The notes under the pieces are model-generated. The model saw only the letters and a program-made list of their open reading frames with translations. It did not search any database and was not told the DNA's origin. From Bacteroidales bacterium (GTDB lineage: Bacteria > Bacteroidota > Bacteroidia > Bacteroidales > UBA3663), in assembly GCA_024694125.1 (NCBI GenBank), contig JAILKE010000014.1, forward strand, positions 51,294-115,293: DNA of 64,000 nt. Direction: 5' to 3'. This document shows, in pieces, positions 1 through 64,000 of the stretch (position 1 is its first letter; every line of letters begins with the position of its first letter). The translations under genes and the position numbers were made by a program.

Positions 1-7
1 CACTTTC

Positions 8-39
8 CTTGGGGGTTGACGGATTTTTTAGTATCTTTG
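8..39 (+). promoter_or_regulatory. Bacteroidetes-type promoter
   Basis: CTTG at 8-11, a 20-nt spacer and TATCTTTG at 32-39 fit the Bacteroidetes sigma-ABfr consensus (TTTG, 19-21 nt, TAnnTTTG). Transcription would start near 46, leaving a leader of about 285 nt before the first gene. Nothing in that leader (46-330) is recognised beyond a weak hairpin at about 263-284. Confidence 0.5.
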
Positions 40-330
40 CAGTGTCAAACCAATGTCTATATTTATGCTGTGAAAGGTTAGGGCATAAATATTGAAGTGA
101 TACTACTGCTAAAACTGAGACTTTTATTTACTTTCAAAAATTCGGTCGATATTCATGTGTATGGTCGTTGAACTGCAGCCTGAGTTCGTGAAGTAGCGGC
201 CACAATGTCAGTCCCTGGGTTAGAGGGGCGGACGTCGATTGGATTTACAGAAGAGTACTTGAGGAGTATCTCTCATTTGTCAAACATTTTAATCGGGGAA
301 ACTAAATGATTGCCCCACGGAATTTGTTCA

Positions 331-909
331 ATGATGCGTACTGTTTTTGCTCTTTTTGTGTTGTCGGTTGGGTTGATGCTGCTGTTCCGAGAGTGCGGCG
401 CACATTCTTTTGACTGGTTCTTCAACCAGGAGTGGAGTCGTTATCTGACTCCGGGATTGCTGATTATGATCGGATGTTGGCTCTTCAAGCATCGTAATCA
501 TCGCCGCTATGCCAATGGCGATTGCGGTTGTGACAAGGATTGTAAGGAGGAGGCCGAGCTCAACGATGTCATCGATGATAACGCCTATGTTAATGCGAGC
601 GTAATGATGTCTCGCAACCTGTACCGGATGGACGGTGAACGTTTCGCCGGCGGTAGGGTCAGCGCTCTGATGGGGCAGGCCAAGTTGGACTTGCGTCAGG
701 CTGAATTGCTGCCAGGCAGCACGCTGATCATCTCGGTTATGATGGGCAATGTGATGCTCTTCGTGCCACAAGGCGTGCATTTGGATATCCGTACATCGGC
801 GTCGATGTGCCAGATAGATAACCGGACGGTACAGAGTACCTCCGATACACCAGTTACGCTGCACTTGCGTGTCAACTGTATGATGGGCAAGGTAGTGCTA
901 CGGAATTGA
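331..909 (+). CDS. LiaF-like two-TM membrane protein
   Basis: About 192 residues. Two hydrophobic segments near the N-terminus (about residues 3-20 and 39-54) are followed by a Cys/charged linker and a C-terminal domain of short repeating strands (GRVSALMGQAKLDLRQ, then MMGNVMLFVPQGV). That domain resembles the LiaF/DUF2154 'cell wall-active antibiotics response' fold, in which a membrane anchor displays a right-handed beta-helix. In Firmicutes LiaF modulates an envelope-stress sensor kinase; no kinase is present here, so the role is open. An in-frame TTG at 310 could extend the protein by seven residues, but the tandem ATGs at 331/334 directly precede the membrane segment and are preferred. 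Confidence 0.6.
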   Translation: MMRTVFALFVLSVGLMLLFRECGAHSFDWFFNQEWSRYLTPGLLIMIGCWLFKHRNHRRYANGDCGCDKDCKEEAELNDVIDDNAYVNASVMMSRNLYRMDGERFAGGRVSALMGQAKLDLRQAELLPGSTLIISVMMGNVMLFVPQGVHLDIRTSASMCQIDNRTVQSTSDTPVTLHLRVNCMMGKVVLRN

Positions 910-971
910 CCTTTAATACTTTTTCCTCATTATCTATTAATGACCTTTAATACCAACTACTTACTACGAAG

Positions 972-999
972 GGGCATCCCGTGAGGATGCCCTTTTTTT
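972..999 (+). terminator. Rho-independent terminator
   Basis: GGGCATCC (972-979) pairs with GGATGCCC (985-992) across a 5-nt loop, followed by seven T. It ends the LiaF-like transcript. Confidence 0.85.
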
Positions 1000-1071
1000 G
1001 TTACGTGTTGGGGGGTATGCTATAAAATAGAGTTTCGCTGTTTTTCACTTGCGAAACTCTACTTCACATAG

Positions 1072-2361
1072 TTACATCTGCTCTAGTTCACGAGCGCGTT
1101 CAACTGAAATTCCAGACATCTCTCTTAGTTTTTCGAGCAATCGTCGATTTTTGTCCGATACCACACCATCTTCGACACATTCCTTGAATTCGGTCAGATA
1201 TTCTTGCTCTTCGGCCGAAAGTCCGTTGGATGACAATGAGGCTTCAAGTGTAGCGGCACGTTCTTCGGTGATACCAAGTTTATCTCTTAACTTATCAAGT
1301 AATCGACGCTCACGCGGCCCTATTTCTCCGTCCGCAAGGCAACTCTTAACTTCGGTCAGATATTCTTGCTCTTCGGCCGAGAGTCCGTTGGAAGACAATG
1401 AATCTTCGAGTGCTGCGGCACGTTCTTCGGTGATACCGAGTTTATCTCTTAACTTATCAAGCAATCGCCGCTCACGCGGCCCTATTTCTCCGTCTGCAAG
1501 GCAACTCTTGACTTCGCTCAGATATTCTTGTTCAGTATTAGACAGATTATTAATACAATCGTCAATATCTTCCGCTGTGTCCAATTCTTCAATATAAGCA
1601 ATGCTTCCTATCTGATTTGCATTGATTCCTGATAAATGTAATATACAATCATTTGCAAAGTTCCAGCTATCAGAACATACATCCTCATCAATATATTCTA
1701 CTTCTTCTTCCTTCTTAAATCCATTTACAAGTCCTTTTATATTGATGATTTTTTCAATTTTGGCAATGATTGGCTTTTCATTAACGTTGTCTATTTCGTT
1801 TTTGGAGACTAATTCTTCCGAAGAATCATCGATTGAAATATCATCGTTTAGGCCGCCAATGTTGTCTACGAATACTTTCATGCCTGTGTATGCGGAACCT
1901 GAGTGGAGAACACCTTTTACTATGACTTTTTTTTCATGGCGAAGAACTTTCTCTACACGGAAACTGAATTTCTTATTTTCTTCCTCATCCTCCTCATCAT
2001 TTTCTTCCACATCTTCTTCGTGCCCCTTCGCACTCCAGGTGTGACCACAATTTGGACAAGTGAATTCGAAATCCATATCTAAAAAGTTGCCTTCTATCGC
2101 GTCACCTGCTTTGTCTATACCTTTGCCTATGAATGTGTTTGTTAAAGCTGCTGTTGCAGCTCCTGCTAAGCCTCCGATTACTGTCCCCACTACGGGAACA
2201 GCACTGCCAACCGCGGCACCGGAGGCTATCATTGCTGCATAATTGGCACCACCTACCAGACCTTTTGTTCCGACTCGTGTTGCTTGGTTAGCCAAAGATC
2301 GGTCAACCTTACCTTCTACCTTGTTGCCACATATTGGGCATACTTTAATTGGATTTTTCAT
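1072..2361 (-). CDS. Zinc-ribbon protein with glycine-rich membrane hairpin and three C-terminal repeats
   Basis: 429 residues, not a family I can name. It opens with CPICG and has a second CPNCG about 90 residues later, together a likely zinc ribbon. Between them lies a glycine/alanine-rich stretch (about residues 33-80) of the type seen in membrane-inserting glycine-zipper segments. An acidic stretch follows (about 112-127). The C-terminal third holds three tandem copies of a 54-residue unit containing EQEYLxExKxC and RRLLxKLR; the charged helical pattern recalls TerB or SHOCT-type helices. The start overlaps the end of the upstream YkvA-like gene by 17 nt, suggesting translational coupling. 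The function is unknown; a membrane-stress or tellurite-resistance-like role is only a guess. Confidence 0.6.
   Translation of the reverse strand: MKNPIKVCPICGNKVEGKVDRSLANQATRVGTKGLVGGANYAAMIASGAAVGSAVPVVGTVIGGLAGAATAALTNTFIGKGIDKAGDAIEGNFLDMDFEFTCPNCGHTWSAKGHEEDVEENDEEDEEENKKFSFRVEKVLRHEKKVIVKGVLHSGSAYTGMKVFVDNIGGLNDDISIDDSSEELVSKNEIDNVNEKPIIAKIEKIINIKGLVNGFKKEEEVEYIDEDVCSDSWNFANDCILHLSGINANQIGSIAYIEELDTAEDIDDCINNLSNTEQEYLSEVKSCLADGEIGPRERRLLDKLRDKLGITEERAAALEDSLSSNGLSAEEQEYLTEVKSCLADGEIGPRERRLLDKLRDKLGITEERAATLEASLSSNGLSAEEQEYLTEFKECVEDGVVSDKNRRLLEKLREMSGISVERARELEQM
1080..1545. repeat. Three tandem 162-bp in-frame repeats
   Basis: The same sequence recurs with an exact 162-nt offset (for example CGGTCAGATA at 1191 and 1353, and the near-identical CGCTCAGATA at 1515). 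The two best-matching copies are nearly identical in DNA, which suggests recent duplication or homogenisation. 162 nt is 54 codons, so copy-number change would keep the frame. Confidence 0.8.
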
Positions 2362-2770
2362 TTTTATCGTTGTTTTTAATTAGACCTTCTATATCTTTCT
2401 CTTTGTAATCGCCGAACCATATTCTGAGGCGCTCTTTGGCTTGCTCTTGTATGGCAGGAGTTACGCTCATGGCAACAGTAGCCAGACAGGCTCCCAGTGC
2501 CGCCATGTCATCTGTGAAGCCCACAATCGGTACAGGGTCAGGCAGCAGGTCGATGGGTAGGATGAAGTATCCCAGTGCTCCGTAGATGATGCCCTTGTGT
2601 ACGATTGAGGTCGTTTCTGCATTGGCTGTATAGTACAATACCAATGCGAGGTAGATGATCTTGATGCCGGCTTTTTTGGCTACACCGGCTACTTTATTCC
2701 AAAAACCCTCTTCACTATAGTGCTTTTGACTGTCTTGCAGAGTTTTTTCGTCAGGTTGTTTTTGTTCCAT
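2345..2770 (-). CDS. YkvA-family (DUF1232) membrane protein
   Basis: 141 residues. The central block GYFILPIDLLPDPVPIVGFTDD matches the DUF1232/YkvA signature (LxPxDLxPD...G..DD). It is preceded by a hydrophobic segment (about residues 36-50) and followed by another (about 90-105), so the protein is probably membrane associated. The biochemical role of the family is not established. It lies between a small DUF6140-like gene (3 nt or less apart) and the zinc-ribbon gene it overlaps, so the three look like one minus-strand operon. Confidence 0.75.
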   Translation of the reverse strand: MEQKQPDEKTLQDSQKHYSEEGFWNKVAGVAKKAGIKIIYLALVLYYTANAETTSIVHKGIIYGALGYFILPIDLLPDPVPIVGFTDDMAALGACLATVAMSVTPAIQEQAKERLRIWFGDYKEKDIEGLIKNNDKNEKSN

Positions 2771-2772
2771 AA

Positions 2773-2994
2773 TTATTCAATTTTTTCACAATTCAGATAC
2801 ATGCTGTTCAATGCACCGGCCTTCTTCAGGTCCAGTCCATATACGCGCAAGAATGCTTCAGCAACCAGTTTGCCACCATCGGATAGTACAGGGTTGCTGA
2901 GGCTCTTTGTTACGACCTGTACACTCAATCCAGGCTCTACAAATACGCCGTTGGTATTAGTTCTGCACTTGGTGGTAATTCGATATATTGGCAT
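2773..2994 (-). CDS. Small DUF6140-like protein
   Basis: 73 residues from the ATG at 2994; a longer in-frame start at 3027 adds 11 residues of poor quality. The pattern MPIYRIT, a central 'GVFVEPGLSVQV' strand pair and the ending 'VYGLDLKKAGALNSMYL' resemble a small Bacteroidales family annotated DUF6140, recalled from memory. No catalytic motif is visible. It is the first gene of the three-gene minus-strand operon and starts about 60 bp beyond the terminator of the candidate ncRNA. Confidence 0.6.
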   Translation of the reverse strand: MPIYRITTKCRTNTNGVFVEPGLSVQVVTKSLSNPVLSDGGKLVAEAFLRVYGLDLKKAGALNSMYLNCEKIE

Positions 2995-3053
2995 AAGAAC
3001 ATAAAGTGATGCCTCCTGGATTCTCAAATTTGGCCGATATTAGAATAAGACAT

Positions 3054-3083
3054 AAAAAAAGACGTGGAATCTTGTTTCACGTC
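3054..3083 (-). terminator. Terminator of the candidate ncRNA
   Basis: GACGTG (3061-3066) pairs with CACGTC (3078-3083). Read on the minus strand the hairpin is followed by seven T (3054-3060). Confidence 0.8.
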
Positions 3084-3320
3084 CTTCTTAGTTGGCATCT
3101 GGTAAAGCCTTGCAGTAAAGAAAATAGAAACATTGACTCCACGCCCGACCCAATATGTAAACAGATACCATACCCATACGGGGACAGCATCCGGCATACA
3201 CGAGCCGAACGAGAAGTGTTTGTCATCTATCCAACTGCTAAAATTTACCAGATTTTACTAAGTGGACAGCGAAAAACGCCTTCTTATTGTCGCTAAGGAT
3301 AGGTGTGAACCGCCCTTAGA
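3054..3320 (-). ncRNA. Candidate structured ncRNA (possibly 6S-like)
   Basis: On the minus strand a promoter (3326-3360) is followed after about 260 nt by a strong terminator (3054-3083), with no convincing ORF between. The RNA can fold. A 5' hairpin pairs 3293-3298 with 3314-3319. A long-range stem pairs TTTACCAGAT (3244-3253) with ATCTGGTAAA (3097-3106), extended by CTAAG/CTTAG (3258-3262 with 3087-3091). This encloses a roughly 140-nt arm with smaller hairpins. Size and shape would suit a 6S RNA or the Bacteroidales-1 class, but I cannot confirm the family. Confidence 0.55.
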
Positions 3321-3325
3321 CGCGA

Positions 3326-3360
3326 CAAAGATAATAAAAAAAATATTCTTGGAACTCAAA
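3326..3360 (-). promoter_or_regulatory. Promoter of the candidate ncRNA
   Basis: Minus strand: TTTG at 3360-3357 and TATCTTTG at 3333-3326, with a 23-nt spacer. The -7 match is perfect and the spacing slightly long. The region 3361-3557 holds no gene that I can support. Confidence 0.5.
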
Positions 3361-3557
3361 AATCTTAAAATAATTAATTTTTGAGCCTTTTTTCATTGCG
3401 TTTTTTGTAATAATACAAAGTATCAGCATATTTGGAAGTCTAATTTCGGACTAAATATCAGGTACATTGCACAACTATCTCTATGTATGGCAATCCATCC
3501 TTATCGCTACTCAATCCCTATTGTCAGCGGGGCAGGAGCGATGGGGCTGCATAGGTT

Positions 3558-3605
3558 CAGCGTAAGTGCAGAGTAAGTGAAATGTCTTACGCTGCACTTA
3601 CGCTG
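3558..3605. repeat. Long inverted repeat in a gene-free region
   Basis: CAGCGTAAGTGCAG (3558-3571) is perfectly complementary to 3592-3605. Inside it GTAAG (3573-3577) pairs with CTTAC (3586-3590), giving a nearly continuous hairpin of about 19 bp. A further partial copy, CTTACGCTGC, follows at 3608-3617. There is no T-run, so it is not a typical terminator. Confidence 0.7.
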
Positions 3606-3747
3606 GTCTTACGCTGCGGCAGTCTTGCCCTTGACGGAACAGAAGCTTTCGGGTAGGGTCGAGCTACACGTTTCGGCCTGTCATTTACCTCGGAAAATCG
3701 AGCTATGATGCTCTCAGAGAACAGAAACTGCCGTCATTGAGATTTTT

Positions 3748-3782
3748 TTTGGTCAATAATTTGCAAATGTCGAATATTTTTG
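3748..3782 (+). promoter_or_regulatory. Promoter of the DUF1294 gene
   Basis: TTTG at 3748-3751 and TATTTTTG at 3775-3782 with a 23-nt spacer. Transcription would begin near 3789, about 40 nt before the ATG at 3829. Confidence 0.45.
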
Positions 3783-3828
3783 TGAATTTTGCAGCATATT
3801 TGAGCTAAACCAACATAACGGCGGAGAG

Positions 3829-4464
3829 ATGAAGTTGCTCTCAGTCATTGTCCCACTTAAATACTTCCGTACAGACATGAGCGATCAATTACAGCCAATA
3901 ATAGTCATATATTTCGTTGTCATCAATGTGGTGACTTTCATCGTTTATGGTATCGACAAGTGGAAAGCCCGGCATGATCAGTGGCGCATACCGGAGGCAA
4001 TCCTGCTCGGTCTGGCCTTCATCGGAGGCAGTATCGGGGCGTGTATGGGCATGCACGTATGGCATCACAAGACACTGCGTAAGCGGTTCCAGTACGGTGT
4101 GCCCCTCATCCTGTTGATCCAGATCGCACTCATCCTGTTCGTGTCGTGCCGCTGTCGGCAGGTGGCGGAACTGCCCGTGTCAGCCGATGCCCATCGGTAT
4201 GAGCCGGAACACTCGGCAGATGTGTTCCTCCTGATGTATGACAAGGAGGTAGGCAAGCAACCCCTGCTGAAGGCCATCGAGCAGTATCATTGCGCGATAG
4301 TCTATGACTACCATACCATCAACGGCATGGCGCTGAAGAAACCTGCGGACAAGACGCTCGAGGAGACGATGCAGTTCTTCCGCCAGGTCAAGGGTGTCCT
4401 GTCCGTCGAATATGACCATATATACCGCCTGGACGACCCGGTGGTACGTACGGTAACAGAATGA
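3829..4464 (+). CDS. DUF1294 membrane protein with extra C-terminal domain
   Basis: 211 residues. After a short hydrophobic segment come YGIDKWKA and IPEAILLGLAFIGGSIGACMG, the two conserved blocks of DUF1294, then another membrane segment (about residues 88-104). The last 85 or so residues (from about 125) are soluble and have the pattern of a small alpha/beta domain similar to subtilisin-propeptide/I9-type folds (AIVYDYHTINGMALK, then VKGVLSVEYD). DUF1294 proteins are usually only about 90 residues, so this is a fusion. The ATG at 3829 is preceded by GGAGAG; an alternative start is 3877. Confidence 0.65.
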   Translation: MKLLSVIVPLKYFRTDMSDQLQPIIVIYFVVINVVTFIVYGIDKWKARHDQWRIPEAILLGLAFIGGSIGACMGMHVWHHKTLRKRFQYGVPLILLIQIALILFVSCRCRQVAELPVSADAHRYEPEHSADVFLLMYDKEVGKQPLLKAIEQYHCAIVYDYHTINGMALKKPADKTLEETMQFFRQVKGVLSVEYDHIYRLDDPVVRTVTE

Positions 4465-4507
4465 GCCATATTCCCTAAACGACAATTTATAGAAGTACCC
4501 ATAAAAA

Positions 4508-4538
4508 GGGGGATGAGTCCTGTTCAGGATTCACCCCC
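4508..4538 (+). terminator. Stem-loop after the DUF1294 gene
   Basis: GGGG...GTCCTG pairs with CAGGAT...CCCC around TT, an imperfect but strong hairpin between two convergent genes. There is no long T-run, so it may act as a barrier for both strands. Confidence 0.5.
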
Positions 4539-4619
4539 TAATTCATTGTCGCATTACCATTTGGGTGGCCCGTATCAGTTAGAGAGGGTTTAGGGAAATG
4601 CGATATAGAGCGTTGAAAA

Positions 4620-5027
4620 TCAATATTCCATTGCAGCAGGAAGCTTTTTGGCCTGAGCAATCATCTTCTCGACTTCGGTGACCGATGGAACGCGCTGTAC
4701 CAGATGCTTCTGGGCATTGACCTCCTCGAGTTTGGCCTGGAGGTTGGCAGGTACACGGTGCTGCAGTTCCTTCACGGTATCGACCCCAGAGGCCTCGAGC
4801 AACTCCGAGAACTGTGGACCCACGCCGTTGATGCGCATCAGGTCAACATGATTGGTCCAGGTGAGAATCAGTTTGGGCGAGATGCCAGTCTCGTTGGCCA
4901 AAGCGGTACGGCCAGCTGGTTTGGCACATTTGGCCAATAAATCGTCAGTACTCTTGATGCCGGCGGCAATCAGTTTCTGCGCATAAGCCTCGCCTATGCC
5001 TTCGATTTCAACAATCTTGTAATTCAT
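4620..5027 (-). CDS. DUF4332 helix-hairpin-helix protein
   Basis: 135 residues. Two helix-hairpin-helix motifs are visible: IEGIGEAYAQKLIAAGI near the N-terminus, and INGVGPQFSELLEASGV near residue 65. This pairing is typical of DUF4332, a compact fold related to DNA-binding HhH domains. Its role is not established. The start at 5027 (MNYKIVEIEG) is chosen because the in-frame extension to 5159 is low-quality and crosses the promoter. Confidence 0.75.
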   Translation of the reverse strand: MNYKIVEIEGIGEAYAQKLIAAGIKSTDDLLAKCAKPAGRTALANETGISPKLILTWTNHVDLMRINGVGPQFSELLEASGVDTVKELQHRVPANLQAKLEEVNAQKHLVQRVPSVTEVEKMIAQAKKLPAAMEY

Positions 5028-5094
5028 AGTTTGTAGTTTTAAATGGATAAAAAATGTAGGTAAATAGTATAATGGACCTGTTCCAAAGTCCGCC

Positions 5095-5126
5095 ACAAAT
5101 ATAGGGTAAATCTCTCGAAAAACAAA
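5095..5126 (-). promoter_or_regulatory. Promoter of the DUF4332 gene
   Basis: Minus strand: TTTG at 5126-5123, 20-nt spacer, TATATTTG at 5102-5095. A full match to the Bacteroidetes consensus. It places the start of transcription about 60 nt before the ATG. Confidence 0.7.
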
Positions 5127-5289
5127 ATATTCTCTCCGTTTTTTTGCATTTATACTCAATTATTGCTATGGGGTAATTGTTTTTGGGCCAATTATGTGCA
5201 ATGTTGTCCAGGTATGAGCGGGACGCTGGTACCGGATGTCGGGCATAGGGGACAATGACCGATGGAGGGGGGTGGAGCATCGGACAAGA

Positions 5290-5326
5290 TTCAGCCCCGC
5301 TCCCAATGGATGGGGACGGGGCTGAA
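5290..5326 (-). terminator. Stem-loop after the alpha-2-macroglobulin gene
   Basis: TTCAGCCCCG (5290-5299) pairs with CGGGGCTGAA (5317-5326), with a smaller TCCC/GGGGA stem inside. It lies just past the stop of the minus-strand A2M gene. The T-run is weak. Confidence 0.55.
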
Positions 5327-5354
5327 AGATGATGAATAGAGTGTGCTATATGCC

Positions 5355-8300
5355 TCACTGGACGACGCACTCGGAGCTGGCGGTGTTGCCCGATATCTGG
5401 TTGTCGTACATCGCCTCGGCGTGAATGGCAGGCAGATAATACTTGCCGGCATAGGTGGCCGAGAGAGTTACCTCGATAGTGACGGATGCGCCCCGTTTCA
5501 GTCGGTCAATGTAGGAGAGGAGGCGGTCATCGCGTTGGTCCTGATAGCTGACACCGTCGTTGGGCTTGGAGGATAGAATCTCCCATCCGGCAGGGACGAT
5601 GTGCGTGACAGCTACGTTGTCCACGTTGTCCTGAGTCTTGTTTCTGACTGTGAGGACGGCCTGGAACGTGGTGCTCTGCTGCAGAGAGGCTGGGTCGATG
5701 CTGCGCCTGTTCTGGTCCATGTAGAGAATGGTGAGTTCCAGACCATTGCTCGATGCAGGGACGAGAGACTGCGAAGCCATGCCCTGGGTGGTGAGGTTGA
5801 GGTAGAGCGTGCCGTTCTTGTCACGGTTGGTCACCTCGATCTTGGCCTTGGGCTGTTCTACCTCTGTCTGGGTGGTCCATGCGAACTTCCTGCTGTCAAT
5901 GTCGCCGATGAGCTTGCCGTTGACCTTGGCCTGGAAGTTCAGACCGGTGCTCTGCTTGGAGTGCTTGTAGTAGTGCGACAGGGCGATGAGCGACATGGCA
6001 CAGTCGCTGGTTGACAGCCAGCGGTTGCTCATCAGTCGGGAGCGCAGAGACTCGGCACACTCCAGTGCCTTGGTGTCCGACACCAGGTCGAGCGCCATCA
6101 GGTGTGCAGCCTCGGCGTCGAACCAGTGGTAGTAGTGGTTGCCGGTTCCGCTCAGCAGCAACTTCTGGCTGATGTCCTTGCGACCGCTCAGGGCATAGGC
6201 GCTGGCGAGCAGGTCATTGGCGGTGCGGCTCAGTTCGGTAGCATGTTCCAACATACGGTTCATGGCGCCCAACTGGCTGGACTGGGCATTGGCCAGGACG
6301 TAGAGCAGATAGGCATTCTCCTCGCCATTGAACTTAGGTTCCCAGCTGTTGGCCTGCTTGTTGACATAGGTCTTGAGGCGGTTCAGCATGTCCGTCTGTA
6401 CGAAGTATCCGCGTGCAGCAGCCTCGGTGAGGAAGTGCAGCACGTAGCCCGATACCCATGCGTTGCTGTTGCGGGACGATGGCCAGTAGGCAATGCCGCC
6501 ATCGGGCGTCTGGTAGGAGCCGATGCGGCGTATGCAGTACTTGACGTTATCCTCCACCTCGTTGGCTTCTTTCAATGACAGGTCGGCGAACTCGGCCAGA
6601 TACAGCTGCGGGAAGGCCTTGGAGACGGTCTGTTCGGCACAGCCGTGTGGATAGGCCAGCAACTGATTGATGCGGCAGGTCATGTTGAGCGGTTGTATGG
6701 CCGACAGTTCGGTGAGCAGCTTGTAGTCGCTGTTGCCCGGCAACGTGATGTCCGTCTGGTAGGACTGGCCTGGGGCAATCTTTACCTCGGTGGTCTGGCT
6801 CATAGGGATAGAGACTGCGCGCATATCAATCTGTGCCGTGTAGTCGGCACGTTCGCCGCCAGCCGAGGCCTGAAGGGAGACAGTGCTCATGCCGGCATAC
6901 TCGCCGGCACGGATGCGGAACTGGACGGTCTGGTCACCCGCAGCGTCGAACTGCAGTGTCTGGACCTTGTCGCCCACCACCTGCAGGCCGTCGGCAGCGG
7001 ATAGTTGGACACGGACCTTGCCCAGAGCCTTGGTGGCAAAGACAGTGGCAGCTACCGTCATCTCGTCGTTCACGCCTATCTGTCGTGGCATGGTGCCTAT
7101 CAGCATCAATGGACGACGCACCAGGACCGACTTGTCCGTATGACCGTATGCCTGACCGTCGCCAGCTACGACCATGACGCGTACGCGGCCGTTGTAGTTA
7201 GGTACGTTGACGGAGTGGGTGCGTTTCTCGCCCTTCTTGAGTTCGAACGGACCGGCGAAGTGTACCATCGGGGTGAAGCGATTGACTATGGCCTTGGGCG
7301 CATTGTTGAGCGCCTCGTCACCACCGATGCTGAAGAACTGTTCGATGCGGCCGCCGTAGGCACCGCTCACCAGTTGGTACATGTCCCAGAAGCGTACGCC
7401 CAGCGCCTCGCGGGCATTGAACAGCGACCAGGCATCGGGCGTCTTGAAGTGCGTCAGGTCGAGCAGACCTTCATCGACGATGGCCAGTGTGTAGCCCATA
7501 GGACGGCCCGACTGTTCGCTGACGGTAACCTGGCAGGTGCTCTCCGAGCGGAACTCGTCGTCGCACTTGACCACAGGTTGCAGGTGGCTGGCAGCCGATG
7601 TGACGGTGACCGGAGTGATGCCGTACATGCGTATAGGCATGTCGTTGAGGGTCTGGTTGTAGGGCTGTACGAGCGATACGGCCAGATAGACGTTGGGCAT
7701 CATCTGCTCCGTCACATCGAGCAGTATCTCGGTCTGTCCCTTCTGGCACGGATAGGTACGGAGTGATAGTATCTGCGAACCGTTGCAGATGCTCACTATG
7801 GCACGGCTGCCGGCTTCGGACGGTACGGAGAGGTGGATCTTGTCGCCGGGAGCATATTCCTTGCGGTCAGTAGAGAGGGTGAGCTGCGTAGCGTTCTCGC
7901 CGTTCTCGCTGCTGCGGCGTGACGTCATCCACGGCCAGTCGAAGTAACTGAGCACGCCGGTGGAGTGGTGGCTCTCCTGGTCCTGTGCCACGATGAGGTA
8001 GGTACCCCATTTCTGTTCTGCGATGTTCATGCTGAACGTGGCCTTGCCTTCGCTGTCGGTCGTAACCGTCAGGTCACGGAAAGGAGTGTGGTGCTCCGAC
8101 TTGGTGTAGCCCGCCAGGTCATCGCGTGTCGAGCTCCACCACCAGTACCAGTTGACCTTGTATATCTGTACGTCGATGCGCACGTTGGCCTGGGGTTGTC
8201 CATCCTTGTCAACACTGATCACCGAGTAGGTGTGATTCTTGTCCGTATCGAGTTGGGTCTGCTTGGTCTGCTGTGGCGCCTTGATACCGACGAAACGGCG

Positions 8301-10802
8301 ATACGGTGCAATCTGAGCCTGGGTGACGTCGGTGCTGAATTCGCCCGATGGTTCGTACACATGGGTGACCAGGTTGCAGCGCAGCATGCCCGGGGCATTG
8401 TCCTTGTCGATGTTGAACTGGATGTTGGTGGCAGCCTTGCCGCTCTCGCTCACTGTGCCCTTGCTTATCTCCTGTTCGGCTGTCTCGAACGATTTGGTCG
8501 GGTCGTCGAACGTGTATCCTTTCAGCGTGGGCCAGGAGGTCTTGCTCTGCACGATGGTGGCCGATATGTCGTATTTCAGCCCGCCCGCCTTCTGTCCGTT
8601 GAGCCACTCGGTGTAGAGCTGGGAGTGGTTGTCGCCCTTGGTGAGGGCGCCCTCGGGCAGGGTGAGGTCTATCTTGAGGCGGTTAGGCTTGATGGCCTCG
8701 ATGCGGAGGCTCTTCTCGAAGTTGACGCCACCTACGTTGATCTGGGCGTTCCACACGCCAGTAGGCGCATCGGCATCGGTCGCTACGTTGAAGGCATAGG
8801 TGCCCAGCGTGCCCGATGTGAGGGTCTGTGTGTGGACCAACTGACCCAGCGGATTGGTCAGGCGTAGGGTGACGGGATGGCCCTCGGGCAGAGTGCGCTT
8901 GCGGTCATTGAGCATGAAACCTATATGTAGCGTATCGCCTGGACGCCACACGCCACGTTCGCCGTATATGTAGCCCTTCAGTCCGCGCTGTATGCTCTGG
9001 CCCGATACGTCGAAGGTACTGGTCGATAGTGACTCGTTGTCCGTTATCTTGAGGTACGATACATCGTTGCCCAATGTGGCGACTATGTACGATGGTTGGC
9101 CAGCCTTGACGTCATAATGCAGTTGGGCAATGCCGTCTGCGTTGGTACGGGCAGTGGCGACGAGCTGCTGCTGGTGGTTGTAGGCCTTGATGTCGGTGTC
9201 GGCCAGTGGCAGGGCATCGGGCAGATTGACAGCCACGATGCTGATGTTCTGGTCGGTACCCCGCTGTGCAGTCAGACCGATGTTGGTGGCCAGTACGTTG
9301 CGCGCCACGATGCGGTCTTCGTAGTAATATGGGGTGGAGGGGTCCTTGCGCTTCTGGTAGTAGTTGTCCACCCACCATTGGTGTTTGTCGTGGCCCATGC
9401 CGGTGTAGTAGTAGGTCGTGTAGTCGAAGGTGCGGTTCTGCGACTCGAGCAGACGGGCATCCTCCTGGGCCAACTCCTGGCGGGACAGGGCAGGCAGCGA
9501 GTCGCTGGGCCATACCGACAGTCGGGCATCGAGGCTCAATTCGATGCGGTACATGGCGCCTGGTTCCACCTGGAACTGCTTCGACAGGTCGATGGCATAG
9601 GTGTGCCAGGTAGTGAGGTCAATGTCGGGCTGATCGATGTAGAAGGTGGTGGCAGCCACTGGACGGGCGGCATAGCACAGTCCTTCGTACGAATCGAGGT
9701 TGCCCTGCTGCATCATCGTGCCCATCATATTGGCAAATACCTTATAGACCAGGACGCGCACGCCACGCATGTAGATGCTGCGGAAGGGCACCAGTATCTG
9801 GTCAGACTGTGGTACGATGGTGCCGTCGCTCACGAACTCCACTTCGGGCTTGTTCGTCTTGATGGAGATCTCCTGTCTGTATGGTTCACCCAGCACGACT
9901 TGGTTGTGGCTGCGCAGAGACTTGTCCACGACCAGGGTGACCTGCTTGCCTGCCTGCATGTTGGCATAGGCTCGCACCACGTTGCCCTCCACGACCAGTT
10001 CAGTAGGGGTGCCGTCGATGTAGATCAGTCCCTTGTGGTCTTGTTTGGTATCGAGCGCCTTGTTGAAGGTGACCTCGATGTAGTGGCGGTCATCGGTCTT
10101 GCTGATCGCCTTGATGACCTTGAAGGAATGGAAGGACGGGAGTGAGACGTCGGTGAGCAACTTCTCCTCCAGACCGAGCGAGGCATCGGCTACGGACTGT
10201 ATGTTGAGGTTTATGTCCTTGTCCGGCTTGATGCCCAGCATCACCTGGTGGCTGGTGCCCTGGTCCGAGTGCGTCCAGTTGGTGGTGCACTTGTGGCTGA
10301 ATTGGACGTGCTTCTCGACTACTTCGGGTTTCTCGTTGTCGGCAGTGTTTATGGTGACCAATATCTGGTAGCCATCTTCGCCCTCAGTGAGGGTCTTGAC
10401 ATTGGCACTGAGCGCAAAGGGCAGTGTGTTGAACTGGAACGAGAATGGCTCCTTGGCCTCGAAGATGCGGTCTGTGCGGACCTTCGCCGTGTATTGGGTA
10501 TTGCGCTCCATTTCGTTGGTTGGACGGAAGGTCAATGTCCTGGCATCGGCCATGACGAACTTGCCATCCACCTTGGGCGAGATTTGCATCAAGTCGGCTG
10601 GCTGATACTTGTCCAGCACCTCCTGTGGGATGTCGGACGAAAAGAGAACACGCACTTCGCCCTGACGTGACAGCGAACCGCCGGAATAGGCGGAAATGTG
10701 TTCGTCGTAAGTGGGTGTGCCTGCTGTGTCACCGCCGCTGGAGCATTGGACGCACAACCAGGCTACCATCATGAATAGAAATAGTCGAATGTACTTTTTC
10801 AT
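5355..10802 (-). CDS. Bacterial alpha-2-macroglobulin lipoprotein
   Basis: 1815 residues from the ATG at 10802, chosen because it starts a lipoprotein signal (MKKYIRLFLFMMVAWLCVQC, then SSGG). It is a large bacterial alpha-2-macroglobulin family protein: MG-type beta domains fill the first half ('GYIYGERGVWRPGDTLHIGF' is the typical MG2-MG3 region). The thioester motif is HGCAEQ at about residues 1386-1391, so the reactive Cys-Gln bond is retained. The thioester-containing alpha/alpha toroid (about 1390-1650) and a C-terminal receptor-like domain follow. The family is thought to trap proteases in the periplasm. The next gene downstream of a promoter on this strand is pbpC, the usual partner. 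The region 10803-10975 between them has no gene. Confidence 0.92.
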   Translation of the reverse strand: MKKYIRLFLFMMVAWLCVQCSSGGDTAGTPTYDEHISAYSGGSLSRQGEVRVLFSSDIPQEVLDKYQPADLMQISPKVDGKFVMADARTLTFRPTNEMERNTQYTAKVRTDRIFEAKEPFSFQFNTLPFALSANVKTLTEGEDGYQILVTINTADNEKPEVVEKHVQFSHKCTTNWTHSDQGTSHQVMLGIKPDKDINLNIQSVADASLGLEEKLLTDVSLPSFHSFKVIKAISKTDDRHYIEVTFNKALDTKQDHKGLIYIDGTPTELVVEGNVVRAYANMQAGKQVTLVVDKSLRSHNQVVLGEPYRQEISIKTNKPEVEFVSDGTIVPQSDQILVPFRSIYMRGVRVLVYKVFANMMGTMMQQGNLDSYEGLCYAARPVAATTFYIDQPDIDLTTWHTYAIDLSKQFQVEPGAMYRIELSLDARLSVWPSDSLPALSRQELAQEDARLLESQNRTFDYTTYYYTGMGHDKHQWWVDNYYQKRKDPSTPYYYEDRIVARNVLATNIGLTAQRGTDQNISIVAVNLPDALPLADTDIKAYNHQQQLVATARTNADGIAQLHYDVKAGQPSYIVATLGNDVSYLKITDNESLSTSTFDVSGQSIQRGLKGYIYGERGVWRPGDTLHIGFMLNDRKRTLPEGHPVTLRLTNPLGQLVHTQTLTSGTLGTYAFNVATDADAPTGVWNAQINVGGVNFEKSLRIEAIKPNRLKIDLTLPEGALTKGDNHSQLYTEWLNGQKAGGLKYDISATIVQSKTSWPTLKGYTFDDPTKSFETAEQEISKGTVSESGKAATNIQFNIDKDNAPGMLRCNLVTHVYEPSGEFSTDVTQAQIAPYRRFVGIKAPQQTKQTQLDTDKNHTYSVISVDKDGQPQANVRIDVQIYKVNWYWWWSSTRDDLAGYTKSEHHTPFRDLTVTTDSEGKATFSMNIAEQKWGTYLIVAQDQESHHSTGVLSYFDWPWMTSRRSSENGENATQLTLSTDRKEYAPGDKIHLSVPSEAGSRAIVSICNGSQILSLRTYPCQKGQTEILLDVTEQMMPNVYLAVSLVQPYNQTLNDMPIRMYGITPVTVTSAASHLQPVVKCDDEFRSESTCQVTVSEQSGRPMGYTLAIVDEGLLDLTHFKTPDAWSLFNAREALGVRFWDMYQLVSGAYGGRIEQFFSIGGDEALNNAPKAIVNRFTPMVHFAGPFELKKGEKRTHSVNVPNYNGRVRVMVVAGDGQAYGHTDKSVLVRRPLMLIGTMPRQIGVNDEMTVAATVFATKALGKVRVQLSAADGLQVVGDKVQTLQFDAAGDQTVQFRIRAGEYAGMSTVSLQASAGGERADYTAQIDMRAVSIPMSQTTEVKIAPGQSYQTDITLPGNSDYKLLTELSAIQPLNMTCRINQLLAYPHGCAEQTVSKAFPQLYLAEFADLSLKEANEVEDNVKYCIRRIGSYQTPDGGIAYWPSSRNSNAWVSGYVLHFLTEAAARGYFVQTDMLNRLKTYVNKQANSWEPKFNGEENAYLLYVLANAQSSQLGAMNRMLEHATELSRTANDLLASAYALSGRKDISQKLLLSGTGNHYYHWFDAEAAHLMALDLVSDTKALECAESLRSRLMSNRWLSTSDCAMSLIALSHYYKHSKQSTGLNFQAKVNGKLIGDIDSRKFAWTTQTEVEQPKAKIEVTNRDKNGTLYLNLTTQGMASQSLVPASSNGLELTILYMDQNRRSIDPASLQQSTTFQAVLTVRNKTQDNVDNVAVTHIVPAGWEILSSKPNDGVSYQDQRDDRLLSYIDRLKRGASVTIEVTLSATYAGKYYLPAIHAEAMYDNQISGNTASSECVVQ

Positions 10803-10975
10803 AATCTGGGGAATATGTTGTTTAAATATTTTTAGGCAGATAAAAGAAGTTATAGACGATAATTGGACAACTTGCAATATTCAATTGTGTTTGCATCATA
10901 TTCAATTGCGCCGTTCCATTAGTCGTTTGTAACTTTAACCTCCCTCCCTATGCAGGGAGGGTCGGGGAGGGTCTT

Positions 10976-13300
10976 TTACTTCACCTCGAACCTGATTACC
11001 TTTCTGTTGCCCTGGTTATCGACCAGAGTGAGCCAATGTTCGCCGATGTCCGGGGCACAGGCAATGGAGTGATTTCCGTGGGTCTGTCCGATGTATTGGT
11101 CATCAATATGCCAGTAGAGCGTAGCCTCGGGGTCGCGGCAGGCGGCCTTCATGACGACCTTCTCGCTCTTGCCGCCGAAGTTGCGCGGTACGACCAATAT
11201 GGAGTTGTGTTCGGGCGTGATGATCGAGAACTGCTCGCGCGTGGTACTGAGGCAATCAGGTCGCATGGGAGGCAGTTTGCGGTAGGTCGTCGAGTGTCCC
11301 GCGTAGTAATACTCCTGGGTGGGAGGCAGGACGAAGCGCGACTCTGTGAGGATGCGGCTCACTGCCTCGCCCGCACTGTTGACCTGCCAGGCTCCATCGG
11401 CCGAGAGATGCACATACTGGCAGTAGGGACAAACTGCCGAGCCGATACATTGGCGTGGAATCATCTCGTTGTCGGTATCGGCGCAGATGCTGGATGCGAT
11501 GTGTCCGCTGTGCCGGCATATCCGTGCCGCCTGCATGTCCGCTGCCGGTTGTTCGAACCAGGGAGAGTCATCGAGCATGGTGAAGGCGTCGAACATCAGT
11601 GGGGCGGCGTAGCCCACACCGGTCAGACCTGCACGCCCCTCGCCGGATGAGTTGCCCACCCATACACCCACCGTGTAGCGTGATGTGGTGCCTATGGCCC
11701 AACCGTCGCGTGCACCCCAGCTGGTGCCGGTCTTCCAGGCTACTTGTTTCATCGAGCGGAAGTTGTACCAGTCAGCCTCTTCCTCGGGTCTGTTGAGCGC
11801 GCTCATGGCTTGGTAGGCGAACCAGATGGCGGAGGCTGATATGCGCGACGTGCCGTTGGGGCGCGACGTTGCTTGTGGGATGGGGGTGAGGCGCAATGGG
11901 TGCAGGTCTCGGTCATCGTATGTATGCCCCCCGGTATTGTAGTGATTCAGTCGGCGGGTCAGTGAGGCATACATACCCGTCATGTCCCACAGGGTACCTT
12001 CGGCTCCTCCCAGTATGAGCGATGCACCATAGTGGGCTGCGTCGTAGTGTAGGGTGGTCATGCCCAACCATCGGAGCACTGTCATGAATCGCTCCGTACC
12101 ATATTGAGCCAACATACGCACCAACGGAACATTGAGCGACCGGGTCACAGCCTCGTCAGCATGTACGATGCCGGAGAATGTCTTGCTGTAGTTACTGGGG
12201 GTGAAGCCGTTGATGTTGAGCGGTGTGTCGGCCACTATGAGTCGAGGCGTGATGTCACCGCTGCTCATCATGGCAGCGTACAGGAACGGTTTCAGCAGAC
12301 TGCCCGTGCTGCGTTCGCTGATGATGTTATCGACCTGCGAAGTGGCTGTCTGCTGTGTACTGTTGCCCACGTATGCCAGGACCTCTCCACTCTCTGCGTC
12401 GGCCACTATCAGTGCGATGTCACTGATGTAGTTGGCCTTGTAACGATGCGAGTATCGGTCTGCCATCTGTTGCAACTGCATCTGCAGTCCCAGGTCGATG
12501 GTGCTGCGCACGGTCTCTCCATCATGCTTGACTGCCAGGCGGGTTAGCAGGTGTGGTGCTCGGTTCGGTATGGGCAATGGTTGGTCGGGCAGAGGTTCGC
12601 TCAGTGCCAGGCTGTATTCTTCGGCGGTCAATGTGCCATCTTCGTGCAACAGCCGCAGCAGGGTATCACGTTTGCGGCGCAGCGCTTCGCGGTTGCGGCT
12701 CAGGTGTATCAGTGCAGGTGAATTGGGCAATACAGCCAGTGTGGCATTCTCTGCCCACGACAATTGGCTGGCACTACGGCCGAAGTATCGCCACGCTGCT
12801 GCATCAATGCCCACCGTGTTACCTCCGAATGGCGCGTGCGAGGCATACATGCGCAGAATCTCCTCCTTGCTGTACGTCAGTTCGATGTCCACTGCCCACA
12901 GGGCTTCGAGCATCTTCTGCCACAGGGTACGGTCCTGATTGCCTCGTGCCATGCGTGCCAACTGCATCGTGATGGTACTGCCGCCCTCGGCAATATGCCG
13001 GTGGGAGATGTTGCTCTTGATGGCTCGTATTATAGCGATGGGATCGATGCCTGGATGGTAATAGAATCGCTGGTCTTCGTAAGCGATGATGCAACGGGAG
13101 AACTTGTCGGTTATGCTGTCGGATTCGGGGAAGCGCCATTGTTCGTCGGTAGCTATGCGTGCTCCCACCAGTGCGCCGTTCCTGTCGGTCACTACTGTCG
13201 ATGTGGGACTGTCGAATAACGGGCGCGGCACCCACAGATGCAGTGCCGTCAGCATGGCTGCTATGACCAACAGTGCCAACCAATAAGGTTTGCGTTTCAT
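10976..13300 (-). CDS. pbpC: Penicillin-binding protein 1C
   Basis: 774 residues. A single N-terminal membrane anchor (about residues 7-24) is followed by a GT51 transglycosylase domain (EDQRFYYHPGID near 73, EGGSTITMQLAR near 106) and a transpeptidase domain with STGSLLKP (SxxK serine, about residue 330), SLN and KTGTS (about 523). The last 90 or so residues form the BiPBP_C domain typical of PBP1C. It polymerises and crosslinks peptidoglycan. Pairing with an A2M lipoprotein is a known arrangement thought to combine protease inhibition with wall repair. The ATG at 13300 (MKRKPYW) is preferred over 13315. A weak promoter may lie at 13381-13388. Confidence 0.9.
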   Translation of the reverse strand: MKRKPYWLALLVIAAMLTALHLWVPRPLFDSPTSTVVTDRNGALVGARIATDEQWRFPESDSITDKFSRCIIAYEDQRFYYHPGIDPIAIIRAIKSNISHRHIAEGGSTITMQLARMARGNQDRTLWQKMLEALWAVDIELTYSKEEILRMYASHAPFGGNTVGIDAAAWRYFGRSASQLSWAENATLAVLPNSPALIHLSRNREALRRKRDTLLRLLHEDGTLTAEEYSLALSEPLPDQPLPIPNRAPHLLTRLAVKHDGETVRSTIDLGLQMQLQQMADRYSHRYKANYISDIALIVADAESGEVLAYVGNSTQQTATSQVDNIISERSTGSLLKPFLYAAMMSSGDITPRLIVADTPLNINGFTPSNYSKTFSGIVHADEAVTRSLNVPLVRMLAQYGTERFMTVLRWLGMTTLHYDAAHYGASLILGGAEGTLWDMTGMYASLTRRLNHYNTGGHTYDDRDLHPLRLTPIPQATSRPNGTSRISASAIWFAYQAMSALNRPEEEADWYNFRSMKQVAWKTGTSWGARDGWAIGTTSRYTVGVWVGNSSGEGRAGLTGVGYAAPLMFDAFTMLDDSPWFEQPAADMQAARICRHSGHIASSICADTDNEMIPRQCIGSAVCPYCQYVHLSADGAWQVNSAGEAVSRILTESRFVLPPTQEYYYAGHSTTYRKLPPMRPDCLSTTREQFSIITPEHNSILVVPRNFGGKSEKVVMKAACRDPEATLYWHIDDQYIGQTHGNHSIACAPDIGEHWLTLVDNQGNRKVIRFEVK

Positions 13301-13503
13301 ATTTACCGATGTCAATGTTGCAAGGGCTGTTGTTGCGCCCCTCTACGTGTTAAGTGTTATTATATCGTTTTTCGTTGTTGCAAGTATATGTATTTTTTCT
13401 CAATTATGGGCCAATATCCTCAAATATTTTTTCTGTTGTCCGATTAAAGTCTATCCCCAGTCTGATAAAGTCAGTTGTAATTGCCAAATTTTAAACTTAA
13501 AAT

Positions 13504-13537
13504 AACAATCCCCGGTGTGAATGCACCGGGGATTGTT
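13504..13537 (-). terminator. Terminator of the exuT transcript
   Basis: A perfect 14-bp stem, AACAATCCCCGGTG with its complement, and a 6-nt loop. Read on the minus strand it continues into a T-rich tract. It lies 60 nt past the exuT stop. Confidence 0.8.
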
Positions 13538-13596
13538 ATAAATATTTTGAACAGGTCAATTGACTGTTGGAATCGGGTCAATTGTCCATGGATTCA

Positions 13597-15030
13597 TTAG
13601 ACTTCTACCTTCTTGTAGCTTGGAACGAGAGCCTTCATGATAGACCATGCGATGATGTAGGCTACTGCGCAGATGCAGAAGACAATCATGTATGAGGCAG
13701 GCTTGCCTTCGAAGCCCATGAAGGTGAAGGCTGAACCCTGACCCTCGGCATAGGTGAAGAGCATACCTGAACCCTTGTTGATGAGGAATGAACCTACACC
13801 ACCAGCCATACCGCCGATACCAGTGATGGTAGCAACTGCAGACTTAGGGAACATATCACCGATGGTAGAGAAGAGGTTGGCTGACCAAGCCTGGTGACCT
13901 GCGCCTACCAGACCGATGACGATAGCTGGCCACCATGCTGAGTATTCGCCCAGAGGCTGTGCCAATACGCATACCAGTGGCATGAAGGCGATGAACATCA
14001 TAGCCAACATACGGCCTGAATATGGTTCCATACCCTTCTTCTCGACGAAGTAAGTAGGCAACTTGCAGATGTAGATTGACAGGAAGGTTACGATAGCATA
14101 CAGGGTCATGATGAGCATCATACCTGTACCGGTCGAAGCCTTGTAGCCATATACGTCCTGGAAGTAACCAGGAGCCCAGAAGAGGAAGAACCACCATACA
14201 CCATCGGTAAAGAACTTACCAGTGATGAATGACCAGGTCTGCTTGTAGGTGAATGCCTTGAACAGAGAGATTGGCTTCTCCTCGGTATTGGCAGACGCGT
14301 TGTTGGCCTCGGCTGCATCGTCCTGATGGATATACTCGAGCTCCTCCTTGTTGACGTGAGCGCTCTTCTCAGGAGCATCGTACCACTTAACGAAGAAGCC
14401 CATCCAGATGAAGCCCAGAGCACCGATAATGATGAATGCCATCTCCCAGCCAAATGCCTTGGCCAACGGTGGAATCATCAATGGAGCTGCGAGAGCGCCT
14501 ACAGATGCACCTGCATTGAAGATAGAGGTAGCATACGAACGGTCCTTCTTAGGGAAGTACTCAGCAGTTACCTTGATAGCTGCAGGGAAGTTTCCAGCTT
14601 CGCCCAAGCCCAGGATGGCACGGCAAACGAGGAACATAGCTACACCTACAGTAGGAACGCCGATGGCAAGGGCCGAAGCCTTGTCCAGGTCGCGCATTGC
14701 TTCGATAGTGCCTGCGCCGGTAGCCAATGCGGTACCGATACCGCACAGAGCGTGGAGACATGCACCAAGGCTCCATACGCCGATAGCCCACAGATAACCC
14801 TTCTTGGTGCCCATCCAATCGACGAACTTGCCGGCAAACAACATGCAGACAGCGTAGAAGATTGAGAAGTAAGCGGTGATTGTACCATAATCATCATCAT
14901 TCCAGTGGAAATCAGGATAGATGAACTCTTTAGCAGTTAATGATAATACCTGACGATCGAGGTAGTTGACGGTTGTTGCCACGAAGAGCAATCCGCACAT
15001 CCACCAACGCCAATTAGTCATTTTGTTCAT
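13597..15030 (-). CDS. exuT: MFS hexuronate transporter
   Basis: 477 residues from the ATG at 15030 (MNKMTNWRWWM). It is a 12-segment major facilitator with the anion:cation symporter signature near the start (VNYLDRQVLSLTA) and the 'GLGEAGNFPAAIKVTAEYFPKKDRS' block typical of ExuT-type hexuronate symporters. It imports galacturonate and glucuronate across the inner membrane. It is the last gene of the kdg cluster, 72 nt after kdgA, with a perfect intercistronic hairpin in the gap, so it could be expressed differently from the enzymes upstream. Confidence 0.87.
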   Translation of the reverse strand: MNKMTNWRWWMCGLLFVATTVNYLDRQVLSLTAKEFIYPDFHWNDDDYGTITAYFSIFYAVCMLFAGKFVDWMGTKKGYLWAIGVWSLGACLHALCGIGTALATGAGTIEAMRDLDKASALAIGVPTVGVAMFLVCRAILGLGEAGNFPAAIKVTAEYFPKKDRSYATSIFNAGASVGALAAPLMIPPLAKAFGWEMAFIIIGALGFIWMGFFVKWYDAPEKSAHVNKEELEYIHQDDAAEANNASANTEEKPISLFKAFTYKQTWSFITGKFFTDGVWWFFLFWAPGYFQDVYGYKASTGTGMMLIMTLYAIVTFLSIYICKLPTYFVEKKGMEPYSGRMLAMMFIAFMPLVCVLAQPLGEYSAWWPAIVIGLVGAGHQAWSANLFSTIGDMFPKSAVATITGIGGMAGGVGSFLINKGSGMLFTYAEGQGSAFTFMGFEGKPASYMIVFCICAVAYIIAWSIMKALVPSYKKVEV

Positions 15031-15056
15031 GGATAATAGTATAAAATTAAAATAAA

Positions 15057-15093
15057 ACATCATTTCATGGAAAATGAAACCATGAAATGATGT
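15057..15093 (-). promoter_or_regulatory. Intercistronic stem-loop between kdgA and exuT
   Basis: ACATCATTTCATGG (15057-15070) is perfectly complementary to 15080-15093 with a 9-nt loop. There is no T-run on the minus strand. An mRNA processing or stability element is likelier than a full terminator. Confidence 0.55.
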
Positions 15094-15102
15094 ATAAATA
15101 AA

Positions 15103-15771
15103 TTATTTCTTGAACGATGCGATGGCGTCGAAGCACTCCTTGCACTTGGCAGAGATAGCCTTCCAGTCGCCAGCTGCTACGGTCTCCTTAGGGAAGAGCT
15201 TAGAGCCCATGCCTACGCAATAGACACCAGCCTTGAACCACTTCTCGAGGTTCTCTGCCTCAGGAGCAACACCGCCAGTAACCATGATCTTTGACCAAGG
15301 CATTGGAGCCATCAAGCCCTTTACGAGGTTTGGACCAACTACGTCGCCAGGGAATACCTTGGTGAAGTCGCAGCCTACCTCCTGAGCCTTGCCGATCTCT
15401 GATGGTGTGAGACAGCCTGGGCAGTATGTTACGCAACGACGGTTGCAGACTACTGCAACGTCTGGGTTGAACAATGGACCAACGACGAAGTTAGCACCCA
15501 ACTGGATATAGAGAGCTGCTGTAGGAGCATCTACTACTGAACCGATACCGAGGGCCAATTCTGGGCACTCCTTGGCAACCCACTTTGAGAGTTCGCCGAA
15601 TACCTCGTGTGCGAAGTCACCGCGGTTAGTGAACTCGAAAGCGCGTACACCACCGTCGTAACATGCCTTAATCACATTCTTGCATACCTCAACGTCTTTG
15701 TTGTAGAAGACAGGTACCATAGGTGCAGCCTTGATCTTGGCCATCACCTCAAATTTATCAAATTTACTCAT
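15103..15771 (-). CDS. kdgA: KDPG aldolase
   Basis: 222 residues from the ATG at 15771 ([10 protein letters not shown]). It is a class I aldolase of the KDPG/KHG family: AFEFTNRGD holds the catalytic Glu, and [14 protein letters not shown] holds the Schiff-base Lys. '[17 protein letters not shown]' is the phosphate-binding end of the barrel. It cleaves 2-keto-3-deoxy-6-phosphogluconate to pyruvate and glyceraldehyde-3-phosphate, the last step of hexuronate breakdown. The extended upstream reading frame crosses a repeat tract and is not real. Confidence 0.9.
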
Positions 15772-15781
15772 AATATTAAGT

Positions 15782-15817
15782 ACAAAGGGACTAAGTACAA
15801 AGTACAAAGTACAAAGG
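15782..15817. repeat. AGTACAA tandem repeat, left flank of the four-helix gene
   Basis: Three exact AGTACAA units at 15794-15814 within a longer ACAAAG/CTAAGTAC tract. Read outward from the gene on the minus strand, it matches the other flank (16213-16241) in the order CCTTTGT, GTACTTAGT, CTTTGT. The two flanks are therefore imperfect inverted repeats. Confidence 0.65.
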
Positions 15818-15838
15818 GTTACCCGCTGGCTTTGTACA

Positions 15839-16204
15839 TTAGTTCTTTTGATTGATATTTTTTCTAGTTGAAACAATTGCTTTTACTGTGATTTTGAGTA
15901 ACTCAGTACACTCGCGAGTTATATCTTCCATTCTTTCAGGAGGTAACATCCCGCATTCGGTTATAAGTTCTAACCAGTGCAATGTTTCATCCAGTTCTTC
16001 CTCTACCATTTTTAATTTGTTCAAGAAGTCTTTGTCTGACTTCGCGATACATGCCGCTCTGTAATTGGCGGAAGGAGAGGTGCCAGAACGGACTATTTGA
16101 CGAGCAATCGCCATAGCTGCTATTGAGTGAGGCAAGGCATCTACCATATGAATAATGCGGATTGCAAATTCTTTGTGCCTTTTCCTCAAATCTAGCTCTT
16201 GCAT
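15839..16204 (-). CDS. Four-helix-bundle protein (IVP/S23 family)
   Basis: 121 residues, nearly all predicted helix. The pattern [31 protein letters not shown] and [18 protein letters not shown] is that of the TIGR02436 four-helix-bundle family first described from 23S rRNA intervening sequences. The accessory protein Avd of diversity-generating retroelements has the same fold. It interrupts the otherwise compact kdgK-kdgA-exuT cluster and is flanked by inverted short repeats, so it looks like an inserted cassette. The molecular function is unknown. Confidence 0.8.
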
Positions 16205-16212
16205 TGGTCGGT

Positions 16213-16241
16213 CCTTTGTCCTTGGTACTTAGTTACTTTGT
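16213..16241. repeat. Right flank repeat of the four-helix gene
   Basis: Contains CCTTTGT, GTACTTAGT and CTTTGT in the order seen, inverted, at 15782-15817. It ends 9 nt before the kdgK stop codon. Confidence 0.55.
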
Positions 16242-16250
16242 CACTTGATT

Positions 16251-17276
16251 TTATCGTTGTACACGGCCGTTGGCGTTGCCACCAGCAAGGCTCATAACCT
16301 CATCCTCAGATACGAGGTTGAAGTCACCGTTGACGGTGTGCTTCAGGGCAGAAGCTGCAACAGCGAACTCGAGGGCCGCAGCCTGGTCAGTTGGGTACTT
16401 GAGCATACCGTGGATCAAGCCACCAGAGAAAGAGTCACCACCACCGACGCGGTCGATGATTGGGTTGATCTCATAACGCTTAGACTGATAGAACTCCTTG
16501 CCGTTGTAGATCAGGGCCTTCCAGCCATTGTGGGTAGCGCTGAATGACTCACGGAGAGTAGATACTACATACTTGAAGCCGAACTCCTTGGCCATAGCCT
16601 TGAAGATGCCCTCGTAGCCGGCAGCATTGGTCTCGCCACCTTCGACGTTAGCATCAGGCTTGAAGCCGAGGCAGAGCTCAGCATCCTCCTCGTTGCCGAT
16701 ACATACGTCAACATACTTCATCAATGGACGCATGATAGAGATAGCCTTCTCTGAGGTCCACAGCTTCTTGCGGAAGTTCAGGTCAACTGAAACAGTTACG
16801 CCATGACGCTTAGCAGCCTCGCAAGCCAGCTTGGTGAGCTCAGCAGCCTTGTCCGAGATAGCTGGGGTGATGCCTGACCAGTGGAACCAGTCAGCACCCT
16901 CCATGATTGCATCAAAGTCGAAATCAGAAGGATCAGCCTCGGCGATAGAAGAATGAGCGCGGTCGTAGATGACCTTAGATGGACGCATAGAGGCGCCAGT
17001 CTCACAGTAGTAGAGACCTACACGGTCGCCACCACGGGCAATGAAGTCGGTCTTGACACCATAACGGCGCAGAGCATTGACAGCGATCTGTCCAATCTCG
17101 TGCTTAGGCAACTTCGATACGAAGTAAGCCTCGTGACCATAATTAGCGCAACTAACAGCGACATTAGCCTCGCCACCGCCAGGGATGATGCGCAGGATGT
17201 CTGACTGAATGAAACGGTCATTGCCGTTAGGAGAAAGGCGAAGCATGATCTCGCCAAGGGTGATGATTTTTCCCAT
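16251..17276 (-). CDS. kdgK: 2-keto-3-deoxygluconate kinase (PfkB family)
   Basis: 341 residues. A ribokinase/PfkB-fold sugar kinase: the N-terminal substrate site GGGEANVAVSCANYG and the C-terminal DRVGGGDSFSGGL, which carries the catalytic Asp in a GGGD version of the usual GAGD. The family and its neighbours indicate phosphorylation of 2-keto-3-deoxygluconate to KDPG. The gene is 234 nt downstream of uxaC on the same strand. The gap 17277-17510 holds only an imperfect GC-rich hairpin near 17465-17493 and no promoter that I can support. Confidence 0.87.
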   Translation of the reverse strand: MGKIITLGEIMLRLSPNGNDRFIQSDILRIIPGGGEANVAVSCANYGHEAYFVSKLPKHEIGQIAVNALRRYGVKTDFIARGGDRVGLYYCETGASMRPSKVIYDRAHSSIAEADPSDFDFDAIMEGADWFHWSGITPAISDKAAELTKLACEAAKRHGVTVSVDLNFRKKLWTSEKAISIMRPLMKYVDVCIGNEEDAELCLGFKPDANVEGGETNAAGYEGIFKAMAKEFGFKYVVSTLRESFSATHNGWKALIYNGKEFYQSKRYEINPIIDRVGGGDSFSGGLIHGMLKYPTDQAAALEFAVAASALKHTVNGDFNLVSEDEVMSLAGGNANGRVQR

Positions 17277-17510
17277 AATTAATTATTTAAGTAAGTTGTT
17301 TTGTATTTTCACAAACATTGTAATGAGAGAGTAGTACTTGACCCGAAGTAGTGGTCGGAATAGTGATTGCTTGTCGGGTCGATGCATACCATAACAGGCT
17401 GACGACGGACGTCAGTCATTTTTAGTGCAAAGGGCTCTCTTTAATTACGCGTTTTAATTAATGTACAGGCGTGCGCGCCTTGTGAGACGCACAGCCTGTT
17501 GAAATTTGCC

Positions 17511-18929
17511 TTATTTGAACTTGAAGAAGCTCTTTGCGTTGTTGTAGCAGATGTCTTCAATCATCTGGTTAACACGCTCAGCCTCGTAGCCAGTGTATGG
17601 GATGAGACCGTCCTCGATGTCCTGGCCAACCAGGTTACAGAGGGTGCGACGGAAGTACTCATGACGTGGGTAAGAGAGGAATGAGCGGCTGTCGGTGAGC
17701 ATACCGACGAAGCGAGAGAGCAGACCGAGCAGAGAGAGCGCATTCATCTGCTTCTCCATACCGTCCTTCTGATCCAGGAACCACCAGCCAGAACCGAACT
17801 GGATCTTGCCAGCTACGCTGCCATCCTGGAAGTTGCCCAACATGGTGGCGATAACCTCGTTGGCACATGGGTTGAGGTTGTAGAGGATGGTCTTGGCCAA
17901 TTTGCCTTCAGAGTTGAGCTCGTCCAGGAAGTGGCTCATAGCCTTGGCAGTGGTGAACTCGCCGATAGAGTCGAAGCCAGTGTCGGCACCGAGTTTGGCG
18001 AACATCTTGCTGTTGTTGTTGCGGATAGCGCCGTAGTGGTACTGCTGGGTCCAACCTGCGTTGAAGTCCATGATGCCCTGCTCGTGCATGTAGGCATGCT
18101 TGTACTTGCGCTGCTCCTCGACGCTGAGGGTCTTGCCAGCCAGAGCCTTGTCCAGGATAGCATCGATCTCAGCCTCGGTGTATGGCTCGTCATAGAACTC
18201 CTCGATACCGTGGTCAGAGAGACGGCAGCCCAATGATGCGAAGAAGTCATGACGCTTCTGCAGAGCATTGACCAGGTCGGCGAACTTCTTGATCTCGACA
18301 CCGCTTACAGACGAGAGCTTCTCGATATAAGCCTTCCATGTGGCAGCCTCGATGTTCATGCCAGCGTCAGGACGCCAGGTAGGCAGCATCTGAGTCTTGG
18401 CCGATGGGTCGGCTGCTACAGCCTTGTGGTATTCGAGCGAATCGGCAGGATCGTCGGTGGTGCAGACAGTCTCAACGTTGTAGAATTCCATCAATCCGCG
18501 TGGGCAGAACTTAGGATCGTTGTTGATGAGGTCGTTACACTTGTCGTAGATCTCGCGAGCAGTCTGAGGGTTCAGTCGCTTGTCGATGCCGAAAGCAGTC
18601 TTGAGCTCGAGGTGGGTCCAGTGATACAATGGGTTGCGGAAAGTGTAAGGCACAGTTTCAGCCCACTTCTCGAACTTCTCCCAGTCAGTGGTGTCGGCAC
18701 CAGTGCAGTAGCGCTCATCTATACCGTTAGAACGCATAGCACGCCATTTGTAATGGTCGCCCATCAGCCAGATCTGCGCAATCGATTCGAATTTCTTGTT
18801 CTCTGCTACCATCTTAGGGATGAGGTGGCAGTGATAATCGATGATAGGCATCTTCTTGGCATGCTCGTGATACAACTTCTGTGCAGTTTCAGTCTGCAAC
18901 AGGAAGTTTTCGTCCATAAATTCTTTCAT
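17511..18929 (-). CDS. uxaC: Uronate isomerase
   Basis: 472 residues, the usual UxaC length. The N-terminus (MKEFMDENFLLQTETAQKLY) aligns with E. coli UxaC from the first residue, fixing the start. DYHCHL supplies metal-binding histidines of the amidohydrolase fold, and GDHYKWRAMR and NPLYHWTHLEL are hallmark blocks. It converts galacturonate to tagaturonate (and glucuronate to fructuronate). It is divergent from uxaB across a shared promoter region and heads the minus-strand run of degradation genes. Confidence 0.94.
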   Translation of the reverse strand: MKEFMDENFLLQTETAQKLYHEHAKKMPIIDYHCHLIPKMVAENKKFESIAQIWLMGDHYKWRAMRSNGIDERYCTGADTTDWEKFEKWAETVPYTFRNPLYHWTHLELKTAFGIDKRLNPQTAREIYDKCNDLINNDPKFCPRGLMEFYNVETVCTTDDPADSLEYHKAVAADPSAKTQMLPTWRPDAGMNIEAATWKAYIEKLSSVSGVEIKKFADLVNALQKRHDFFASLGCRLSDHGIEEFYDEPYTEAEIDAILDKALAGKTLSVEEQRKYKHAYMHEQGIMDFNAGWTQQYHYGAIRNNNSKMFAKLGADTGFDSIGEFTTAKAMSHFLDELNSEGKLAKTILYNLNPCANEVIATMLGNFQDGSVAGKIQFGSGWWFLDQKDGMEKQMNALSLLGLLSRFVGMLTDSRSFLSYPRHEYFRRTLCNLVGQDIEDGLIPYTGYEAERVNQMIEDICYNNAKSFFKFK

Positions 18930-19036
18930 TTCACTTAGAGTTTATTTTGTTATTTTTTTGGTTTATAAGATTAAAGTTTTGCTTCAGCATACAAATTCAG
19001 TTGAAATGTGTCTGAATTTTTTGAATTTTTATGGTG

Positions 19037-19068
19037 CGAAGATACGTTTTTTTTCAATTCCTTACAAA
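19037..19068 (-). promoter_or_regulatory. Promoter of uxaC
   Basis: Minus strand: TTTG at 19068-19065, 20-nt spacer, TATCTTCG at 19044-19037. This gives a leader of about 100 nt. Confidence 0.6.
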
Positions 19069-19084
19069 AAAATGATGTTTTTTT

Positions 19085-19114
19085 TTTGAAAAGCAAATAT
19101 AATTAGTATCTTTG
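19085..19114 (+). promoter_or_regulatory. Promoter of uxaB
   Basis: TTTG at 19085-19088, 18-nt spacer, TATCTTTG at 19107-19114. Transcription would begin near 19120. It stands back to back with the uxaC promoter, so one regulator bound between could control both arms. No regulator gene lies nearby. Confidence 0.7.
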
Positions 19115-19205
19115 CAGTCGAAAATCAACCGAAATCAATCATTTTTTGTAAGTTAGTAGATACTATTTTAGCAAATAAGAATACTCAACTTTTAATTATT
19201 ATTTC

Positions 19206-20687
19206 ATGAAAGCTCTTAACAAACAAACTGCGCCTAAAAGCGTAGCCCCCGAGCGAATTATTCAGTTCGGCGAGGGTAATTTCCTGCGTGCATTTATCGA
19301 TTGGATCATCTGGAACATGAACAAGAAGACTGACTTCAACGCCAGCGTCGTTGTCGTACAGCCTATCGAGAAGGGTATGGTCGAGTGGCTCAATGGCCAG
19401 GACTGCCTCTATCACGTCAATCTGCAGGGTCGTCAGGACGGTCAGCCAGTAGATCAGCTGGACCGTATCGACGTCATCAGCCGTGCTCTCAATCCTTACT
19501 CACAGAATGCAGCCTTCATGGCTCTGGCCGAGCAGCCAGACATCCGCTTCGTCATCTCCAACACAACCGAGGCTGGTATCACATTCGACCCAAGCTGCAA
19601 GTTCACTGATGCTCCTGCTTCATCATATCCAGGCAAGCTCACCCAGTTGCTGTATCGTCGTTTCAAGACCTTCAACGGTGATCCTAAGAAGGGCTTGATC
19701 CTGATGCCATGTGAGTTGATCTTCCTCAATGGTCATCACCTCAAGGAGTGCATCGAGCAGTATATCGAGCTCTGGAAGGAGGACTTCGGCAAGGACTATG
19801 AGAAGTTCAAGAACTGGTTCCTCAAGTACAACTACGTATGTGCTACCCTCGTTGACCGCATCGTGCCAGGTTTCCCACGCAAGGACATCGCCAAGTTGCA
19901 GAAGCGTGCCGGTTATGCCGATAACCTGATGGTACAGGCCGAGATCTTCCACCTGTGGGTTATCGAGAAGCCATCCAACATGTCTATCGCAGCTCTCCGC
20001 AAGGAGTTCCCAGCTGACAAGGCTGGTCTGCACGTCCTGATTGCCGAGAGCGAGAAGCCATACCACGCACGTAAGGTGACCCTGCTCAACGGTCCTCACA
20101 CCGTACTGTCGCCAGTTGCATACCTGAGCGGTATCAACATTGTACGTGACGCTTGCCACCACGCAGTCGTAGGCAAGTACATCAAGAAGGTACAGTTCGA
20201 CGAGTTGATGCAGACTCTGGACCTGCCTATGGAGGAGTTGAAGAAGTTCGGTGCCGACGTACTCGAGCGCTTCGACAACCCATACGTCGATCACCAGGTA
20301 ACGAGCATCATGCTCAACAGCTTCCCTAAGTTCGAGACTCGCGACCTGCCAGGTCTCAAGATTTATCTGGAGCGCAAGGGCGAGTTGCCTAAGGGCCTCG
20401 TGCTCGGTCTGGCAGCCATCATTACCTACTACAAGGGTGGCACACGTGCCGATGGCGCACCTATCCAGCCTAACGACGCACAGGAGATCATGGATCGCCT
20501 GACACAGCTCTGGGCTACTGGCGATACCCGCAAGGTTGCTGAGGGCGTACTCGGTGCTACCGACGTCATCTGGAAGGAGTCTAAGCAGAACCTCAACGAG
20601 ATTCCTGGCTTGACCGATATGGTTACAGACTTCCTCAACCAGATTCAGTCTAAGGGCATGCTCGAGACTGTCAAGGGCATCCTCTAA
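19206..20687 (+). CDS. uxaB: Tagaturonate reductase
   Basis: 493 residues of the long-chain mannitol dehydrogenase family. The N-terminus IIQFGEGNFLRAFIDWI is the dinucleotide-binding signature of UxaB/UxuB proteins, and the C-terminal half has the family helices (KLLNGPHT-type block VTLLNGPHTVLSPVAYL). It reduces tagaturonate to altronate with NADH. The neighbouring uxaA decides UxaB over UxuB (fructuronate reductase). Confidence 0.9.
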   Translation: MKALNKQTAPKSVAPERIIQFGEGNFLRAFIDWIIWNMNKKTDFNASVVVVQPIEKGMVEWLNGQDCLYHVNLQGRQDGQPVDQLDRIDVISRALNPYSQNAAFMALAEQPDIRFVISNTTEAGITFDPSCKFTDAPASSYPGKLTQLLYRRFKTFNGDPKKGLILMPCELIFLNGHHLKECIEQYIELWKEDFGKDYEKFKNWFLKYNYVCATLVDRIVPGFPRKDIAKLQKRAGYADNLMVQAEIFHLWVIEKPSNMSIAALRKEFPADKAGLHVLIAESEKPYHARKVTLLNGPHTVLSPVAYLSGINIVRDACHHAVVGKYIKKVQFDELMQTLDLPMEELKKFGADVLERFDNPYVDHQVTSIMLNSFPKFETRDLPGLKIYLERKGELPKGLVLGLAAIITYYKGGTRADGAPIQPNDAQEIMDRLTQLWATGDTRKVAEGVLGATDVIWKESKQNLNEIPGLTDMVTDFLNQIQSKGMLETVKGIL

Positions 20688-20709
20688 TCAGCGATTCATC
20701 ACATAAAGT

Positions 20710-20751
20710 AATTAACGCCTGGAGACGGGACTCCCGCTTCGGGCGTTAATT
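20710..20751 (+). promoter_or_regulatory. Stem-loop between uxaB and uxaA
   Basis: AATTAACGCC (20710-20719) pairs with GGCGTTAATT (20742-20751), with an inner CGGG-ACT-CCCG stem. There is no T-run. It is a likely mRNA stability or partial attenuation element within the uxaBA transcript. Confidence 0.5.
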
Positions 20752-20768
20752 GATTTACAACTACAACT

Positions 20769-22274
20769 ATGAAACAATTTCTAAAGATTAACCCAGATGA
20801 CAATGTGTTCGTGGCTTTGGCTCCGTTGGCCAAGGGTACGACGCTCGATGTAGAAGGCCAGCAGGTGACCCTCGTCACCGACGTGCCGGCTGGACATAAA
20901 TGTGCGCTCAAGGACCTTGCCGAGGGCGAGAATATCATCAAGTACGGCTTCCCTATCGGCCATGCCCGTCATGCCATTCCCATGGGCAGTTTCCTCAATC
21001 ACGAGGATATCAAGACCAACCTCTCCGGTACGCTCGATTACAGTGGCATCCAGCTCAAGGGCCTGACACAGCAGCAGCCCAGCGGCAAGCAGTACACCTT
21101 CCAGGGTTTCAAGCGTCCTGATGGTCAGGTCGGTATCCGCAACGAGGTGTGGGTCATCCCTACCGTAGGTTGCGTCAATGGCATCATCAAGCAGATCGTC
21201 GAGCAGACCCGTGCAGCCTTTGCCGGACAGATGGGTACGGTCGATGGCATCTTCGACTTCCCACACAACTATGGTTGCTCACAGCTCAGTGAGGACCACG
21301 AGAATACCAAGAAGGTGCTCCGCGACATGGTGCTGCATCCCAATGCAGGCGGTATCCTGGTTGTAGGTCTGGGTTGCGAGAACAACCAGCCTAAGGTCTT
21401 CGAGGAGTTCTGCAAGGGCTACGACCCCGATCGTGTCAAGTTCATGGTCTGCCAGGAGGTAGAGGGTGATGAGGTTGAGTACGGCGTCAAGATGCTCACC
21501 GAGATTGTCAAGCACGCACAGACATTCCAGCGCGAGGAGTGCCCAGCGTCGGCACTGCGCATCGGTCTGAAGTGTGGCGGTTCGGACGGTTTCTCGGGCA
21601 TCACAGGCAATCCGTTGCTGGGAGCCTTCTCCGACTTCCTGTGCGAGACACAGGGCGGTACCACCATTCTGACCGAGGTGCCCGAGATGTTCGGTGCCGA
21701 GACCATCCTGATGGAGCGTTGCGGCAACAAGGCGTTGCTGGACCAGACCATCTCGCTCATCAATAACTTCAAGAACTACTTCCTCTCGCACGGTGAACCT
21801 TGTGGCGAGAACCCAAGTCCAGGCAACAAGGCTGGCGGTATCTCTACGCTCGAGGAGAAAGCCCTGGGTTGTACCCAGAAGTCGGGCAAGAGCGTCGTCT
21901 GTGGCGTGATGGAGTATGGCGAGCGTCTGCAGCACAATGGTTTGAACCTGCTCTCTGCTCCGGGCAATGACCTGGTGGCAGCCACAGCACTGGCAGCAGC
22001 AGGTTGCCAGATGGTACTCTTCACCACGGGTCGTGGTACGCCGTTCGGCACCTTCGTTCCTACCATGAAGGTGAGCACCAACAGCGGTTTGGCTCAGCGC
22101 AAACCTACATGGATTGACTTCAATGCCGGTGTGCTGGTCGAGGACCAGAGCATGGACGAGACGCTCCAGGCCTTTATCGCCAAGGTGCTCAGTGTCGCTT
22201 CGGGCGAGCTGACCAACAACGAGAAGGCTGGCATCCACGAGATTTCCATCTTCAAGAACGGTGTGACGCTGTAA
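20769..22274 (+). CDS. uxaA: Altronate dehydratase
   Basis: 501 residues. An N-terminal SAF domain (about 1-90) is followed by the catalytic UxaA/GarD domain with 'GYxRPDGxVGxRNxVxVIPTVGC' (FKRPDGQVGIRNEVWVIPTV) and conserved Cys/His/Glu residues typical of this iron-dependent dehydratase. It dehydrates altronate to 2-keto-3-deoxygluconate, feeding KdgK. It shares the uxaB promoter. Confidence 0.93.
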   Translation: MKQFLKINPDDNVFVALAPLAKGTTLDVEGQQVTLVTDVPAGHKCALKDLAEGENIIKYGFPIGHARHAIPMGSFLNHEDIKTNLSGTLDYSGIQLKGLTQQQPSGKQYTFQGFKRPDGQVGIRNEVWVIPTVGCVNGIIKQIVEQTRAAFAGQMGTVDGIFDFPHNYGCSQLSEDHENTKKVLRDMVLHPNAGGILVVGLGCENNQPKVFEEFCKGYDPDRVKFMVCQEVEGDEVEYGVKMLTEIVKHAQTFQREECPASALRIGLKCGGSDGFSGITGNPLLGAFSDFLCETQGGTTILTEVPEMFGAETILMERCGNKALLDQTISLINNFKNYFLSHGEPCGENPSPGNKAGGISTLEEKALGCTQKSGKSVVCGVMEYGERLQHNGLNLLSAPGNDLVAATALAAAGCQMVLFTTGRGTPFGTFVPTMKVSTNSGLAQRKPTWIDFNAGVLVEDQSMDETLQAFIAKVLSVASGELTNNEKAGIHEISIFKNGVTL

Positions 22275-22300
22275 GGCAGTACAGCACCAGATATATACAA

Positions 22301-22347
22301 TCCACCCGCAGTACTCAGTATAGTGTACTGCGGGTGGATTCTTTTTT
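22301..22347 (+). terminator. Terminator of uxaBA
   Basis: A perfect 14-bp stem (TCCACCCGCAGTAC at 22301-22314 with 22325-22338) and a 10-nt loop, then TTCTTTTTT. Confidence 0.9.
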
Positions 22348-22434
22348 ATGGCCGATGACCGGAGCCGGTGATGATGGGCGGGATGGACGTTGATCGTTTC
22401 GTTTGCTCCCGTCGGTCAAATAGTCTGATTGATG

Positions 22435-23577
22435 TTATTCCGGGAGGAGGTTGTCGTTGCCCTCTCCAGCTACGAAGAGTTCGTAGGCATTGAGGTAGAG
22501 CAGAACCTGATTGACCGTATTGCCGGTCAGGTTGATGGTGCCGGTACGGGTTACCGTTTCAATTTCCTCGGCAGGGGTGATGACCATGACATTGTCCATA
22601 TAGGTAGTATCTTTAGACCAGATAGAGTACTCAATTTCAATCTTACATTCACCTGGAATGGTAAATAGTTGGATAGGCAGTATTCCGCCATTGTCCATAG
22701 TGTCGGTGAGTTGCGTCATTGTCGTGGATACGGCTATGACGTCTTCGTAGTTTTCAAATATGTTTATTGTCCCTGTCTCTCCATAATACTCGAGAGCGTT
22801 TTCCAGGCTTCCATATTCTGTTAACCAATTCGTATATTTTCTTTCGCCGAGTGAGTCTTTCATAACCTCTTCCAGTTTGGTTATATACTCGGAATATGAA
22901 ATCCAAGAGCCGATTGTATCACTTATGCCTTCCGTGCTATAGACTCCTTGTTGCGCTGGGTAAAGGTATATGTTCTTGATATAATAATCGTAGGTTTCAT
23001 CCAGCCCCATAGCATTGAATTGCACCATTGCAGTTATGTGGCGGAATGTGAGAGGTACTGTACCGAGATCACTTTTGTCTCGAGTCAGTTTGTTGTGCGC
23101 TATCAATACGTCTTTTGACATATTTTCGTAGAAAGTCATATTGATAGGCAAAATGTTTGGTACAACGAAATCGTAGTCGGTGGTGTCGAGGCTTATACTA
23201 AAGGCAAAAGGACTTGAATCCTCAATTGTGTGGTAGTTGTCATAGAGTGCTGTGACGTACACGGTGTCCTCTATGTCGTCTGGCCAATTACATTCTCCAT
23301 TCAGCTCAAGGTTCCCGTCCGTACAGGTCGCATATCCATGGAACAGTTCTGTAGAATCTGTCCAGACGTACATCCATACTACACCATTGATTTCGGAGTT
23401 CTCTTCTATGTATATGCTGGAACGGGTGCCCTCTACGTCAGCTGTGAAGGACATAGGGGTTCTGTTGCTGTTGCTGTCAGGGGTGGACGGAGACAGGTTG
23501 TCGTCGTCCTTGCAGCCGGTCAGGCTGAGTGAGCCGGCCATCAGGCCGCACATGCACCAAGTGATATATTTTTTCAT
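22435..23577 (-). CDS. Fimbrillin-family lipoprotein
   Basis: 380 residues. Lipoprotein signal with lipobox LTGC (Cys about 22) followed by acidic residues that favour export in Bacteroidetes (CKDDD). The domain that follows (MSFTADVEGTRSS, then PLTFRHITAMVQF) is typical of the FimB/Mfa-like fimbrillin family, which build or cap surface fimbriae. It overlaps the stop of the upstream GLUG gene by 4 nt, so the two are translationally coupled and probably act together at the cell surface. Confidence 0.72.
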   Translation of the reverse strand: MKKYITWCMCGLMAGSLSLTGCKDDDNLSPSTPDSNSNRTPMSFTADVEGTRSSIYIEENSEINGVVWMYVWTDSTELFHGYATCTDGNLELNGECNWPDDIEDTVYVTALYDNYHTIEDSSPFAFSISLDTTDYDFVVPNILPINMTFYENMSKDVLIAHNKLTRDKSDLGTVPLTFRHITAMVQFNAMGLDETYDYYIKNIYLYPAQQGVYSTEGISDTIGSWISYSEYITKLEEVMKDSLGERKYTNWLTEYGSLENALEYYGETGTINIFENYEDVIAVSTTMTQLTDTMDNGGILPIQLFTIPGECKIEIEYSIWSKDTTYMDNVMVITPAEEIETVTRTGTINLTGNTVNQVLLYLNAYELFVAGEGNDNLLPE

Positions 23578-25310
23578 CGACTGATAGTTTTCTTGTTGTT
23601 CTTGATATATAGACTGCTCTTGGGGAGGGTGGTGAGGACGTTGCCGTTCAGGTCGTACACGGGTACCTCCATATCGGTGTCATCGTCCAGAGCCTCAATG
23701 CCCGTCACGTCGAAGTTGTCTATGATCAGACCGATACGTGCCGGCGGGGCAGACATCGGCTGAGTGTAGGCTATGTATGCACGGTATGGAGCCGTGGTAG
23801 TGGTTGCTATGGAGCTCCACAGTGCATTGCTGGATAGATAATAGGTGATTTGGTTGCTGATATTTAGAGAACCACCTGTCATGGTGCCGCCAGTCTTCCA
23901 GTTGGTTGCTATGGATGCAGAGGTAATCTCGTTTGACAGCGTGTATGTATAGTCATAGTCGGAGTCGATGGAGAGTTCCTTTATGGTATATCCTGATTTC
24001 ATACGCAGGAATGCTGGTGTCCCAGGGGGCAGGGTATCCACTTCCTGTAGATAGATTACATAGAATTCATAGCCACTGACATCGTTTGACATCACCCCCA
24101 TCTCTTTGACGGAATACATATCGAAATAATCAACGCTATTTATACCATACGGCAGACAGATGGAGTGCCATTTGTGGTCTGAGTTTATGTCGCGGGAATA
24201 TGATATGGATGAGGCGGTAGGTGTCTCACTGCCGTCGTAGGGGATGCTGTCAGTCAGTATTATTTTATCGTAGTATCCAGTCTCTGCATTGATTGGATTG
24301 ACGTACAGACCACATTCCAGCTTAGATACAGGTATCGAATCACCCACGCTGGCTCGGCTGGGAAGGGGATATGAGGAATTTTTGATACTCTGATACCAGA
24401 CGGTATCTGTTTTGCTGCCATTCAGCAGGTAGCAGATGCGGCCAGATTTTATGTCGGAAGTTGATACACCGATAGCAACAGGGTCACTGATGGTTTTGCC
24501 AGTGTAACTTGCGCTGTTGTCGTAATAGGAGTTGGTAACCGTCTGGGTTTGATTACAGATGGCGGAGGAGTTCGATTTGTCCATCATGTAGGGATTGATG
24601 TCGATGGCAAGGCACGAAGTGATGGTGCCGTCGCTCATGCCTGCTATGCCACCGCAATAGGTGGCGGAGTCTGCCCATCCTACATTACAATCGTAGGCAC
24701 AGTTGCTGACGGTCGAGGTCGCGTCTATGTAACCGGCTATACCGCCAGTACAACTACCTACAGAGTCTGCCGAAGCCAGCATGCCGTTGCCGTAGGAGTA
24801 GCAGCGGTTCACCACACTGTTGTTCATCAGGCGACCAGCGATGCCGCCCGAGAACCACGAAGCCTTGAATCCACAGCAATCCATGGTCAGGTTGCTGATG
24901 TTGCCCCCACTCACGTAGCCGAACAGTCCGGCATCGGTCGAGATGGAATCGTGGTTGTAGAACAATCCCGTAATCTTATGGTCATTACCTATGAATGTGC
25001 CCTTGAATGGATGCTCCTCTGTCCCGATAGGGTCCCATTTCTTGCAAGATGATCTGTAATATGTACCTCCAGTCATGAAGTCGGAAACGAAGTCATCATC
25101 CCCTGCTTTAATATCTTTGAGCAGTTCTGCCTTTAGGTTCTCTGAGAGTTCTCCACTGTTAACCTGATCGCGCAGCCACTGCAGTTCTTCGAACGACGTA
25201 ATCTGGTAGCATCCATCTACGATGGAAGGTTCGGTCTGTGCCATGGCGCTGTTGCCCAACATGCAACCCAGCACAACGATCAGTGCGCTAAGAATTTTGT
25301 GCTTTAACAT
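23574..25310 (-). CDS. Secreted GLUG-motif protein
   Basis: 578 residues with a signal peptide (cleavage after SAMAQ). Residues about 100-260 contain repeated GLUG-like units (AGLFGYVSGGNISNLTM, GGIAGRLMNNSVVNRCYSYG, GGIAGYIDATSTVSNC), a beta-helical repeat found in adhesins and surface proteins. The C-terminal 60 or so residues (VYDLNGNVLTT, ending SLYIKNNKKTISR) resemble the conserved C-terminal tail of many secreted Bacteroidetes proteins. First gene of a two-gene operon with the fimbrillin-like lipoprotein. Confidence 0.75.
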   Translation of the reverse strand: MLKHKILSALIVVLGCMLGNSAMAQTEPSIVDGCYQITSFEELQWLRDQVNSGELSENLKAELLKDIKAGDDDFVSDFMTGGTYYRSSCKKWDPIGTEEHPFKGTFIGNDHKITGLFYNHDSISTDAGLFGYVSGGNISNLTMDCCGFKASWFSGGIAGRLMNNSVVNRCYSYGNGMLASADSVGSCTGGIAGYIDATSTVSNCAYDCNVGWADSATYCGGIAGMSDGTITSCLAIDINPYMMDKSNSSAICNQTQTVTNSYYDNSASYTGKTISDPVAIGVSTSDIKSGRICYLLNGSKTDTVWYQSIKNSSYPLPSRASVGDSIPVSKLECGLYVNPINAETGYYDKIILTDSIPYDGSETPTASSISYSRDINSDHKWHSICLPYGINSVDYFDMYSVKEMGVMSNDVSGYEFYVIYLQEVDTLPPGTPAFLRMKSGYTIKELSIDSDYDYTYTLSNEITSASIATNWKTGGTMTGGSLNISNQITYYLSSNALWSSIATTTTAPYRAYIAYTQPMSAPPARIGLIIDNFDVTGIEALDDDTDMEVPVYDLNGNVLTTLPKSSLYIKNNKKTISR

Positions 25311-25397
25311 ATCGTCAATTTATTTTGTTATCTTTTGGGGATAAATCATTACCTATTCACTGTCGGGACATAGTCCCATTTATAGTCAAATATACTG

Positions 25398-25428
25398 CAA
25401 ATATAAAACACTTTTTGCATATAGCGAA
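25398..25428 (-). promoter_or_regulatory. Promoter of the GLUG-fimbrillin operon
   Basis: Minus strand: TTTCG around 25428-25425, 19-nt spacer, TATATTTG at 25405-25398. A second TATATTTG lies at 25394-25387. The region 25430-25726 shows no gene. Confidence 0.5.
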
Positions 25429-25726
25429 AAAAAGTGTAAAAAAACGCATAGAAAAGTGCGATTTTTTACCTATATCCTTAATTTATTGGGTTGTTAGGTG
25501 TCAAAATCGCAACATAAATACCTAGGGAATTCCGCCATATCACAATATAATGCTCTGTAATAAATTAGTTCAATTATGGAATATCCTTTTCTTTAATTAA
25601 AGAATCCTGCATTTCAAACCCTATACATCTAAATTTTGGATATTGCATCATTAAAAAATTAAAGCGAATATAAGATAAATACAAAAGGTGAAAAGCGGTT
25701 TGAAAGGGTTATTTACAATACTTATA

Positions 25727-25763
25727 ATCATGCCCCGAACTTTAACTAAGTTCGGGGCATGAT
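25727..25763 (-). terminator. Terminator of the disrupted BspA-like gene
   Basis: A perfect 16-bp stem (ATCATGCCCCGAACTT, 25727-25742, with 25748-25763) and a 5-nt loop, lying past the stop of the minus-strand gene. The tail is only moderately T-rich. Confidence 0.7.
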
Positions 25764-25851
25764 CATTGTCGTTTTAGTATCACAATTTGGTTCCATCTAT
25801 ATTATCAAGACTATTTAATTGTCAATACTTCGAACTATTCAGATTTATTGC

Positions 25852-26808
25852 TTAACGTATTACCAATTTCTTTCCGTCACAAACATAAATGCCCGGTTTT
25901 AAATTGTCTGAAGTCATATGGATTCCATCTAATCTATAAATGGACTTTTCTTTTTTACCACCTGTATTTGAGATACTGAGAATATCTGTAGTTTCTTCTT
26001 CATCTTCACCTATTAGATAGCGTATAGTCGGAGCGTAATATGGGACAGAAGTTCCATCTCGGTTTTCAATACGAAGAAACCATCTTTGAGGTTTAAGAGA
26101 TCCGGCTTCACTTGCAGCTCTACTAAGACCACCTATAGAATTTAGTGCATAATAATTATTCCCATACATCTCCTTCCCTGAGATTCCTTCATAGGTGCCT
26201 ACAAACGTAAATATCTGCTTCGTAGAAGAGCAATTAATACTATCTCTTTTGGCCGCATGTATAGTTGCATTATTTAAGTTCAAAGTTAAAGTAGTTTGTT
26301 TAGAAGGTTTTATGATATAAGGGAAATTAGCCTCTGTGCTACCCGATTTCAAAATTACGAATTCAATAGTTAAACTATCTAAATTCCCATCACCATTATT
26401 ATCCCACTGGTGAGTGTCAATCAGTTCTCCTATTTTAACGCCTTGGGCTGTGAGAGAATCTACAGGAATAGAAAATGGTACATACAAGGGATGCCAATTC
26501 CCAATTCTGGAGAAGTTGCGTTTGTAAAGAAGATTAGCTGTTGTGTCTGTCGATAGAGTATATCTTTCTCCATCATTAATTTCAATTACAGCAGGTATTT
26601 CAATAATTTTTTTGAAAAGCTCCCAATAGTTCGCATTTTCGTATGCTGATTTGCTGCCTTTGGGAACATATAGAGTTGAACCTCCTCCAGAAGAAGCTTT
26701 TGCCCCTATTGTGGGAGGTATAGATTTTAAGATAATTACCGAATCTGGACAACAAATACTAAAGATATTTTCGCTAATATTTGTAACGCTATTTGGGATG
26801 GTGACATT
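25852..26808 (-). pseudogene. BspA-like surface protein, C-terminal part cut off by the prophage
   Basis: The frame is open well beyond the first possible start (26487), up to the prophage edge. The upstream part reads INVTIPNSVTNISENIF and GSTLYVPKGSKSAYENANYW, diagnostic of BspA-type leucine-rich-repeat proteins. The end (IYVCDGKKLVIR) is a C-terminal tail typical of secreted Prevotella and Bacteroides proteins. It lacks its own start and signal peptide; these lie at 63091-63959. Joining the two at AATGT gives one frame of 606 residues with the repeat pattern intact (CNKLTN, then VTIPNS). The fragment is unlikely to make an exported product. Confidence 0.88.
26804..26808. repeat. Target-site duplication, right copy
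   Basis: ACATT on the plus strand (AATGT on the gene strand), identical to 63091-63095. Five bp is the duplication size made by Mu-type transposition. Confidence 0.85.
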
Positions 26809-26880
26809 TATAATCCGTAAAACGAAACGTTGCTGATTTTTTAATCGAAGCGTATATTTTCACAAAACGAAACGTATCTT
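26809..26880. promoter_or_regulatory. Right phage end with transposase-binding-like sites
   Basis: Three copies of a site: AAAACGAAACGT at 26819-26830, AATCGAAGCGTATA at 26843-26856, AAAACGAAACGT at 26864-26875. They are spaced 22-23 bp, about two helical turns, in the same orientation pointing to the edge. The arrangement matches MuA-type end binding sites. Confidence 0.7.
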
Positions 26881-26898
26881 TCGTCGCCACCCCTTGAT

Positions 26899-26937
26899 AA
26901 TACCCCGTAAAGTTCAAAATGAACCTTACGGGGTATT
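26899..26937 (-). terminator. Terminator of the retroelement
   Basis: An 18-bp stem with one mismatch (26899-26916 with 26920-26937) and a 3-nt loop, immediately after the reverse-transcriptase stop. Confidence 0.7.
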
Positions 26938-26941
26938 TGCT

Positions 26942-28243
26942 TTAAGTGAATATGTATTTTGTTCGACCTTTTCCAAATGTTTCCGTTTTAATTGTCGTCT
27001 CAAACGGGAACCCGTCCGGCACTTGAGCTATTTGAGCTAGAATATTCTTCATCTCTTCGCTATTTGTGAAAAATTTCTTTGGTTCTCCATTAACCTCAAT
27101 AGAAATAATGCAGCGGTCTTCTCCCTGATCAGTCTTGATTCCGGTCTCAAAATCTTTTACCACAATTGGAAGATTGACTAGTTCTCTAACACTGATAACT
27201 GCACCCGCGAAACGCTTTTTGCCATCTTCGGGTTTGTAGGATACGTTCAAATCTTTGAATGATTTCATATCTATACCTGTAATTTTTTGGAATAAGTTAT
27301 TGCAATCGGCATGCTTTGTCATGCCATAAAAACTTGCGATGAGCTCAGATCTTCGTTTACGGCTCAAGATGTCGTGCATGTGTTGAGCCATTCTCTTCTT
27401 AATACGTTTGCGTATTTTAACGTGAGTAGGATATATAACATAACCGAGAAAGTCGATTCCTTCCTCTATCGGGAAGATTCTTTCGTTCCCCTTCACTTTT
27501 AACTCAATAGAGGATATACGCTCATGTACTATATCTCTAATTGCCCATAACTGGTGCTTGTCAGGAGCAAGGACCACTCCGTCGTCACAGTATCTATAGA
27601 AATATCGAACACCGCATTCATCCTTCAGATAATGATCCAAATACGTCGACAAAAGCAGATTCCCTACACCTTGCGAACTGCGTAGCCCAAGTGATAGCCC
27701 ATGAGGCATTAAGCGGACAAAACCATCTAAAATTTTCAGAAGGGTTGGATCCTTAAATACTCTTTTAAGGCAATACATAGCGTACTCTTGATTGACGCTC
27801 TCATAAAATTTGGAAATATCGAATTTATAACAATATCGGGTACCAATCGGATCTTGCTGAATATCTCGACATATATATTTTAGCAGGTCATGCATACCTC
27901 TTCCTTTAATCGAGGCATTTGTCGTTCGAATAAATCTACGCCGAATATGTTTATCAACAACGGACATAATTGCATGTGCAGCTATCCGATCTCGCAATGG
28001 TAGTATTTGTATTTTCCTAGCTTTGCCCCCTTCAACAATCTCTTTCTCATAGAATGAACTGATTTTAAATGAGCCATTTTCTATCTCCGAAGACAATTCG
28101 GTAATTATATCTTCTTTGTGTGCCAAAAGATAAATGCCTTGCTGCGACTGTTTCCTTTCGGAGCCTCTTAACACCGAATCAAAAGAGAGTAGCATATTAT
28201 GATAATCGATGATTTCTTGGATTATATTACCATCTCTATGCAT
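26942..28243 (-). CDS. Diversity-generating retroelement reverse transcriptase
   Basis: 433 residues, within the range of these enzymes. The polymerase centre is YRYCDDGVVL (about residues 214-223). Motif 4 contains LGLRSSQGVGN (about 181-191), the SQ form that marks retroelement RTs of this class instead of the usual QG. KFDISKFYESV supplies the first catalytic Asp, and FLGYVIYP is motif 6. It copies the template-repeat RNA with errors opposite adenines, and the cDNA replaces the variable repeat. The template lies 198 bp upstream on the same strand. No Avd-type gene is adjacent. Confidence 0.94.
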   Translation of the reverse strand: MHRDGNIIQEIIDYHNMLLSFDSVLRGSERKQSQQGIYLLAHKEDIITELSSEIENGSFKISSFYEKEIVEGGKARKIQILPLRDRIAAHAIMSVVDKHIRRRFIRTTNASIKGRGMHDLLKYICRDIQQDPIGTRYCYKFDISKFYESVNQEYAMYCLKRVFKDPTLLKILDGFVRLMPHGLSLGLRSSQGVGNLLLSTYLDHYLKDECGVRYFYRYCDDGVVLAPDKHQLWAIRDIVHERISSIELKVKGNERIFPIEEGIDFLGYVIYPTHVKIRKRIKKRMAQHMHDILSRKRRSELIASFYGMTKHADCNNLFQKITGIDMKSFKDLNVSYKPEDGKKRFAGAVISVRELVNLPIVVKDFETGIKTDQGEDRCIISIEVNGEPKKFFTNSEEMKNILAQIAQVPDGFPFETTIKTETFGKGRTKYIFT

Positions 28244-28440
28244 ATTGCATGATTTATAGAAGGTAAAGGCCTTCCGTCCTTCGGGCCTTACTTCTTCGAA
28301 TCCAATACGGACCTACCAAACTATACCCGATGCTTGATTTTTCACCTTTCCGGCTTACTCAACCGCTGCTGGTGAGGCTCGTTCCCTTCGGCACTACAGT
28401 AGAGACACGTCGCTTTTGTAGGAGGCCGATGTAAAGATGT

Positions 28441-28553
28441 CCAGACGAGAGCCGATGTTCGCGTTCGCATTCGATGGGTCGTTGTTCGCATTCGCACACG
28501 AAACGCCGCCATTCGCGTTCGCGTTATTGTACCCACGGGCAACCACACGGCTG
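28441..28553 (-). other. Template repeat (TR) of the retroelement
   Basis: 113 bp matching the variable repeat at 28779-28891 at 101 positions. Read on the minus strand it is full of AAC/AAT codons alternating with GCG. It has 25 adenines, of which 11 differ in the variable repeat; only 1 of the 88 other bases differs. The last 15 or so bases (CGGCTCTCGTCTGG) are identical in both and are the likely initiation-of-homing segment. The region 28244-28440 between TR and the reverse transcriptase has no gene and probably forms the structured 3' part of the template RNA. Confidence 0.93.
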
Positions 28554-28605
28554 AAGGAAACTCTACCTACTATATTAACGGAAAAATTCAATAAAATTGT
28601 ACGGA

Positions 28606-28633
28606 AAATAAAAAAAATGACCCGCTTCGCGGG
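28606..28633 (-). terminator. Terminator of the target gene
   Basis: CCCGC/GCGGG hairpin (28621-28625 with 28629-28633) followed on the minus strand by a T-rich run. It separates the target-gene transcript from the TR/RT unit. Confidence 0.6.
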
Positions 28634-28639
28634 AAATAA

Positions 28640-28672
28640 GTATGGCGTTCGAACATTGTCCGAACGCCATAC
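28640..28672. repeat. Perfect 12-bp inverted repeat between VR and TR
   Basis: GTATGGCGTTCG (28640-28651) is complementary to 28661-28672 with a 9-nt loop. It lies about 105 bp past the VR and just after the target-gene stop. In the Bordetella phage system a hairpin downstream of the VR helps target recognition; here the distance is larger, so this role is only possible. Confidence 0.6.
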
Positions 28673-28710
28673 AACGTTTTGTCGCTTCGCTCCCGCGTTG
28701 ACGCTTTCGT

Positions 28711-31700
28711 TTACGATATCTCGCTCAACGCTTTATACGACGCGACGCTTTGCGCTTTGACGATTTGTCCGCGGAAGGCCAGACGAGAGCCGACGCTCGC
28801 GCTCGCATACGATGGGTCGTAGTTCGCATGAGCACACGAAACGCCGCCATACGCGTGCGCGTAAGCGTACCCACGGGCAACCACACGGCTGGAACTACCA
28901 GAGTAATAATACAGGTCACAATAGCCGGTAGAGGAAGAACCTGTAGCGTTGCCAACAGGTATGACATCGCAATATTTACCATGATAGACACCTCCAATAT
29001 AAGTTCCGGAATTAGTTGATCCCTTCACATTTCGGACCGAGCCATCTGGCATCGTGATGCTCCACAGTCCTGCTCCTGATTGGTTTACCCGAACATTATC
29101 CACCCAATCGTATTTGCAGCCATAAATATCCTCGTAGCCTAAGCAATTGGTACTCTTAATGGACGAATAAACTGCAGTACCATAGGCATCGGTCGAACGA
29201 TAGAATGCGGTTCCTTCCGAGTCATAGCCGCCGACAGTAGTCCCATCTGTATTGACAGTGTCCTGCATGCCCAGCAATGCTGTCGCCCCTGTAGTTCGAC
29301 TGTTCGTATGCGCACCTGCGCCGCATTGCATCTGGGAATTTCGACGTCCATATTTTATATAGAATAGGTTGGCAATATCTCGATGCATCTCGTAGTCGAT
29401 TTGTTGCATGCCTCGTTGGGCGGAATAATCATTGAACGAGGTCCAGGACATATTGCCCAATGTATAATCTCCATTGGCGCAACTACGCAGTTTGTCATTC
29501 ACGACCACACTTCCGAAGACTGCGGTCAAACACTCTTCATGCTCTACCCAGTCAGGCTCCATATCCTCAATCTTGTCACTATTGCTCAATACCACATTAT
29601 CGAAATCCACGGCGGTCGATATCGTAAAATATAGGTACTTAGCGCCTGAAGGGACATCGCAGATCAGATACATGCCATTCTCGAACTTATTTGTGAGAGA
29701 ACTGGCCGTTACAGTGCTGAGAATACCGTCAGATTCATCAACAAAAAGAGAACATTCCAAAGATTCTCCGACTACAGTAGGGAACCTCACGTGGCTATGT
29801 TGACTCACATCAACGCGCAATACAGCATAGCCCGACTTGGCAGACAGACTGTCCTCAATTGTATCATGGTTGCGCAGTAAGATATATCCGTTCCGATATC
29901 CTGCTGTATCAGCTACGAGATCATCCCACGTCTTAACAGTACAATCAGGCGTCGATGGTCTTGACGTACCAAAACTATAGCAGCTATAGTGCTTGTGGTT
30001 CAGATAATCATTGATTCCTTTGAACCAATAATGGGGTTCGTACATCATAACGTCGCCCTCTGATGCATCCAGGTTAGCTGCTGTGGCAGAAGAAACATCC
30101 TCCGAATCCGCGTAGAAATTAGAGTCATCGTCATGAAGTTGGCAAATAGTAGCAACTCCAGCACCTGTTATTTTAGACAACACCCTGTGACGTGCCGACA
30201 AAATAGCATTGATATGAGCGCTTGGAACATAGTCATTACCGTATTTGTATCCGGTTTTGTTGTCCAGATTCGATACGTTGGCATCATCAGACACACTATC
30301 GTCGAACTCAACCATAGTATACTCCGGTTGAATAATATTAAGTTCCGGGAAGTGAGCCGAAGCTGTGGCGTATGTTTCGTCGTCCATATACTTGGTTAGG
30401 TGGACGGTGCCAACTAAAGCACAAGTCGTCGTCGTATTGCCTTCGCTATCGATACCACCCAAGTTCATGAACGAATTGAGCCATGTGCCATCATCTTCTC
30501 TGTCAATTCCAGTGACTCGCAGTCTCTCCAGGTTTGGGCATTGATTCTTGATTGTTTCCCAGTCCAAGCCAGGGCAATTGTCAAACACCATCGATACGAC
30601 ATTGGAATAGCCTGCAATATTCAGTCCCGACATCGTAAGTTTCGGCAAGTATTCCAGGTAGAGGTATTTTATTGTGTCGGGCAAGATGGCAGAAGTGACA
30701 GGCGCACCTTTAGCGAATATAACACTATACAGTCTCGTACCACCGCAATCGAGTGACTGTAGCTTTTGCTGCTGACTTAGATCCAGTTCCGTGGATGTGG
30801 TACTTCCTGTTCGGGCCTGTTGCTGCCCATTGAGGTTCAATACGCGCAATTGCTTACACCCCGACAGCATCATATACCAGCCCGTGCTGCCAGAGCCATT
30901 GGACGTCATCACGAACTCACGGAGATTAGAGCAGAACGAGAGATCCAGCGCATTCTTTATGTTATCACCAATTCCACTCATATCCAATGTGACCATCCTG
31001 CTGGCGCCATACATGCGTATCGGGTCATTGATTGTACGAGCACCGGAGATAGACATCACAGCCTCTGTGCCGGCCTCTACGACACCCGTATTATATTCAT
31101 TTGGGTTGTTGATGGTGCCATATCCATACGCATACTCCTCACTACCCACGATTCGAATAGTATTGGCTTCCTCGTCTGTCGTGCGGCTTACGTAACAATC
31201 GATGAGATCTGCGCGAAAATCAGCAGTACCATACTTGGCATCCAGCAATGCTGCTCTGTTAGTCCACAAGAATGTTCGGTGAGTCTCGCATGATCCTTTC
31301 AATGCATAGATGAACGGCCAGGTTCGGCCATAAGTCTCTTCGATAGCAGGAGTCACATACTTGAAGATTCCGCTCTTGTTGTACTGCCGCTTTGACCAAT
31401 TACCCATTTGTTCCTCGTCAAACATGGTCAATACTCTGTTGGTCGTCATCTTCGTTCGGAAGTTGGCTGCCGCAGTTTTAATATCTTCCATGCAATTTGC
31501 CAGCAGCATATTCCACAACCAGCTATCGTGACCCTCGAAGGCATACTTGGAAGCTTCTGCATCCCAAGTCTCTCTCTTCAACGTATAGTCATATTTCAAG
31601 AATGAATCATTGCGGCGTCCCAGGGCTGTATCACCGTCGTAATAGGTGATATACCATATTAGTCCATCCCAAGTACGAAGCAACATATTCTTGGCGCGCT

Positions 31701-34700
31701 GATCTACGCTCATGAAGTAATCAGTGAAGACATACCAAGTGCACAGATGCTGGCGGTCGAAATAGTCATCCAGTTCAGAAGCAAATTTTGAACTTACCCA
31801 TGTCGAGATATCATCTGCATCTGCTCCGGCTGGCACGCAATCACGTATCCAACCCCACAAGCGTTTGATTGCGGTTTCCTGCTCTGTCGTCCAAGAAGTG
31901 GTTGTAACATCTTCTGGATAGTTGAACTCGCAGGCAGCATCAAAATTAGCAGTCAGGTCTTCGTCGCTGTCGGATTGGAAAAGACATGGACGGGCTGTGT
32001 TGTTGAGAAACTCCAGAGTAATTGGGCATACAGGCTCAAATCCATCCACGCCTTCCATTCCGAAGAGTTTGCCACTCTTTGACTTCTCATTGTTGAAGTT
32101 GTACTGGCCATAATAGGTATTCTCGCCGTCATCCGTCTCACTACCGAAGATATCAATCGGGAATCCATCTATAGCAGACCGGACAGATATCGCGCTTAGG
32201 ACCTCGCCTCCGTTCTCATACTCATATTGCTGGGGCGGAGTCAACAGCCCTAGCTCCTTCATCACGTCGTTGTAAAGCTTAGCCACGCCGGTGTTGAGTG
32301 CCATTGATGAATCTGAGTAGTCGGCCTTCATACAGAAGACGTTGTTGGCGATGCTGGTAGGCCGCATTTTATACTTACGGTTTTCTTGAAGGCTTCCATC
32401 GACATACAGTGCCAATTGCTCTCCTCCCTTATTCATATAGATGCGGTAATTCTTGCGTGGATACTTGGTCGACGAGGTACCCTGTATGCGCACATAGCAA
32501 TCCTTCAGTACGAAGTCATACTCCGAACCCATTGGTGAATAGAAGTAGATATCGCACTCGAAATCTGTCTTCTTATTATTCGTCATATTGAGTTCATCGA
32601 GGCCTCCGGTTCGAACGAAGCGCATTACACCTCTACCTCGTTGACGCAATACATCTATATCGACTTCGTTCTGTCCGCCCATGACATCATTGTCGTCATA
32701 TAGTTCAAGCATCTCATCCGCATCTGTCCTGTCCACGATGTAATTCTCTAGGAGTTCGTCATCGCTCAGGCACCGATTGTATATACGGATGTTCCTCAGT
32801 TCCACATCAGCCTCGTCACTTTGTATGACGAGGTTTTGAGCATCACCCTGCATAAAACTGAAAGTGCGGTCATATAGGTCGGCACTTGATAGAACGCCAT
32901 TCAGGTATAGTTCCATCAGACGCGATTCACTACGTGGCTGTATGGCAAAGGCAACCTTCAGCCATTCGTTTGGAGCATATTTCGAAGACAACTCTATGTC
33001 ACGAGTTACTTCGTCTCCATCCTCATTGGTATAGGTCACTGAAGTGCCCGTCTTGAAGCTTGCCTCCTGAGTCGTGACCGACAGGCCCATTCCATTGTCT
33101 ATGCACGAGATTACATTATAGGATCGGTCTGCAACGTTGCTCACTTTGATCTCGAACTCGACAGTCAAGCCAGTCGATGCTGCGTCGGTTTCGAATGGTT
33201 TGTAATCCAGTTCCACCTTCGCCCCATTAGTTAGTTTCAGGCTAGAACCCGTCCATCCGTTCGAACTCCAATCGAAGCCCGTTAGAACGGCACTATAATC
33301 GCCAGAGGTCCACTCTGCTGGCGAGGACTCCCCATTACTGCGGCCATCGGCACTCCATTTCGCAACGAGACCGTACGTTGCTTCACTTATCTCCACACCG
33401 CCATCGACTACTTCTATGTTCAATGTTGCTACACTTTCCCCGACACCGATTGCAAGCAAGTAAGTCCCTTGCTCTGCAAAACGGTTAGTTATAGTCTGTA
33501 CTGTTCGTGGCGCGCTGAGGGTTGCAATGGTTACTCCATCTCTCAGGACGGTCACGGTAGCGGGCGTCTGAACTGGATCATAAGCAACAAAGCTTATCTC
33601 CATGCTACGATATTGCCCCACTGATATAGATGGAGTTTGTGACGGACCGAAGATACGTCCGTCGCTGTTCACTATCTTTAACCCTACGAAAGGAGCACCG
33701 CTGCCTTGTATGCAGAAGTCCATATATATACTCTCGCTCAACAATGTCAGACTCTCGCTGGCAGCCATCTCTGCGACCATCTGCAAGCTGTGTTTGCCGG
33801 CAGATAGGCCTGCCATACTTACAGAGAAACTTCCGTTGGTAGTACCAGAACGAGTAATGGTTTGGCTATCGGCTTGGACTCCGTCCAGATACAACGTCAC
33901 TACTTTGCTGCCAGTGCCCGTGATGGCAAAAGGAATGCTCAGATTCCCTTCGGCAGAATATCCTCCGTTGCTTAGTCCCGAGGCAATGCTATAGCTACTG
34001 GTCAGGGACAACGATACGACCTTGACACTGACGTATGCCTGTTTTCTTTGCTCCGTACCTGTTGTCGGATCTGTAGTCGTGGCAAGCACGTACACGTCAT
34101 TGGTTCCGGACAGCAGATAGTCGCTGAGGTTCAAAGTGTAGGAACCCTTACTGATATCCTGCAATGTATTTGTATATGCCACTGTTGTTCCTCGCTTCAC
34201 CGTGATGGTGATGGTGGCCTTTTGTCCTGTACTTTCGCCATTGGCGTCTCCACTGTTGTACTGATGGTCATACGAGTAGGTCAATACGGCACTGCTGCCT
34301 TCCTTTATTATGCTTTGGTCCACCGCGGCCGAGAGCACGACCTTAGTCGTCGAGCCTGACCCGCTGCCCCCGGAACCTGCTGGGATCTCGAAGCTCGTTA
34401 CCACACCACCCTGCTGGTTGGTAAGTGATACCGTCACGGTGTTACCATCCTCGCTTGTCTCCACATCGGAACCAGATATGGTATTGCCCGACAACTCGTT
34501 TAGTCGGCTTGCGACAGCCTTGTTTTGCACTGGATTAGTGCTTTCAGTATCCAGGCTTTCGTCCACTTGTACCTCCTCGATTACCAGATTGACATTACCG
34601 TCTTCGTCTGGATCAATGGTGGTCCCATTCAAGGTCAATGATTTGACAGTTCCAGCCCCGCCGAAGTCAACCCAGCTGGCAGTCTCCGTCCAGGTGGTTA

Positions 34701-35535
34701 GAGACGTTCCGACAAATTGCTTGGTCTCCCACTTACCCACGGTTGTCTCATACGTGATGCAGCATCCCTTGCAGCGTCGCTTCTCTTCTACTGCAGCTAT
34801 AGCCGTTGACAATGTATAATAACCGGACTCAAGTGGATACACGGTCGTGACGTTGATGGTGTTGCCGCCTCCGGAACTGCTCGCCTCCGTCAGTGTTGCA
34901 TCATCCTCGCTCCAGGCATACAGTGTCTCGCCCAACAGATAGATCTTATCCTTTAATATCTGGGTCCGATCTGCGGACATATACAGATCTGCAGTATCCC
35001 ATTCACCATAGTAAACATCTCCACTTTTAGCAGCGAAACAACCGGCAGATTGCAGGTAATAGATTCCATCAACGGACGGAGCGGTGCCGCTTTGCAGCGT
35101 TATCTCTCCTTCTACTATGCCGTCTATACGTGTTGTTGCACCTCGAGCACCGGCATTTGCCGTGACCTCATACTCTTCTGCTATTTGCTGGACCACTTCT
35201 GCAGCGGCAATGGCGTTCGTTGTCGCCGCATCGGCTTCATCCGCTGCTAGAGTAGCTGCATCCTTGGCCGCCACTGCGTCCGTTGCAGCTGCATCTGCCG
35301 CACTCGCCGCTGCAGACGCCTCTGCTGCAGCAGTATTGGCAACAGCAGCAGCCTCTGTTGCAGGCGCTCCGAGGAGTGACAATGGTGCCCGCACCACATC
35401 ATCTCCCCTCATAGCCGGCAGTGAATCTATACCGTCCAACGTGGACACTTCCTCAAGCGCATCGGCAGATTGGCTATTGGCCTCAATTTGATTGAGAACC
35501 TCTTCGATGATTGTAAGCTTCTCTTCGTCTGTCAT
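28711..35535 (-). CDS. Giant tail protein diversified by the retroelement
   Basis: 2274 residues. An Ala-rich coiled-coil-like N-terminus (about 60-130) probably attaches it to the tail. A beta-rich region with Ig-like repeats follows, then a LamG/concanavalin-like domain (about 720-930). Next is a segment resembling CotH kinase (about 1000-1310: RIQGTSSTKYPRKNYRIYM, VDQRAKNMLL, YYDGDTALG), and a leucine-rich-like region (about 1510-1690). The last 250 residues look like a C-type-lectin fold: GLWSITMPDGSVRNVKG, then SSSRVVARGY, the usual scaffold for such variable repeats. Residues about 2215-2253 are encoded by the VR. It is likely a receptor-binding protein or adhesin at the tail tip. Confidence 0.88.
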   Translation of the reverse strand: MTDEEKLTIIEEVLNQIEANSQSADALEEVSTLDGIDSLPAMRGDDVVRAPLSLLGAPATEAAAVANTAAAEASAAASAADAAATDAVAAKDAATLAADEADAATTNAIAAAEVVQQIAEEYEVTANAGARGATTRIDGIVEGEITLQSGTAPSVDGIYYLQSAGCFAAKSGDVYYGEWDTADLYMSADRTQILKDKIYLLGETLYAWSEDDATLTEASSSGGGNTINVTTVYPLESGYYTLSTAIAAVEEKRRCKGCCITYETTVGKWETKQFVGTSLTTWTETASWVDFGGAGTVKSLTLNGTTIDPDEDGNVNLVIEEVQVDESLDTESTNPVQNKAVASRLNELSGNTISGSDVETSEDGNTVTVSLTNQQGGVVTSFEIPAGSGGSGSGSTTKVVLSAAVDQSIIKEGSSAVLTYSYDHQYNSGDANGESTGQKATITITVKRGTTVAYTNTLQDISKGSYTLNLSDYLLSGTNDVYVLATTTDPTTGTEQRKQAYVSVKVVSLSLTSSYSIASGLSNGGYSAEGNLSIPFAITGTGSKVVTLYLDGVQADSQTITRSGTTNGSFSVSMAGLSAGKHSLQMVAEMAASESLTLLSESIYMDFCIQGSGAPFVGLKIVNSDGRIFGPSQTPSISVGQYRSMEISFVAYDPVQTPATVTVLRDGVTIATLSAPRTVQTITNRFAEQGTYLLAIGVGESVATLNIEVVDGGVEISEATYGLVAKWSADGRSNGESSPAEWTSGDYSAVLTGFDWSSNGWTGSSLKLTNGAKVELDYKPFETDAASTGLTVEFEIKVSNVADRSYNVISCIDNGMGLSVTTQEASFKTGTSVTYTNEDGDEVTRDIELSSKYAPNEWLKVAFAIQPRSESRLMELYLNGVLSSADLYDRTFSFMQGDAQNLVIQSDEADVELRNIRIYNRCLSDDELLENYIVDRTDADEMLELYDDNDVMGGQNEVDIDVLRQRGRGVMRFVRTGGLDELNMTNNKKTDFECDIYFYSPMGSEYDFVLKDCYVRIQGTSSTKYPRKNYRIYMNKGGEQLALYVDGSLQENRKYKMRPTSIANNVFCMKADYSDSSMALNTGVAKLYNDVMKELGLLTPPQQYEYENGGEVLSAISVRSAIDGFPIDIFGSETDDGENTYYGQYNFNNEKSKSGKLFGMEGVDGFEPVCPITLEFLNNTARPCLFQSDSDEDLTANFDAACEFNYPEDVTTTSWTTEQETAIKRLWGWIRDCVPAGADADDISTWVSSKFASELDDYFDRQHLCTWYVFTDYFMSVDQRAKNMLLRTWDGLIWYITYYDGDTALGRRNDSFLKYDYTLKRETWDAEASKYAFEGHDSWLWNMLLANCMEDIKTAAANFRTKMTTNRVLTMFDEEQMGNWSKRQYNKSGIFKYVTPAIEETYGRTWPFIYALKGSCETHRTFLWTNRAALLDAKYGTADFRADLIDCYVSRTTDEEANTIRIVGSEEYAYGYGTINNPNEYNTGVVEAGTEAVMSISGARTINDPIRMYGASRMVTLDMSGIGDNIKNALDLSFCSNLREFVMTSNGSGSTGWYMMLSGCKQLRVLNLNGQQQARTGSTTSTELDLSQQQKLQSLDCGGTRLYSVIFAKGAPVTSAILPDTIKYLYLEYLPKLTMSGLNIAGYSNVVSMVFDNCPGLDWETIKNQCPNLERLRVTGIDREDDGTWLNSFMNLGGIDSEGNTTTTCALVGTVHLTKYMDDETYATASAHFPELNIIQPEYTMVEFDDSVSDDANVSNLDNKTGYKYGNDYVPSAHINAILSARHRVLSKITGAGVATICQLHDDDSNFYADSEDVSSATAANLDASEGDVMMYEPHYWFKGINDYLNHKHYSCYSFGTSRPSTPDCTVKTWDDLVADTAGYRNGYILLRNHDTIEDSLSAKSGYAVLRVDVSQHSHVRFPTVVGESLECSLFVDESDGILSTVTASSLTNKFENGMYLICDVPSGAKYLYFTISTAVDFDNVVLSNSDKIEDMEPDWVEHEECLTAVFGSVVVNDKLRSCANGDYTLGNMSWTSFNDYSAQRGMQQIDYEMHRDIANLFYIKYGRRNSQMQCGAGAHTNSRTTGATALLGMQDTVNTDGTTVGGYDSEGTAFYRSTDAYGTAVYSSIKSTNCLGYEDIYGCKYDWVDNVRVNQSGAGLWSITMPDGSVRNVKGSTNSGTYIGGVYHGKYCDVIPVGNATGSSSTGYCDLYYYSGSSSRVVARGYAYAHAYGGVSCAHANYDPSYASASVGSRLAFRGQIVKAQSVASYKALSEIS
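28779..28891 (-). other. Variable repeat (VR) in the tail protein
   Basis: 113 bp aligned without gaps to the TR. On the coding strand every Asn codon position of the template may be changed: the protein has A, Y, H, Y, H, N, Y, Y, S, S and V where the template would give ten N and one I. All but one of the 12 base changes are at template A; the exception is a silent G to T in an Ala codon. Confidence 0.93.
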
Positions 35536-35547
35536 AATCGTGATTTT

Positions 35548-37983
35548 TTATTCGTTTGATCCATTATATTGAACCCCGATAAGGATTCCATTCTGAAAAG
35601 TCAATGTATAGTCGGCAACTTCTATGGTCTGCGTTATGCCAGGTGATATATTTTCGCCGCTTTTCGAGCAGAATGATTCCGCTATGAGATTACCGCATAC
35701 TGTTACACCTCCATCAAAGAACCCAGCATAGGTTTCATCCAGGTTAGGAGTGTTTTGAGGGGTACTGTATCTGCTCGAAAACACTCCTGCTCCTCCCATA
35801 TTGCTGCCTGTCACCTTGATACCATATCGGCCTTGTGAGGCTGAGCTGAAGAAGATATCTACGACGCCTTCTGTGTCGACGGAAGGGAGACCTATCTGCA
35901 AGCTCTTGCTCACGCCTCCTAAATATGCTGCTTGTTCCCATTTCAACTCATTGTCGATGGTAAATCCTCCGATGGAGCCAGATGAGGCCTGCACTTCTCC
36001 TGTAAACTTGCCATTTGTTGCCTCTATGCTTCCATCCTCCAGGATCTTGAAATTGCCATTAGCAGTTACAAGTCCCTCCAATTGAATATTGGTCGCCTGA
36101 AGTTTTATAGTGCCATCATCGTTCACTCCCAACAGGGCAACAGTTCCATCCGAGTTCTGGACATATATACCTGCTCCCTCGGGTTTCACAAACAGTCCAG
36201 TCTCACTAAGTGCCGTCGCATTCTTATCAAAGACAGCCGCGCAAATCTTTACCAACCGTTCAGTCTGCTGGAACAGTGTGCGGTATTGATAGGCCAAAGC
36301 TTCGGTCTTGTCTGTACTTAGCACCAGCATATACAGGTATATATCTCCACTGAAGCTTAATTTAAAGTCTCCGGTACCGTTCCATAGGCCATTGCAGGTG
36401 AATTGTTCATAACCTTCAGTCACTGCAATTTCCTCTTCAACATTCATCGATGTGAAGTCTTCAAACCCTGTCGTATCAACATTCTCAAACGTCACGTTCA
36501 ATGTCCCAGCTGATGCGCATCGATAATAGAAACTCAGATAGACCGGTACTGGAGATTTAAGTCCATCTGATTGAGTTTCGATGGCAGGTTTGGTCCGGAG
36601 ATTATCATTCAGTTGCTGAATGAATTTATTTCGGATATGCACGACTTTTCGGCCCATGTCATTGACCACGACAGCACTGTTCCCCAGCTTGGACAGCACG
36701 TTATTATTTACCCAGATCCATTTGTTGCCGAGCAGATAGAATACCGCCTCGTTTTCGGTCCGCCAATTATCCATACCCGAGCCGAATGTGGCATTTGAGA
36801 GATACCCCTTGGCGTCCATCACATCTTGTCGCAATCCTTCGACCGAACTTTCAATCAATCCTTCAGTCGCTTCAAAGCGAGTTTTGACATCATCGCCATT
36901 CTCCAATAGAAATGAGCCTTTCAGATAAACATTGTCTGCATATAAGCCATCTCCCTGAGGTTGATTGTCTGCTGGGAACCAGTTATCCGATATGCCGTCC
37001 AAATTACCGAGACGGGCTCGGAGGCATCCATCCAGGCTGGTCGATTTAACTCCGTTCAATATATCCAGTCTCGGTTGACCGTCTTCCGTAGCTGACAGCA
37101 ACAGCAGATTCTGTCTCATGGCATTGGTCCGGCTTCCCATCAGCACACATTCATCACCTTCAGCTGGCACGCTTGTGCCGAATGCCTCTTTAGCCACAAC
37201 CACGGTATTGTCTGACTCTACGCTGGCAACCTCGACCCAATAGTCTTTCAATCCATTTCCTGACCATGTACTGCATCTTATCAAGTCACCCGGCAAGAAA
37301 CTGTTTGTTTCCTCAAAGACTATTTGATAGACCTCTTCTTGCTCAGTCACGGTTTTGATTCGTCCATTGGCGGCACTGACAACTATCGCACCACCGACAC
37401 TGCGAATTTTCTGTACGAGCAGTTCCATCACAGTCATGCTTTGGCGTACGGTCAGTTTATCGACAGTCAAACGGGCCTTGCCATTCTCATCCATCCACAT
37501 CCTGAATCCGCTACCGGTTAATCCGTCTATGAACTCTGATGCACTCCTTATGCCCGGATGCCTCACCTCATCTCTCTTCCGGACGGGTTGGTCTAACCAG
37601 TCAGAGAAGTCCTCTCCAGCCCAACACGTAGCATCGTCTGCTTCTGCCGCATGTGTCGCTTCATCGGCATTCATAGCATGCCCCGCCTCGTCAGCATAGC
37701 CGGACTTGATTTTTTCGTGGACTATTACTACGTCTTCGGCATCTTCTGGCGTCGTGACTTCTTCCAATGTTAGATATCCATCGGAATCTGTCCCAATCTT
37801 GTCCAATAGGGCTTTGTTCTCATGCGTATGACTGCTACCGTTATTACTTACGGCATCTCCTGTTGCAGCGACAGAGGAGCCTGAAGCGTTTGTCGTTGAT
37901 GTGCTGGAGGTCGCGAACCTGCGCCGTCTGCTTCTTGGCAACGCATCCTTCTGGGTTACCGTGATTACATACTTTTTGCTCAT
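35548..37983 (-). CDS. Tail tip / baseplate protein
   Basis: 811 residues. A basic, Ser/Thr-rich N-terminus (RSRRRRFATSSTS) is followed by an Ala/Asp/Glu-rich stretch (ADEATHAAEADDAT) and then a domain of the type seen in siphophage tail-tip proteins (LTVRQSMTVMELLVQKIRSVGGAIVVSAANGRI). The C-terminal third has short beta repeats such as EATNGKFTGEVQASSGSIGGFTIDN, found in phage host-specificity proteins. It is 12 nt from the diversified tail gene and 4 nt from the next upstream tail gene. Probably structural; exact position unknown. Confidence 0.72.
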   Translation of the reverse strand: MSKKYVITVTQKDALPRSRRRRFATSSTSTTNASGSSVAATGDAVSNNGSSHTHENKALLDKIGTDSDGYLTLEEVTTPEDAEDVVIVHEKIKSGYADEAGHAMNADEATHAAEADDATCWAGEDFSDWLDQPVRKRDEVRHPGIRSASEFIDGLTGSGFRMWMDENGKARLTVDKLTVRQSMTVMELLVQKIRSVGGAIVVSAANGRIKTVTEQEEVYQIVFEETNSFLPGDLIRCSTWSGNGLKDYWVEVASVESDNTVVVAKEAFGTSVPAEGDECVLMGSRTNAMRQNLLLLSATEDGQPRLDILNGVKSTSLDGCLRARLGNLDGISDNWFPADNQPQGDGLYADNVYLKGSFLLENGDDVKTRFEATEGLIESSVEGLRQDVMDAKGYLSNATFGSGMDNWRTENEAVFYLLGNKWIWVNNNVLSKLGNSAVVVNDMGRKVVHIRNKFIQQLNDNLRTKPAIETQSDGLKSPVPVYLSFYYRCASAGTLNVTFENVDTTGFEDFTSMNVEEEIAVTEGYEQFTCNGLWNGTGDFKLSFSGDIYLYMLVLSTDKTEALAYQYRTLFQQTERLVKICAAVFDKNATALSETGLFVKPEGAGIYVQNSDGTVALLGVNDDGTIKLQATNIQLEGLVTANGNFKILEDGSIEATNGKFTGEVQASSGSIGGFTIDNELKWEQAAYLGGVSKSLQIGLPSVDTEGVVDIFFSSASQGRYGIKVTGSNMGGAGVFSSRYSTPQNTPNLDETYAGFFDGGVTVCGNLIAESFCSKSGENISPGITQTIEVADYTLTFQNGILIGVQYNGSNE

Positions 37984-37987
37984 ATTG

Positions 37988-40201
37988 TTAATCTGATTCG
38001 TCCCACTCGTCTGGGCGCAGTTCTACAACATTTATTTCACAGGTTCCAGCCTGCAGGTCTTGTACCTCGCCAGCAAGGATAAATAGGCCTTGTTGGCTCG
38101 CCTCTGTGTAGAGGTACAGGCCGTTTGTCTCAAGCCTTGCAGTTCCCTGCAACTTAGCATGGCGGGTGGCATATTGGCTGTATATTGTGCCGAGCAGCAA
38201 CTTTTCACATTGACCGGTGCGCCCCGCCCGTTTTAGTTCTGACACCTGTTCTCCGGTAGAAGTGTTCAAGAATAGAGCTTTGCTGGTAGGGCATGGAGTC
38301 GCTGCAGTTCCGCACATCGTGGTCAGTTCTAATTCCTCTTTGGCGGCAGGGTTGATGTAACTGTTGTATTCCACATCGTCCATTTCTGCGTCCTCCATAT
38401 TCGGAGATACATTTACGACCTGCAGTTTCGGTGCTTTATACAGCATCCAGCGTATCTTGCTATATAGATCTTTTTTGTCTGCATTGGTGTACAGACTCTT
38501 CCACGTTGTCTCGCCGAAATCATACACCCAGAAGTCCATTCCTATCTCTACTTCAAGATATCCTCCCGTCGGAGGGTATGGCAGATACTGACCATCTCCT
38601 GTGTGGCTCTTGAAACTAGCCGATAGTGCCTCAGTCGAAAGGCCGATGAAGTGTCGGTTGGTTTTCCAGCCCAATGCGCCGCTCTTCTCGGATCTGTCTT
38701 CGGTATCATACCAGGACAACCAACAGTCTCCCATAGTCCCTTCTCCGCTTATCCATCGACCGACAGTATTCTTGTGCAGCCACCCTCTGTGATTGTCATT
38801 GGCGACCGACTCGTTATAGTAGTGGTACAAAGCATTTCCATCTGCATCTCTTAGGACCACTCGGGCGGGAATCATTACATATCCGTACCATACCTGAGCA
38901 TTTTTGAAGTTGCCCTCTTCATTTCCTTCGCTTGCTTCTGAGAATGGATTATACCTTGGATCAACCAGAAGTTCCTGTGTCAGCCGAAGCATATATGGGC
39001 TTGTCTGCCCCATCTTGGGTATATAGACTTGATGTGTGCGCATTAGGACTTGTTTTGTATTGCGGCTGATGGCTGCACCCAATGTTCTTAGCCAGCTTTT
39101 GCCATTTAGGTTAGCCAATGAGTCCGGCCCTAACGTACCTTGTTTGAGATAGCGCAACACGCCGTTTGATTCTTCACCACCGAGCATAGGCCGGATGTGA
39201 TAGTAATAGGCGTTGGCATTACGATAGGCCAATCCAGTCTCCTTATCGGTGGCAGAAGTATAGTAGATGACAAATGAGATGTTATAATCATCGCGTTCGA
39301 CGTCTTCATCGGCATAGCTTGGCAGCAGCACACAATAGTTATCCGTCGGGCCGTATGGCCAACTGAATACGTTACTCGGGCATTCCCATGGATATGTCAT
39401 CTCTCCGTCCAGCAGCTCAGCATTACTATAGGTTGACAGTGTTACCTTGGCATTGTTCAGTACTTTGTCCGACCCCATCATTTGATCTTCACCCTTCCAG
39501 TTGATTTCGTTAGTGACGCCGTTAGCATACTCTCCATGCAGATCATAGACATGGATTCCGCCACCTCTTTGTATGATACGCAAGGCCAATGGCTGCAGCA
39601 CCGCCTCCAGCGCATCCTTCATGCTGCTCAATTCTCCATCTTCGTCCTTGAAGTTATCACTACGGACCGACAGTGCAAATAAGCCGTTTCCTCCGCTTGT
39701 TGTCTTGAGCGACACGTTTCCGTATTCGATGCCACTGGTACTGATACCCGTAGCCTCCATGATATGTTCTATCAGGGAACTGAGTTCTTGCACCCCTGTC
39801 AGGTCATAGCGCAGACGCTCCAGGATCCCGAAGTCCGAGAAGACCAATTCTACCTCATATCCCTCTGTATAGGCATAGGGTTCCTCGTAGAACTCAGGGT
39901 CGAGGGTACCGCTCCAATACAGTGAGTCGTTGCAATACACATCCATGCGTATCTTGCCGACTTCAATGGTGTACAGATCTTCATAGGTTCTATCGCCTGG
40001 GCTGATCAGACGCAAGGTTGCGACACTGCCTTGTATCGGCTCGTATTTGTCTTTTTCAGCCCATTCTATTGTCAATGGTTCCTCTGCAGGGAAGTCCAGA
40101 CTTCCTACAGTGTATGCAGCATCCGCATCCTGCAGTATCCGCACTTCCCATTGTTTATTATCTTGGGAACCAAAACGTCCTCTATATCGTTCGTACATCA
40201 T
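37988..40201 (-). CDS. Tail protein downstream of the tape measure
   Basis: 737 residues. Its place directly after the tape measure and its opening (WEVRILQDADAAYTVGSLDFPAEEPLTIEWAEKD, beta-rich) fit a distal-tail or tail-hub protein of long-tailed phages of Bacteroidetes. No catalytic motif is visible. The rest is a mixed, mostly beta-rich sequence that I cannot assign to a named domain. Confidence 0.65.
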   Translation of the reverse strand: MMYERYRGRFGSQDNKQWEVRILQDADAAYTVGSLDFPAEEPLTIEWAEKDKYEPIQGSVATLRLISPGDRTYEDLYTIEVGKIRMDVYCNDSLYWSGTLDPEFYEEPYAYTEGYEVELVFSDFGILERLRYDLTGVQELSSLIEHIMEATGISTSGIEYGNVSLKTTSGGNGLFALSVRSDNFKDEDGELSSMKDALEAVLQPLALRIIQRGGGIHVYDLHGEYANGVTNEINWKGEDQMMGSDKVLNNAKVTLSTYSNAELLDGEMTYPWECPSNVFSWPYGPTDNYCVLLPSYADEDVERDDYNISFVIYYTSATDKETGLAYRNANAYYYHIRPMLGGEESNGVLRYLKQGTLGPDSLANLNGKSWLRTLGAAISRNTKQVLMRTHQVYIPKMGQTSPYMLRLTQELLVDPRYNPFSEASEGNEEGNFKNAQVWYGYVMIPARVVLRDADGNALYHYYNESVANDNHRGWLHKNTVGRWISGEGTMGDCWLSWYDTEDRSEKSGALGWKTNRHFIGLSTEALSASFKSHTGDGQYLPYPPTGGYLEVEIGMDFWVYDFGETTWKSLYTNADKKDLYSKIRWMLYKAPKLQVVNVSPNMEDAEMDDVEYNSYINPAAKEELELTTMCGTAATPCPTSKALFLNTSTGEQVSELKRAGRTGQCEKLLLGTIYSQYATRHAKLQGTARLETNGLYLYTEASQQGLFILAGEVQDLQAGTCEINVVELRPDEWDESD

Positions 40202-40212
40202 GCCGTTTACTG

Positions 40213-43077
40213 TTATCCTCGTGATCTTAAATGTTCTTCTCTCTCCAGTACGCCTCGCAGGTATCGACCGCGCTGCTTGAACTCGACCCTACCGCTGACT
40301 CCTTCCGACGAAGAACCTATTATATCTTTCAATTTAGACAGAGGTGCCACGACCTCAGGGTTGTTCGACGCGCCGGAGTATTCGCCGAAGATGCCGAGAG
40401 TCGGGCCATAGGCCAGGCCACCATTGGCGAACTTGGGCAGGTTAGCAAGAGCAGCCAGCACGCTTGCTACAGCCGCGATTGCCAATATAGGGCCCACGTA
40501 TGGGATGCTTGCCTGACTGGATGCTGCTCCCGTTGCTGCCGCGGCAGCATTGGCAGTAGCCTGGTTCCGATGGGCGTCAATCAGGGCATCAATGGCGGGG
40601 ATGGCAGCGGCGATGGCTTGCATCAGATTAGCGCCCCAACTAAGCCAACTTGCGGCACTGCCTGAGACTGCTTGACCGAGATTCTGCATCACAGTTCCTA
40701 ACCCTTGCATTGCGTCGCGCGCCCCATTACCTGTCTGCGTAACCTGTTGGTTATTTTTGCTTGTCCCCAAGATGGCATCTCCTGTATCATCCCATTTCTT
40801 GCGTAGGGCGTTCAGCATCTTGATCTGTTTGTATATTGCCGTTCTCTGGTCCTCGGTTGCGGTTTCCAGCTTACGATTGTAGTAGTCCAGGGCATCAGCC
40901 AGCTGTCTATACGTCTCGATCTGTTCCGTCGGAAGCGGAGGATGTGCTGCGTCTTCTAATCCTGTTCGAAGGTCATTCAAACGGTTCAGTTCTTGCTCTA
41001 TTGCAGCAAGCTGCTCCTTTGATGCTGTTTGTCTTAACTGCTGCTGCAGGAGTATAGCATCATCTATGGCTTTGAGTGTATCCAACTCCTCGCTCTGCGC
41101 AGCTACCCGTATCTGGTCTTCGATTGCGGTTTTGGAAGCCTTCAACTGCTGCACCTTGACAGCCAGGGCGGATATCGCTTCCCGTTCGGCTGGATTGGTC
41201 TTCGCCAGCATTGCCTCATAATGCGCTATGGCAGCACTGAGTTCTTCTACAGTGTGTGGATCTTCAATGTTGACGGTCTCCTTCTCTTTAGGAGATTGAG
41301 TTTTGGCTGGTGATTTGATACCGGCCATTGTTTCCAGATGATCCTTACGCTTCTTCAGCTGCTCATTCATCTCTCGCAGGCGGCGTATCTCACCTATTTC
41401 CTCGGGAGCAAGGTCCAGCAGCCGTTTATGATTGGCTTCTATTGCTCGGCTTAATTCGGACAGAGTCATTTTCTCGACGGCAAGCGGGATAGACGTCTGA
41501 TGCGCTGTCTGGGACATATTAGCCATCTCCTTGCCAGCCTCTGCCATACTGTTGATGGCTTTCTCGTAGTTAGCCTCCAGTTCTTTGATCTCTCCGTTCA
41601 GCCTGTTCATCTCTTCCACCTGGGCGGCGATCTCCTTGCGCTTTTCTGCATCCTTTACTCCTCGGGCAGCAAGTCCTCCCTTGGTTATATCTTGCAACTC
41701 ATCACGGCGCAATTGCTTTGCAGCTATCTGGTTTGCCAGCACCTTCGCCTGTGCTTCATATCCCAATTGCTTGCAATATGTCTTGCTGTGAGCCACAAGT
41801 ATATTATACCATTCCGCAGCATTCCGATGGTATCCCATGGATTCGCCATACTTGCGGTTCATTTCTGAGACTGTCTTCGTTACGTCGCCGTTAGCATCTG
41901 TCAGGTTCTTCAAGTTGGAGATGTCTAACCAAATGGAGGCCTGTGCATCCCTGACCGAATCAGTAAAGGCAGTGGTTGACTCCTTGAGAATGTCAGTCTT
42001 GTCTGCTGCCTCCTCGGCTGCATCGCCCGAATCTGACAGCAGCCCTGCTAGCGCCGTTATTGCCAGGGCGACACCCATGGTCAGCGTCGCATATAGAGCA
42101 GTCACGGCGGCATTCAGTGCCCATGTGCTTACCGTCGTAGTCCCCATGCAAGCTGACAGCATGCGCTGAGCAGCAGTCTGTGCCTTTGTGTGCAGCGTCA
42201 TGAGTTTCGTCTTGAGTGTAGCTGTGGAGATAACCGTGCTGAAGGCTTTGACGGTTGAGACTATTTGACCTAATCCTGTTCCTATAGATGCGATAGTATC
42301 CATCAGACCTACAAAAGGGGCAAAGCTGACCGTGATCTCGCCGAGTGTTTCTTTCAGATCTTCGAATCTCTCCGCCATCTGGTGTGCCTTGCCGCTGTCT
42401 GTCTGAGCCAGAGCCTGGTTCATTCCTCCAACGCTGCTCTCTACAACCTCTGCCAGCGTTGCAACTCGTTCTTCCTCGCTGCCGAACTGCAGTATTTGCT
42501 TTTGTGTTTCATCGAACTTGTAGCCATAGCGGCTCAAGGCTTCGACCTGGCCCTCCATCACTTTGCCGAGCATAGCAGCTATTTGTGCGGCACTTTCTTG
42601 GCTCGCCTCCAGTCCATACTGTTGGGCCAGCATGTCATTCATTACTGGTATAAGTTGCTCCAGGCTCTCTTTTTTTCTCAGGTAGGTTGCCAATTCCTGC
42701 GCTCCTGCTATCTGGATATCGTCGCTGATTACGCCCAATTGCTGCTGAGCTTCAGCCAGTCTCAATATGCCCTGCACCTCGGACTCTGTGGCATCCATCG
42801 TATTGCGCATATTGTTAGCCAGCTTTTGGTTGGCAATTTCATGCTGACTGAATGCACGTATTCCTTCCGACATGGAGGATGATAGTTGCGAGACAGCATT
42901 GCGGAGCCCCTCTAGAGCCTGCATCGATTGGGACCAATTGACCATGGCTCCATTCAGATCATGCGCTTCTTTCTTTATATGCTGCAGAGCAGAGCGAAGT
43001 GACTCTGCTTCCACCTCGATCTGCTTAAATCCGCCTTCATCGCTGATTTTTATCGATAATTTGATTGTTTCTTGCAT
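40213..43077 (-). CDS. Tail tape-measure protein
   Basis: 954 residues, the largest helical protein of the tail cluster. The N-terminal 250 or so residues have the tape-measure pattern (LSSSMSEGIRAF, AQQQLGVISDDIQIAGAQELATY, AALMGKVMEGQVEALSRYG). Hydrophobic helices follow at about 310-345, and long coiled coils (about 480-770) with repeated LxxLxxxKxxLExQ patterns. The C-terminus has another hydrophobic segment and a conserved GGLAYGPTLGIFGEYSGA motif typical of tape measures. It sets tail length and helps DNA passage. Confidence 0.9.
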   Translation of the reverse strand: MQETIKLSIKISDEGGFKQIEVEAESLRSALQHIKKEAHDLNGAMVNWSQSMQALEGLRNAVSQLSSSMSEGIRAFSQHEIANQKLANNMRNTMDATESEVQGILRLAEAQQQLGVISDDIQIAGAQELATYLRKKESLEQLIPVMNDMLAQQYGLEASQESAAQIAAMLGKVMEGQVEALSRYGYKFDETQKQILQFGSEEERVATLAEVVESSVGGMNQALAQTDSGKAHQMAERFEDLKETLGEITVSFAPFVGLMDTIASIGTGLGQIVSTVKAFSTVISTATLKTKLMTLHTKAQTAAQRMLSACMGTTTVSTWALNAAVTALYATLTMGVALAITALAGLLSDSGDAAEEAADKTDILKESTTAFTDSVRDAQASIWLDISNLKNLTDANGDVTKTVSEMNRKYGESMGYHRNAAEWYNILVAHSKTYCKQLGYEAQAKVLANQIAAKQLRRDELQDITKGGLAARGVKDAEKRKEIAAQVEEMNRLNGEIKELEANYEKAINSMAEAGKEMANMSQTAHQTSIPLAVEKMTLSELSRAIEANHKRLLDLAPEEIGEIRRLREMNEQLKKRKDHLETMAGIKSPAKTQSPKEKETVNIEDPHTVEELSAAIAHYEAMLAKTNPAEREAISALAVKVQQLKASKTAIEDQIRVAAQSEELDTLKAIDDAILLQQQLRQTASKEQLAAIEQELNRLNDLRTGLEDAAHPPLPTEQIETYRQLADALDYYNRKLETATEDQRTAIYKQIKMLNALRKKWDDTGDAILGTSKNNQQVTQTGNGARDAMQGLGTVMQNLGQAVSGSAASWLSWGANLMQAIAAAIPAIDALIDAHRNQATANAAAAATGAASSQASIPYVGPILAIAAVASVLAALANLPKFANGGLAYGPTLGIFGEYSGASNNPEVVAPLSKLKDIIGSSSEGVSGRVEFKQRGRYLRGVLEREEHLRSRG

Positions 43078-43102
43078 ATTTCAGAATAATTATTTATATT
43101 TG
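43071..43102 (+). promoter_or_regulatory. Promoter of the small plus-strand membrane gene
   Basis: CTTG at 43071-43074, 20-nt spacer, TATATTTG at 43095-43102, about 22 nt before the ATG at 43125. It is on the strand opposite to the surrounding tail genes. Confidence 0.5.
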
Positions 43103-43124
43103 CAGCATATTTATGTTTATTGCT

Positions 43125-43274
43125 ATGGAGAAGATTTATAAATTGATACAATGGCTGGTGGACTTTGCTCATGACTGCCCTGGCGCCTTTATCATCACTT
43201 GCCTCATAATGATTGTGGCCGTTATCTTCTTTTGGGCATTCATCAAGTTGATTGGCCCGGTCCGGAAGAGATAA
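43125..43274 (+). CDS. Small single-TM protein on the opposite strand (candidate moron)
   Basis: 49 residues. It has a basic/amphipathic N-terminus (MEKIYKLIQWLVDFAHD), one strong membrane segment (about residues 21-42) and a basic tail (GPVRKR). It fits exactly between the start of the tape-measure gene and the stop of the tail-chaperone gene and has its own promoter. That is the pattern of a moron, an independently expressed gene that often alters the lysogen. Function unknown. Confidence 0.55.
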   Translation: MEKIYKLIQWLVDFAHDCPGAFIITCLIMIVAVIFFWAFIKLIGPVRKR

Positions 43275-43583
43275 CTATTTCAACCCATATTTCCGTCTGG
43301 CGGCTTCATATCGAGTTGTCACATCCTCGCTCTGCTTTTGCTTGGGCGAGTTTTTTTTGTCATTATCCCAGGGGAGGGGCAACACATCTCCTGCAGACAA
43401 GGTCTTCTTGCAGTGTGGCTGCAGCATGGCATGCATCAGAAGGCGCGTCTGTTCCCAACTCGCACGCGTGGCTTGCTCTTCTGTTTTACGCCACGTCTCA
43501 TAGATCTTGTTAAACTCCAGTGGGGTGCATGAGCAGAAGTCTTCCAAACTCATACCCAAACACCCCACTGCGATTCCTGTCAA
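43275..43583 (-). CDS. Tail assembly chaperone, C-terminal (T-like) part
   Basis: About 102 residues with no good start codon (the first possible is TTG). The region is open in the -1 frame relative to the upstream chaperone gene, through to its A9 tract, so it is most likely made only as the C-terminal extension of that protein by frameshifting, as for lambda G and GT. The sequence (LEDFCSCTPLEFNKIYETW) is a short helical domain typical of T-type extensions. Confidence 0.7.
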   Translation of the reverse strand: MTGIAVGCLGMSLEDFCSCTPLEFNKIYETWRKTEEQATRASWEQTRLLMHAMLQPHCKKTLSAGDVLPLPWDNDKKNSPKQKQSEDVTTRYEAARRKYGLK

Positions 43584-43600
43584 AGTATCAATGTCGCAGG

Positions 43601-43897
43601 CTACTTCTGATTGCGAGTTTTTTTTTCATCATCCTGATCGTTGAATAGGTTGATGGCATTTTGCACGTCTTGAGGTTCAAGGAAATCGGCAAAGTCCTCA
43701 AAACTCATATCAAATTGTACTCCATCAGCCTTCGATGCGCTGCATACACAGCACCACAGGAACAGCAGCAACGAGGTTACGTCTTCGACTTTGAGCTCGC
43801 TCACATCCTTACCCGTTTCTCTCTTGTAACGCACCATGGCTCCCATGGTCACTCTGCAGGGGTAGGTTTTACCTTGTATTGTTATTGTCTTCCTCAT
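43601..43897 (-). CDS. Tail assembly chaperone (G-like)
   Basis: 98 residues. It has a beta-strand N-terminus (KTITIQGKTYPCRVTMGAMVRYKRETG) and a helical second half with SFEDFADFL, the pattern of tail assembly chaperones that sit between the tail tube and the tape measure. The C-terminus runs into DDEKK encoded by an A9 tract and stops six codons later. The -1 frame is open from that tract into the next ORF. Confidence 0.75.
   Translation of the reverse strand: MRKTITIQGKTYPCRVTMGAMVRYKRETGKDVSELKVEDVTSLLLFLWCCVCSASKADGVQFDMSFEDFADFLEPQDVQNAINLFNDQDDEKKTRNQK
43618..43626 (-). promoter_or_regulatory. A9 slippery tract for -1 frameshift in the tail chaperone
   Basis: Minus strand: GAT GAA AAA AAA ACT in frame 0. 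Slipping back one base reads AAA AAA AAC TCG CAA and continues into the downstream ORF without a stop. Placement between tail tube and tape measure is the standard location of this frameshift. Confidence 0.75.
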
Positions 43898-43900
43898 ACC

Positions 43901-44371
43901 TTATTCTCCTTGAGTCTCGGTTGTATCAGTCAGGCCATCGTTGACCTTCTCCACTGCGCCACTGTTCTCGAGAGTTATACTGTACTTCGAATCGTCACCA
44001 GCCTGGGCGTCAAGCTCCAGCGATGTGATGATGTACTGTCCCTTGTACCCTCCAGCGACCTTGCCGGTACGAGCACTACCATCTCGGAGCGAATAATGCG
44101 CCTCAATCGATTCTCCTGCCAACATCAATGCTTTTAGCTGATCATAGGTCGGAACTTCGGTCGTGCCATCTCGCAATACGCAGCCGTCAGCCGAGATATC
44201 TTCTGAAAAACTCTTTACAAACTTCTCTTTCCACTTACCGCTCGAGGCTTCTTTAGTGACTCGTTCTCCAGTTTCAACCTTGGTCGAGACCTTACATCCG
44301 GTCGAGAATCCGAGGGCATTGCCACCTACTGAGAGAATCAGGTCGGTGCCGTCTAAAACACTTTGTGCCAT
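43901..44371 (-). CDS. Tail tube protein
   Basis: 156 residues, beta-rich, matching the TP901-1-like major tail protein pattern: an N-terminal DLILSVGGNALGFSTGCKVS strand pair, then KASSGKWKE-like KEASSGKWKEK and IEAHYSLRDGSARTGKVAGGYKGQYIITSLELDAQAGDD. It sits directly before the chaperone pair (3-nt gap). It forms the tail tube. Confidence 0.82.
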   Translation of the reverse strand: MAQSVLDGTDLILSVGGNALGFSTGCKVSTKVETGERVTKEASSGKWKEKFVKSFSEDISADGCVLRDGTTEVPTYDQLKALMLAGESIEAHYSLRDGSARTGKVAGGYKGQYIITSLELDAQAGDDSKYSITLENSGAVEKVNDGLTDTTETQGE

Positions 44372-44408
44372 AGTTGTATCTTTTTTGTATTGTTTGTGAT
44401 ATATGTAA

Positions 44409-44897
44409 TTATCTTCGTCGCAACCACCATACAGCCATCAGCGCTAACAGAACTCCAGCACCCAACCATTTGAATCGAGTTTCAACGCCGTTCGAACAGC
44501 TTTGTACCTCTTCTTCAATCGCATCTTCATGAAGTCCTTCTGCGCGATTTGTGCAAGTCTCAGTGATGAGCCGCGTGTTGGCCGCAGCCTCTATCTCCAG
44601 CGAATTGCCTCGACGGCGTAAGGTTGCACGGATGCCATCTTGATCCCGCACATACGAGGCTCCTTCGGGCAGTTGTAGCACGCTGTCTATGTCAGCCGTC
44701 AGTTGGACCGTGCCTGGCATGACCTCCAAACGGCGTAGGGTTTGCTGGTATATCGTTTCCATCCTCACCCGGTTCTGTCGCTCCATCTTTCTGGAACTGC
44801 TGCAACTCCCGCAGCACAGGGCAGTCATCATGAAAATCACATGCACTGGCAGTATTGAGCGCCTTACGGAGGCGTACCATTTCTCTTCTTGTCGCAT
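44409..44897 (-). CDS. u-spanin-like lysis lipoprotein
   Basis: 162 residues. The N-terminal signal ends in a lipobox-like stretch (MMTALCCGSC, then SSSRKMERQ), and the C-terminus has a single membrane segment (about 145-158: LGAGVLLALMAVWWL) followed by three Arg. A lipid anchor in the outer membrane with a C-terminal inner-membrane helix is the layout of unimolecular spanins such as T1 gp11, which fuse the two membranes at lysis. The middle is soluble and partly helical. The gene overlaps its upstream neighbour by about 206 nt in a different frame. Confidence 0.65.
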   Translation of the reverse strand: MRQEEKWYASVRRSILPVHVIFMMTALCCGSCSSSRKMERQNRVRMETIYQQTLRRLEVMPGTVQLTADIDSVLQLPEGASYVRDQDGIRATLRRRGNSLEIEAAANTRLITETCTNRAEGLHEDAIEEEVQSCSNGVETRFKWLGAGVLLALMAVWWLRRR

Positions 44898-45132
44898 TCA
44901 GTTCCTTTTTAAGGGGTTCAACGATATTGTCCATCAAGATGCGGGTGGCTTTCTCAGTGTTGGTTATCCTGACTGTATCAGCCTCCGCTTTGGCTCGGTC
45001 TGCTTGTGCTCGCGCTGCTTCTGCTTCGCCTTTAGCCTTCATGACCGTAGGCTTGAGTGTGATTAGAGCCACGATAGTAGCGACCAGACCACCGCCTAAC
45101 GACCAATTTAATATTTCACTGAGTTCCATCAC
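44692..45132 (-). CDS. Membrane-anchored coiled-coil protein of the lysis cluster
   Basis: 146 residues. One N-terminal membrane segment (about 11-27: GGGLVATIVALITL) is followed by a long charged coiled coil (AKGEAEAARAQADRAKAEADTV, then LKKELNATRREMVRLRKAL) and a Pro/Gly-rich tail. This is the shape of an Rz-type i-spanin or a small holin-associated protein. It lies just after the amidase and overlaps the u-spanin-like gene, as Rz and Rz1 often do. Confidence 0.6.
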   Translation of the reverse strand: MMELSEILNWSLGGGLVATIVALITLKPTVMKAKGEAEAARAQADRAKAEADTVRITNTEKATRILMDNIVEPLKKELNATRREMVRLRKALNTASACDFHDDCPVLRELQQFQKDGATEPGEDGNDIPANPTPFGGHARHGPTDG

Positions 45133-45150
45133 TGATCTTGTTTAATGACT

Positions 45151-45615
45151 TTATTTGATGCCTATCTCTTGGAGCCACTTTGGGACATTGAAACTCGGAC
45201 AGGCTTTAGCCGCCAGTTCGTTGTGCCCTACGATGGCCACATCTGGAAACTTGCGCCGAAAGTCCTTTACATACCGTTCCATGCTCTCCAGCTGGGCTGC
45301 TGTGCGGGTATCTTTCGGAGTCTTGCAGTCCTTCGATAGCCCGCCCACATACACGACGTGACGCGATGTGCTGTTATAACCTTTGGCGCCATTGGTTATC
45401 TCCCATGGATCCACATTGGCGTCTTCGTTGTTATTTACCAGACGCTCCACGCTGCCGTCCAGATGTATCATATCCGTATAGCCTACCTGCTTCCAGCCAC
45501 GCCCACCCTTGCTTACCGGGTCAGTGTGCCATGCTCTGATCTCGTCCGAGGTCACTTCACGGCCTTCGGGCGTGGCTGTGCAGTGTAGCACTAATCGTTG
45601 CAGCATGCTCATCAT
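45151..45615 (-). CDS. Phage endolysin, N-acetylmuramoyl-L-alanine amidase
   Basis: About 154 residues from tandem ATGs at 45615/45612. It is an amidase-2 (T7 lysozyme/PGRP fold) domain: LVLHCTATPEG gives the first zinc His, DVAIVGHNELAAKACPSF gives the second His and the Cys. WEITNGAKGYNSTSRHVVYVGG is the central strand-and-Tyr region. The start overlaps the capsid stop codon (ATGATGA), so it is translationally coupled to the capsid gene. It cuts the wall at the amide bond. Confidence 0.88.
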   Translation of the reverse strand: MMSMLQRLVLHCTATPEGREVTSDEIRAWHTDPVSKGGRGWKQVGYTDMIHLDGSVERLVNNNEDANVDPWEITNGAKGYNSTSRHVVYVGGLSKDCKTPKDTRTAAQLESMERYVKDFRRKFPDVAIVGHNELAAKACPSFNVPKWLQEIGIK

Positions 45616-46667
45616 CAGGCAGTATAACCGCTTCTGATTACGCCGCAAGCATCTGCTTTCTTGGGTGCACAGATGAACATGTGACGGAAGTTGATGAGGT
45701 TGCGCTGGAACTGCGGATCATTACCGGCCTCACTGAAGTACATCTTGGTGGTTCCGGTTGCCTTGAATACTCGCTGTGTGAAGAATGCAAAGCTGACCTG
45801 ATACTGCCCAGTTGAGGCTGCCGTGCCGTAAGCGACCTTGACTCCGGCTGTGGTGTAGATTGGGTTGTTGGCAAACTCATAGACCTCAAAGCCGTACAGG
45901 TTGGCAATCTTTCCAGTAGTATAGTTGTAGTACTGGTCTGCAAACTTCTGATCCAGGAGCAACAGGTCGTTCACATGGTCACTGCACAGTACCAGTCGGC
46001 GGCCCTGGGTCGGCACCTTGTTCTTGTCAAAGATGGCCTTCAACTTGATGATATCATCTCGTGTCAGACGCTTGCGTCCAGACTCTCCGTCCTCATAGTC
46101 TCCGCTGGTTTCGATAACGTTGTTATCGGTGTTGTTGGCAGGGCACAGGTTCCAGGCTGCTCGCTGGAACTTAGCATCGTTGATGGCGTTGGCATGGCTT
46201 TCCTTGACTCGCTGCATCTTGTCGTAGCTCAGAGCATACAGTTCGTCATCTGTGACTGGTGTTACCTTTGTCTGGAACTTGTCGAGATTGAGGGTCTTGT
46301 CTGTGTCATCCAAAGCCTGGAGGGCAATGCCGTCCGATGTCATCGTATAGTTGACCAGTACGTCCGGATCTACGCCCACATCGACCAGATGTATCACATC
46401 ATTCTCGGCCAATGCACTCTGATCTGGAATGCCATCCAACCAGGTAGCCTCGAGACCCGCACGGAGGGACTTAATGAGTTCTCCTGTCCATACTTCGGTC
46501 AGTACACCTGCACGTAGGGTGCCGGCACCAGTGCCAGACAACATACTGAGGGCATTTGCGCCCAGGATTGAGAGACCGGCATCAACTCCGGTCACGGCGG
46601 CAAATGCTCCGCCAACCATACTGTTCAGGAGTATGCCCATGAACAGCGTCATAATGATTTTTGTCAT
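45615..46667 (-). CDS. Major capsid protein
   Basis: 350 residues. The position directly after the protease/scaffold gene and the features fit a Mu-like/HK97-fold major head protein: a hydrophobic N-terminal arm, then KVTPVTDDELYALSYDKMQRVKESHANAINDAKFQRAAW and a C-terminal strand-rich region (YGFEVYEFANNPIYTTAGVKVAYGTAASTG, then QVSFAFFTQRVFKATGTTKMYF). The Gly/Ala-rich N-terminus (MVGGAFAAVTGVDAG) may be removed on maturation. Confidence 0.82.
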   Translation of the reverse strand: MTKIIMTLFMGILLNSMVGGAFAAVTGVDAGLSILGANALSMLSGTGAGTLRAGVLTEVWTGELIKSLRAGLEATWLDGIPDQSALAENDVIHLVDVGVDPDVLVNYTMTSDGIALQALDDTDKTLNLDKFQTKVTPVTDDELYALSYDKMQRVKESHANAINDAKFQRAAWNLCPANNTDNNVIETSGDYEDGESGRKRLTRDDIIKLKAIFDKNKVPTQGRRLVLCSDHVNDLLLLDQKFADQYYNYTTGKIANLYGFEVYEFANNPIYTTAGVKVAYGTAASTGQYQVSFAFFTQRVFKATGTTKMYFSEAGNDPQFQRNLINFRHMFICAPKKADACGVIRSGYTA

Positions 46668-46697
46668 CGTTCTCTTGTTTTTGGTTATTGTTTGTGA

Positions 46698-47630
46698 TTA
46701 CAATTCGCAGTCCACACCATACTCTGCCTTATACAGACGCTTGTACTCGGCGGGATCTTCGCTACGCAGCTCCATCAGCTTCTCCGATGGCACGTCGCTC
46801 AGTTTGGCATACGTCGATGGCTGCCCACCCTCGTGGGTATTGATCATGGCGCTGAGCTTCTGCTGTGGTTGCATGGCTCCGAGCACCTTGTTGAGTTCAT
46901 CCAGGCCTACGTTCTTGCCCAGGTTGACAAAGGTCTCCTTCTTCGCCTGATCGAGTCGATGGTCTGCCACTGCGCCATCCACCGCCTGCGTGATGGCTGC
47001 CAGGTTCATGGCATCCACCTGTGCCTTCAGTGACGCATTCGTCTCTCCCTGCTTCTTCAGGGTTGCTACCGCATTGCGGATAGCTGCCTCGTCTGCCGTT
47101 TCGGGCAATCCCAGCAGCAGAGCTAAAGTCTTCTGTTCCATTTCTTGTTTGTTTTGAAGTTGTTGTTTATTGGTTATCATAGGCAACTGGCACTCTCCGC
47201 CTTTGCCCAGTTCTATACACTTGCCGTCCTTATAGAGCCTGATGGCATCATCATTGGCTCCGATGTCCACCATTGATACTTCGAACAGCTTACATTTAGT
47301 AATCGTTGGCCGCGTTTGACCTTGCAGTAAGACAGCTGGATCTTCGCTCGTTTCGAGCACATCCAGACCGACGCTTGCCATGCGCAGACTGCCGAACTCA
47401 TACTGTTTCTTGCACCGCTTGCTCAGTTCGGTCGCTTCATCGAACACTGGTTCTCCGCTGATAGCGCCTTCCTCCACTTGAATGTCCTTCAGGAATCCTA
47501 TCACTTGTCCTCTCTCATGCATATAGAGTAGGACAGGGTTCTTCTGATACTGTTCGATGATCATACCTGCAGTCAGAACGCGACTGCCGTATGTGTTCAG
47601 ACCATCACTTGTAATCCTTATTCTTTTCAT
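46698..47630 (-). CDS. Prohead protease-scaffold protein
   Basis: 310 residues from MKRIRITS (47630). The N-terminal half resembles U35-type prohead proteases: NPVLLYMHERGQVIGFLKDIQVEEGAISGEPVF, with the His of the family, and FGSLRMASVGL plus KLFEVSMVDIGAND containing the Ser. The second half is helical and charged (AVATLKKQGETNASLKAQVDAMN), as in Mu gpI, where protease and scaffold are one protein. It cleaves itself and the scaffold during head maturation. Confidence 0.78.
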   Translation of the reverse strand: MKRIRITSDGLNTYGSRVLTAGMIIEQYQKNPVLLYMHERGQVIGFLKDIQVEEGAISGEPVFDEATELSKRCKKQYEFGSLRMASVGLDVLETSEDPAVLLQGQTRPTITKCKLFEVSMVDIGANDDAIRLYKDGKCIELGKGGECQLPMITNKQQLQNKQEMEQKTLALLLGLPETADEAAIRNAVATLKKQGETNASLKAQVDAMNLAAITQAVDGAVADHRLDQAKKETFVNLGKNVGLDELNKVLGAMQPQQKLSAMINTHEGGQPSTYAKLSDVPSEKLMELRSEDPAEYKRLYKAEYGVDCEL

Positions 47631-47662
47631 ACGTTTGCATTTTTGCAATTATTATTTCGCTG

Positions 47663-47695
47663 CAAAGATGCATCTTTTTTTCGCTATGTTCCAAA
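47663..47695 (-). promoter_or_regulatory. Minus late promoter (protease, capsid, lysis, tail)
   Basis: Minus strand: TTTG at 47695-47692, 21-nt spacer, CATCTTTG at 47670-47663. Transcription would begin near 47656, 26 nt before the ATG. Confidence 0.5.
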
Positions 47696-47743
47696 TTAGT
47701 GAGAACTGCTTTCACACATCTCTGCAACCGTTTCACACTTTTT

Positions 47744-47773
47744 TTTGAGTCTGCCATAAATACCATATTTTTG
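47744..47773 (+). promoter_or_regulatory. Plus late promoter (terminase, portal, MuF)
   Basis: TTTG at 47744-47747, 18-nt spacer, TATTTTTG at 47766-47773, about 70 nt before the terminase-small ATG. It is divergent from the minus late promoter. Confidence 0.6.
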
Positions 47774-47852
47774 CACTGAAATTCAGCTGTTCGAATGTAT
47801 CTGGCACTTGCCGTTACCTGCAGTTGGATCCAACTCTTTAACCACTCAAATC

Positions 47853-48326
47853 ATGACAAAAGCAGAACTCGAAAAAAAGAAGTCTCTGGCCCGCGCACTC
47901 TTCATGTCGGGTATGGAGCAGACCGAGATAGCCGACAATACGGGCGTATCTCGTGTTACAATCAGTAAATGGGCAGCTGCCGATGGCTGGAAGGAGGTGC
48001 GCGCTGCCAAGAACATCACCCGTCCCGAATTGGTCAACAAGCTATTGCTCACCATAGACAATCTCATTGAGTCGGTCAACAAGTCCGAGGACCCGACCTT
48101 GATTGGATCTTTGGCAGATAAGTTGTCCAAACTCTCTGCTGTAGTGGAGAAGCTCGACAAGAAGGCCAACGTCATCGATGCCATTGATGTCTTCACGGCA
48201 TTCAACCGATGGATTCAGAACAAGGCCTGTTCGGACCCGGACATCACGCCCGAACTTATCAAGGCCATCAACCGTTATCAGAACGAGTTCCTGTTGGAGA
48301 AGATGTCTCCTGCCGCAGAATTGTAA
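47853..48326 (+). CDS. Terminase small subunit (Mu gp27-like)
   Basis: 157 residues from the ATG at 47853. The first 60 residues have a helix-turn-helix (SGMEQTEIADNTGVSRVTISKWAAADGW), followed by helices and a coiled stretch. This is the form of Mu gp27/DUF1804-type small terminase subunits, which bind phage ends and start packaging. The large subunit follows 13 nt later. Confidence 0.82.
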   Translation: MTKAELEKKKSLARALFMSGMEQTEIADNTGVSRVTISKWAAADGWKEVRAAKNITRPELVNKLLLTIDNLIESVNKSEDPTLIGSLADKLSKLSAVVEKLDKKANVIDAIDVFTAFNRWIQNKACSDPDITPELIKAINRYQNEFLLEKMSPAAEL

Positions 48327-48338
48327 TTTTAAAAGCCT

Positions 48339-49895
48339 ATGACAATAGCCGAAGAAAAGCAACGCTGGGAGGAGTGGCAACGACATTGTCAGGAGATTCA
48401 GTCGCTTACTGCCACCTCTCAACTGCTCAAAGAGTCTCCGTCTCAAAAGGAGAAACGCATCCGACGTCTGCAGCGAGACTATGCTGCTTTCTGCGAATAT
48501 TACTTCCCGCACTTCCTCACTCTGCGTGACAAGGTGACGGGCGAACCTCTGCGTATCATACACAACGCACCTTTCCACAACCAGGCTGCACTCAAGGTCA
48601 AGAACTCTCCCAATCTGAAGGCCGTCTTCAAGTGGCCGCGCGGTCATGCCAAGTCCACTCACTTCGACATCTTCATCCCGCTTTGGCTCATGTTTCAGCC
48701 CAAGCGGCTCATCAACTTTATGGTAATTGTGGGCAAGTCCGAGGATTCTGCAGAACGTCTGTTGGGAGATATCCAGGCCGAGCTGCAGTTCAACAAGCGC
48801 ATCACGGATGATTTTGGCGATCAGGTATCTATGGGCGATTGGACCAGCGGTGAGTTTACTACTAAAGACGGTGTGAATTTCCTTGCCTGTGGACGTGGAC
48901 AGTCTCCTCGAGGTTTGCGCAAGCGTGAATCTCGCCCAGACTATATCGTAATTGACGACCTCGATGATGATGAGCTCTGCCGTAACGACCGCCGTGTCGA
49001 GGAATTGACCGCCTGGGTCAAGGAGGCTCTCTTCGGCGCACTCGATGTTGGTCGTGGTCGCTTCATTATGGTGGGCAATCTGATAAGCAAGACATCCGTC
49101 CTCGCCAACATCGCAGCTACCGAGGGTGTACATGTCTCCGAGATCCAAGCGGTTGACCGTGATGGCAATCCTGTATGGGCAGAGAAGTGGACCAAGGAGG
49201 AAGCTCAGGAATATGCCAAGTTCGTCGGCTATCGTGCTTGGCAGAAGGAGATGATGCACAACCCCATCAACGATGGATCCATTTTCCGTCATGAGTGGAT
49301 TAGATACAAGCCGGCTCTGCCTCTACGGAAGTACGAGCAGCTGGTATGTTACACGGACCCATCATTCAAGTCCACCACATCTAATGACTACAAGGCTTCT
49401 CGTCTATGGGGCAAGGTCGGCAACGAACTGCACCTCATCGATTGTTATGTCCGGCAGGACACCGTATCTGGTATGGTCCGATGGCTCTACAATCTCTACG
49501 AATCCATACCGGAGGGTGTCGTCGTCAACTTCTATATCGAGGCCAATTTTCTACAGGACATCATCCTCGATGAGTTTACTACCGAGGGCAATCTGAGGGG
49601 ATATCAGTTACCTATCATGCCCGACTACCGTAAGAAACCCGAGAAGATTCAGCGTATTGAGGCGGTCAGTCCTTTGTGGGAACGTGGGTTCGTGTTCTAC
49701 AACGAAAAAATTAAGGATACGGCCGATATGCAGGTAGGTATTGAGCAGACGCTTGCTCTCGAACGCGGCAGCAGGGTGCACGACGATGCCCCCGACGCCG
49801 ACGAGGGAGCCATTTACCTGCTGCAGAAGCGCAGCCGTATTTCCGAGTTCAAACCGAGGTTCGGTCGTCGGCCTACCTCTAAAAACATCTGGTAA
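48339..49895 (+). CDS. Terminase large subunit (Mu gp28-like)
   Basis: 518 residues. The ATPase domain has the Walker A variant KWPRGHAKST (98-107) and Walker B PDYIVIDDLDDDE (200-212). The nuclease domain begins near VCYTDPSFKSTTSNDYKA, with catalytic Asp, and ends in DAPDADEGA. Together with the portal it forms the packaging motor and cuts host DNA flanking the integrated phage, as headful-packaging Mu does. Confidence 0.92.
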   Translation: MTIAEEKQRWEEWQRHCQEIQSLTATSQLLKESPSQKEKRIRRLQRDYAAFCEYYFPHFLTLRDKVTGEPLRIIHNAPFHNQAALKVKNSPNLKAVFKWPRGHAKSTHFDIFIPLWLMFQPKRLINFMVIVGKSEDSAERLLGDIQAELQFNKRITDDFGDQVSMGDWTSGEFTTKDGVNFLACGRGQSPRGLRKRESRPDYIVIDDLDDDELCRNDRRVEELTAWVKEALFGALDVGRGRFIMVGNLISKTSVLANIAATEGVHVSEIQAVDRDGNPVWAEKWTKEEAQEYAKFVGYRAWQKEMMHNPINDGSIFRHEWIRYKPALPLRKYEQLVCYTDPSFKSTTSNDYKASRLWGKVGNELHLIDCYVRQDTVSGMVRWLYNLYESIPEGVVVNFYIEANFLQDIILDEFTTEGNLRGYQLPIMPDYRKKPEKIQRIEAVSPLWERGFVFYNEKIKDTADMQVGIEQTLALERGSRVHDDAPDADEGAIYLLQKRSRISEFKPRFGRRPTSKNIW

Positions 49896-49898
49896 TTT

Positions 49899-50129
49899 AT
49901 GATTCATTTAATCAAGCGACTTTGGTTCGCATTTCGTCTGCGTCGTGCCGTCCGCAAGGCAGACCGTGCTTCTCGACTCACTCACCGCAAGCACATGGTG
50001 ATCATGCTCAATGGCTCGGTTCGAGTCATCTCCAAACAGCAGCTCACGCACTTGATCAGGACGCATCGGTTCCGCCATGGTACCAAGGTGTCCGATATCG
50101 AGCAGCGTGCACTCTATATCACTCCATAA
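49899..50129 (+). CDS. Small basic phage protein
   Basis: 76 residues, strongly basic, including a run such as FRLRRAVRKADRASRLTHRKH near the N-terminus. Not recognised. It is three bases after the terminase stop and 25 before the head-tail connector gene, so it is part of the head operon. Confidence 0.6.
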   Translation: MIHLIKRLWFAFRLRRAVRKADRASRLTHRKHMVIMLNGSVRVISKQQLTHLIRTHRFRHGTKVSDIEQRALYITP

Positions 50130-50154
50130 GTAGTAACTCTTAATCTCCTGTATT

Positions 50155-50577
50155 ATGTTCCTATCTGACAATGATTATAAGGTCGTAATCGGCGAAACCG
50201 CGCTCCGCATCATTTCTCAGGTTTCCGATACCATCCGTACCGCCGCCGAGGCCGAAGCCCAGGAGGAAATATCCGGCTATCTGCGCCCGCGTTTCGACAC
50301 CGACGCCATCTTCTCCGCTACGGACGATGACCGTAATAAACTCATAGTTATGTACACGTGCGATATCGCTCTGTATCACATGTCGGCATCTATGCCCCAG
50401 CGTATGGGCATAGAGGTGCGCAAGGAGCGCTACGACCGCGCCATCAAGTGGCTCACCGATGTGCAGGCTGGGCGCATCGTTCCGAACCTGCCTGTGCCTA
50501 CTGACGAGGACGGCAACAGTACCGCTCCTGGCACTGTCGTTTATGGCTGTCAGTCCAAATTACATCACAACTGGTAA
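50155..50577 (+). CDS. Head-tail connector (Mu gp36-like, DUF1320)
   Basis: 140 residues. Matches the gp36/DUF1320 pattern: an N-terminal helix after FLSDNDY, EAEAQEEISGYLRPRFD, then the core YTCDIALYHMSASMP and ERYDRAIKWLTDVQAGRIVPNLP. Proteins of this family connect the portal to the tail. It directly precedes the portal gene. Confidence 0.85.
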   Translation: MFLSDNDYKVVIGETALRIISQVSDTIRTAAEAEAQEEISGYLRPRFDTDAIFSATDDDRNKLIVMYTCDIALYHMSASMPQRMGIEVRKERYDRAIKWLTDVQAGRIVPNLPVPTDEDGNSTAPGTVVYGCQSKLHHNW

Positions 50578-50589
50578 TTCTTTTCGATT

Positions 50590-51894
50590 ATGGGTATCTT
50601 TAGTTATATCAAGGAGCGCCTGTCCGGTACCGACCGCACGCTCCATACGCAATACGGGGACTTTAACCTGGCCAAACGTGCCGATCGTCGCCGTCTCGTG
50701 CGCCAGACCATACAGTTGCAACGTACGACCGATGCATTGACTTCTCGCGACATCAAGGCATGGCGCCACGCCTGGCAGTTGGCCATCAATGTCGAGTCTC
50801 CCAACCGTTCTGCTCTGTATGACATCTACCGTGATGCCTCTATTGACCTGCATTTGTCCGGCTGTATCGGACAGCGCAAGGGATTCGTCATGGCTCGTTC
50901 TTTCGAGGTAATTGATGCCGATGGGAAGAAGAACGAGGAGGCCATGCACTATTTTGAACAGTCCTGGTTCAAGCTCTTTATGCGTTACGCTCTTGACAGC
51001 ATCTATTGGGGCCACTCTCTCATCGAACTCGGCGATGTCACCACCGATGGCGATGGCTGCATCTGCTATGACGGCGTGAAGCTCATCCCTCGCAAACATG
51101 TCATCCCCGAGTTCGGACGGGTCGTCATCAACGTCGGTGATGACTGTCATTCGGGCATTGACTATCGGCAGCCGCCTTATTCTGACTGGCTTATTGAGGT
51201 TGGCCAACCCGATGACCTCGGGCTCTACCTGAAGGCTGCTTCTCAGACCATACCCAAGAAGAACGCGCTGGCATTTTGGGATACCTTTGCAGAGATATTC
51301 GGCATGCCTATGCGCATTGCCCGCACCAACGTGCGCGATGATAAGGAGCTGGCCAAGATGGAGGAGATGATGTCTTCTATGGCCACGGAGTTCTGGGGCA
51401 TCTTCCAGGAGGGTACAGACATCGAGATCAAGGAGTCAACCAAGGGCGATGCGTTCAACGTCTATGACCGCCGTATCGACCGAGCCAACTCCGAACTGTC
51501 TAAACTCATTATCGGACAGACCATGACCATTGAGGACGGCTCTTCGCTCTCGCAGTCCGAAACTCACCTCGAAGTCTTCCAGAACCTCGTCGAGTCCGAT
51601 TGCGATATGCTGCGTGACGTTATCAACAACCAGCTCATCCCTCGCATGATTGCTCACGGATTCCCCGTGCAGGGCCTCCGGTTCGATTGGGACTACAGTA
51701 CGGACTACACGCCCGAACAGCAACGCAGTTACGAGGAACTGGTGGTCAACAACTACGAAGTGGATCCAAATTATTTTGCCGAGAAGTATGGCATGCCCGT
51801 GGGTGAACGACGCCAGATGCAGCCTATGCTGCCCGGCGCTCCTGATGACGACAAATCCAAGAAGCAGAAGAACGCTCACCCTTTTTTCGACTGA
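50590..51894 (+). CDS. Portal protein (Mu gp29-like, DUF935)
   Basis: 434 residues. Contains the DUF935 hallmarks: an N-terminal arm, 'CIGQRKGFVMA', 'YWGHSLIELG', 'LIPRKHVIPEFGRV', 'FWDTFAEIFGMPMRIARTN', 'IGQTMTIEDGSSLSQSETHLEVF'. It forms the ring through which DNA enters and leaves the head. The last codons (CCT TTT TTC GAC TGA) contain a slippery heptamer followed by a hairpin; slipping -1 joins this protein to the MuF-like protein encoded next. Confidence 0.9.
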   Translation: MGIFSYIKERLSGTDRTLHTQYGDFNLAKRADRRRLVRQTIQLQRTTDALTSRDIKAWRHAWQLAINVESPNRSALYDIYRDASIDLHLSGCIGQRKGFVMARSFEVIDADGKKNEEAMHYFEQSWFKLFMRYALDSIYWGHSLIELGDVTTDGDGCICYDGVKLIPRKHVIPEFGRVVINVGDDCHSGIDYRQPPYSDWLIEVGQPDDLGLYLKAASQTIPKKNALAFWDTFAEIFGMPMRIARTNVRDDKELAKMEEMMSSMATEFWGIFQEGTDIEIKESTKGDAFNVYDRRIDRANSELSKLIIGQTMTIEDGSSLSQSETHLEVFQNLVESDCDMLRDVINNQLIPRMIAHGFPVQGLRFDWDYSTDYTPEQQRSYEELVVNNYEVDPNYFAEKYGMPVGERRQMQPMLPGAPDDDKSKKQKNAHPFFD

Positions 51895-51916
51895 GCCCCT
51901 CCGATTACGAGGGGCT
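51882..51916 (+). promoter_or_regulatory. Probable -1 frameshift signal, portal to MuF
   Basis: Heptamer T TTT TTC (51882-51888) in phase with the portal frame; 5-nt spacer; then an 8-bp GC-rich hairpin (AGCCCCTC at 51894-51901 with GAGGGGCT at 51909-51916, 7-nt loop). The portal stop lies at 51892-51894. The -1 frame is open from 51849 to 53291 and reads RLSPSDYEGLHLRYQSLLSEG into the MuF protein. Confidence 0.65.
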
Positions 51917-51950
51917 GCACCTCCGATACCAGTCTCTGTTATCCGAGGGC

Positions 51951-53291
51951 TTGGCACATTTGTCTTCTGATGATGATCCTGTCGAAAAGGGGCTGAAGGA
52001 CAAACTATCCTCTATGTTCTCCTCTATGATGCTGGCTTTGTTCCAGGAAAAGGGCGCCATGCTCCGTGTTCAGATCTTGCAGGAACCCGCTGCGCAGGAT
52101 TTCATCGAAGCGCATACTCAGGTCCTCGATAGTGCCATGCAGCATACTCCTCTCTCTGAGGGCATGCGCCGCCGCCTGTCTCGGTCTAACTACATCTTCT
52201 CCGGCATCAAGACATTCCACGAACTTAACGAGGCTTTCCCGTCTCTCGTCAATAAGGATGGCTCTCGTAAGCCGTTCGAACAGTTCTATAATGATGTTCG
52301 AAAGATTGATCAGACTTACAACCGCAACTATCTCCGTGCCGAATACAATTTCATCCAGGCATCTGCCGAGATGGCTGCCAAGTGGGAGAGGTTCCAGCAG
52401 GATGGTGACCGATATGACCTGCAGTACCGCACGGCCAATGATGGCAAGGTCCGTCCTGAACATGCGGAACTTCACGGCGTCACGCTGCCGCCTTCCGACC
52501 CTTTCTGGGAGTCCTATTATCCGCCCAATGGCTGGAATTGCCGATGCACGGTCGTACAGGTGCGCAAAGGCAAGTTCCCCACCACTCCCCATGACGAAGC
52601 CATGGAGCGTGGCGAGGTAGCACTGAAAAGAGACAAGAAAGGAATGTTCCGCTTCAATCCTGGCATAGAGCGTAAGTCTGTCCCAGACTATAACCCATAC
52701 ACCATTAGACGTTGTAAGGACTGCGATATAGCCCAAGGGAAGTTCAAAGCTGCTAAAACTATTGTAGATAGTGAACTCTGCGATGCCTGCGTGCTCGTGC
52801 GCTCTTGCTGGAAAAGTCACAAGGACTCCGAGCCGGAAACCTTTACCTCTTGTGAGACCAAGAACGGAAGTCTCAAAGTCAGTTCCAAGCATGGCAGCAA
52901 TGAGAAGAAGGAAAATGTCCGTATCGGTACCTATCTTGCAGAGAAGCACGGCTATGACATAACCCTTTTGGCAAGGTCAAACGATGCACCTTCTGCGGAC
53001 AGCTTCAATGCTACGTTGAATACAAACCAGGAATACAAGGTAAATACTTCTGCTACTCAGAGTTCTATCGATGGTTTATTACGGAAAGGAGCAAAACAAG
53101 CTCCAAGCATCGTACTGGTAGTAGAGTCTGGTATCTCTTTGGACGATTTATCTGAAACTATGAATGATAGAGTTCATAGGTCAAACAGTATTCAGAGCGT
53201 GACTGTTGTCATCGGCAATAAGGATCATACATACACCAGGGAGGATATCTTAAAGGGTGGATTTAAAATACAACAGGCTGACTTGGAATAA
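51951..53291 (+). CDS. MuF-like head morphogenesis protein with toxin-like C-terminus
   Basis: 446 residues from a TTG at 51951; the conserved N-terminus (DYEGLHLRYQSLLSEGLAHLSSDD) starts earlier, so the true product may be a frameshift fusion with the portal or use a non-AUG start. The MuF region (about 60-210) has TYNRNYLRAEYNFIQASAEMA, ANDGKVRPEHAELHGVTLPPSDPFWESYYPPNGWNCRC. A CxxC pair (RRCKDCD, then CDAC) near 250-285 suggests a zinc site. The last 130 residues (VRIGTYLAEKHGYDITLLAR, SSIDGLLRKGAKQAPSIVLVVE, SLDDL) resemble the C-terminal nuclease domain of CdiA toxins; MuF proteins with toxin tails are known in temperate phages. Confidence 0.82.
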   Translation: MAHLSSDDDPVEKGLKDKLSSMFSSMMLALFQEKGAMLRVQILQEPAAQDFIEAHTQVLDSAMQHTPLSEGMRRRLSRSNYIFSGIKTFHELNEAFPSLVNKDGSRKPFEQFYNDVRKIDQTYNRNYLRAEYNFIQASAEMAAKWERFQQDGDRYDLQYRTANDGKVRPEHAELHGVTLPPSDPFWESYYPPNGWNCRCTVVQVRKGKFPTTPHDEAMERGEVALKRDKKGMFRFNPGIERKSVPDYNPYTIRRCKDCDIAQGKFKAAKTIVDSELCDACVLVRSCWKSHKDSEPETFTSCETKNGSLKVSSKHGSNEKKENVRIGTYLAEKHGYDITLLARSNDAPSADSFNATLNTNQEYKVNTSATQSSIDGLLRKGAKQAPSIVLVVESGISLDDLSETMNDRVHRSNSIQSVTVVIGNKDHTYTREDILKGGFKIQQADLE

Positions 53292-53313
53292 CCAGTCAGC
53301 CTGAGGTCGGGGT

Positions 53314-53358
53314 TCAAACCCTTTCGGGAGAGAACCGCTCAAACCCTTTCGGGAGAGA
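53314..53358 (+). repeat. 25-bp tandem repeat after the MuF gene
   Basis: TCAAACCCTTTCGGGAGAGA occurs at 53314-53333 and 53339-53358. Lies in the 110-bp gap between the MuF stop and the small membrane gene. Each copy contains a CCCTTTCGGG hairpin. Confidence 0.65.
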
Positions 53359-53401
53359 GCCACTGCAAATATATATCAAACTTTTCAAACAACCAAATAT
53401 T

Positions 53402-53650
53402 ATGAAGAAAATCTTTAGTTTTTTGTCACAATCTAACCGCTTTTGGCATTTATTGGGCGGTTTTGGCGTCGCAATCATCACGTTGCATGCAGGTTACGCA
53501 ATCTACTCTGCCTTCGTGGCAGCCACTTGCCTGGAACTCAAGGACCATCTCTACCAACGTAAGGCTGACTGGATTGATTGGGTTCTCACCTTCGGCGGCG
53601 GATTGCTCGCAGCTTTGGTTATCTTGATCCTGAAGTACATCAATCTCTAA
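53402..53650 (+). CDS. Small membrane protein of the head block
   Basis: 82 residues, two to three hydrophobic segments (about 17-45 and 60-78). The pattern ATCLELKDHLYQRKADWIDWVLTFGGG recalls the KE.YD...D..D...Gg motif of YfiM/DUF2279 and VanZ-like small membrane proteins. Its place after the MuF toxin-like gene makes an immunity role possible, but a structural or lysis role is equally open. Confidence 0.6.
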   Translation: MKKIFSFLSQSNRFWHLLGGFGVAIITLHAGYAIYSAFVAATCLELKDHLYQRKADWIDWVLTFGGGLLAALVILILKYINL

Positions 53651-53661
53651 CAGTTAGCAAT

Positions 53662-54153
53662 ATGAATTATTCTAGAGTTTCTGGGCCAGCCGACGCTCCT
53701 TGCATTGAGTGTATCAATCCGGTACGTGGACGCTGGTGCATCCGCTGGGACTATCAACCCGACGCCGACAATTCGGCGCTGGCGTCTTACATAGAGTGCA
53801 CGCTGCAGCACAAGCCCTCTGCCTCCGAGGTCACTGACATCATTACTGCCTGGGTCAATCAGCAGGTGGATCAACGGATCTTGCAGGGGCTTACATTTGA
53901 GGGCTCCGTCGTTTGGCTCTCCATCGAGAATCAACTGAACTACAAGTCTGCTTACGACCTCGCAGTTCAGACCGAGGGAGAATCGCTGCCCGTTGTCATC
54001 AAGATGGGACCGGAGGAAGCACCGGTTTATCGGCAGTTCTCTGATCTTACCGATTTTTCCAGCTTCTATCATGATGTCGTCAACCATATCGAACGCAGCA
54101 TCGCATGGGGATGGGAGCAGAAGGACGCCATTGATACTACTCTATATACTTAG
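53662..54153 (+). CDS. Phage protein of unknown function
   Basis: 163 residues from ATG at 53662. An alpha/beta protein with PCIECINPVRGRWCIRWDY near the start and FYHDVVNHIERSIAWGWEQKDAID at the end. The latter recalls proteins next to tail or head genes in Bacteroidetes phages. No recognised family. It is the last gene of the plus-strand block; as the gene downstream of a toxin-like MuF it could also be an immunity protein, which is speculation. Confidence 0.6.
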   Translation: MNYSRVSGPADAPCIECINPVRGRWCIRWDYQPDADNSALASYIECTLQHKPSASEVTDIITAWVNQQVDQRILQGLTFEGSVVWLSIENQLNYKSAYDLAVQTEGESLPVVIKMGPEEAPVYRQFSDLTDFSSFYHDVVNHIERSIAWGWEQKDAIDTTLYT

Positions 54154-54173
54154 CCTGTCTGCTATGCAGACCC

Positions 54174-54210
54174 CAAAAAAAGGAGCAGCCTTTCGGTTGC
54201 TCCTTTCTTT
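54174..54210. terminator. Bidirectional terminator between convergent phage blocks
   Basis: AGGAGCAGCC (54181-54190) pairs with GGTTGCTCCT (54195-54204) through a G-U. An A-run precedes and a T-run follows, so it works on both strands. Confidence 0.8.
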
Positions 54211-54211
54211 A

Positions 54212-54616
54212 TTACTGGGGACGTATGCATTTATAACTGAACTCCTCAATGTTCTCTATGATCTCTTCGTGATTATGGTTGGTATAGGTGGCTGCCATGT
54301 CAAAAGAATAGAATTTTTCTCCACTCAATCCTGTCAGCGCCTTGGCGACCTTGTCCCCCAGTGACAGGCAGTCTGTATCTGTCCCATCCCAGTCTGTCAC
54401 TATGTGTATCTGTATTTTCGCCGAGCCTTTATACACCGTCCTCGACACATACGGCTGCCATGTGATTGGCATGAACTCTATGAAGGCTGCCGGGCGGGCC
54501 CAGGCCTCCTCTTGATCCAGGAACTCCACATTGCGGTTCCATAGGTCGATGTGCTGCAGTTCTGGCACCTCTGCCTGTAGCCGCTCCTTGATCTTGGCGT
54601 AAATTTCTTGTCTCAT
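54212..54616 (-). CDS. Probable tail terminator / head-tail joining protein
   Basis: 134 residues. The pattern MRQEIYAKIKERLQAEVPELQHIDLWNRNVEFLDQEEAWARPAAFIEFMPITW then IQIHIVTDW is that of short tail-terminator/DUF proteins next to the virion-morphogenesis gene in Mu-like Bacteroidetes phages. It overlaps the upstream gene by 4 nt (ATGA). The exact family is not certain. Confidence 0.6.
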   Translation of the reverse strand: MRQEIYAKIKERLQAEVPELQHIDLWNRNVEFLDQEEAWARPAAFIEFMPITWQPYVSRTVYKGSAKIQIHIVTDWDGTDTDCLSLGDKVAKALTGLSGEKFYSFDMAATYTNHNHEEIIENIEEFSYKCIRPQ

Positions 54617-55170
54617 TGCTCTAACTTGTTTTTGAGGTTTTTAAAATATTCTGTCAGGTTCTCTTTGATTATCTCTTTAGCGGCTTCTTCCACCTCGGGC
54701 GATGCGCCCAGGAACCGCCGTCGGGGTATCTTCACCTTGCTACCTACTTTCATCAGTGCCATCAGCCGCCAGAACTCTGCCTCCGTACCGAGGCGTACTG
54801 TTCTTTTATCCTTGCGCAAACTGCCATCCTTGCGCCGTCCGAAACTGCCCGAAGCTTCGTAGTATTTGGCCCAGAAGAACCGTTTCATCTTCGCAGTAAC
54901 CGTTATCTCACCGCCTTCGTTATGTATGGCTGCATACGGGAGGGTGCTGCTGAAGGTGATACTGTCTGCATCCATCTTGCAACTGATGCTCTGTCTTAGC
55001 CTGCCTGTATCTACCAGCAGGTGCCCGTCCTGTCGTATAGGACTCCGGCGGCGCTCCCATGCTTCGCTGAAGAATGCCTCACGCTCGAAGTTCTTGTCGA
55101 ACTCGTCCGTCAGTTCCACCTCGATGTCTCGCAGCATCTGACGGATCAATCTGTTAAGTTCCTTCTCCAT
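54613..55170 (-). CDS. Phage virion morphogenesis protein (Mu gpG-like)
   Basis: 185 residues from ATG at 55170. Contains the Phage_tail_S/gpG pattern: a helical N-terminus followed by DTGRLRQSISCKMDADSITFSSTLPYAAIHNEGG, with a C-terminal PRRRFLGASPEVEE motif. Members help complete tails. It overlaps its neighbours on both sides, so it is part of a tight operon. Confidence 0.8.
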   Translation of the reverse strand: MEKELNRLIRQMLRDIEVELTDEFDKNFEREAFFSEAWERRRSPIRQDGHLLVDTGRLRQSISCKMDADSITFSSTLPYAAIHNEGGEITVTAKMKRFFWAKYYEASGSFGRRKDGSLRKDKRTVRLGTEAEFWRLMALMKVGSKVKIPRRRFLGASPEVEEAAKEIIKENLTEYFKNLKNKLEQ

Positions 55171-55429
55171 CTCGATTATCTTTTGTCGGATTGTCGAAGT
55201 CCAGACACAACTGCACAGCACCAGGCAACTGTACCCTCGGCTCTTCCGAGACCTTGAGCATATTGTAGAACGTGCGTTCTGATATGCAGAACACTGGCCA
55301 TATCCAGTTGCGCCATATCGTGCGGTTCGGATAACCGAGTTTAGCCCAATGGTCGTAGATGCAGTTCACGTCGTGCACCCTCTTGGCGTAGCTCATCCCT
55401 TTTCTTTTGCTGGTATATCTGTCCTTCAT
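55154..55429 (-). CDS. Small phage protein with HTH-like segment
   Basis: 91 residues. MKDRYTSKRKGMSYAKRVHDVNCIYDHWAKLGYPNRTIWRNWIW and SERTFYNMLK suggest a helical DNA-binding protein; its place between the early and late genes is that of Mu's Mor or C activators. The assignment is only positional. It overlaps the next gene by 17 nt. The gap 55430-55510 has nothing I can support. Confidence 0.55.
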   Translation of the reverse strand: MKDRYTSKRKGMSYAKRVHDVNCIYDHWAKLGYPNRTIWRNWIWPVFCISERTFYNMLKVSEEPRVQLPGAVQLCLDFDNPTKDNRDGEGT

Positions 55430-55510
55430 CGGTCCTTGTTCTTTATTATTCTTGTAGCAGTCGAGGTGCTACAGGCTTTTTCAGCCCGCAGCACCTCCGT
55501 TTCTAAGGTC

Positions 55511-55687
55511 TCATCGTGTCGGTGTCCATGGTACGACGGTCAGGTCCATTGTGCAGCTTACCACTACACGCCCCGACCCTTTGCACTGTGGACAGATCTC
55601 TTGTTCGCCGAGCACGTCCACGTAGCCCGAACCCTTACAGCGCCGGCACAGCGCTACTTTGGGTTGCTTGTTCACATGCAGTTTCAT
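55511..55687 (-). CDS. Small DnaJ-type zinc-finger protein
   Basis: 58 residues, overlapping the Gam stop by 4 nt (ATGA). Two CxxCxGxG motifs: CRRCKGSG and CPQCKGSG, the zinc-binding repeat of DnaJ. No J domain, so it is not a chaperone by itself. A second protein of this type is encoded at 56876-57151. Function unknown. Confidence 0.7.
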   Translation of the reverse strand: MKLHVNKQPKVALCRRCKGSGYVDVLGEQEICPQCKGSGRVVVSCTMDLTVVPWTPTR

Positions 55688-56199
55688 GTCGTTTCCTCTT
55701 TTTTAGGTTCTACATAGAAGGTCTCGTCCTGAGCAACTTGGATGCCACACTTCGACATCTTCTCGCTCATACCTTCTTCTTCTCGGTCTGCCAGCAACTT
55801 GTCCTTGGCTATCTCGTCTGTCGTGCGGATGAAGTCCGGCAGGAACTCCTTGACCAGTTGCAGAGCACTTGCCCAGGTGAAGCCCTTCAAGGTCTTGAGC
55901 TTCGGTGTGCCGGTGCGGAACCCGATGGTGCCGTGTGCCATGTCCAGGCTCTTCTTCTTGCTGAATAGTTCTGCCTGGTTCTCGAGCGCGAAACTCTGCA
56001 GTACGTCGAACGAGGATGTCTTCTCTTCATCCAACTGTGACATCTGGGCAGCATACTTCTCTCTGATCTTAGCGCACTGCAACTCTATCTCTGCAGTGAT
56101 CTTGTCACTCTGTGCCGTAGCCTTGGCATACTGTGCGAAGGCTGCATCGGCTTGCTCACGGCTTACGCCGCTGATGATGGTTTTCTTTTGTCTTGCCAT
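55684..56199 (-). CDS. Gam-like DNA-end-protecting protein
   Basis: 171 residues from ATG at 56199 (MARQKKTIISGVS). Matches the Mu Gam family: a long helical N-terminal half (EQADAAFAQYAKATAQSDKITAEIELQCAKIREKYAAQ) and a compact second half with HGTIGFRTGTPKLKTLKGFTW. Gam dimers bind DNA ends and shield them from host exonuclease. Distantly related to eukaryotic Ku. Sits in the early operon, downstream of the transposition genes. Confidence 0.85.
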   Translation of the reverse strand: MARQKKTIISGVSREQADAAFAQYAKATAQSDKITAEIELQCAKIREKYAAQMSQLDEEKTSSFDVLQSFALENQAELFSKKKSLDMAHGTIGFRTGTPKLKTLKGFTWASALQLVKEFLPDFIRTTDEIAKDKLLADREEEGMSEKMSKCGIQVAQDETFYVEPKKEETT

Positions 56200-56248
56200 T
56201 TTTTTATTTGTTTTGAGGTTGTTATTATAATGGTGTTCTAATACCATT

Positions 56249-56419
56249 CTATTCTTCGTCGAACAGGGTCCCGATGTTTTCCTGTTCCCACCGTTCCTGC
56301 TGTACCCATTCTTCTATCCGGCTCAGCAGGTTCATCCAGTCACTGTGTGTGAGGTTCTGCCCCGTGGCAACATCTTGTATATGGTCCTTGATGCCTTCCA
56401 CTATGTAGTCTATCTTCAT
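56249..56419 (-). CDS. Small acidic phage protein
   Basis: 56 residues, acidic, helical (KIDYIVEGIKDHIQ, then MNLLSRIEEWVQQERWEQEN). It overlaps the upstream GemA-like gene by 4 nt (ATGA), supporting translation. Not recognised. Confidence 0.65.
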   Translation of the reverse strand: MKIDYIVEGIKDHIQDVATGQNLTHSDWMNLLSRIEEWVQQERWEQENIGTLFDEE

Positions 56420-56883
56420 GACGGATTGCTGTTTTTCGTCGTCGGAACGACCATTACTACCGTAGGCCTGGTGCTTGGTGTATTATCGGGTTTGCGTTCC
56501 CAGCCTTTGCCCTTCAGGACTCTCAGTTTGAGGCTCAGACTTTCGAGCTCTTCGATGCTCAATCGGGCAAAGGCCTTTCCGGCTATCCTCGGTTGCTGAC
56601 AGAAGCTGTTGATCTGTGCCCAGTCCGTTGTATCTACGTGTAGCTGCTGCATTTGCTTCAGTACCTGACTGCGCAGCTTCTTGCGCTTCTCCACCATGCC
56701 CGTCAACTTTTCCAGGGCGAGGCAGCAGATGTTGTATTCTCCCGTGGTCAGTTCCTTCAGACTCGTAGCTCGCCCGTCTGTGCATTGCCAAATCAGGTTT
56801 CGTCGAAATTCCTCAGCATCTATTATTCCTGGTACCTTCTTGACCAGGGAGAAGAATCGGCTGTAATTATTGGGTTTATTCAT
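56416..56883 (-). CDS. GemA-like (DUF1018) early protein
   Basis: 155 residues. The layout is GemA-like: an N-terminal helical region (DAEEFRRNLIWQCTDGRATSLKELTTGEYNICCLALEKLTG) and a second helical repeat (WAQINSFCQQPRIAGKAFARLSIEELESLSLKLRVLKGKGW). GemA of Mu alters host gene expression and DNA supercoiling. The match is by pattern only. It overlaps the genes on both sides. Confidence 0.6.
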   Translation of the reverse strand: MNKPNNYSRFFSLVKKVPGIIDAEEFRRNLIWQCTDGRATSLKELTTGEYNICCLALEKLTGMVEKRKKLRSQVLKQMQQLHVDTTDWAQINSFCQQPRIAGKAFARLSIEELESLSLKLRVLKGKGWERKPDNTPSTRPTVVMVVPTTKNSNPS

Positions 56884-57151
56884 AATCTTTGTCTTTTTCG
56901 CATCTTCTGATGCAGGGTTTCCACGCTATGGTTACTTCGGCACTCAGTTCTCCGTAACCCATACATATATCACACTGTTCCATGACCAGTTGCCCGGTGT
57001 GGGGATCCTCCACTACAACCTTGCCGCTGCCATTGCATCGAGGGCACAGGAAGGGCTCTTTTTTGACCACCTCGCGCGCCACCGTCCCGTCTCCCTGTAG
57101 TCGCAGCAACTTAGGTACGTCCAGTAACATGATGTCTTTCATTTTGCTCAT
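56876..57151 (-). CDS. DnaJ-type zinc-finger protein
   Basis: 91 residues. CPRCNGSGKV and, 20 residues later, CDICMGYGEL form a DnaJ-like zinc centre. The rest is unremarkable. It overlaps the next gene by 8 nt. Together with the smaller gene at 55511-55687 it is one of two such proteins in the early operon. Confidence 0.7.
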   Translation of the reverse strand: MSKMKDIMLLDVPKLLRLQGDGTVAREVVKKEPFLCPRCNGSGKVVVEDPHTGQLVMEQCDICMGYGELSAEVTIAWKPCIRRCEKDKDYE

Positions 57152-57166
57152 CGTATTTTAATTGTT

Positions 57167-57790
57167 TTACAGGTTATTACTAGTTCTTATCACTCCCTCT
57201 TCCCATACGGTGTAATAGCTGCCTGGATCTCCGGTGAATCTGCCTTGACAGTATGCCTTGTATCCTGCCACTCTCACCTTGATGCCTGCCATGTATTTCA
57301 CTCTCATGGCGGATTTGCCCATCGGCTGGCCTTTGTACTCCTGGCTTATGAAGATGAAGCTCTTATGCTTGAATCTGTCCACCAGCGCCTTGGTTTCCTC
57401 GTACGACCATCCCGCATACTGGAAGGAATCGATGATTACGAAGTTGGCGCTCCTTTTTTTGGACAGCCGTTCGGTCAGTTCTTCCAGGGTGTCCTCCGTT
57501 ACCACTCTGAATCGTCCCTGCACATCGCTCATTCGGAATCTTTCCATTCTTTCCTGGAACGAGAGGTTGACGCCCTCTTCATAGCTCACGTATAGTACGT
57601 GCCCGTAGTTGCACAGTTCTTTGGCTAACTGCATCACGAAGCTGCTCTTGCCACTGGCCGATGGCCCACACACGAACCAGGTGTCATTGATTGTCGGTTC
57701 TCCGAATGGACCGCTCCATTTCGAATCCCAAGGCAGACATACCCATTGTTTCTGCGCTATCTCTTTCGGGCTGTATGCTCTCTTTGCCAT
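57167..57790 (-). CDS. RecA-like P-loop ATPase
   Basis: 207 residues. Walker A CGPSASGKSSF (41-51) and Walker B NFVIIDSFQYAG (about 115-126) with a RecA/RadA-type core: YVSYEEGVNLSFQERMERF and SFIFISQEYKG. It lies directly after the MuB-like gene. A second ATPase in the transposition block is unlike Mu itself but is common in Mu-like phages of Bacteroidetes as I recall. It may help DNA handling or target choice; the precise role is unknown. Confidence 0.75.
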   Translation of the reverse strand: MAKRAYSPKEIAQKQWVCLPWDSKWSGPFGEPTINDTWFVCGPSASGKSSFVMQLAKELCNYGHVLYVSYEEGVNLSFQERMERFRMSDVQGRFRVVTEDTLEELTERLSKKRSANFVIIDSFQYAGWSYEETKALVDRFKHKSFIFISQEYKGQPMGKSAMRVKYMAGIKVRVAGYKAYCQGRFTGDPGSYYTVWEEGVIRTSNNL

Positions 57791-57795
57791 GGCTC

Positions 57796-58665
57796 CTATG
57801 CTTTCAGTTTCTCAATCTCGGTATAAACTCTTCTCAGACCACCCATGCTGCGTCTTACTACCAAGGCTATATCTGTGCCCTCCGGCGCATTCACTTTGGC
57901 TACCACTCGGGCCTGCTCTGCCAGGAACTTCTCTCGTTCCTTACCGTCATCTGGAGTGACTTTCGAGTAGCGACTACCGAAACGGCTCAACATCTCTGCA
58001 TATCCGACCTTCTGTCGGTCTATCGAGCGGTCTATCTTGGCTTTCAGACCATCTGCTCCCATCATGTACCAGGCACAGCAGCGTTCGGTGGCATTCCACA
58101 GCGCCTTGAGTTCCAGGAAGGCCTCATTGCTCAGATCTCCGGCTTCATCCAGTATGATCAGCGGGTTCTCTATTGACCGCAGGTAATATACCAGGTCCTC
58201 ATAGATATCCACATACCACCCCGTGCAGCCGACGCCGAACTCCGATGCTATCTTCTTGACCAGGCGGGTCTTGGTCTTCACTTGACTGCAGTCGATATAG
58301 ATGGCATTGGCATGGCTTTGCACATAGTTGCGGGCTGTGAAGGTCTTCCCGATATTGGGCATGTCACACAGTATGCCGCTCAGACTTGACTGCTGCGCCA
58401 GCTCCAACTGTGCCGTGATGTACTGCCAGGTGGCAGTCTTGGCTGCCTTCCAGTCTATCTCGCCCTTCAGGTTCACTCCCAGGCGGCGGGCTATGCTTAT
58501 CCAGTTTGCATCACTCAGCACTCGCTCTATCTGCCCGTTCTTCAGCGCACTGTACACGCTGGTGGTTATACCCAGCGAGGCTGCATGCTTCGCATCACTC
58601 GGGTAATTCTCTCTGTTGGCTGCTATCGCAGCGGCAATCTTTTGTTTGTTCGATGTTGTAATCAT
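57796..58665 (-). CDS. MuB-like AAA ATPase
   Basis: 289 residues. An N-terminal helix-turn-helix region (about 20-75, as in MuB) is followed by an AAA+ core: Walker A CDMPNIGKTFT (100-110) and Walker B NPLIILDEAGDL (167-178), with sensor-like SIDRQKVGYAEMLSRFG. In Mu, MuB binds target DNA, activates the transposase and gives target immunity. It follows MuA by 34 nt. Confidence 0.88.
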   Translation of the reverse strand: MITTSNKQKIAAAIAANRENYPSDAKHAASLGITTSVYSALKNGQIERVLSDANWISIARRLGVNLKGEIDWKAAKTATWQYITAQLELAQQSSLSGILCDMPNIGKTFTARNYVQSHANAIYIDCSQVKTKTRLVKKIASEFGVGCTGWYVDIYEDLVYYLRSIENPLIILDEAGDLSNEAFLELKALWNATERCCAWYMMGADGLKAKIDRSIDRQKVGYAEMLSRFGSRYSKVTPDDGKEREKFLAEQARVVAKVNAPEGTDIALVVRRSMGGLRRVYTEIEKLKA

Positions 58666-58699
58666 AAGTTTGGTATTTTAATTGTGTTATAATGGGATT

Positions 58700-60703
58700 C
58701 TAAAAGTCTTGTAATGCCCGCGCTATGCTGTCTTCCGGTATTGAGGCATTTGTTTCCACCGTTGGTTCGGGCGGTTCTTGATACTCGACTGCCAGATCTT
58801 CGTCATCGACCTCTTCCGGATTGGACTTTGGCAGGATGCCGGCTCGGGTGATGGCGTTTTCTCTCACATACTTGCCGAACTTGGATATCTTCTTCTGCTG
58901 TTCTATGTAGGCAACCACATCTTCATCTGTCTGCTCGGCCATCACTCTGTTGTAGGTGGCCACACGTTCTACATGGTCTATGTATCGGTCGCCCTGGAAG
59001 AGATAGACGTCTGTCGGTTCCCCGTTCTCGTCTGGCAGATAGTAGGCTGTCACCTTATAGTTGTTCGGCATCAGCTTCTCCAGCACGCTCGTATCGCTCA
59101 GCCACCATTCACAGTAGGCAACCTGTACTGTCGAGTTCCTCTTGATGCTTGTTTCTACCCGCTCTCCGATGTATCGGCTCAATGTCAGCTTGTCCAGTGG
59201 CTTTAGGTTCGGGTTGATGTTGGCTTGCAGCACTTCCCATCTTGTCATGCCAGGATATTTCTTCTGATTAGGGTGCAGGCTGTGGTTCCACTCGTGATTG
59301 TCTCGTAGGTCATCAGCTATCAGTTCATCCCAACTGTAGTACTCTTTATCCTCGTATAGCTCGTTGGTTTCATCGCTGATCTTCTGGCTTTCGGTCCTCC
59401 ACTTGCCTTTGCCGTAGAATCGGCCTATCCCTTCATGGTTCTTGTGTATCACCGAGCGCTTTTTCGCGCCGTTCATGGCTTCGGCATATTTCTCTTGCGA
59501 GTTCTGCGGGGCGCAGAAGTGGACGAATGGGAACGCTACTCCAGCTTGCAGGAAGCCCTCCTTGTATTGCGTCATCAAATGGTTCTCTACCTCGATGCCG
59601 GCAGGCATTCCCCAGCCATTCCTCTCTATCAGCCGGAACATGTCGCGGAAGCAGTCCACTACCAGTCCCTCGTCTTTCTTCCTGGCATAACTGGCTCCGA
59701 GCACACACTGACTTACTACATCGTACGCATAGTAGGCATGGACGCGCTGCTTTGAGTCATTCAGCTTGCGGGTCAGGTCCACGTCATCCATGGTGATCTG
59801 ACTCAGCGAGTACTCGCCGGCATGGCGGTGTACGTGGGGCATCTGCTCGTGCATGAAGGTGGTGAAGCTCGACAGCGCATGCTCTATCAGCATCCGGTTC
59901 TTCGGCTTGTTCAGATAGTTGTTGATGGTTGATTCGCTCAGTACCATCGGTTCGCCGTTCTTGTCGCACCAGTCTTCTGGGTTGAGCAGCTCTCCTGTAT
60001 CTGGATCATACACCTCCAGTTCTCCGGTCACGAACTGATTGTACATCTCCGCCACCGATGTGTTCCATGGCTTGTTCGGGAGTATGGCAATACCCAGTAT
60101 CAGACGCTCTGTCTTTTGGTCCACCTTTCTGGCTGACTGATTGCCGTACTTGCCGCTTATCAGTGCCACATAGCCATTGCTCTTGTACTCATTGACCCTC
60201 TTCCGCAGTCGCAGACCGCTTGTCGGCAGTGTGTGTCCGTATTCCTTCTTCAAGATTTCGAGCACGGCGCCCATCTGGTCCCAGTTATACTTGCCGCCGA
60301 ATAGACGCTGCGCCGCCTGGGCTCTGTCATATAGCTTGATGCAGGTATTCAGCACCGAGGCATTCACCACGTACTCGTTCACCTTCTCTTCCGTGAGGTC
60401 TATGCCGGTCTTCGTCTTGTCGTAGAACCAAGCCACTGCCGATTGGTCTCTCTCGTAGTTCGAACAGATCCATCCCTTCAGCCTCTCTTGCATTCCTCCT
60501 GGATAGAGCGCCTCCACTTTCTTCTTATATCGGGCAGGCAAGCTATCTACGGCTACCAGAGCGATGTTGCCACGTCCGCCACCCTTCTGCACCACTTCGA
60601 TGCTGCCACGGTGCGCCAACTGCCTGTAGCATGCAGCGTTCATCACGCCGCCGCCCACCAGATCTGACTGACTGATACATAGCCGTTGTCCGTAGTATTC
60701 CAT
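58700..60703 (-). CDS. MuA-like DDE transposase
   Basis: 667 residues, the size of MuA. The N-terminus has a DNA-binding region with GxxxxACYRQLAHRG, then helical domains. The RNase H core begins at SLSQITMDDVDL (first acid about 304) and continues with AYDVVSQCVLGASYARK. The motif PAGIEVENHLMTQ (about 363-375) stands where MuA has its second Asp, here apparently Glu. CAPQNSQEKYAEAMNGAKK (about 395-413) holds the final Glu. A basic C-terminal tail (AYIEQQKKISKFGKYVREN) may contact MuB. It joins phage ends to target DNA in replication and integration. Confidence 0.93.
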   Translation of the reverse strand: MEYYGQRLCISQSDLVGGGVMNAACYRQLAHRGSIEVVQKGGGRGNIALVAVDSLPARYKKKVEALYPGGMQERLKGWICSNYERDQSAVAWFYDKTKTGIDLTEEKVNEYVVNASVLNTCIKLYDRAQAAQRLFGGKYNWDQMGAVLEILKKEYGHTLPTSGLRLRKRVNEYKSNGYVALISGKYGNQSARKVDQKTERLILGIAILPNKPWNTSVAEMYNQFVTGELEVYDPDTGELLNPEDWCDKNGEPMVLSESTINNYLNKPKNRMLIEHALSSFTTFMHEQMPHVHRHAGEYSLSQITMDDVDLTRKLNDSKQRVHAYYAYDVVSQCVLGASYARKKDEGLVVDCFRDMFRLIERNGWGMPAGIEVENHLMTQYKEGFLQAGVAFPFVHFCAPQNSQEKYAEAMNGAKKRSVIHKNHEGIGRFYGKGKWRTESQKISDETNELYEDKEYYSWDELIADDLRDNHEWNHSLHPNQKKYPGMTRWEVLQANINPNLKPLDKLTLSRYIGERVETSIKRNSTVQVAYCEWWLSDTSVLEKLMPNNYKVTAYYLPDENGEPTDVYLFQGDRYIDHVERVATYNRVMAEQTDEDVVAYIEQQKKISKFGKYVRENAITRAGILPKSNPEEVDDEDLAVEYQEPPEPTVETNASIPEDSIARALQDF

Positions 60704-60727
60704 TGTATTGTCTGCTTTAATTAGTTA

Positions 60728-60841
60728 TCAACTGTTCAATATCATATAGACTAACCCCGCCATCAGGTAGGCAGCCGTGAATGCCACATACAGCACTCCG
60801 AACCATCCCTCATCCTCCGGGTCTTTCCCTCGTCTTTTCAT
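60728..60841 (-). CDS. Small single-TM phage protein
   Basis: 37 residues: a charged N-terminus (MKRRGKDPEDEGW) followed by one membrane segment (VLYVAFTAAYLMAGLVYMIL). It lies between the HTH-like gene and the transposase, with a good ATG. It is too short to assign a family. Confidence 0.6.
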   Translation of the reverse strand: MKRRGKDPEDEGWFGVLYVAFTAAYLMAGLVYMILNS

Positions 60842-60863
60842 AGCTTGTTGTTTTGGAGATGGG

Positions 60864-61250
60864 TTACTGCAGCAGCCCTGCCATACGGGCAGCCTCTCTC
60901 TGTATCTCGCTCAGGTCACTTACTCGGATATTGCTCCAGTGGGACTTGACTTCACCGCACTTCATCAGGTCGGCATCTCCCGTCGCTTTGCTCACTTCGA
61001 GCAGCACGTCATTGGGCCAATACTGCCGCATGTAGCCGTCGGCATCATGCACTGTCTCCATGCTGGGCTGCAGGGTCATCAGTATGCCGCCTTTCTCCAG
61101 CGCCAACTTCCGGATCCGTCTGCAGATGGGCATATCGTCAGCGAAACTCAATGCTCTCCACACACTCATTCTCGAGGTTCCGAAGGCCGTAATCAGCTCT
61201 TCTCGTATCTGACGCGTAACCTCAATCTGTTGTCTTGCTCTCATTGTCAT
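60864..61250 (-). CDS. Early DNA-binding-like protein
   Basis: 128 residues. Residues about 10-45 have a helix-turn-helix pattern (VTRQIREELITAFGTSRMSVWRALSF). The rest is mixed alpha/beta. It overlaps the upstream gene by 29 nt. Being early, close to the switch and HTH-bearing, it may be a Ner-like regulator. Family not recognised. Confidence 0.6.
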   Translation of the reverse strand: MTMRARQQIEVTRQIREELITAFGTSRMSVWRALSFADDMPICRRIRKLALEKGGILMTLQPSMETVHDADGYMRQYWPNDVLLEVSKATGDADLMKCGEVKSHWSNIRVSDLSEIQREAARMAGLLQ

Positions 61251-61455
61251 TGTCTTTTGTTGTTGGATAAATCTTGTCTCCTATCTCCATGATGTCTTCC
61301 TCGACATCCATCAGGACTCTCATGCACTTCATTATCTGGCAGGCCTGGGGATTCTCATCTTCTTGAATCCGGTCCAACTCGTGCCAGACGAAATCTATAC
61401 GCCCCGCATTCCTCCAGAGTTTGCAGGCTGCACTCCTTAATTCGTTCTTTGACAT
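61222..61455 (-). CDS. First early-operon protein
   Basis: 77 residues, helical and acidic (VWHELDRIQEDENPQACQIMKCMRVLMDVEEDIMEIGDKIYP). It is the first gene after the early promoter and overlaps the next. Not recognised. Confidence 0.65.
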   Translation of the reverse strand: MSKNELRSAACKLWRNAGRIDFVWHELDRIQEDENPQACQIMKCMRVLMDVEEDIMEIGDKIYPTTKDNDNESKTTD

Positions 61456-61480
61456 ATACTTTAATTTTTAAAGGTTAAAA

Positions 61481-61512
61481 TTTGGTCGTTTGATTTCTTT
61501 TCTCTATCTTTG
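61481..61512 (+). promoter_or_regulatory. Repressor promoter
   Basis: TTTG at 61481-61484, 20-nt spacer, TATCTTTG at 61505-61512. A perfect consensus; start near 61519. Confidence 0.8.
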
Positions 61513-61520
61513 CATCGATA

Positions 61521-61532
61521 GTTACAGGTAAC
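61521..61532. promoter_or_regulatory. Candidate operator of the lysogeny switch
   Basis: GTTAC-AG-GTAAC inverted repeat exactly between the two -7 boxes of the face-to-face promoters (repressor -7 ends at 61512, early -7 begins at 61540). A bound dimer would affect both. Confidence 0.5.
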
Positions 61533-61539
61533 GACGGTG

Positions 61540-61571
61540 CAAATATATAGAGTTTATTCTATATATCCAAA
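61540..61571 (-). promoter_or_regulatory. Early (lytic) promoter
   Basis: Minus strand: TTTG at 61571-61568, 20-nt spacer, TATATTTG at 61547-61540. A perfect consensus; start near 61533. It drives the transposition operon. Confidence 0.8.
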
Positions 61572-61596
61572 TAAAATATTGAAAATTTTCGTTTTT

Positions 61597-62055
61597 ATGA
61601 GCAATTTTATAGAAAGACTTCAATTTTTCATGACAAAAGAAGGCATCAACGACAATCAAATGACTGTCGCTGCTGGGCTATCTGTAGGTTTGCTTGGCAA
61701 GGCGAAGCTTGCTGGAAAGGGGATGAGTTCTAATAATATTGAAAAAATTCTATTAGCATACCCCGATTTGTCCCCGGATTGGCTCTTAACTGGAAGGGGG
61801 GAAATGCTCAAAACGAATGGTACTTTGAGTAATACCCCCTCGTTATCTCAAAATGGAAACGCTTCTCCTATAGGTGGCAAAGATAATGAATTATCTCCAA
61901 ATAATCAAGAAAATTTAGAAATAAAATGTGATGCTTTTGCACCATTGTTCCAAATGATCCGAGAGAAAGATACTATCATACGCCAGCAGGCTGAGGAGAT
62001 TGGCCAGCTACGCGAGCGCTTATCTCATCTGGATCACACCTCTAAGTCACAATAA
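61597..62055 (+). CDS. Phage repressor (CI-like)
   Basis: 152 residues from ATG at 61597; the frame upstream to 61537 lies in the promoter region. N-terminal helix-turn-helix domain (FIERLQFFMTKEGINDNQMTVAAGLSVGLLGKAKLAG), then the PDLSPDWLLTGRGEML motif that is common in Bacteroidetes phage repressors, a Ser/Asn/Pro-rich linker and a C-terminal coiled coil (REKDTIIRQQAEEIGQLRERL) for oligomerisation. It lacks a peptidase S24 domain, so it is probably not inactivated by RecA-dependent self-cleavage. It is the only gene of the early region on the plus strand. Confidence 0.82.
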   Translation: MSNFIERLQFFMTKEGINDNQMTVAAGLSVGLLGKAKLAGKGMSSNNIEKILLAYPDLSPDWLLTGRGEMLKTNGTLSNTPSLSQNGNASPIGGKDNELSPNNQENLEIKCDAFAPLFQMIREKDTIIRQQAEEIGQLRERLSHLDHTSKSQ

Positions 62056-62960
62056 TTCATATTTCTACTGACGAAACTGATATTTTCTCTCATATTTTCT
62101 ACTGTTTTCTACGAATTTCTCCCATTTTCTCACCTTTATTTATATATTATGTGCAGATAGGCCAAAATGCGCCCATATCTGCTCCCTCAGCATATCCCTC
62201 TGGGTACCCACCTGGCAACCCCCTCGATACCCCCTCGGCACCCCTATGGCGCCCACCCACCCCTCCATGGCCTCATTAATTTTGCCCAATTTTGGTTAAA
62301 CTATTGATTTATAGGAATATAATAAAATACCACTTAAAATACATGGGTGCATTTTCCCCCATCCTATTATGCCGTTTTTTAAATTATGGTCTTTTTTTTG
62401 TATAGTTTCCCCCCCTCGTAGATACCCCCCTCAAACCATAGTTTTGTCACTCCAAACTTTTTATTTTGTCACTCCAAACTGTCACTCCAAATGTCACCCC
62501 AAACCCAAAAATTGCCCATTTTTCGACCTTTTTTGTCACATCGAGCTATGCCAGGACCATCAGCCTACCACCCCCTTTTTAACCCGTTTTTTTAAGTGTT
62601 ATCAACAGCCATCGTCTTGGTGTTGACCGCCATTCCAACAGCCTTCTATCAACCTTCTAACCACGTTCTATCATCCCTCCGACATCGCGTCTGCAGCTCC
62701 GTTTTCGCAATCACCCCACTATACCACACAATCCACTCCACAAACGCTCCTACCGCACTTTTCGTACCTCTGCGCCCCATCCATCCGGGCACAAAAAAAG
62801 GCCGCAGACACATAGTCCACGACCTCAATCTCCCGGCATTCGATTTCCACCGTTCTCGTTCTTCATCCGACCCTCAGCAGGGCCCAGTTAAACCTACTGG
62901 CGCTCGATGTTAAACCTATGTAAACTTACAGCCATTTCTCCGCTCCCAGATGTAAACCAA
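62056..62960. other. Gene-free left region of the prophage
   Basis: About 0.9 kb with no convincing gene. It holds pyrimidine-rich tracts, four copies of GTCACYCCAAA (about 62446, 62468, 62481, 62493) and TTAAACCWATGTAAAC at 62910-62925, repeated at 62963-62978. A plus-strand frame at 62596-62913 has no protein-like features. Confidence 0.5.
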
Positions 62961-62976
62961 AATTAAACCAATGTAA

Positions 62977-63090
62977 ACGTTTCGTTTTGTGGCTGTCACA
63001 CTTGCCCAAACATCATAACTCCCTGATATTCCGCTCACTACCCCCGATTTTCTCTCCCCCTCATTCTATACGCTTCATTTTCTGCCCTAT
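62977..63090. promoter_or_regulatory. Left phage end with transposase-binding-like sites
   Basis: On the minus strand AAAACGAAACGT at 62988-62977 and AAAATGAAGCGTATA at 63081-63067, matching the sites at the right end. The terminal site lies the same distance (about 10 bp) from the edge as at the right end. Confidence 0.7.
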
Positions 63091-63095
63091 ACATT
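63091..63095. repeat. Target-site duplication, left copy
   Basis: ACATT on the plus strand, identical to 26804-26808. Confidence 0.85.
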
Positions 63096-63959
63096 AGTCA
63101 GTTTGTTGCATTCTTTAAAAGCACTGGAAGAAATGGTTTTGCAGTCAGTATTAATTCTACACCTTATAATATTTGTGGATTTGGCCTTTATCAATGCAGC
63201 GTAAGGATTATCTTGACTGCCTAAATAAAGGGCATTGTTATATTCGTTATATTGAAGGTTATTACAACCTTCGAAAGCATTACTACATATGCATGTTATA
63301 TTGTTCGGAATGGAGATATTGGTTAAATCTGTGCAACCACTGAATGCTTCACTCAAAATACATTTGCAGTTTTCATTAATAACACAACTTGATATGTCTT
63401 TGGATTTGGCCTTTATCAAAACAACGTAAGGATTATCTTGGTTGCCTAAATATAGTGCATTGTTATACTCATTATATTGAAGTTTATCACATTTTTCAAA
63501 AATAGGTCCATCGCCGAAGGTTATTATACTATTCGGAATGGATATGCTCGTTAGACTGGAGCAGTAATTGAAAGCTCCAGTTCCAATATATCTCACACTG
63601 TCAGGAATGACTAAGCTTGTCAACGATTCACATTTATAAAAAGCATCCCAGTCAATGTATGTAATACTATTCGGAATAGTAATTCTTTTTAAAAAATGGC
63701 ATTGTCTAAATGCGCTCATTCCTATGTTTTTTACATCTTGTTGGATTCCATGACTATTTTTAACTGTAGATGGAATGATTATTGCAGTGTCACGGCGGGT
63801 GACTCCGCGTACTTCAACCTTATTTTCAGTTATCTTGAATTTCGTTTTGTTGTAACTGAAATGTAGGCCATTGAAAACAATATCTTCTTGCGAATATGCT
63901 GATTGGCATAAAAGCATTAATATAGACATAAAGAAAATGTTTAGTAAGGCTTGTTTCAT
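63091..63959 (-). pseudogene. BspA-like surface protein, N-terminal part cut off by the prophage
   Basis: Starts with a signal peptide (MKQALLNIFFMSILMLLCQSAYSQ). After a short region come BspA-type leucine-rich repeats of about 23 residues (FLKRITIPNSITYIDWDAFYKCESL, LTSLVIPDSVRYIGTGAFNYCSS). The repeat array is interrupted twice by a block with QYNEYNNALYLGxQDNPYxxLIKAKS. The frame ends at a TAG inside the prophage (63087-63089), leaving LTNV as the last residues. The continuation is at 25852-26808. It may still make a truncated secreted product. The 41 bp after the start to the window end show no promoter that I can place. Confidence 0.88.
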
Positions 63960-64000
63960 AGATGAAATTTGATTAGAAGATAATACATAAAATATTGATT

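Follow-up and report, generated by a model that had tools for sequence, protein, structure and literature searches.

Does the long tail protein encoded at this locus contain a genuine CotH-family kinase domain, and if so, is that domain built to work as an enzyme? The protein, 2274 amino acids in length, is encoded at positions 28711–35535 (−) of the window, the 64,000-nucleotide stretch of DNA analysed here. Using tblastn, the ORF aligns to Bacteroides phage p00 (hankyphage) and its relatives with 56% identity over 92% coverage, and it matches phrog_14959 and phrog_5302 (‘tail’). By sequence comparison, it is homologous over its full length to the hankyphage p00 tail fibre, which is diversified by a DGR, and the probable role of the window protein as a tail fibre is taken from this homology and from the literature. 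The surrounding prophage carries Mu-type transposition genes, a phrog_310 transposase (58700–60703) and a phrog_296 transposition protein (57796–58665), which together with the homologous fibre identify it as a hankyphage-like transposable phage. The same prophage also encodes a major head protein and a maturation protease, and contains a match to a tape-measure protein. Outside the prophage, at 5355–13315 (−), lies a host gene pair encoding a bacterial alpha-2-macroglobulin and a penicillin-binding protein with transglycosylase, transpeptidase and BiPBP_C domains.

The fibre is a chain of recognisable modules. The N-terminal part is followed by a LamG-like, or concanavalin-like, lectin region (residues ~769–928; 32752–33231, −), the CotH domain, a leucine-rich-repeat (LRR)-like region (residues ~1515–1735; 30331–30993, −) and a C-terminal C-type-lectin-like domain that contains the DGR variable repeat (residues ~2000–2262; 28750–29538, −). 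The LamG-like region matches the lectin domain of the sialidase 4c1w by phmmer (E 0.0039), and PF13385 scores above its cut-off in the p00 homologue. In our second structural model, the LRR-like region is formed from regular short strands, with pLDDT mostly 80–96, and gives weak Foldseek matches to LRR proteins, SHOC2 and InlA among them. The C-terminal domain matches phrog_5302, and the fold around the variable repeat resembles the C-type lectin TaqVP (5vf4; Foldseek probability 1.00, E 5.9e-3), the repeat itself being modelled with low confidence. These results bear out the initial annotation, which had described a diversified tail protein with neighbouring LamG and LRR-like regions.

The variable repeat (VR; 28779–28891, −) is paired over 113 bp with a template repeat (TR; 28441–28553, −), and 11 of the 12 differences between them fall at TR adenines. 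Downstream lies a DGR reverse transcriptase (RT; 26942–28243, −; PF00078, E 1.4e-12; phrog_1423). The adenine-specific VR/TR pair and the adjacent RT mark the fibre as a DGR variable protein. No accessory (Avd) gene was recognisable between the RT and the next ORF (window 25852–26942), so the DGR either has no Avd next to its RT or has one elsewhere; that next ORF (25852–26487) appears to belong to the host. The gene annotated as Avd in one hankyphage record (PV107408; locus L137, 11025–11510; also L136, 11550–12035) matches DUF4376 (PF14301), which scores above its cut-off for the p00 copy, and the Avd label is therefore doubtful. A DUF4376 homologue with 46% identity is present in the window at 53578–54153 (+), far from the DGR and on the opposite strand.

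Several lines of evidence identify the CotH domain. The Pfam profile PF08757 scores 32.4 bits on the fibre (curated cut-off 23.8; E 9e-8) and is also found, at E<0.01, in 15 of the 18 aligned close relatives. An independent profile, built from 17 host CotH proteins only, detects 27 of 45 phage domains, including that of the window protein (E 4.8e-7), and gave no match among 945 reversed or shuffled decoys. When the 45 phage sequences were compared with the 17 host sequences by hhalign, the two families aligned over 286 columns with a probability of 97.5% (E 8.5e-12), and every motif block was present in the same order. When the CotH region was searched directly against the sequences in the PDB, no CotH protein was returned; at the sequence level, the link to 5jd9 is made by the host-CotH profile only. 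The fold provides a separate link. An AlphaFold model of residues 941–1500 (pLDDT 87.1, pTM 0.88) was searched against the PDB with Foldseek, and the only entries returned at E<0.001 were 5jda (E 1.4e-11) and 5jd9, both the CotH kinase of B. cereus, with target TM-scores of 0.71–0.73. Chance resemblance of short motifs is ruled out by the decoy test, the profile-profile comparison and the fold match. HipA kinases have a catalytic loop, TDGHAKN, that resembles VDQRAKN of the fibre and appear among the low-scoring Foldseek matches, but at E ~0.3 these are not significant, and the HipA architecture differs from that of the fibre domain.

Based on profile comparison and predicted structure, we conclude that a genuine CotH-family kinase domain lies inside the DGR-diversified fibre of a hankyphage-like transposable prophage. 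The initial annotation had placed a CotH-like domain at residues ~1000–1310 and had named the lack of a kinase-like fold as grounds for dismissing it. The domain and its fold are there, and PF08757, the profile proposed for checking it, scores above cut-off, but the boundaries were drawn too narrowly: distant relatives align to the fibre over residues ~1008–1445 alone, and the helices of the C-lobe lie past residue 1310. The domain therefore spans residues ~1008–1445 (31201–32514, −). Compared with the spore-coat CotH kinases (PF08757; B. cereus 5jd9 and 5jda; B. subtilis), it has the same fold and the same order of motif blocks, and shares with them the catalytic Asp, the Asn, the metal Asp and the aromatic residue that precedes the metal motif. 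It differs in being embedded in a 2274-residue phage fibre, in having insertions between the blocks and in an altered NGeY signature, a change found in the phage domains. Identity to the B. cereus structure is only ~10%.

The three motifs singled out in the initial annotation, RIQGTSSTKYPRKNYRI at residues 1016–1032, VDQRAKNMLL at 1277–1286 and YYDGDTALG at 1298–1306, occur as described and in CotH order; they correspond to blocks I, IV and V of five. We took the roles of CotH residues from published work (PMC7821199, PMC12189002) and assigned equivalence by alignment. Block I (32440–32490, −) corresponds to the RGxSS...KK motif of CotH, with G1019, S1022 and K1028 invariant. Block II, KADYSDSSMALN (32293–32328, −), matches the ‘D.t..RN’ helix, and its K1070, D1072 and N1081 do not vary. 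Block III, YYGQYNFNNEK (residues 1141–1151; 32083–32115, −), is equivalent to NGeYxGxYxLxE; G1143, N1148 and K1151 are invariant, and position 1150 is E or D throughout. Block IV (31678–31707, −) is the putative catalytic loop, in which D1278 and N1283 are the predicted equivalents of PKA D166 and N171, residues already equated with positions in CotH (PMC12189002), as has been done for PKA D184. D1278 aligns with D228 of B. subtilis CotH, and its spacing to N1283 (+5) is that of the NFDGFVHN loop of 5jd9, which is followed there by PWDYD. In block V (31618–31644, −), the likely metal motif, D1300 aligns with B. subtilis D251 and PKA D184, and D1302 would be the second Asp of the DxD. The metal Asp lies 22 residues from the catalytic Asp, compared with 23 in CotH. 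Substitution of D228 or D251 inactivates the B. subtilis enzyme (PMC7821199). The adenine in CotH is sandwiched by two aromatic residues, Tyr142 and Trp245; Y1299 occupies the Trp245 position, which is aromatic in all 45 phage sequences.

To what extent these residues are preserved was analyzed in two sets of relatives: 45 sequences from viral contigs and, separately, 78 sequences comprising the window protein and 77 from genome contigs. The second set extends to pairwise identities as low as 29% and was drawn from Bacteroides, Phocaeicola, Prevotella, Muribaculaceae, Chryseobacterium and one Clostridia MAG. K1028, K1070, D1072, K1151, D1278, N1283, D1300 and D1302 are unvarying in both sets (45/45 and 78/78). 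The relatives were retrieved with patterns for blocks I and III, so the conservation of these two blocks is partly selected for; neither set was retrieved with patterns for blocks IV or V, whose conservation is free of this bias. Along the full-length fibre, invariant positions are densest at residues 1001–1050 and 1301–1350. Close pairs of sequences give dN/dS values of 0.04–0.13, indicating purifying selection. Taken together, the invariant catalytic residues, the fold match, the profile scores and the low dN/dS mark this as a genuine CotH domain with an apparently intact catalytic site. We reject a degenerate pseudokinase, given no loss of a tested catalytic residue in 78 sequences and the same dN/dS range; the domain may nonetheless have a non-catalytic role.

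The combination of a CotH domain with a diversified phage protein belongs to a known kind, as earlier reports and database names precede it. Benler 2021 mentions occasional phage fusions of a CotH-family kinase domain with a hypervariable C-type lectin and describes them as unstudied (PMC8008677), Ye 2014 counts CotH among DGR targets (PMC4159848), and several phage proteins are already named CotH in BFVD. These fusions show the same pairing as the window fibre, a CotH domain and a DGR-diversified phage protein, and the initial annotation’s view that a kinase-like domain in a phage receptor-binding protein, next to LamG and LRR-like regions, would be unusual is not supported in that form. The two accounts, in the passages concerned, amount to one sentence and one table row, with no analysis of active site, structure or conservation, and the sentence of Benler 2021 names no particular phage. 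The DGR-targeted fibre of hankyphage p00 shares its DGR layout and its CotH motifs with the window fibre. The words CotH and kinase are absent from the hankyphage papers PMC6199706 and PMC12135933, and sequence records label the fibre hypothetical or tail fibre. The Pfam profile misses the domain in p00, because its score of 10.4 bits falls below the cut-off of 23.8. Within the literature examined, to which other papers could add, what appears to be new is that the prototype hankyphage fibre carries a CotH domain, that the active site is conserved, and that the domain persists in proteins without the lectin and the DGR.

This persistence is seen at several loci. Of 25 non-redundant viral loci whose downstream sequence extends for 1.9 kb or more, 18 have a DGR RT 3' of the fibre gene. 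Several loci (L098, L102 and L104) encode CotH-core proteins with neither a C-type lectin match nor an RT. Chryseobacterium chromosomes (L208–L214 and L216) encode proteins of ~1610 residues that have only the CotH part in common with the window fibre, at 32% identity and with all catalytic residues; their N-termini differ. CotH is therefore the part of these proteins that stays constant, the receptor end being what varies, and the role of CotH can be separated from the diversification of the receptor. The idea that CotH depends for its function on the diversified lectin is correspondingly weakened. CotH-domain matches are also numerous elsewhere: several species of the window’s genus (genomes G003, G004, G005, G007, G008 and G012) carry 12–22 per genome, and the window’s own genome carries three.

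What might the domain do? No signal peptide is evident at the N-terminus of the fibre sequence, so the description of CotH proteins as secreted, made in the initial annotation, does not apply here, and the fibre would be synthesised in the ATP-containing cytoplasm. In Bacillus, CotH is itself a structural component of the spore coat, and other coat proteins depend on its kinase activity for their assembly (PMC7821199). Cytoplasmic ATP and this parallel favour phosphorylation at the time of assembly. We suggest that the CotH domain may be an active ATP/Mg-dependent Ser/Thr kinase that would work inside the producing cell and phosphorylate its own fibre or a different virion protein while the tail assembles or matures, a proposal to which we give an even chance. 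The altered NGeY signature of the phage domains counts against it, and the host cell surface may be the target instead. On this proposal, binding would fall to the lectin, LRR and LamG modules, with the kinase core as the constant element of the fibre. One candidate substrate was considered and dropped. The neighbouring tail protein (35548–37983, −) has an N-terminal 30-residue stretch that is 50% Ser/Thr, reminiscent of the Ser-rich region of CotB for CotH, but this stretch is not conserved in related phages.

A serious rival, though on balance an unlikely one, is a non-catalytic scaffold. The CotH fold with its nucleotide and metal site would be kept as a structural or adhesive module of the fibre, with conservation reflecting ligand binding and fold stability in place of phosphotransfer. 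The domain does stand among the binding modules LamG, LRR and C-type lectin, and Mucorales CotH proteins are reported in published work as invasins that bind host GRP78. A scaffold would, however, be expected to lose some catalytic residues in some lineages, and D1278, N1283, D1300 and D1302 persist in every one of the 78 sequences despite divergence to 29% identity.

Two further readings accept catalysis and differ in where it occurs or in what is transferred. ATP is scarce outside cells, which makes it improbable that the fibre phosphorylates host surface proteins at adsorption, altering a receptor or triggering entry. In favour, the fibre is a predicted receptor-binding protein with a DGR-diversified lectin at its C-terminus; against, the CotH core is present in some phage proteins that lack the lectin or the DGR, and no surface substrate is known. 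The analysis yielded no evidence of action on host surface proteins, which the initial annotation had suggested the domain may bind or modify. It is very unlikely that the domain catalyses a different transfer reaction of diverged kinase folds, such as AMPylation or glutamylation. Kinase-like folds are known to switch chemistry, as in SidJ (PMC6858067), and the phage clade has invariant residues of its own (Q1018, T1020, K1151 and K1282); on the other side, the D..N of the catalytic loop and the DxD match those of kinase-active CotH, and there is no positive evidence for another chemistry.

Phosphorylation within the producing cell is the reading that we carry forward. Tentatively, we extend it to hankyphage-type fibres as a group, which may be enzymatically active, the CotH core phosphorylating fibre or tail proteins, or a receptor, and so coupling assembly or receptor engagement to the enzyme. 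Several Bacteroides species are reported to carry hankyphages, which are also reported from samples around the world, and their virions assemble abnormally in the laboratory (PMC6199706, PMC12135933). Phosphorylation was not among the variable modifications listed for the published mass-spectrometry search. An apparently intact CotH core in a DGR-targeted fibre poses a testable question, whether virions or fibres are phosphorylated in assembly or infection, and offers a concrete case in which to ask whether a phage fibre doubles as an enzyme. If it does, CotH chemistry would extend from spore coats to phage particles, and a widespread clade of gut phages would have an enzyme built into its receptor-binding protein.
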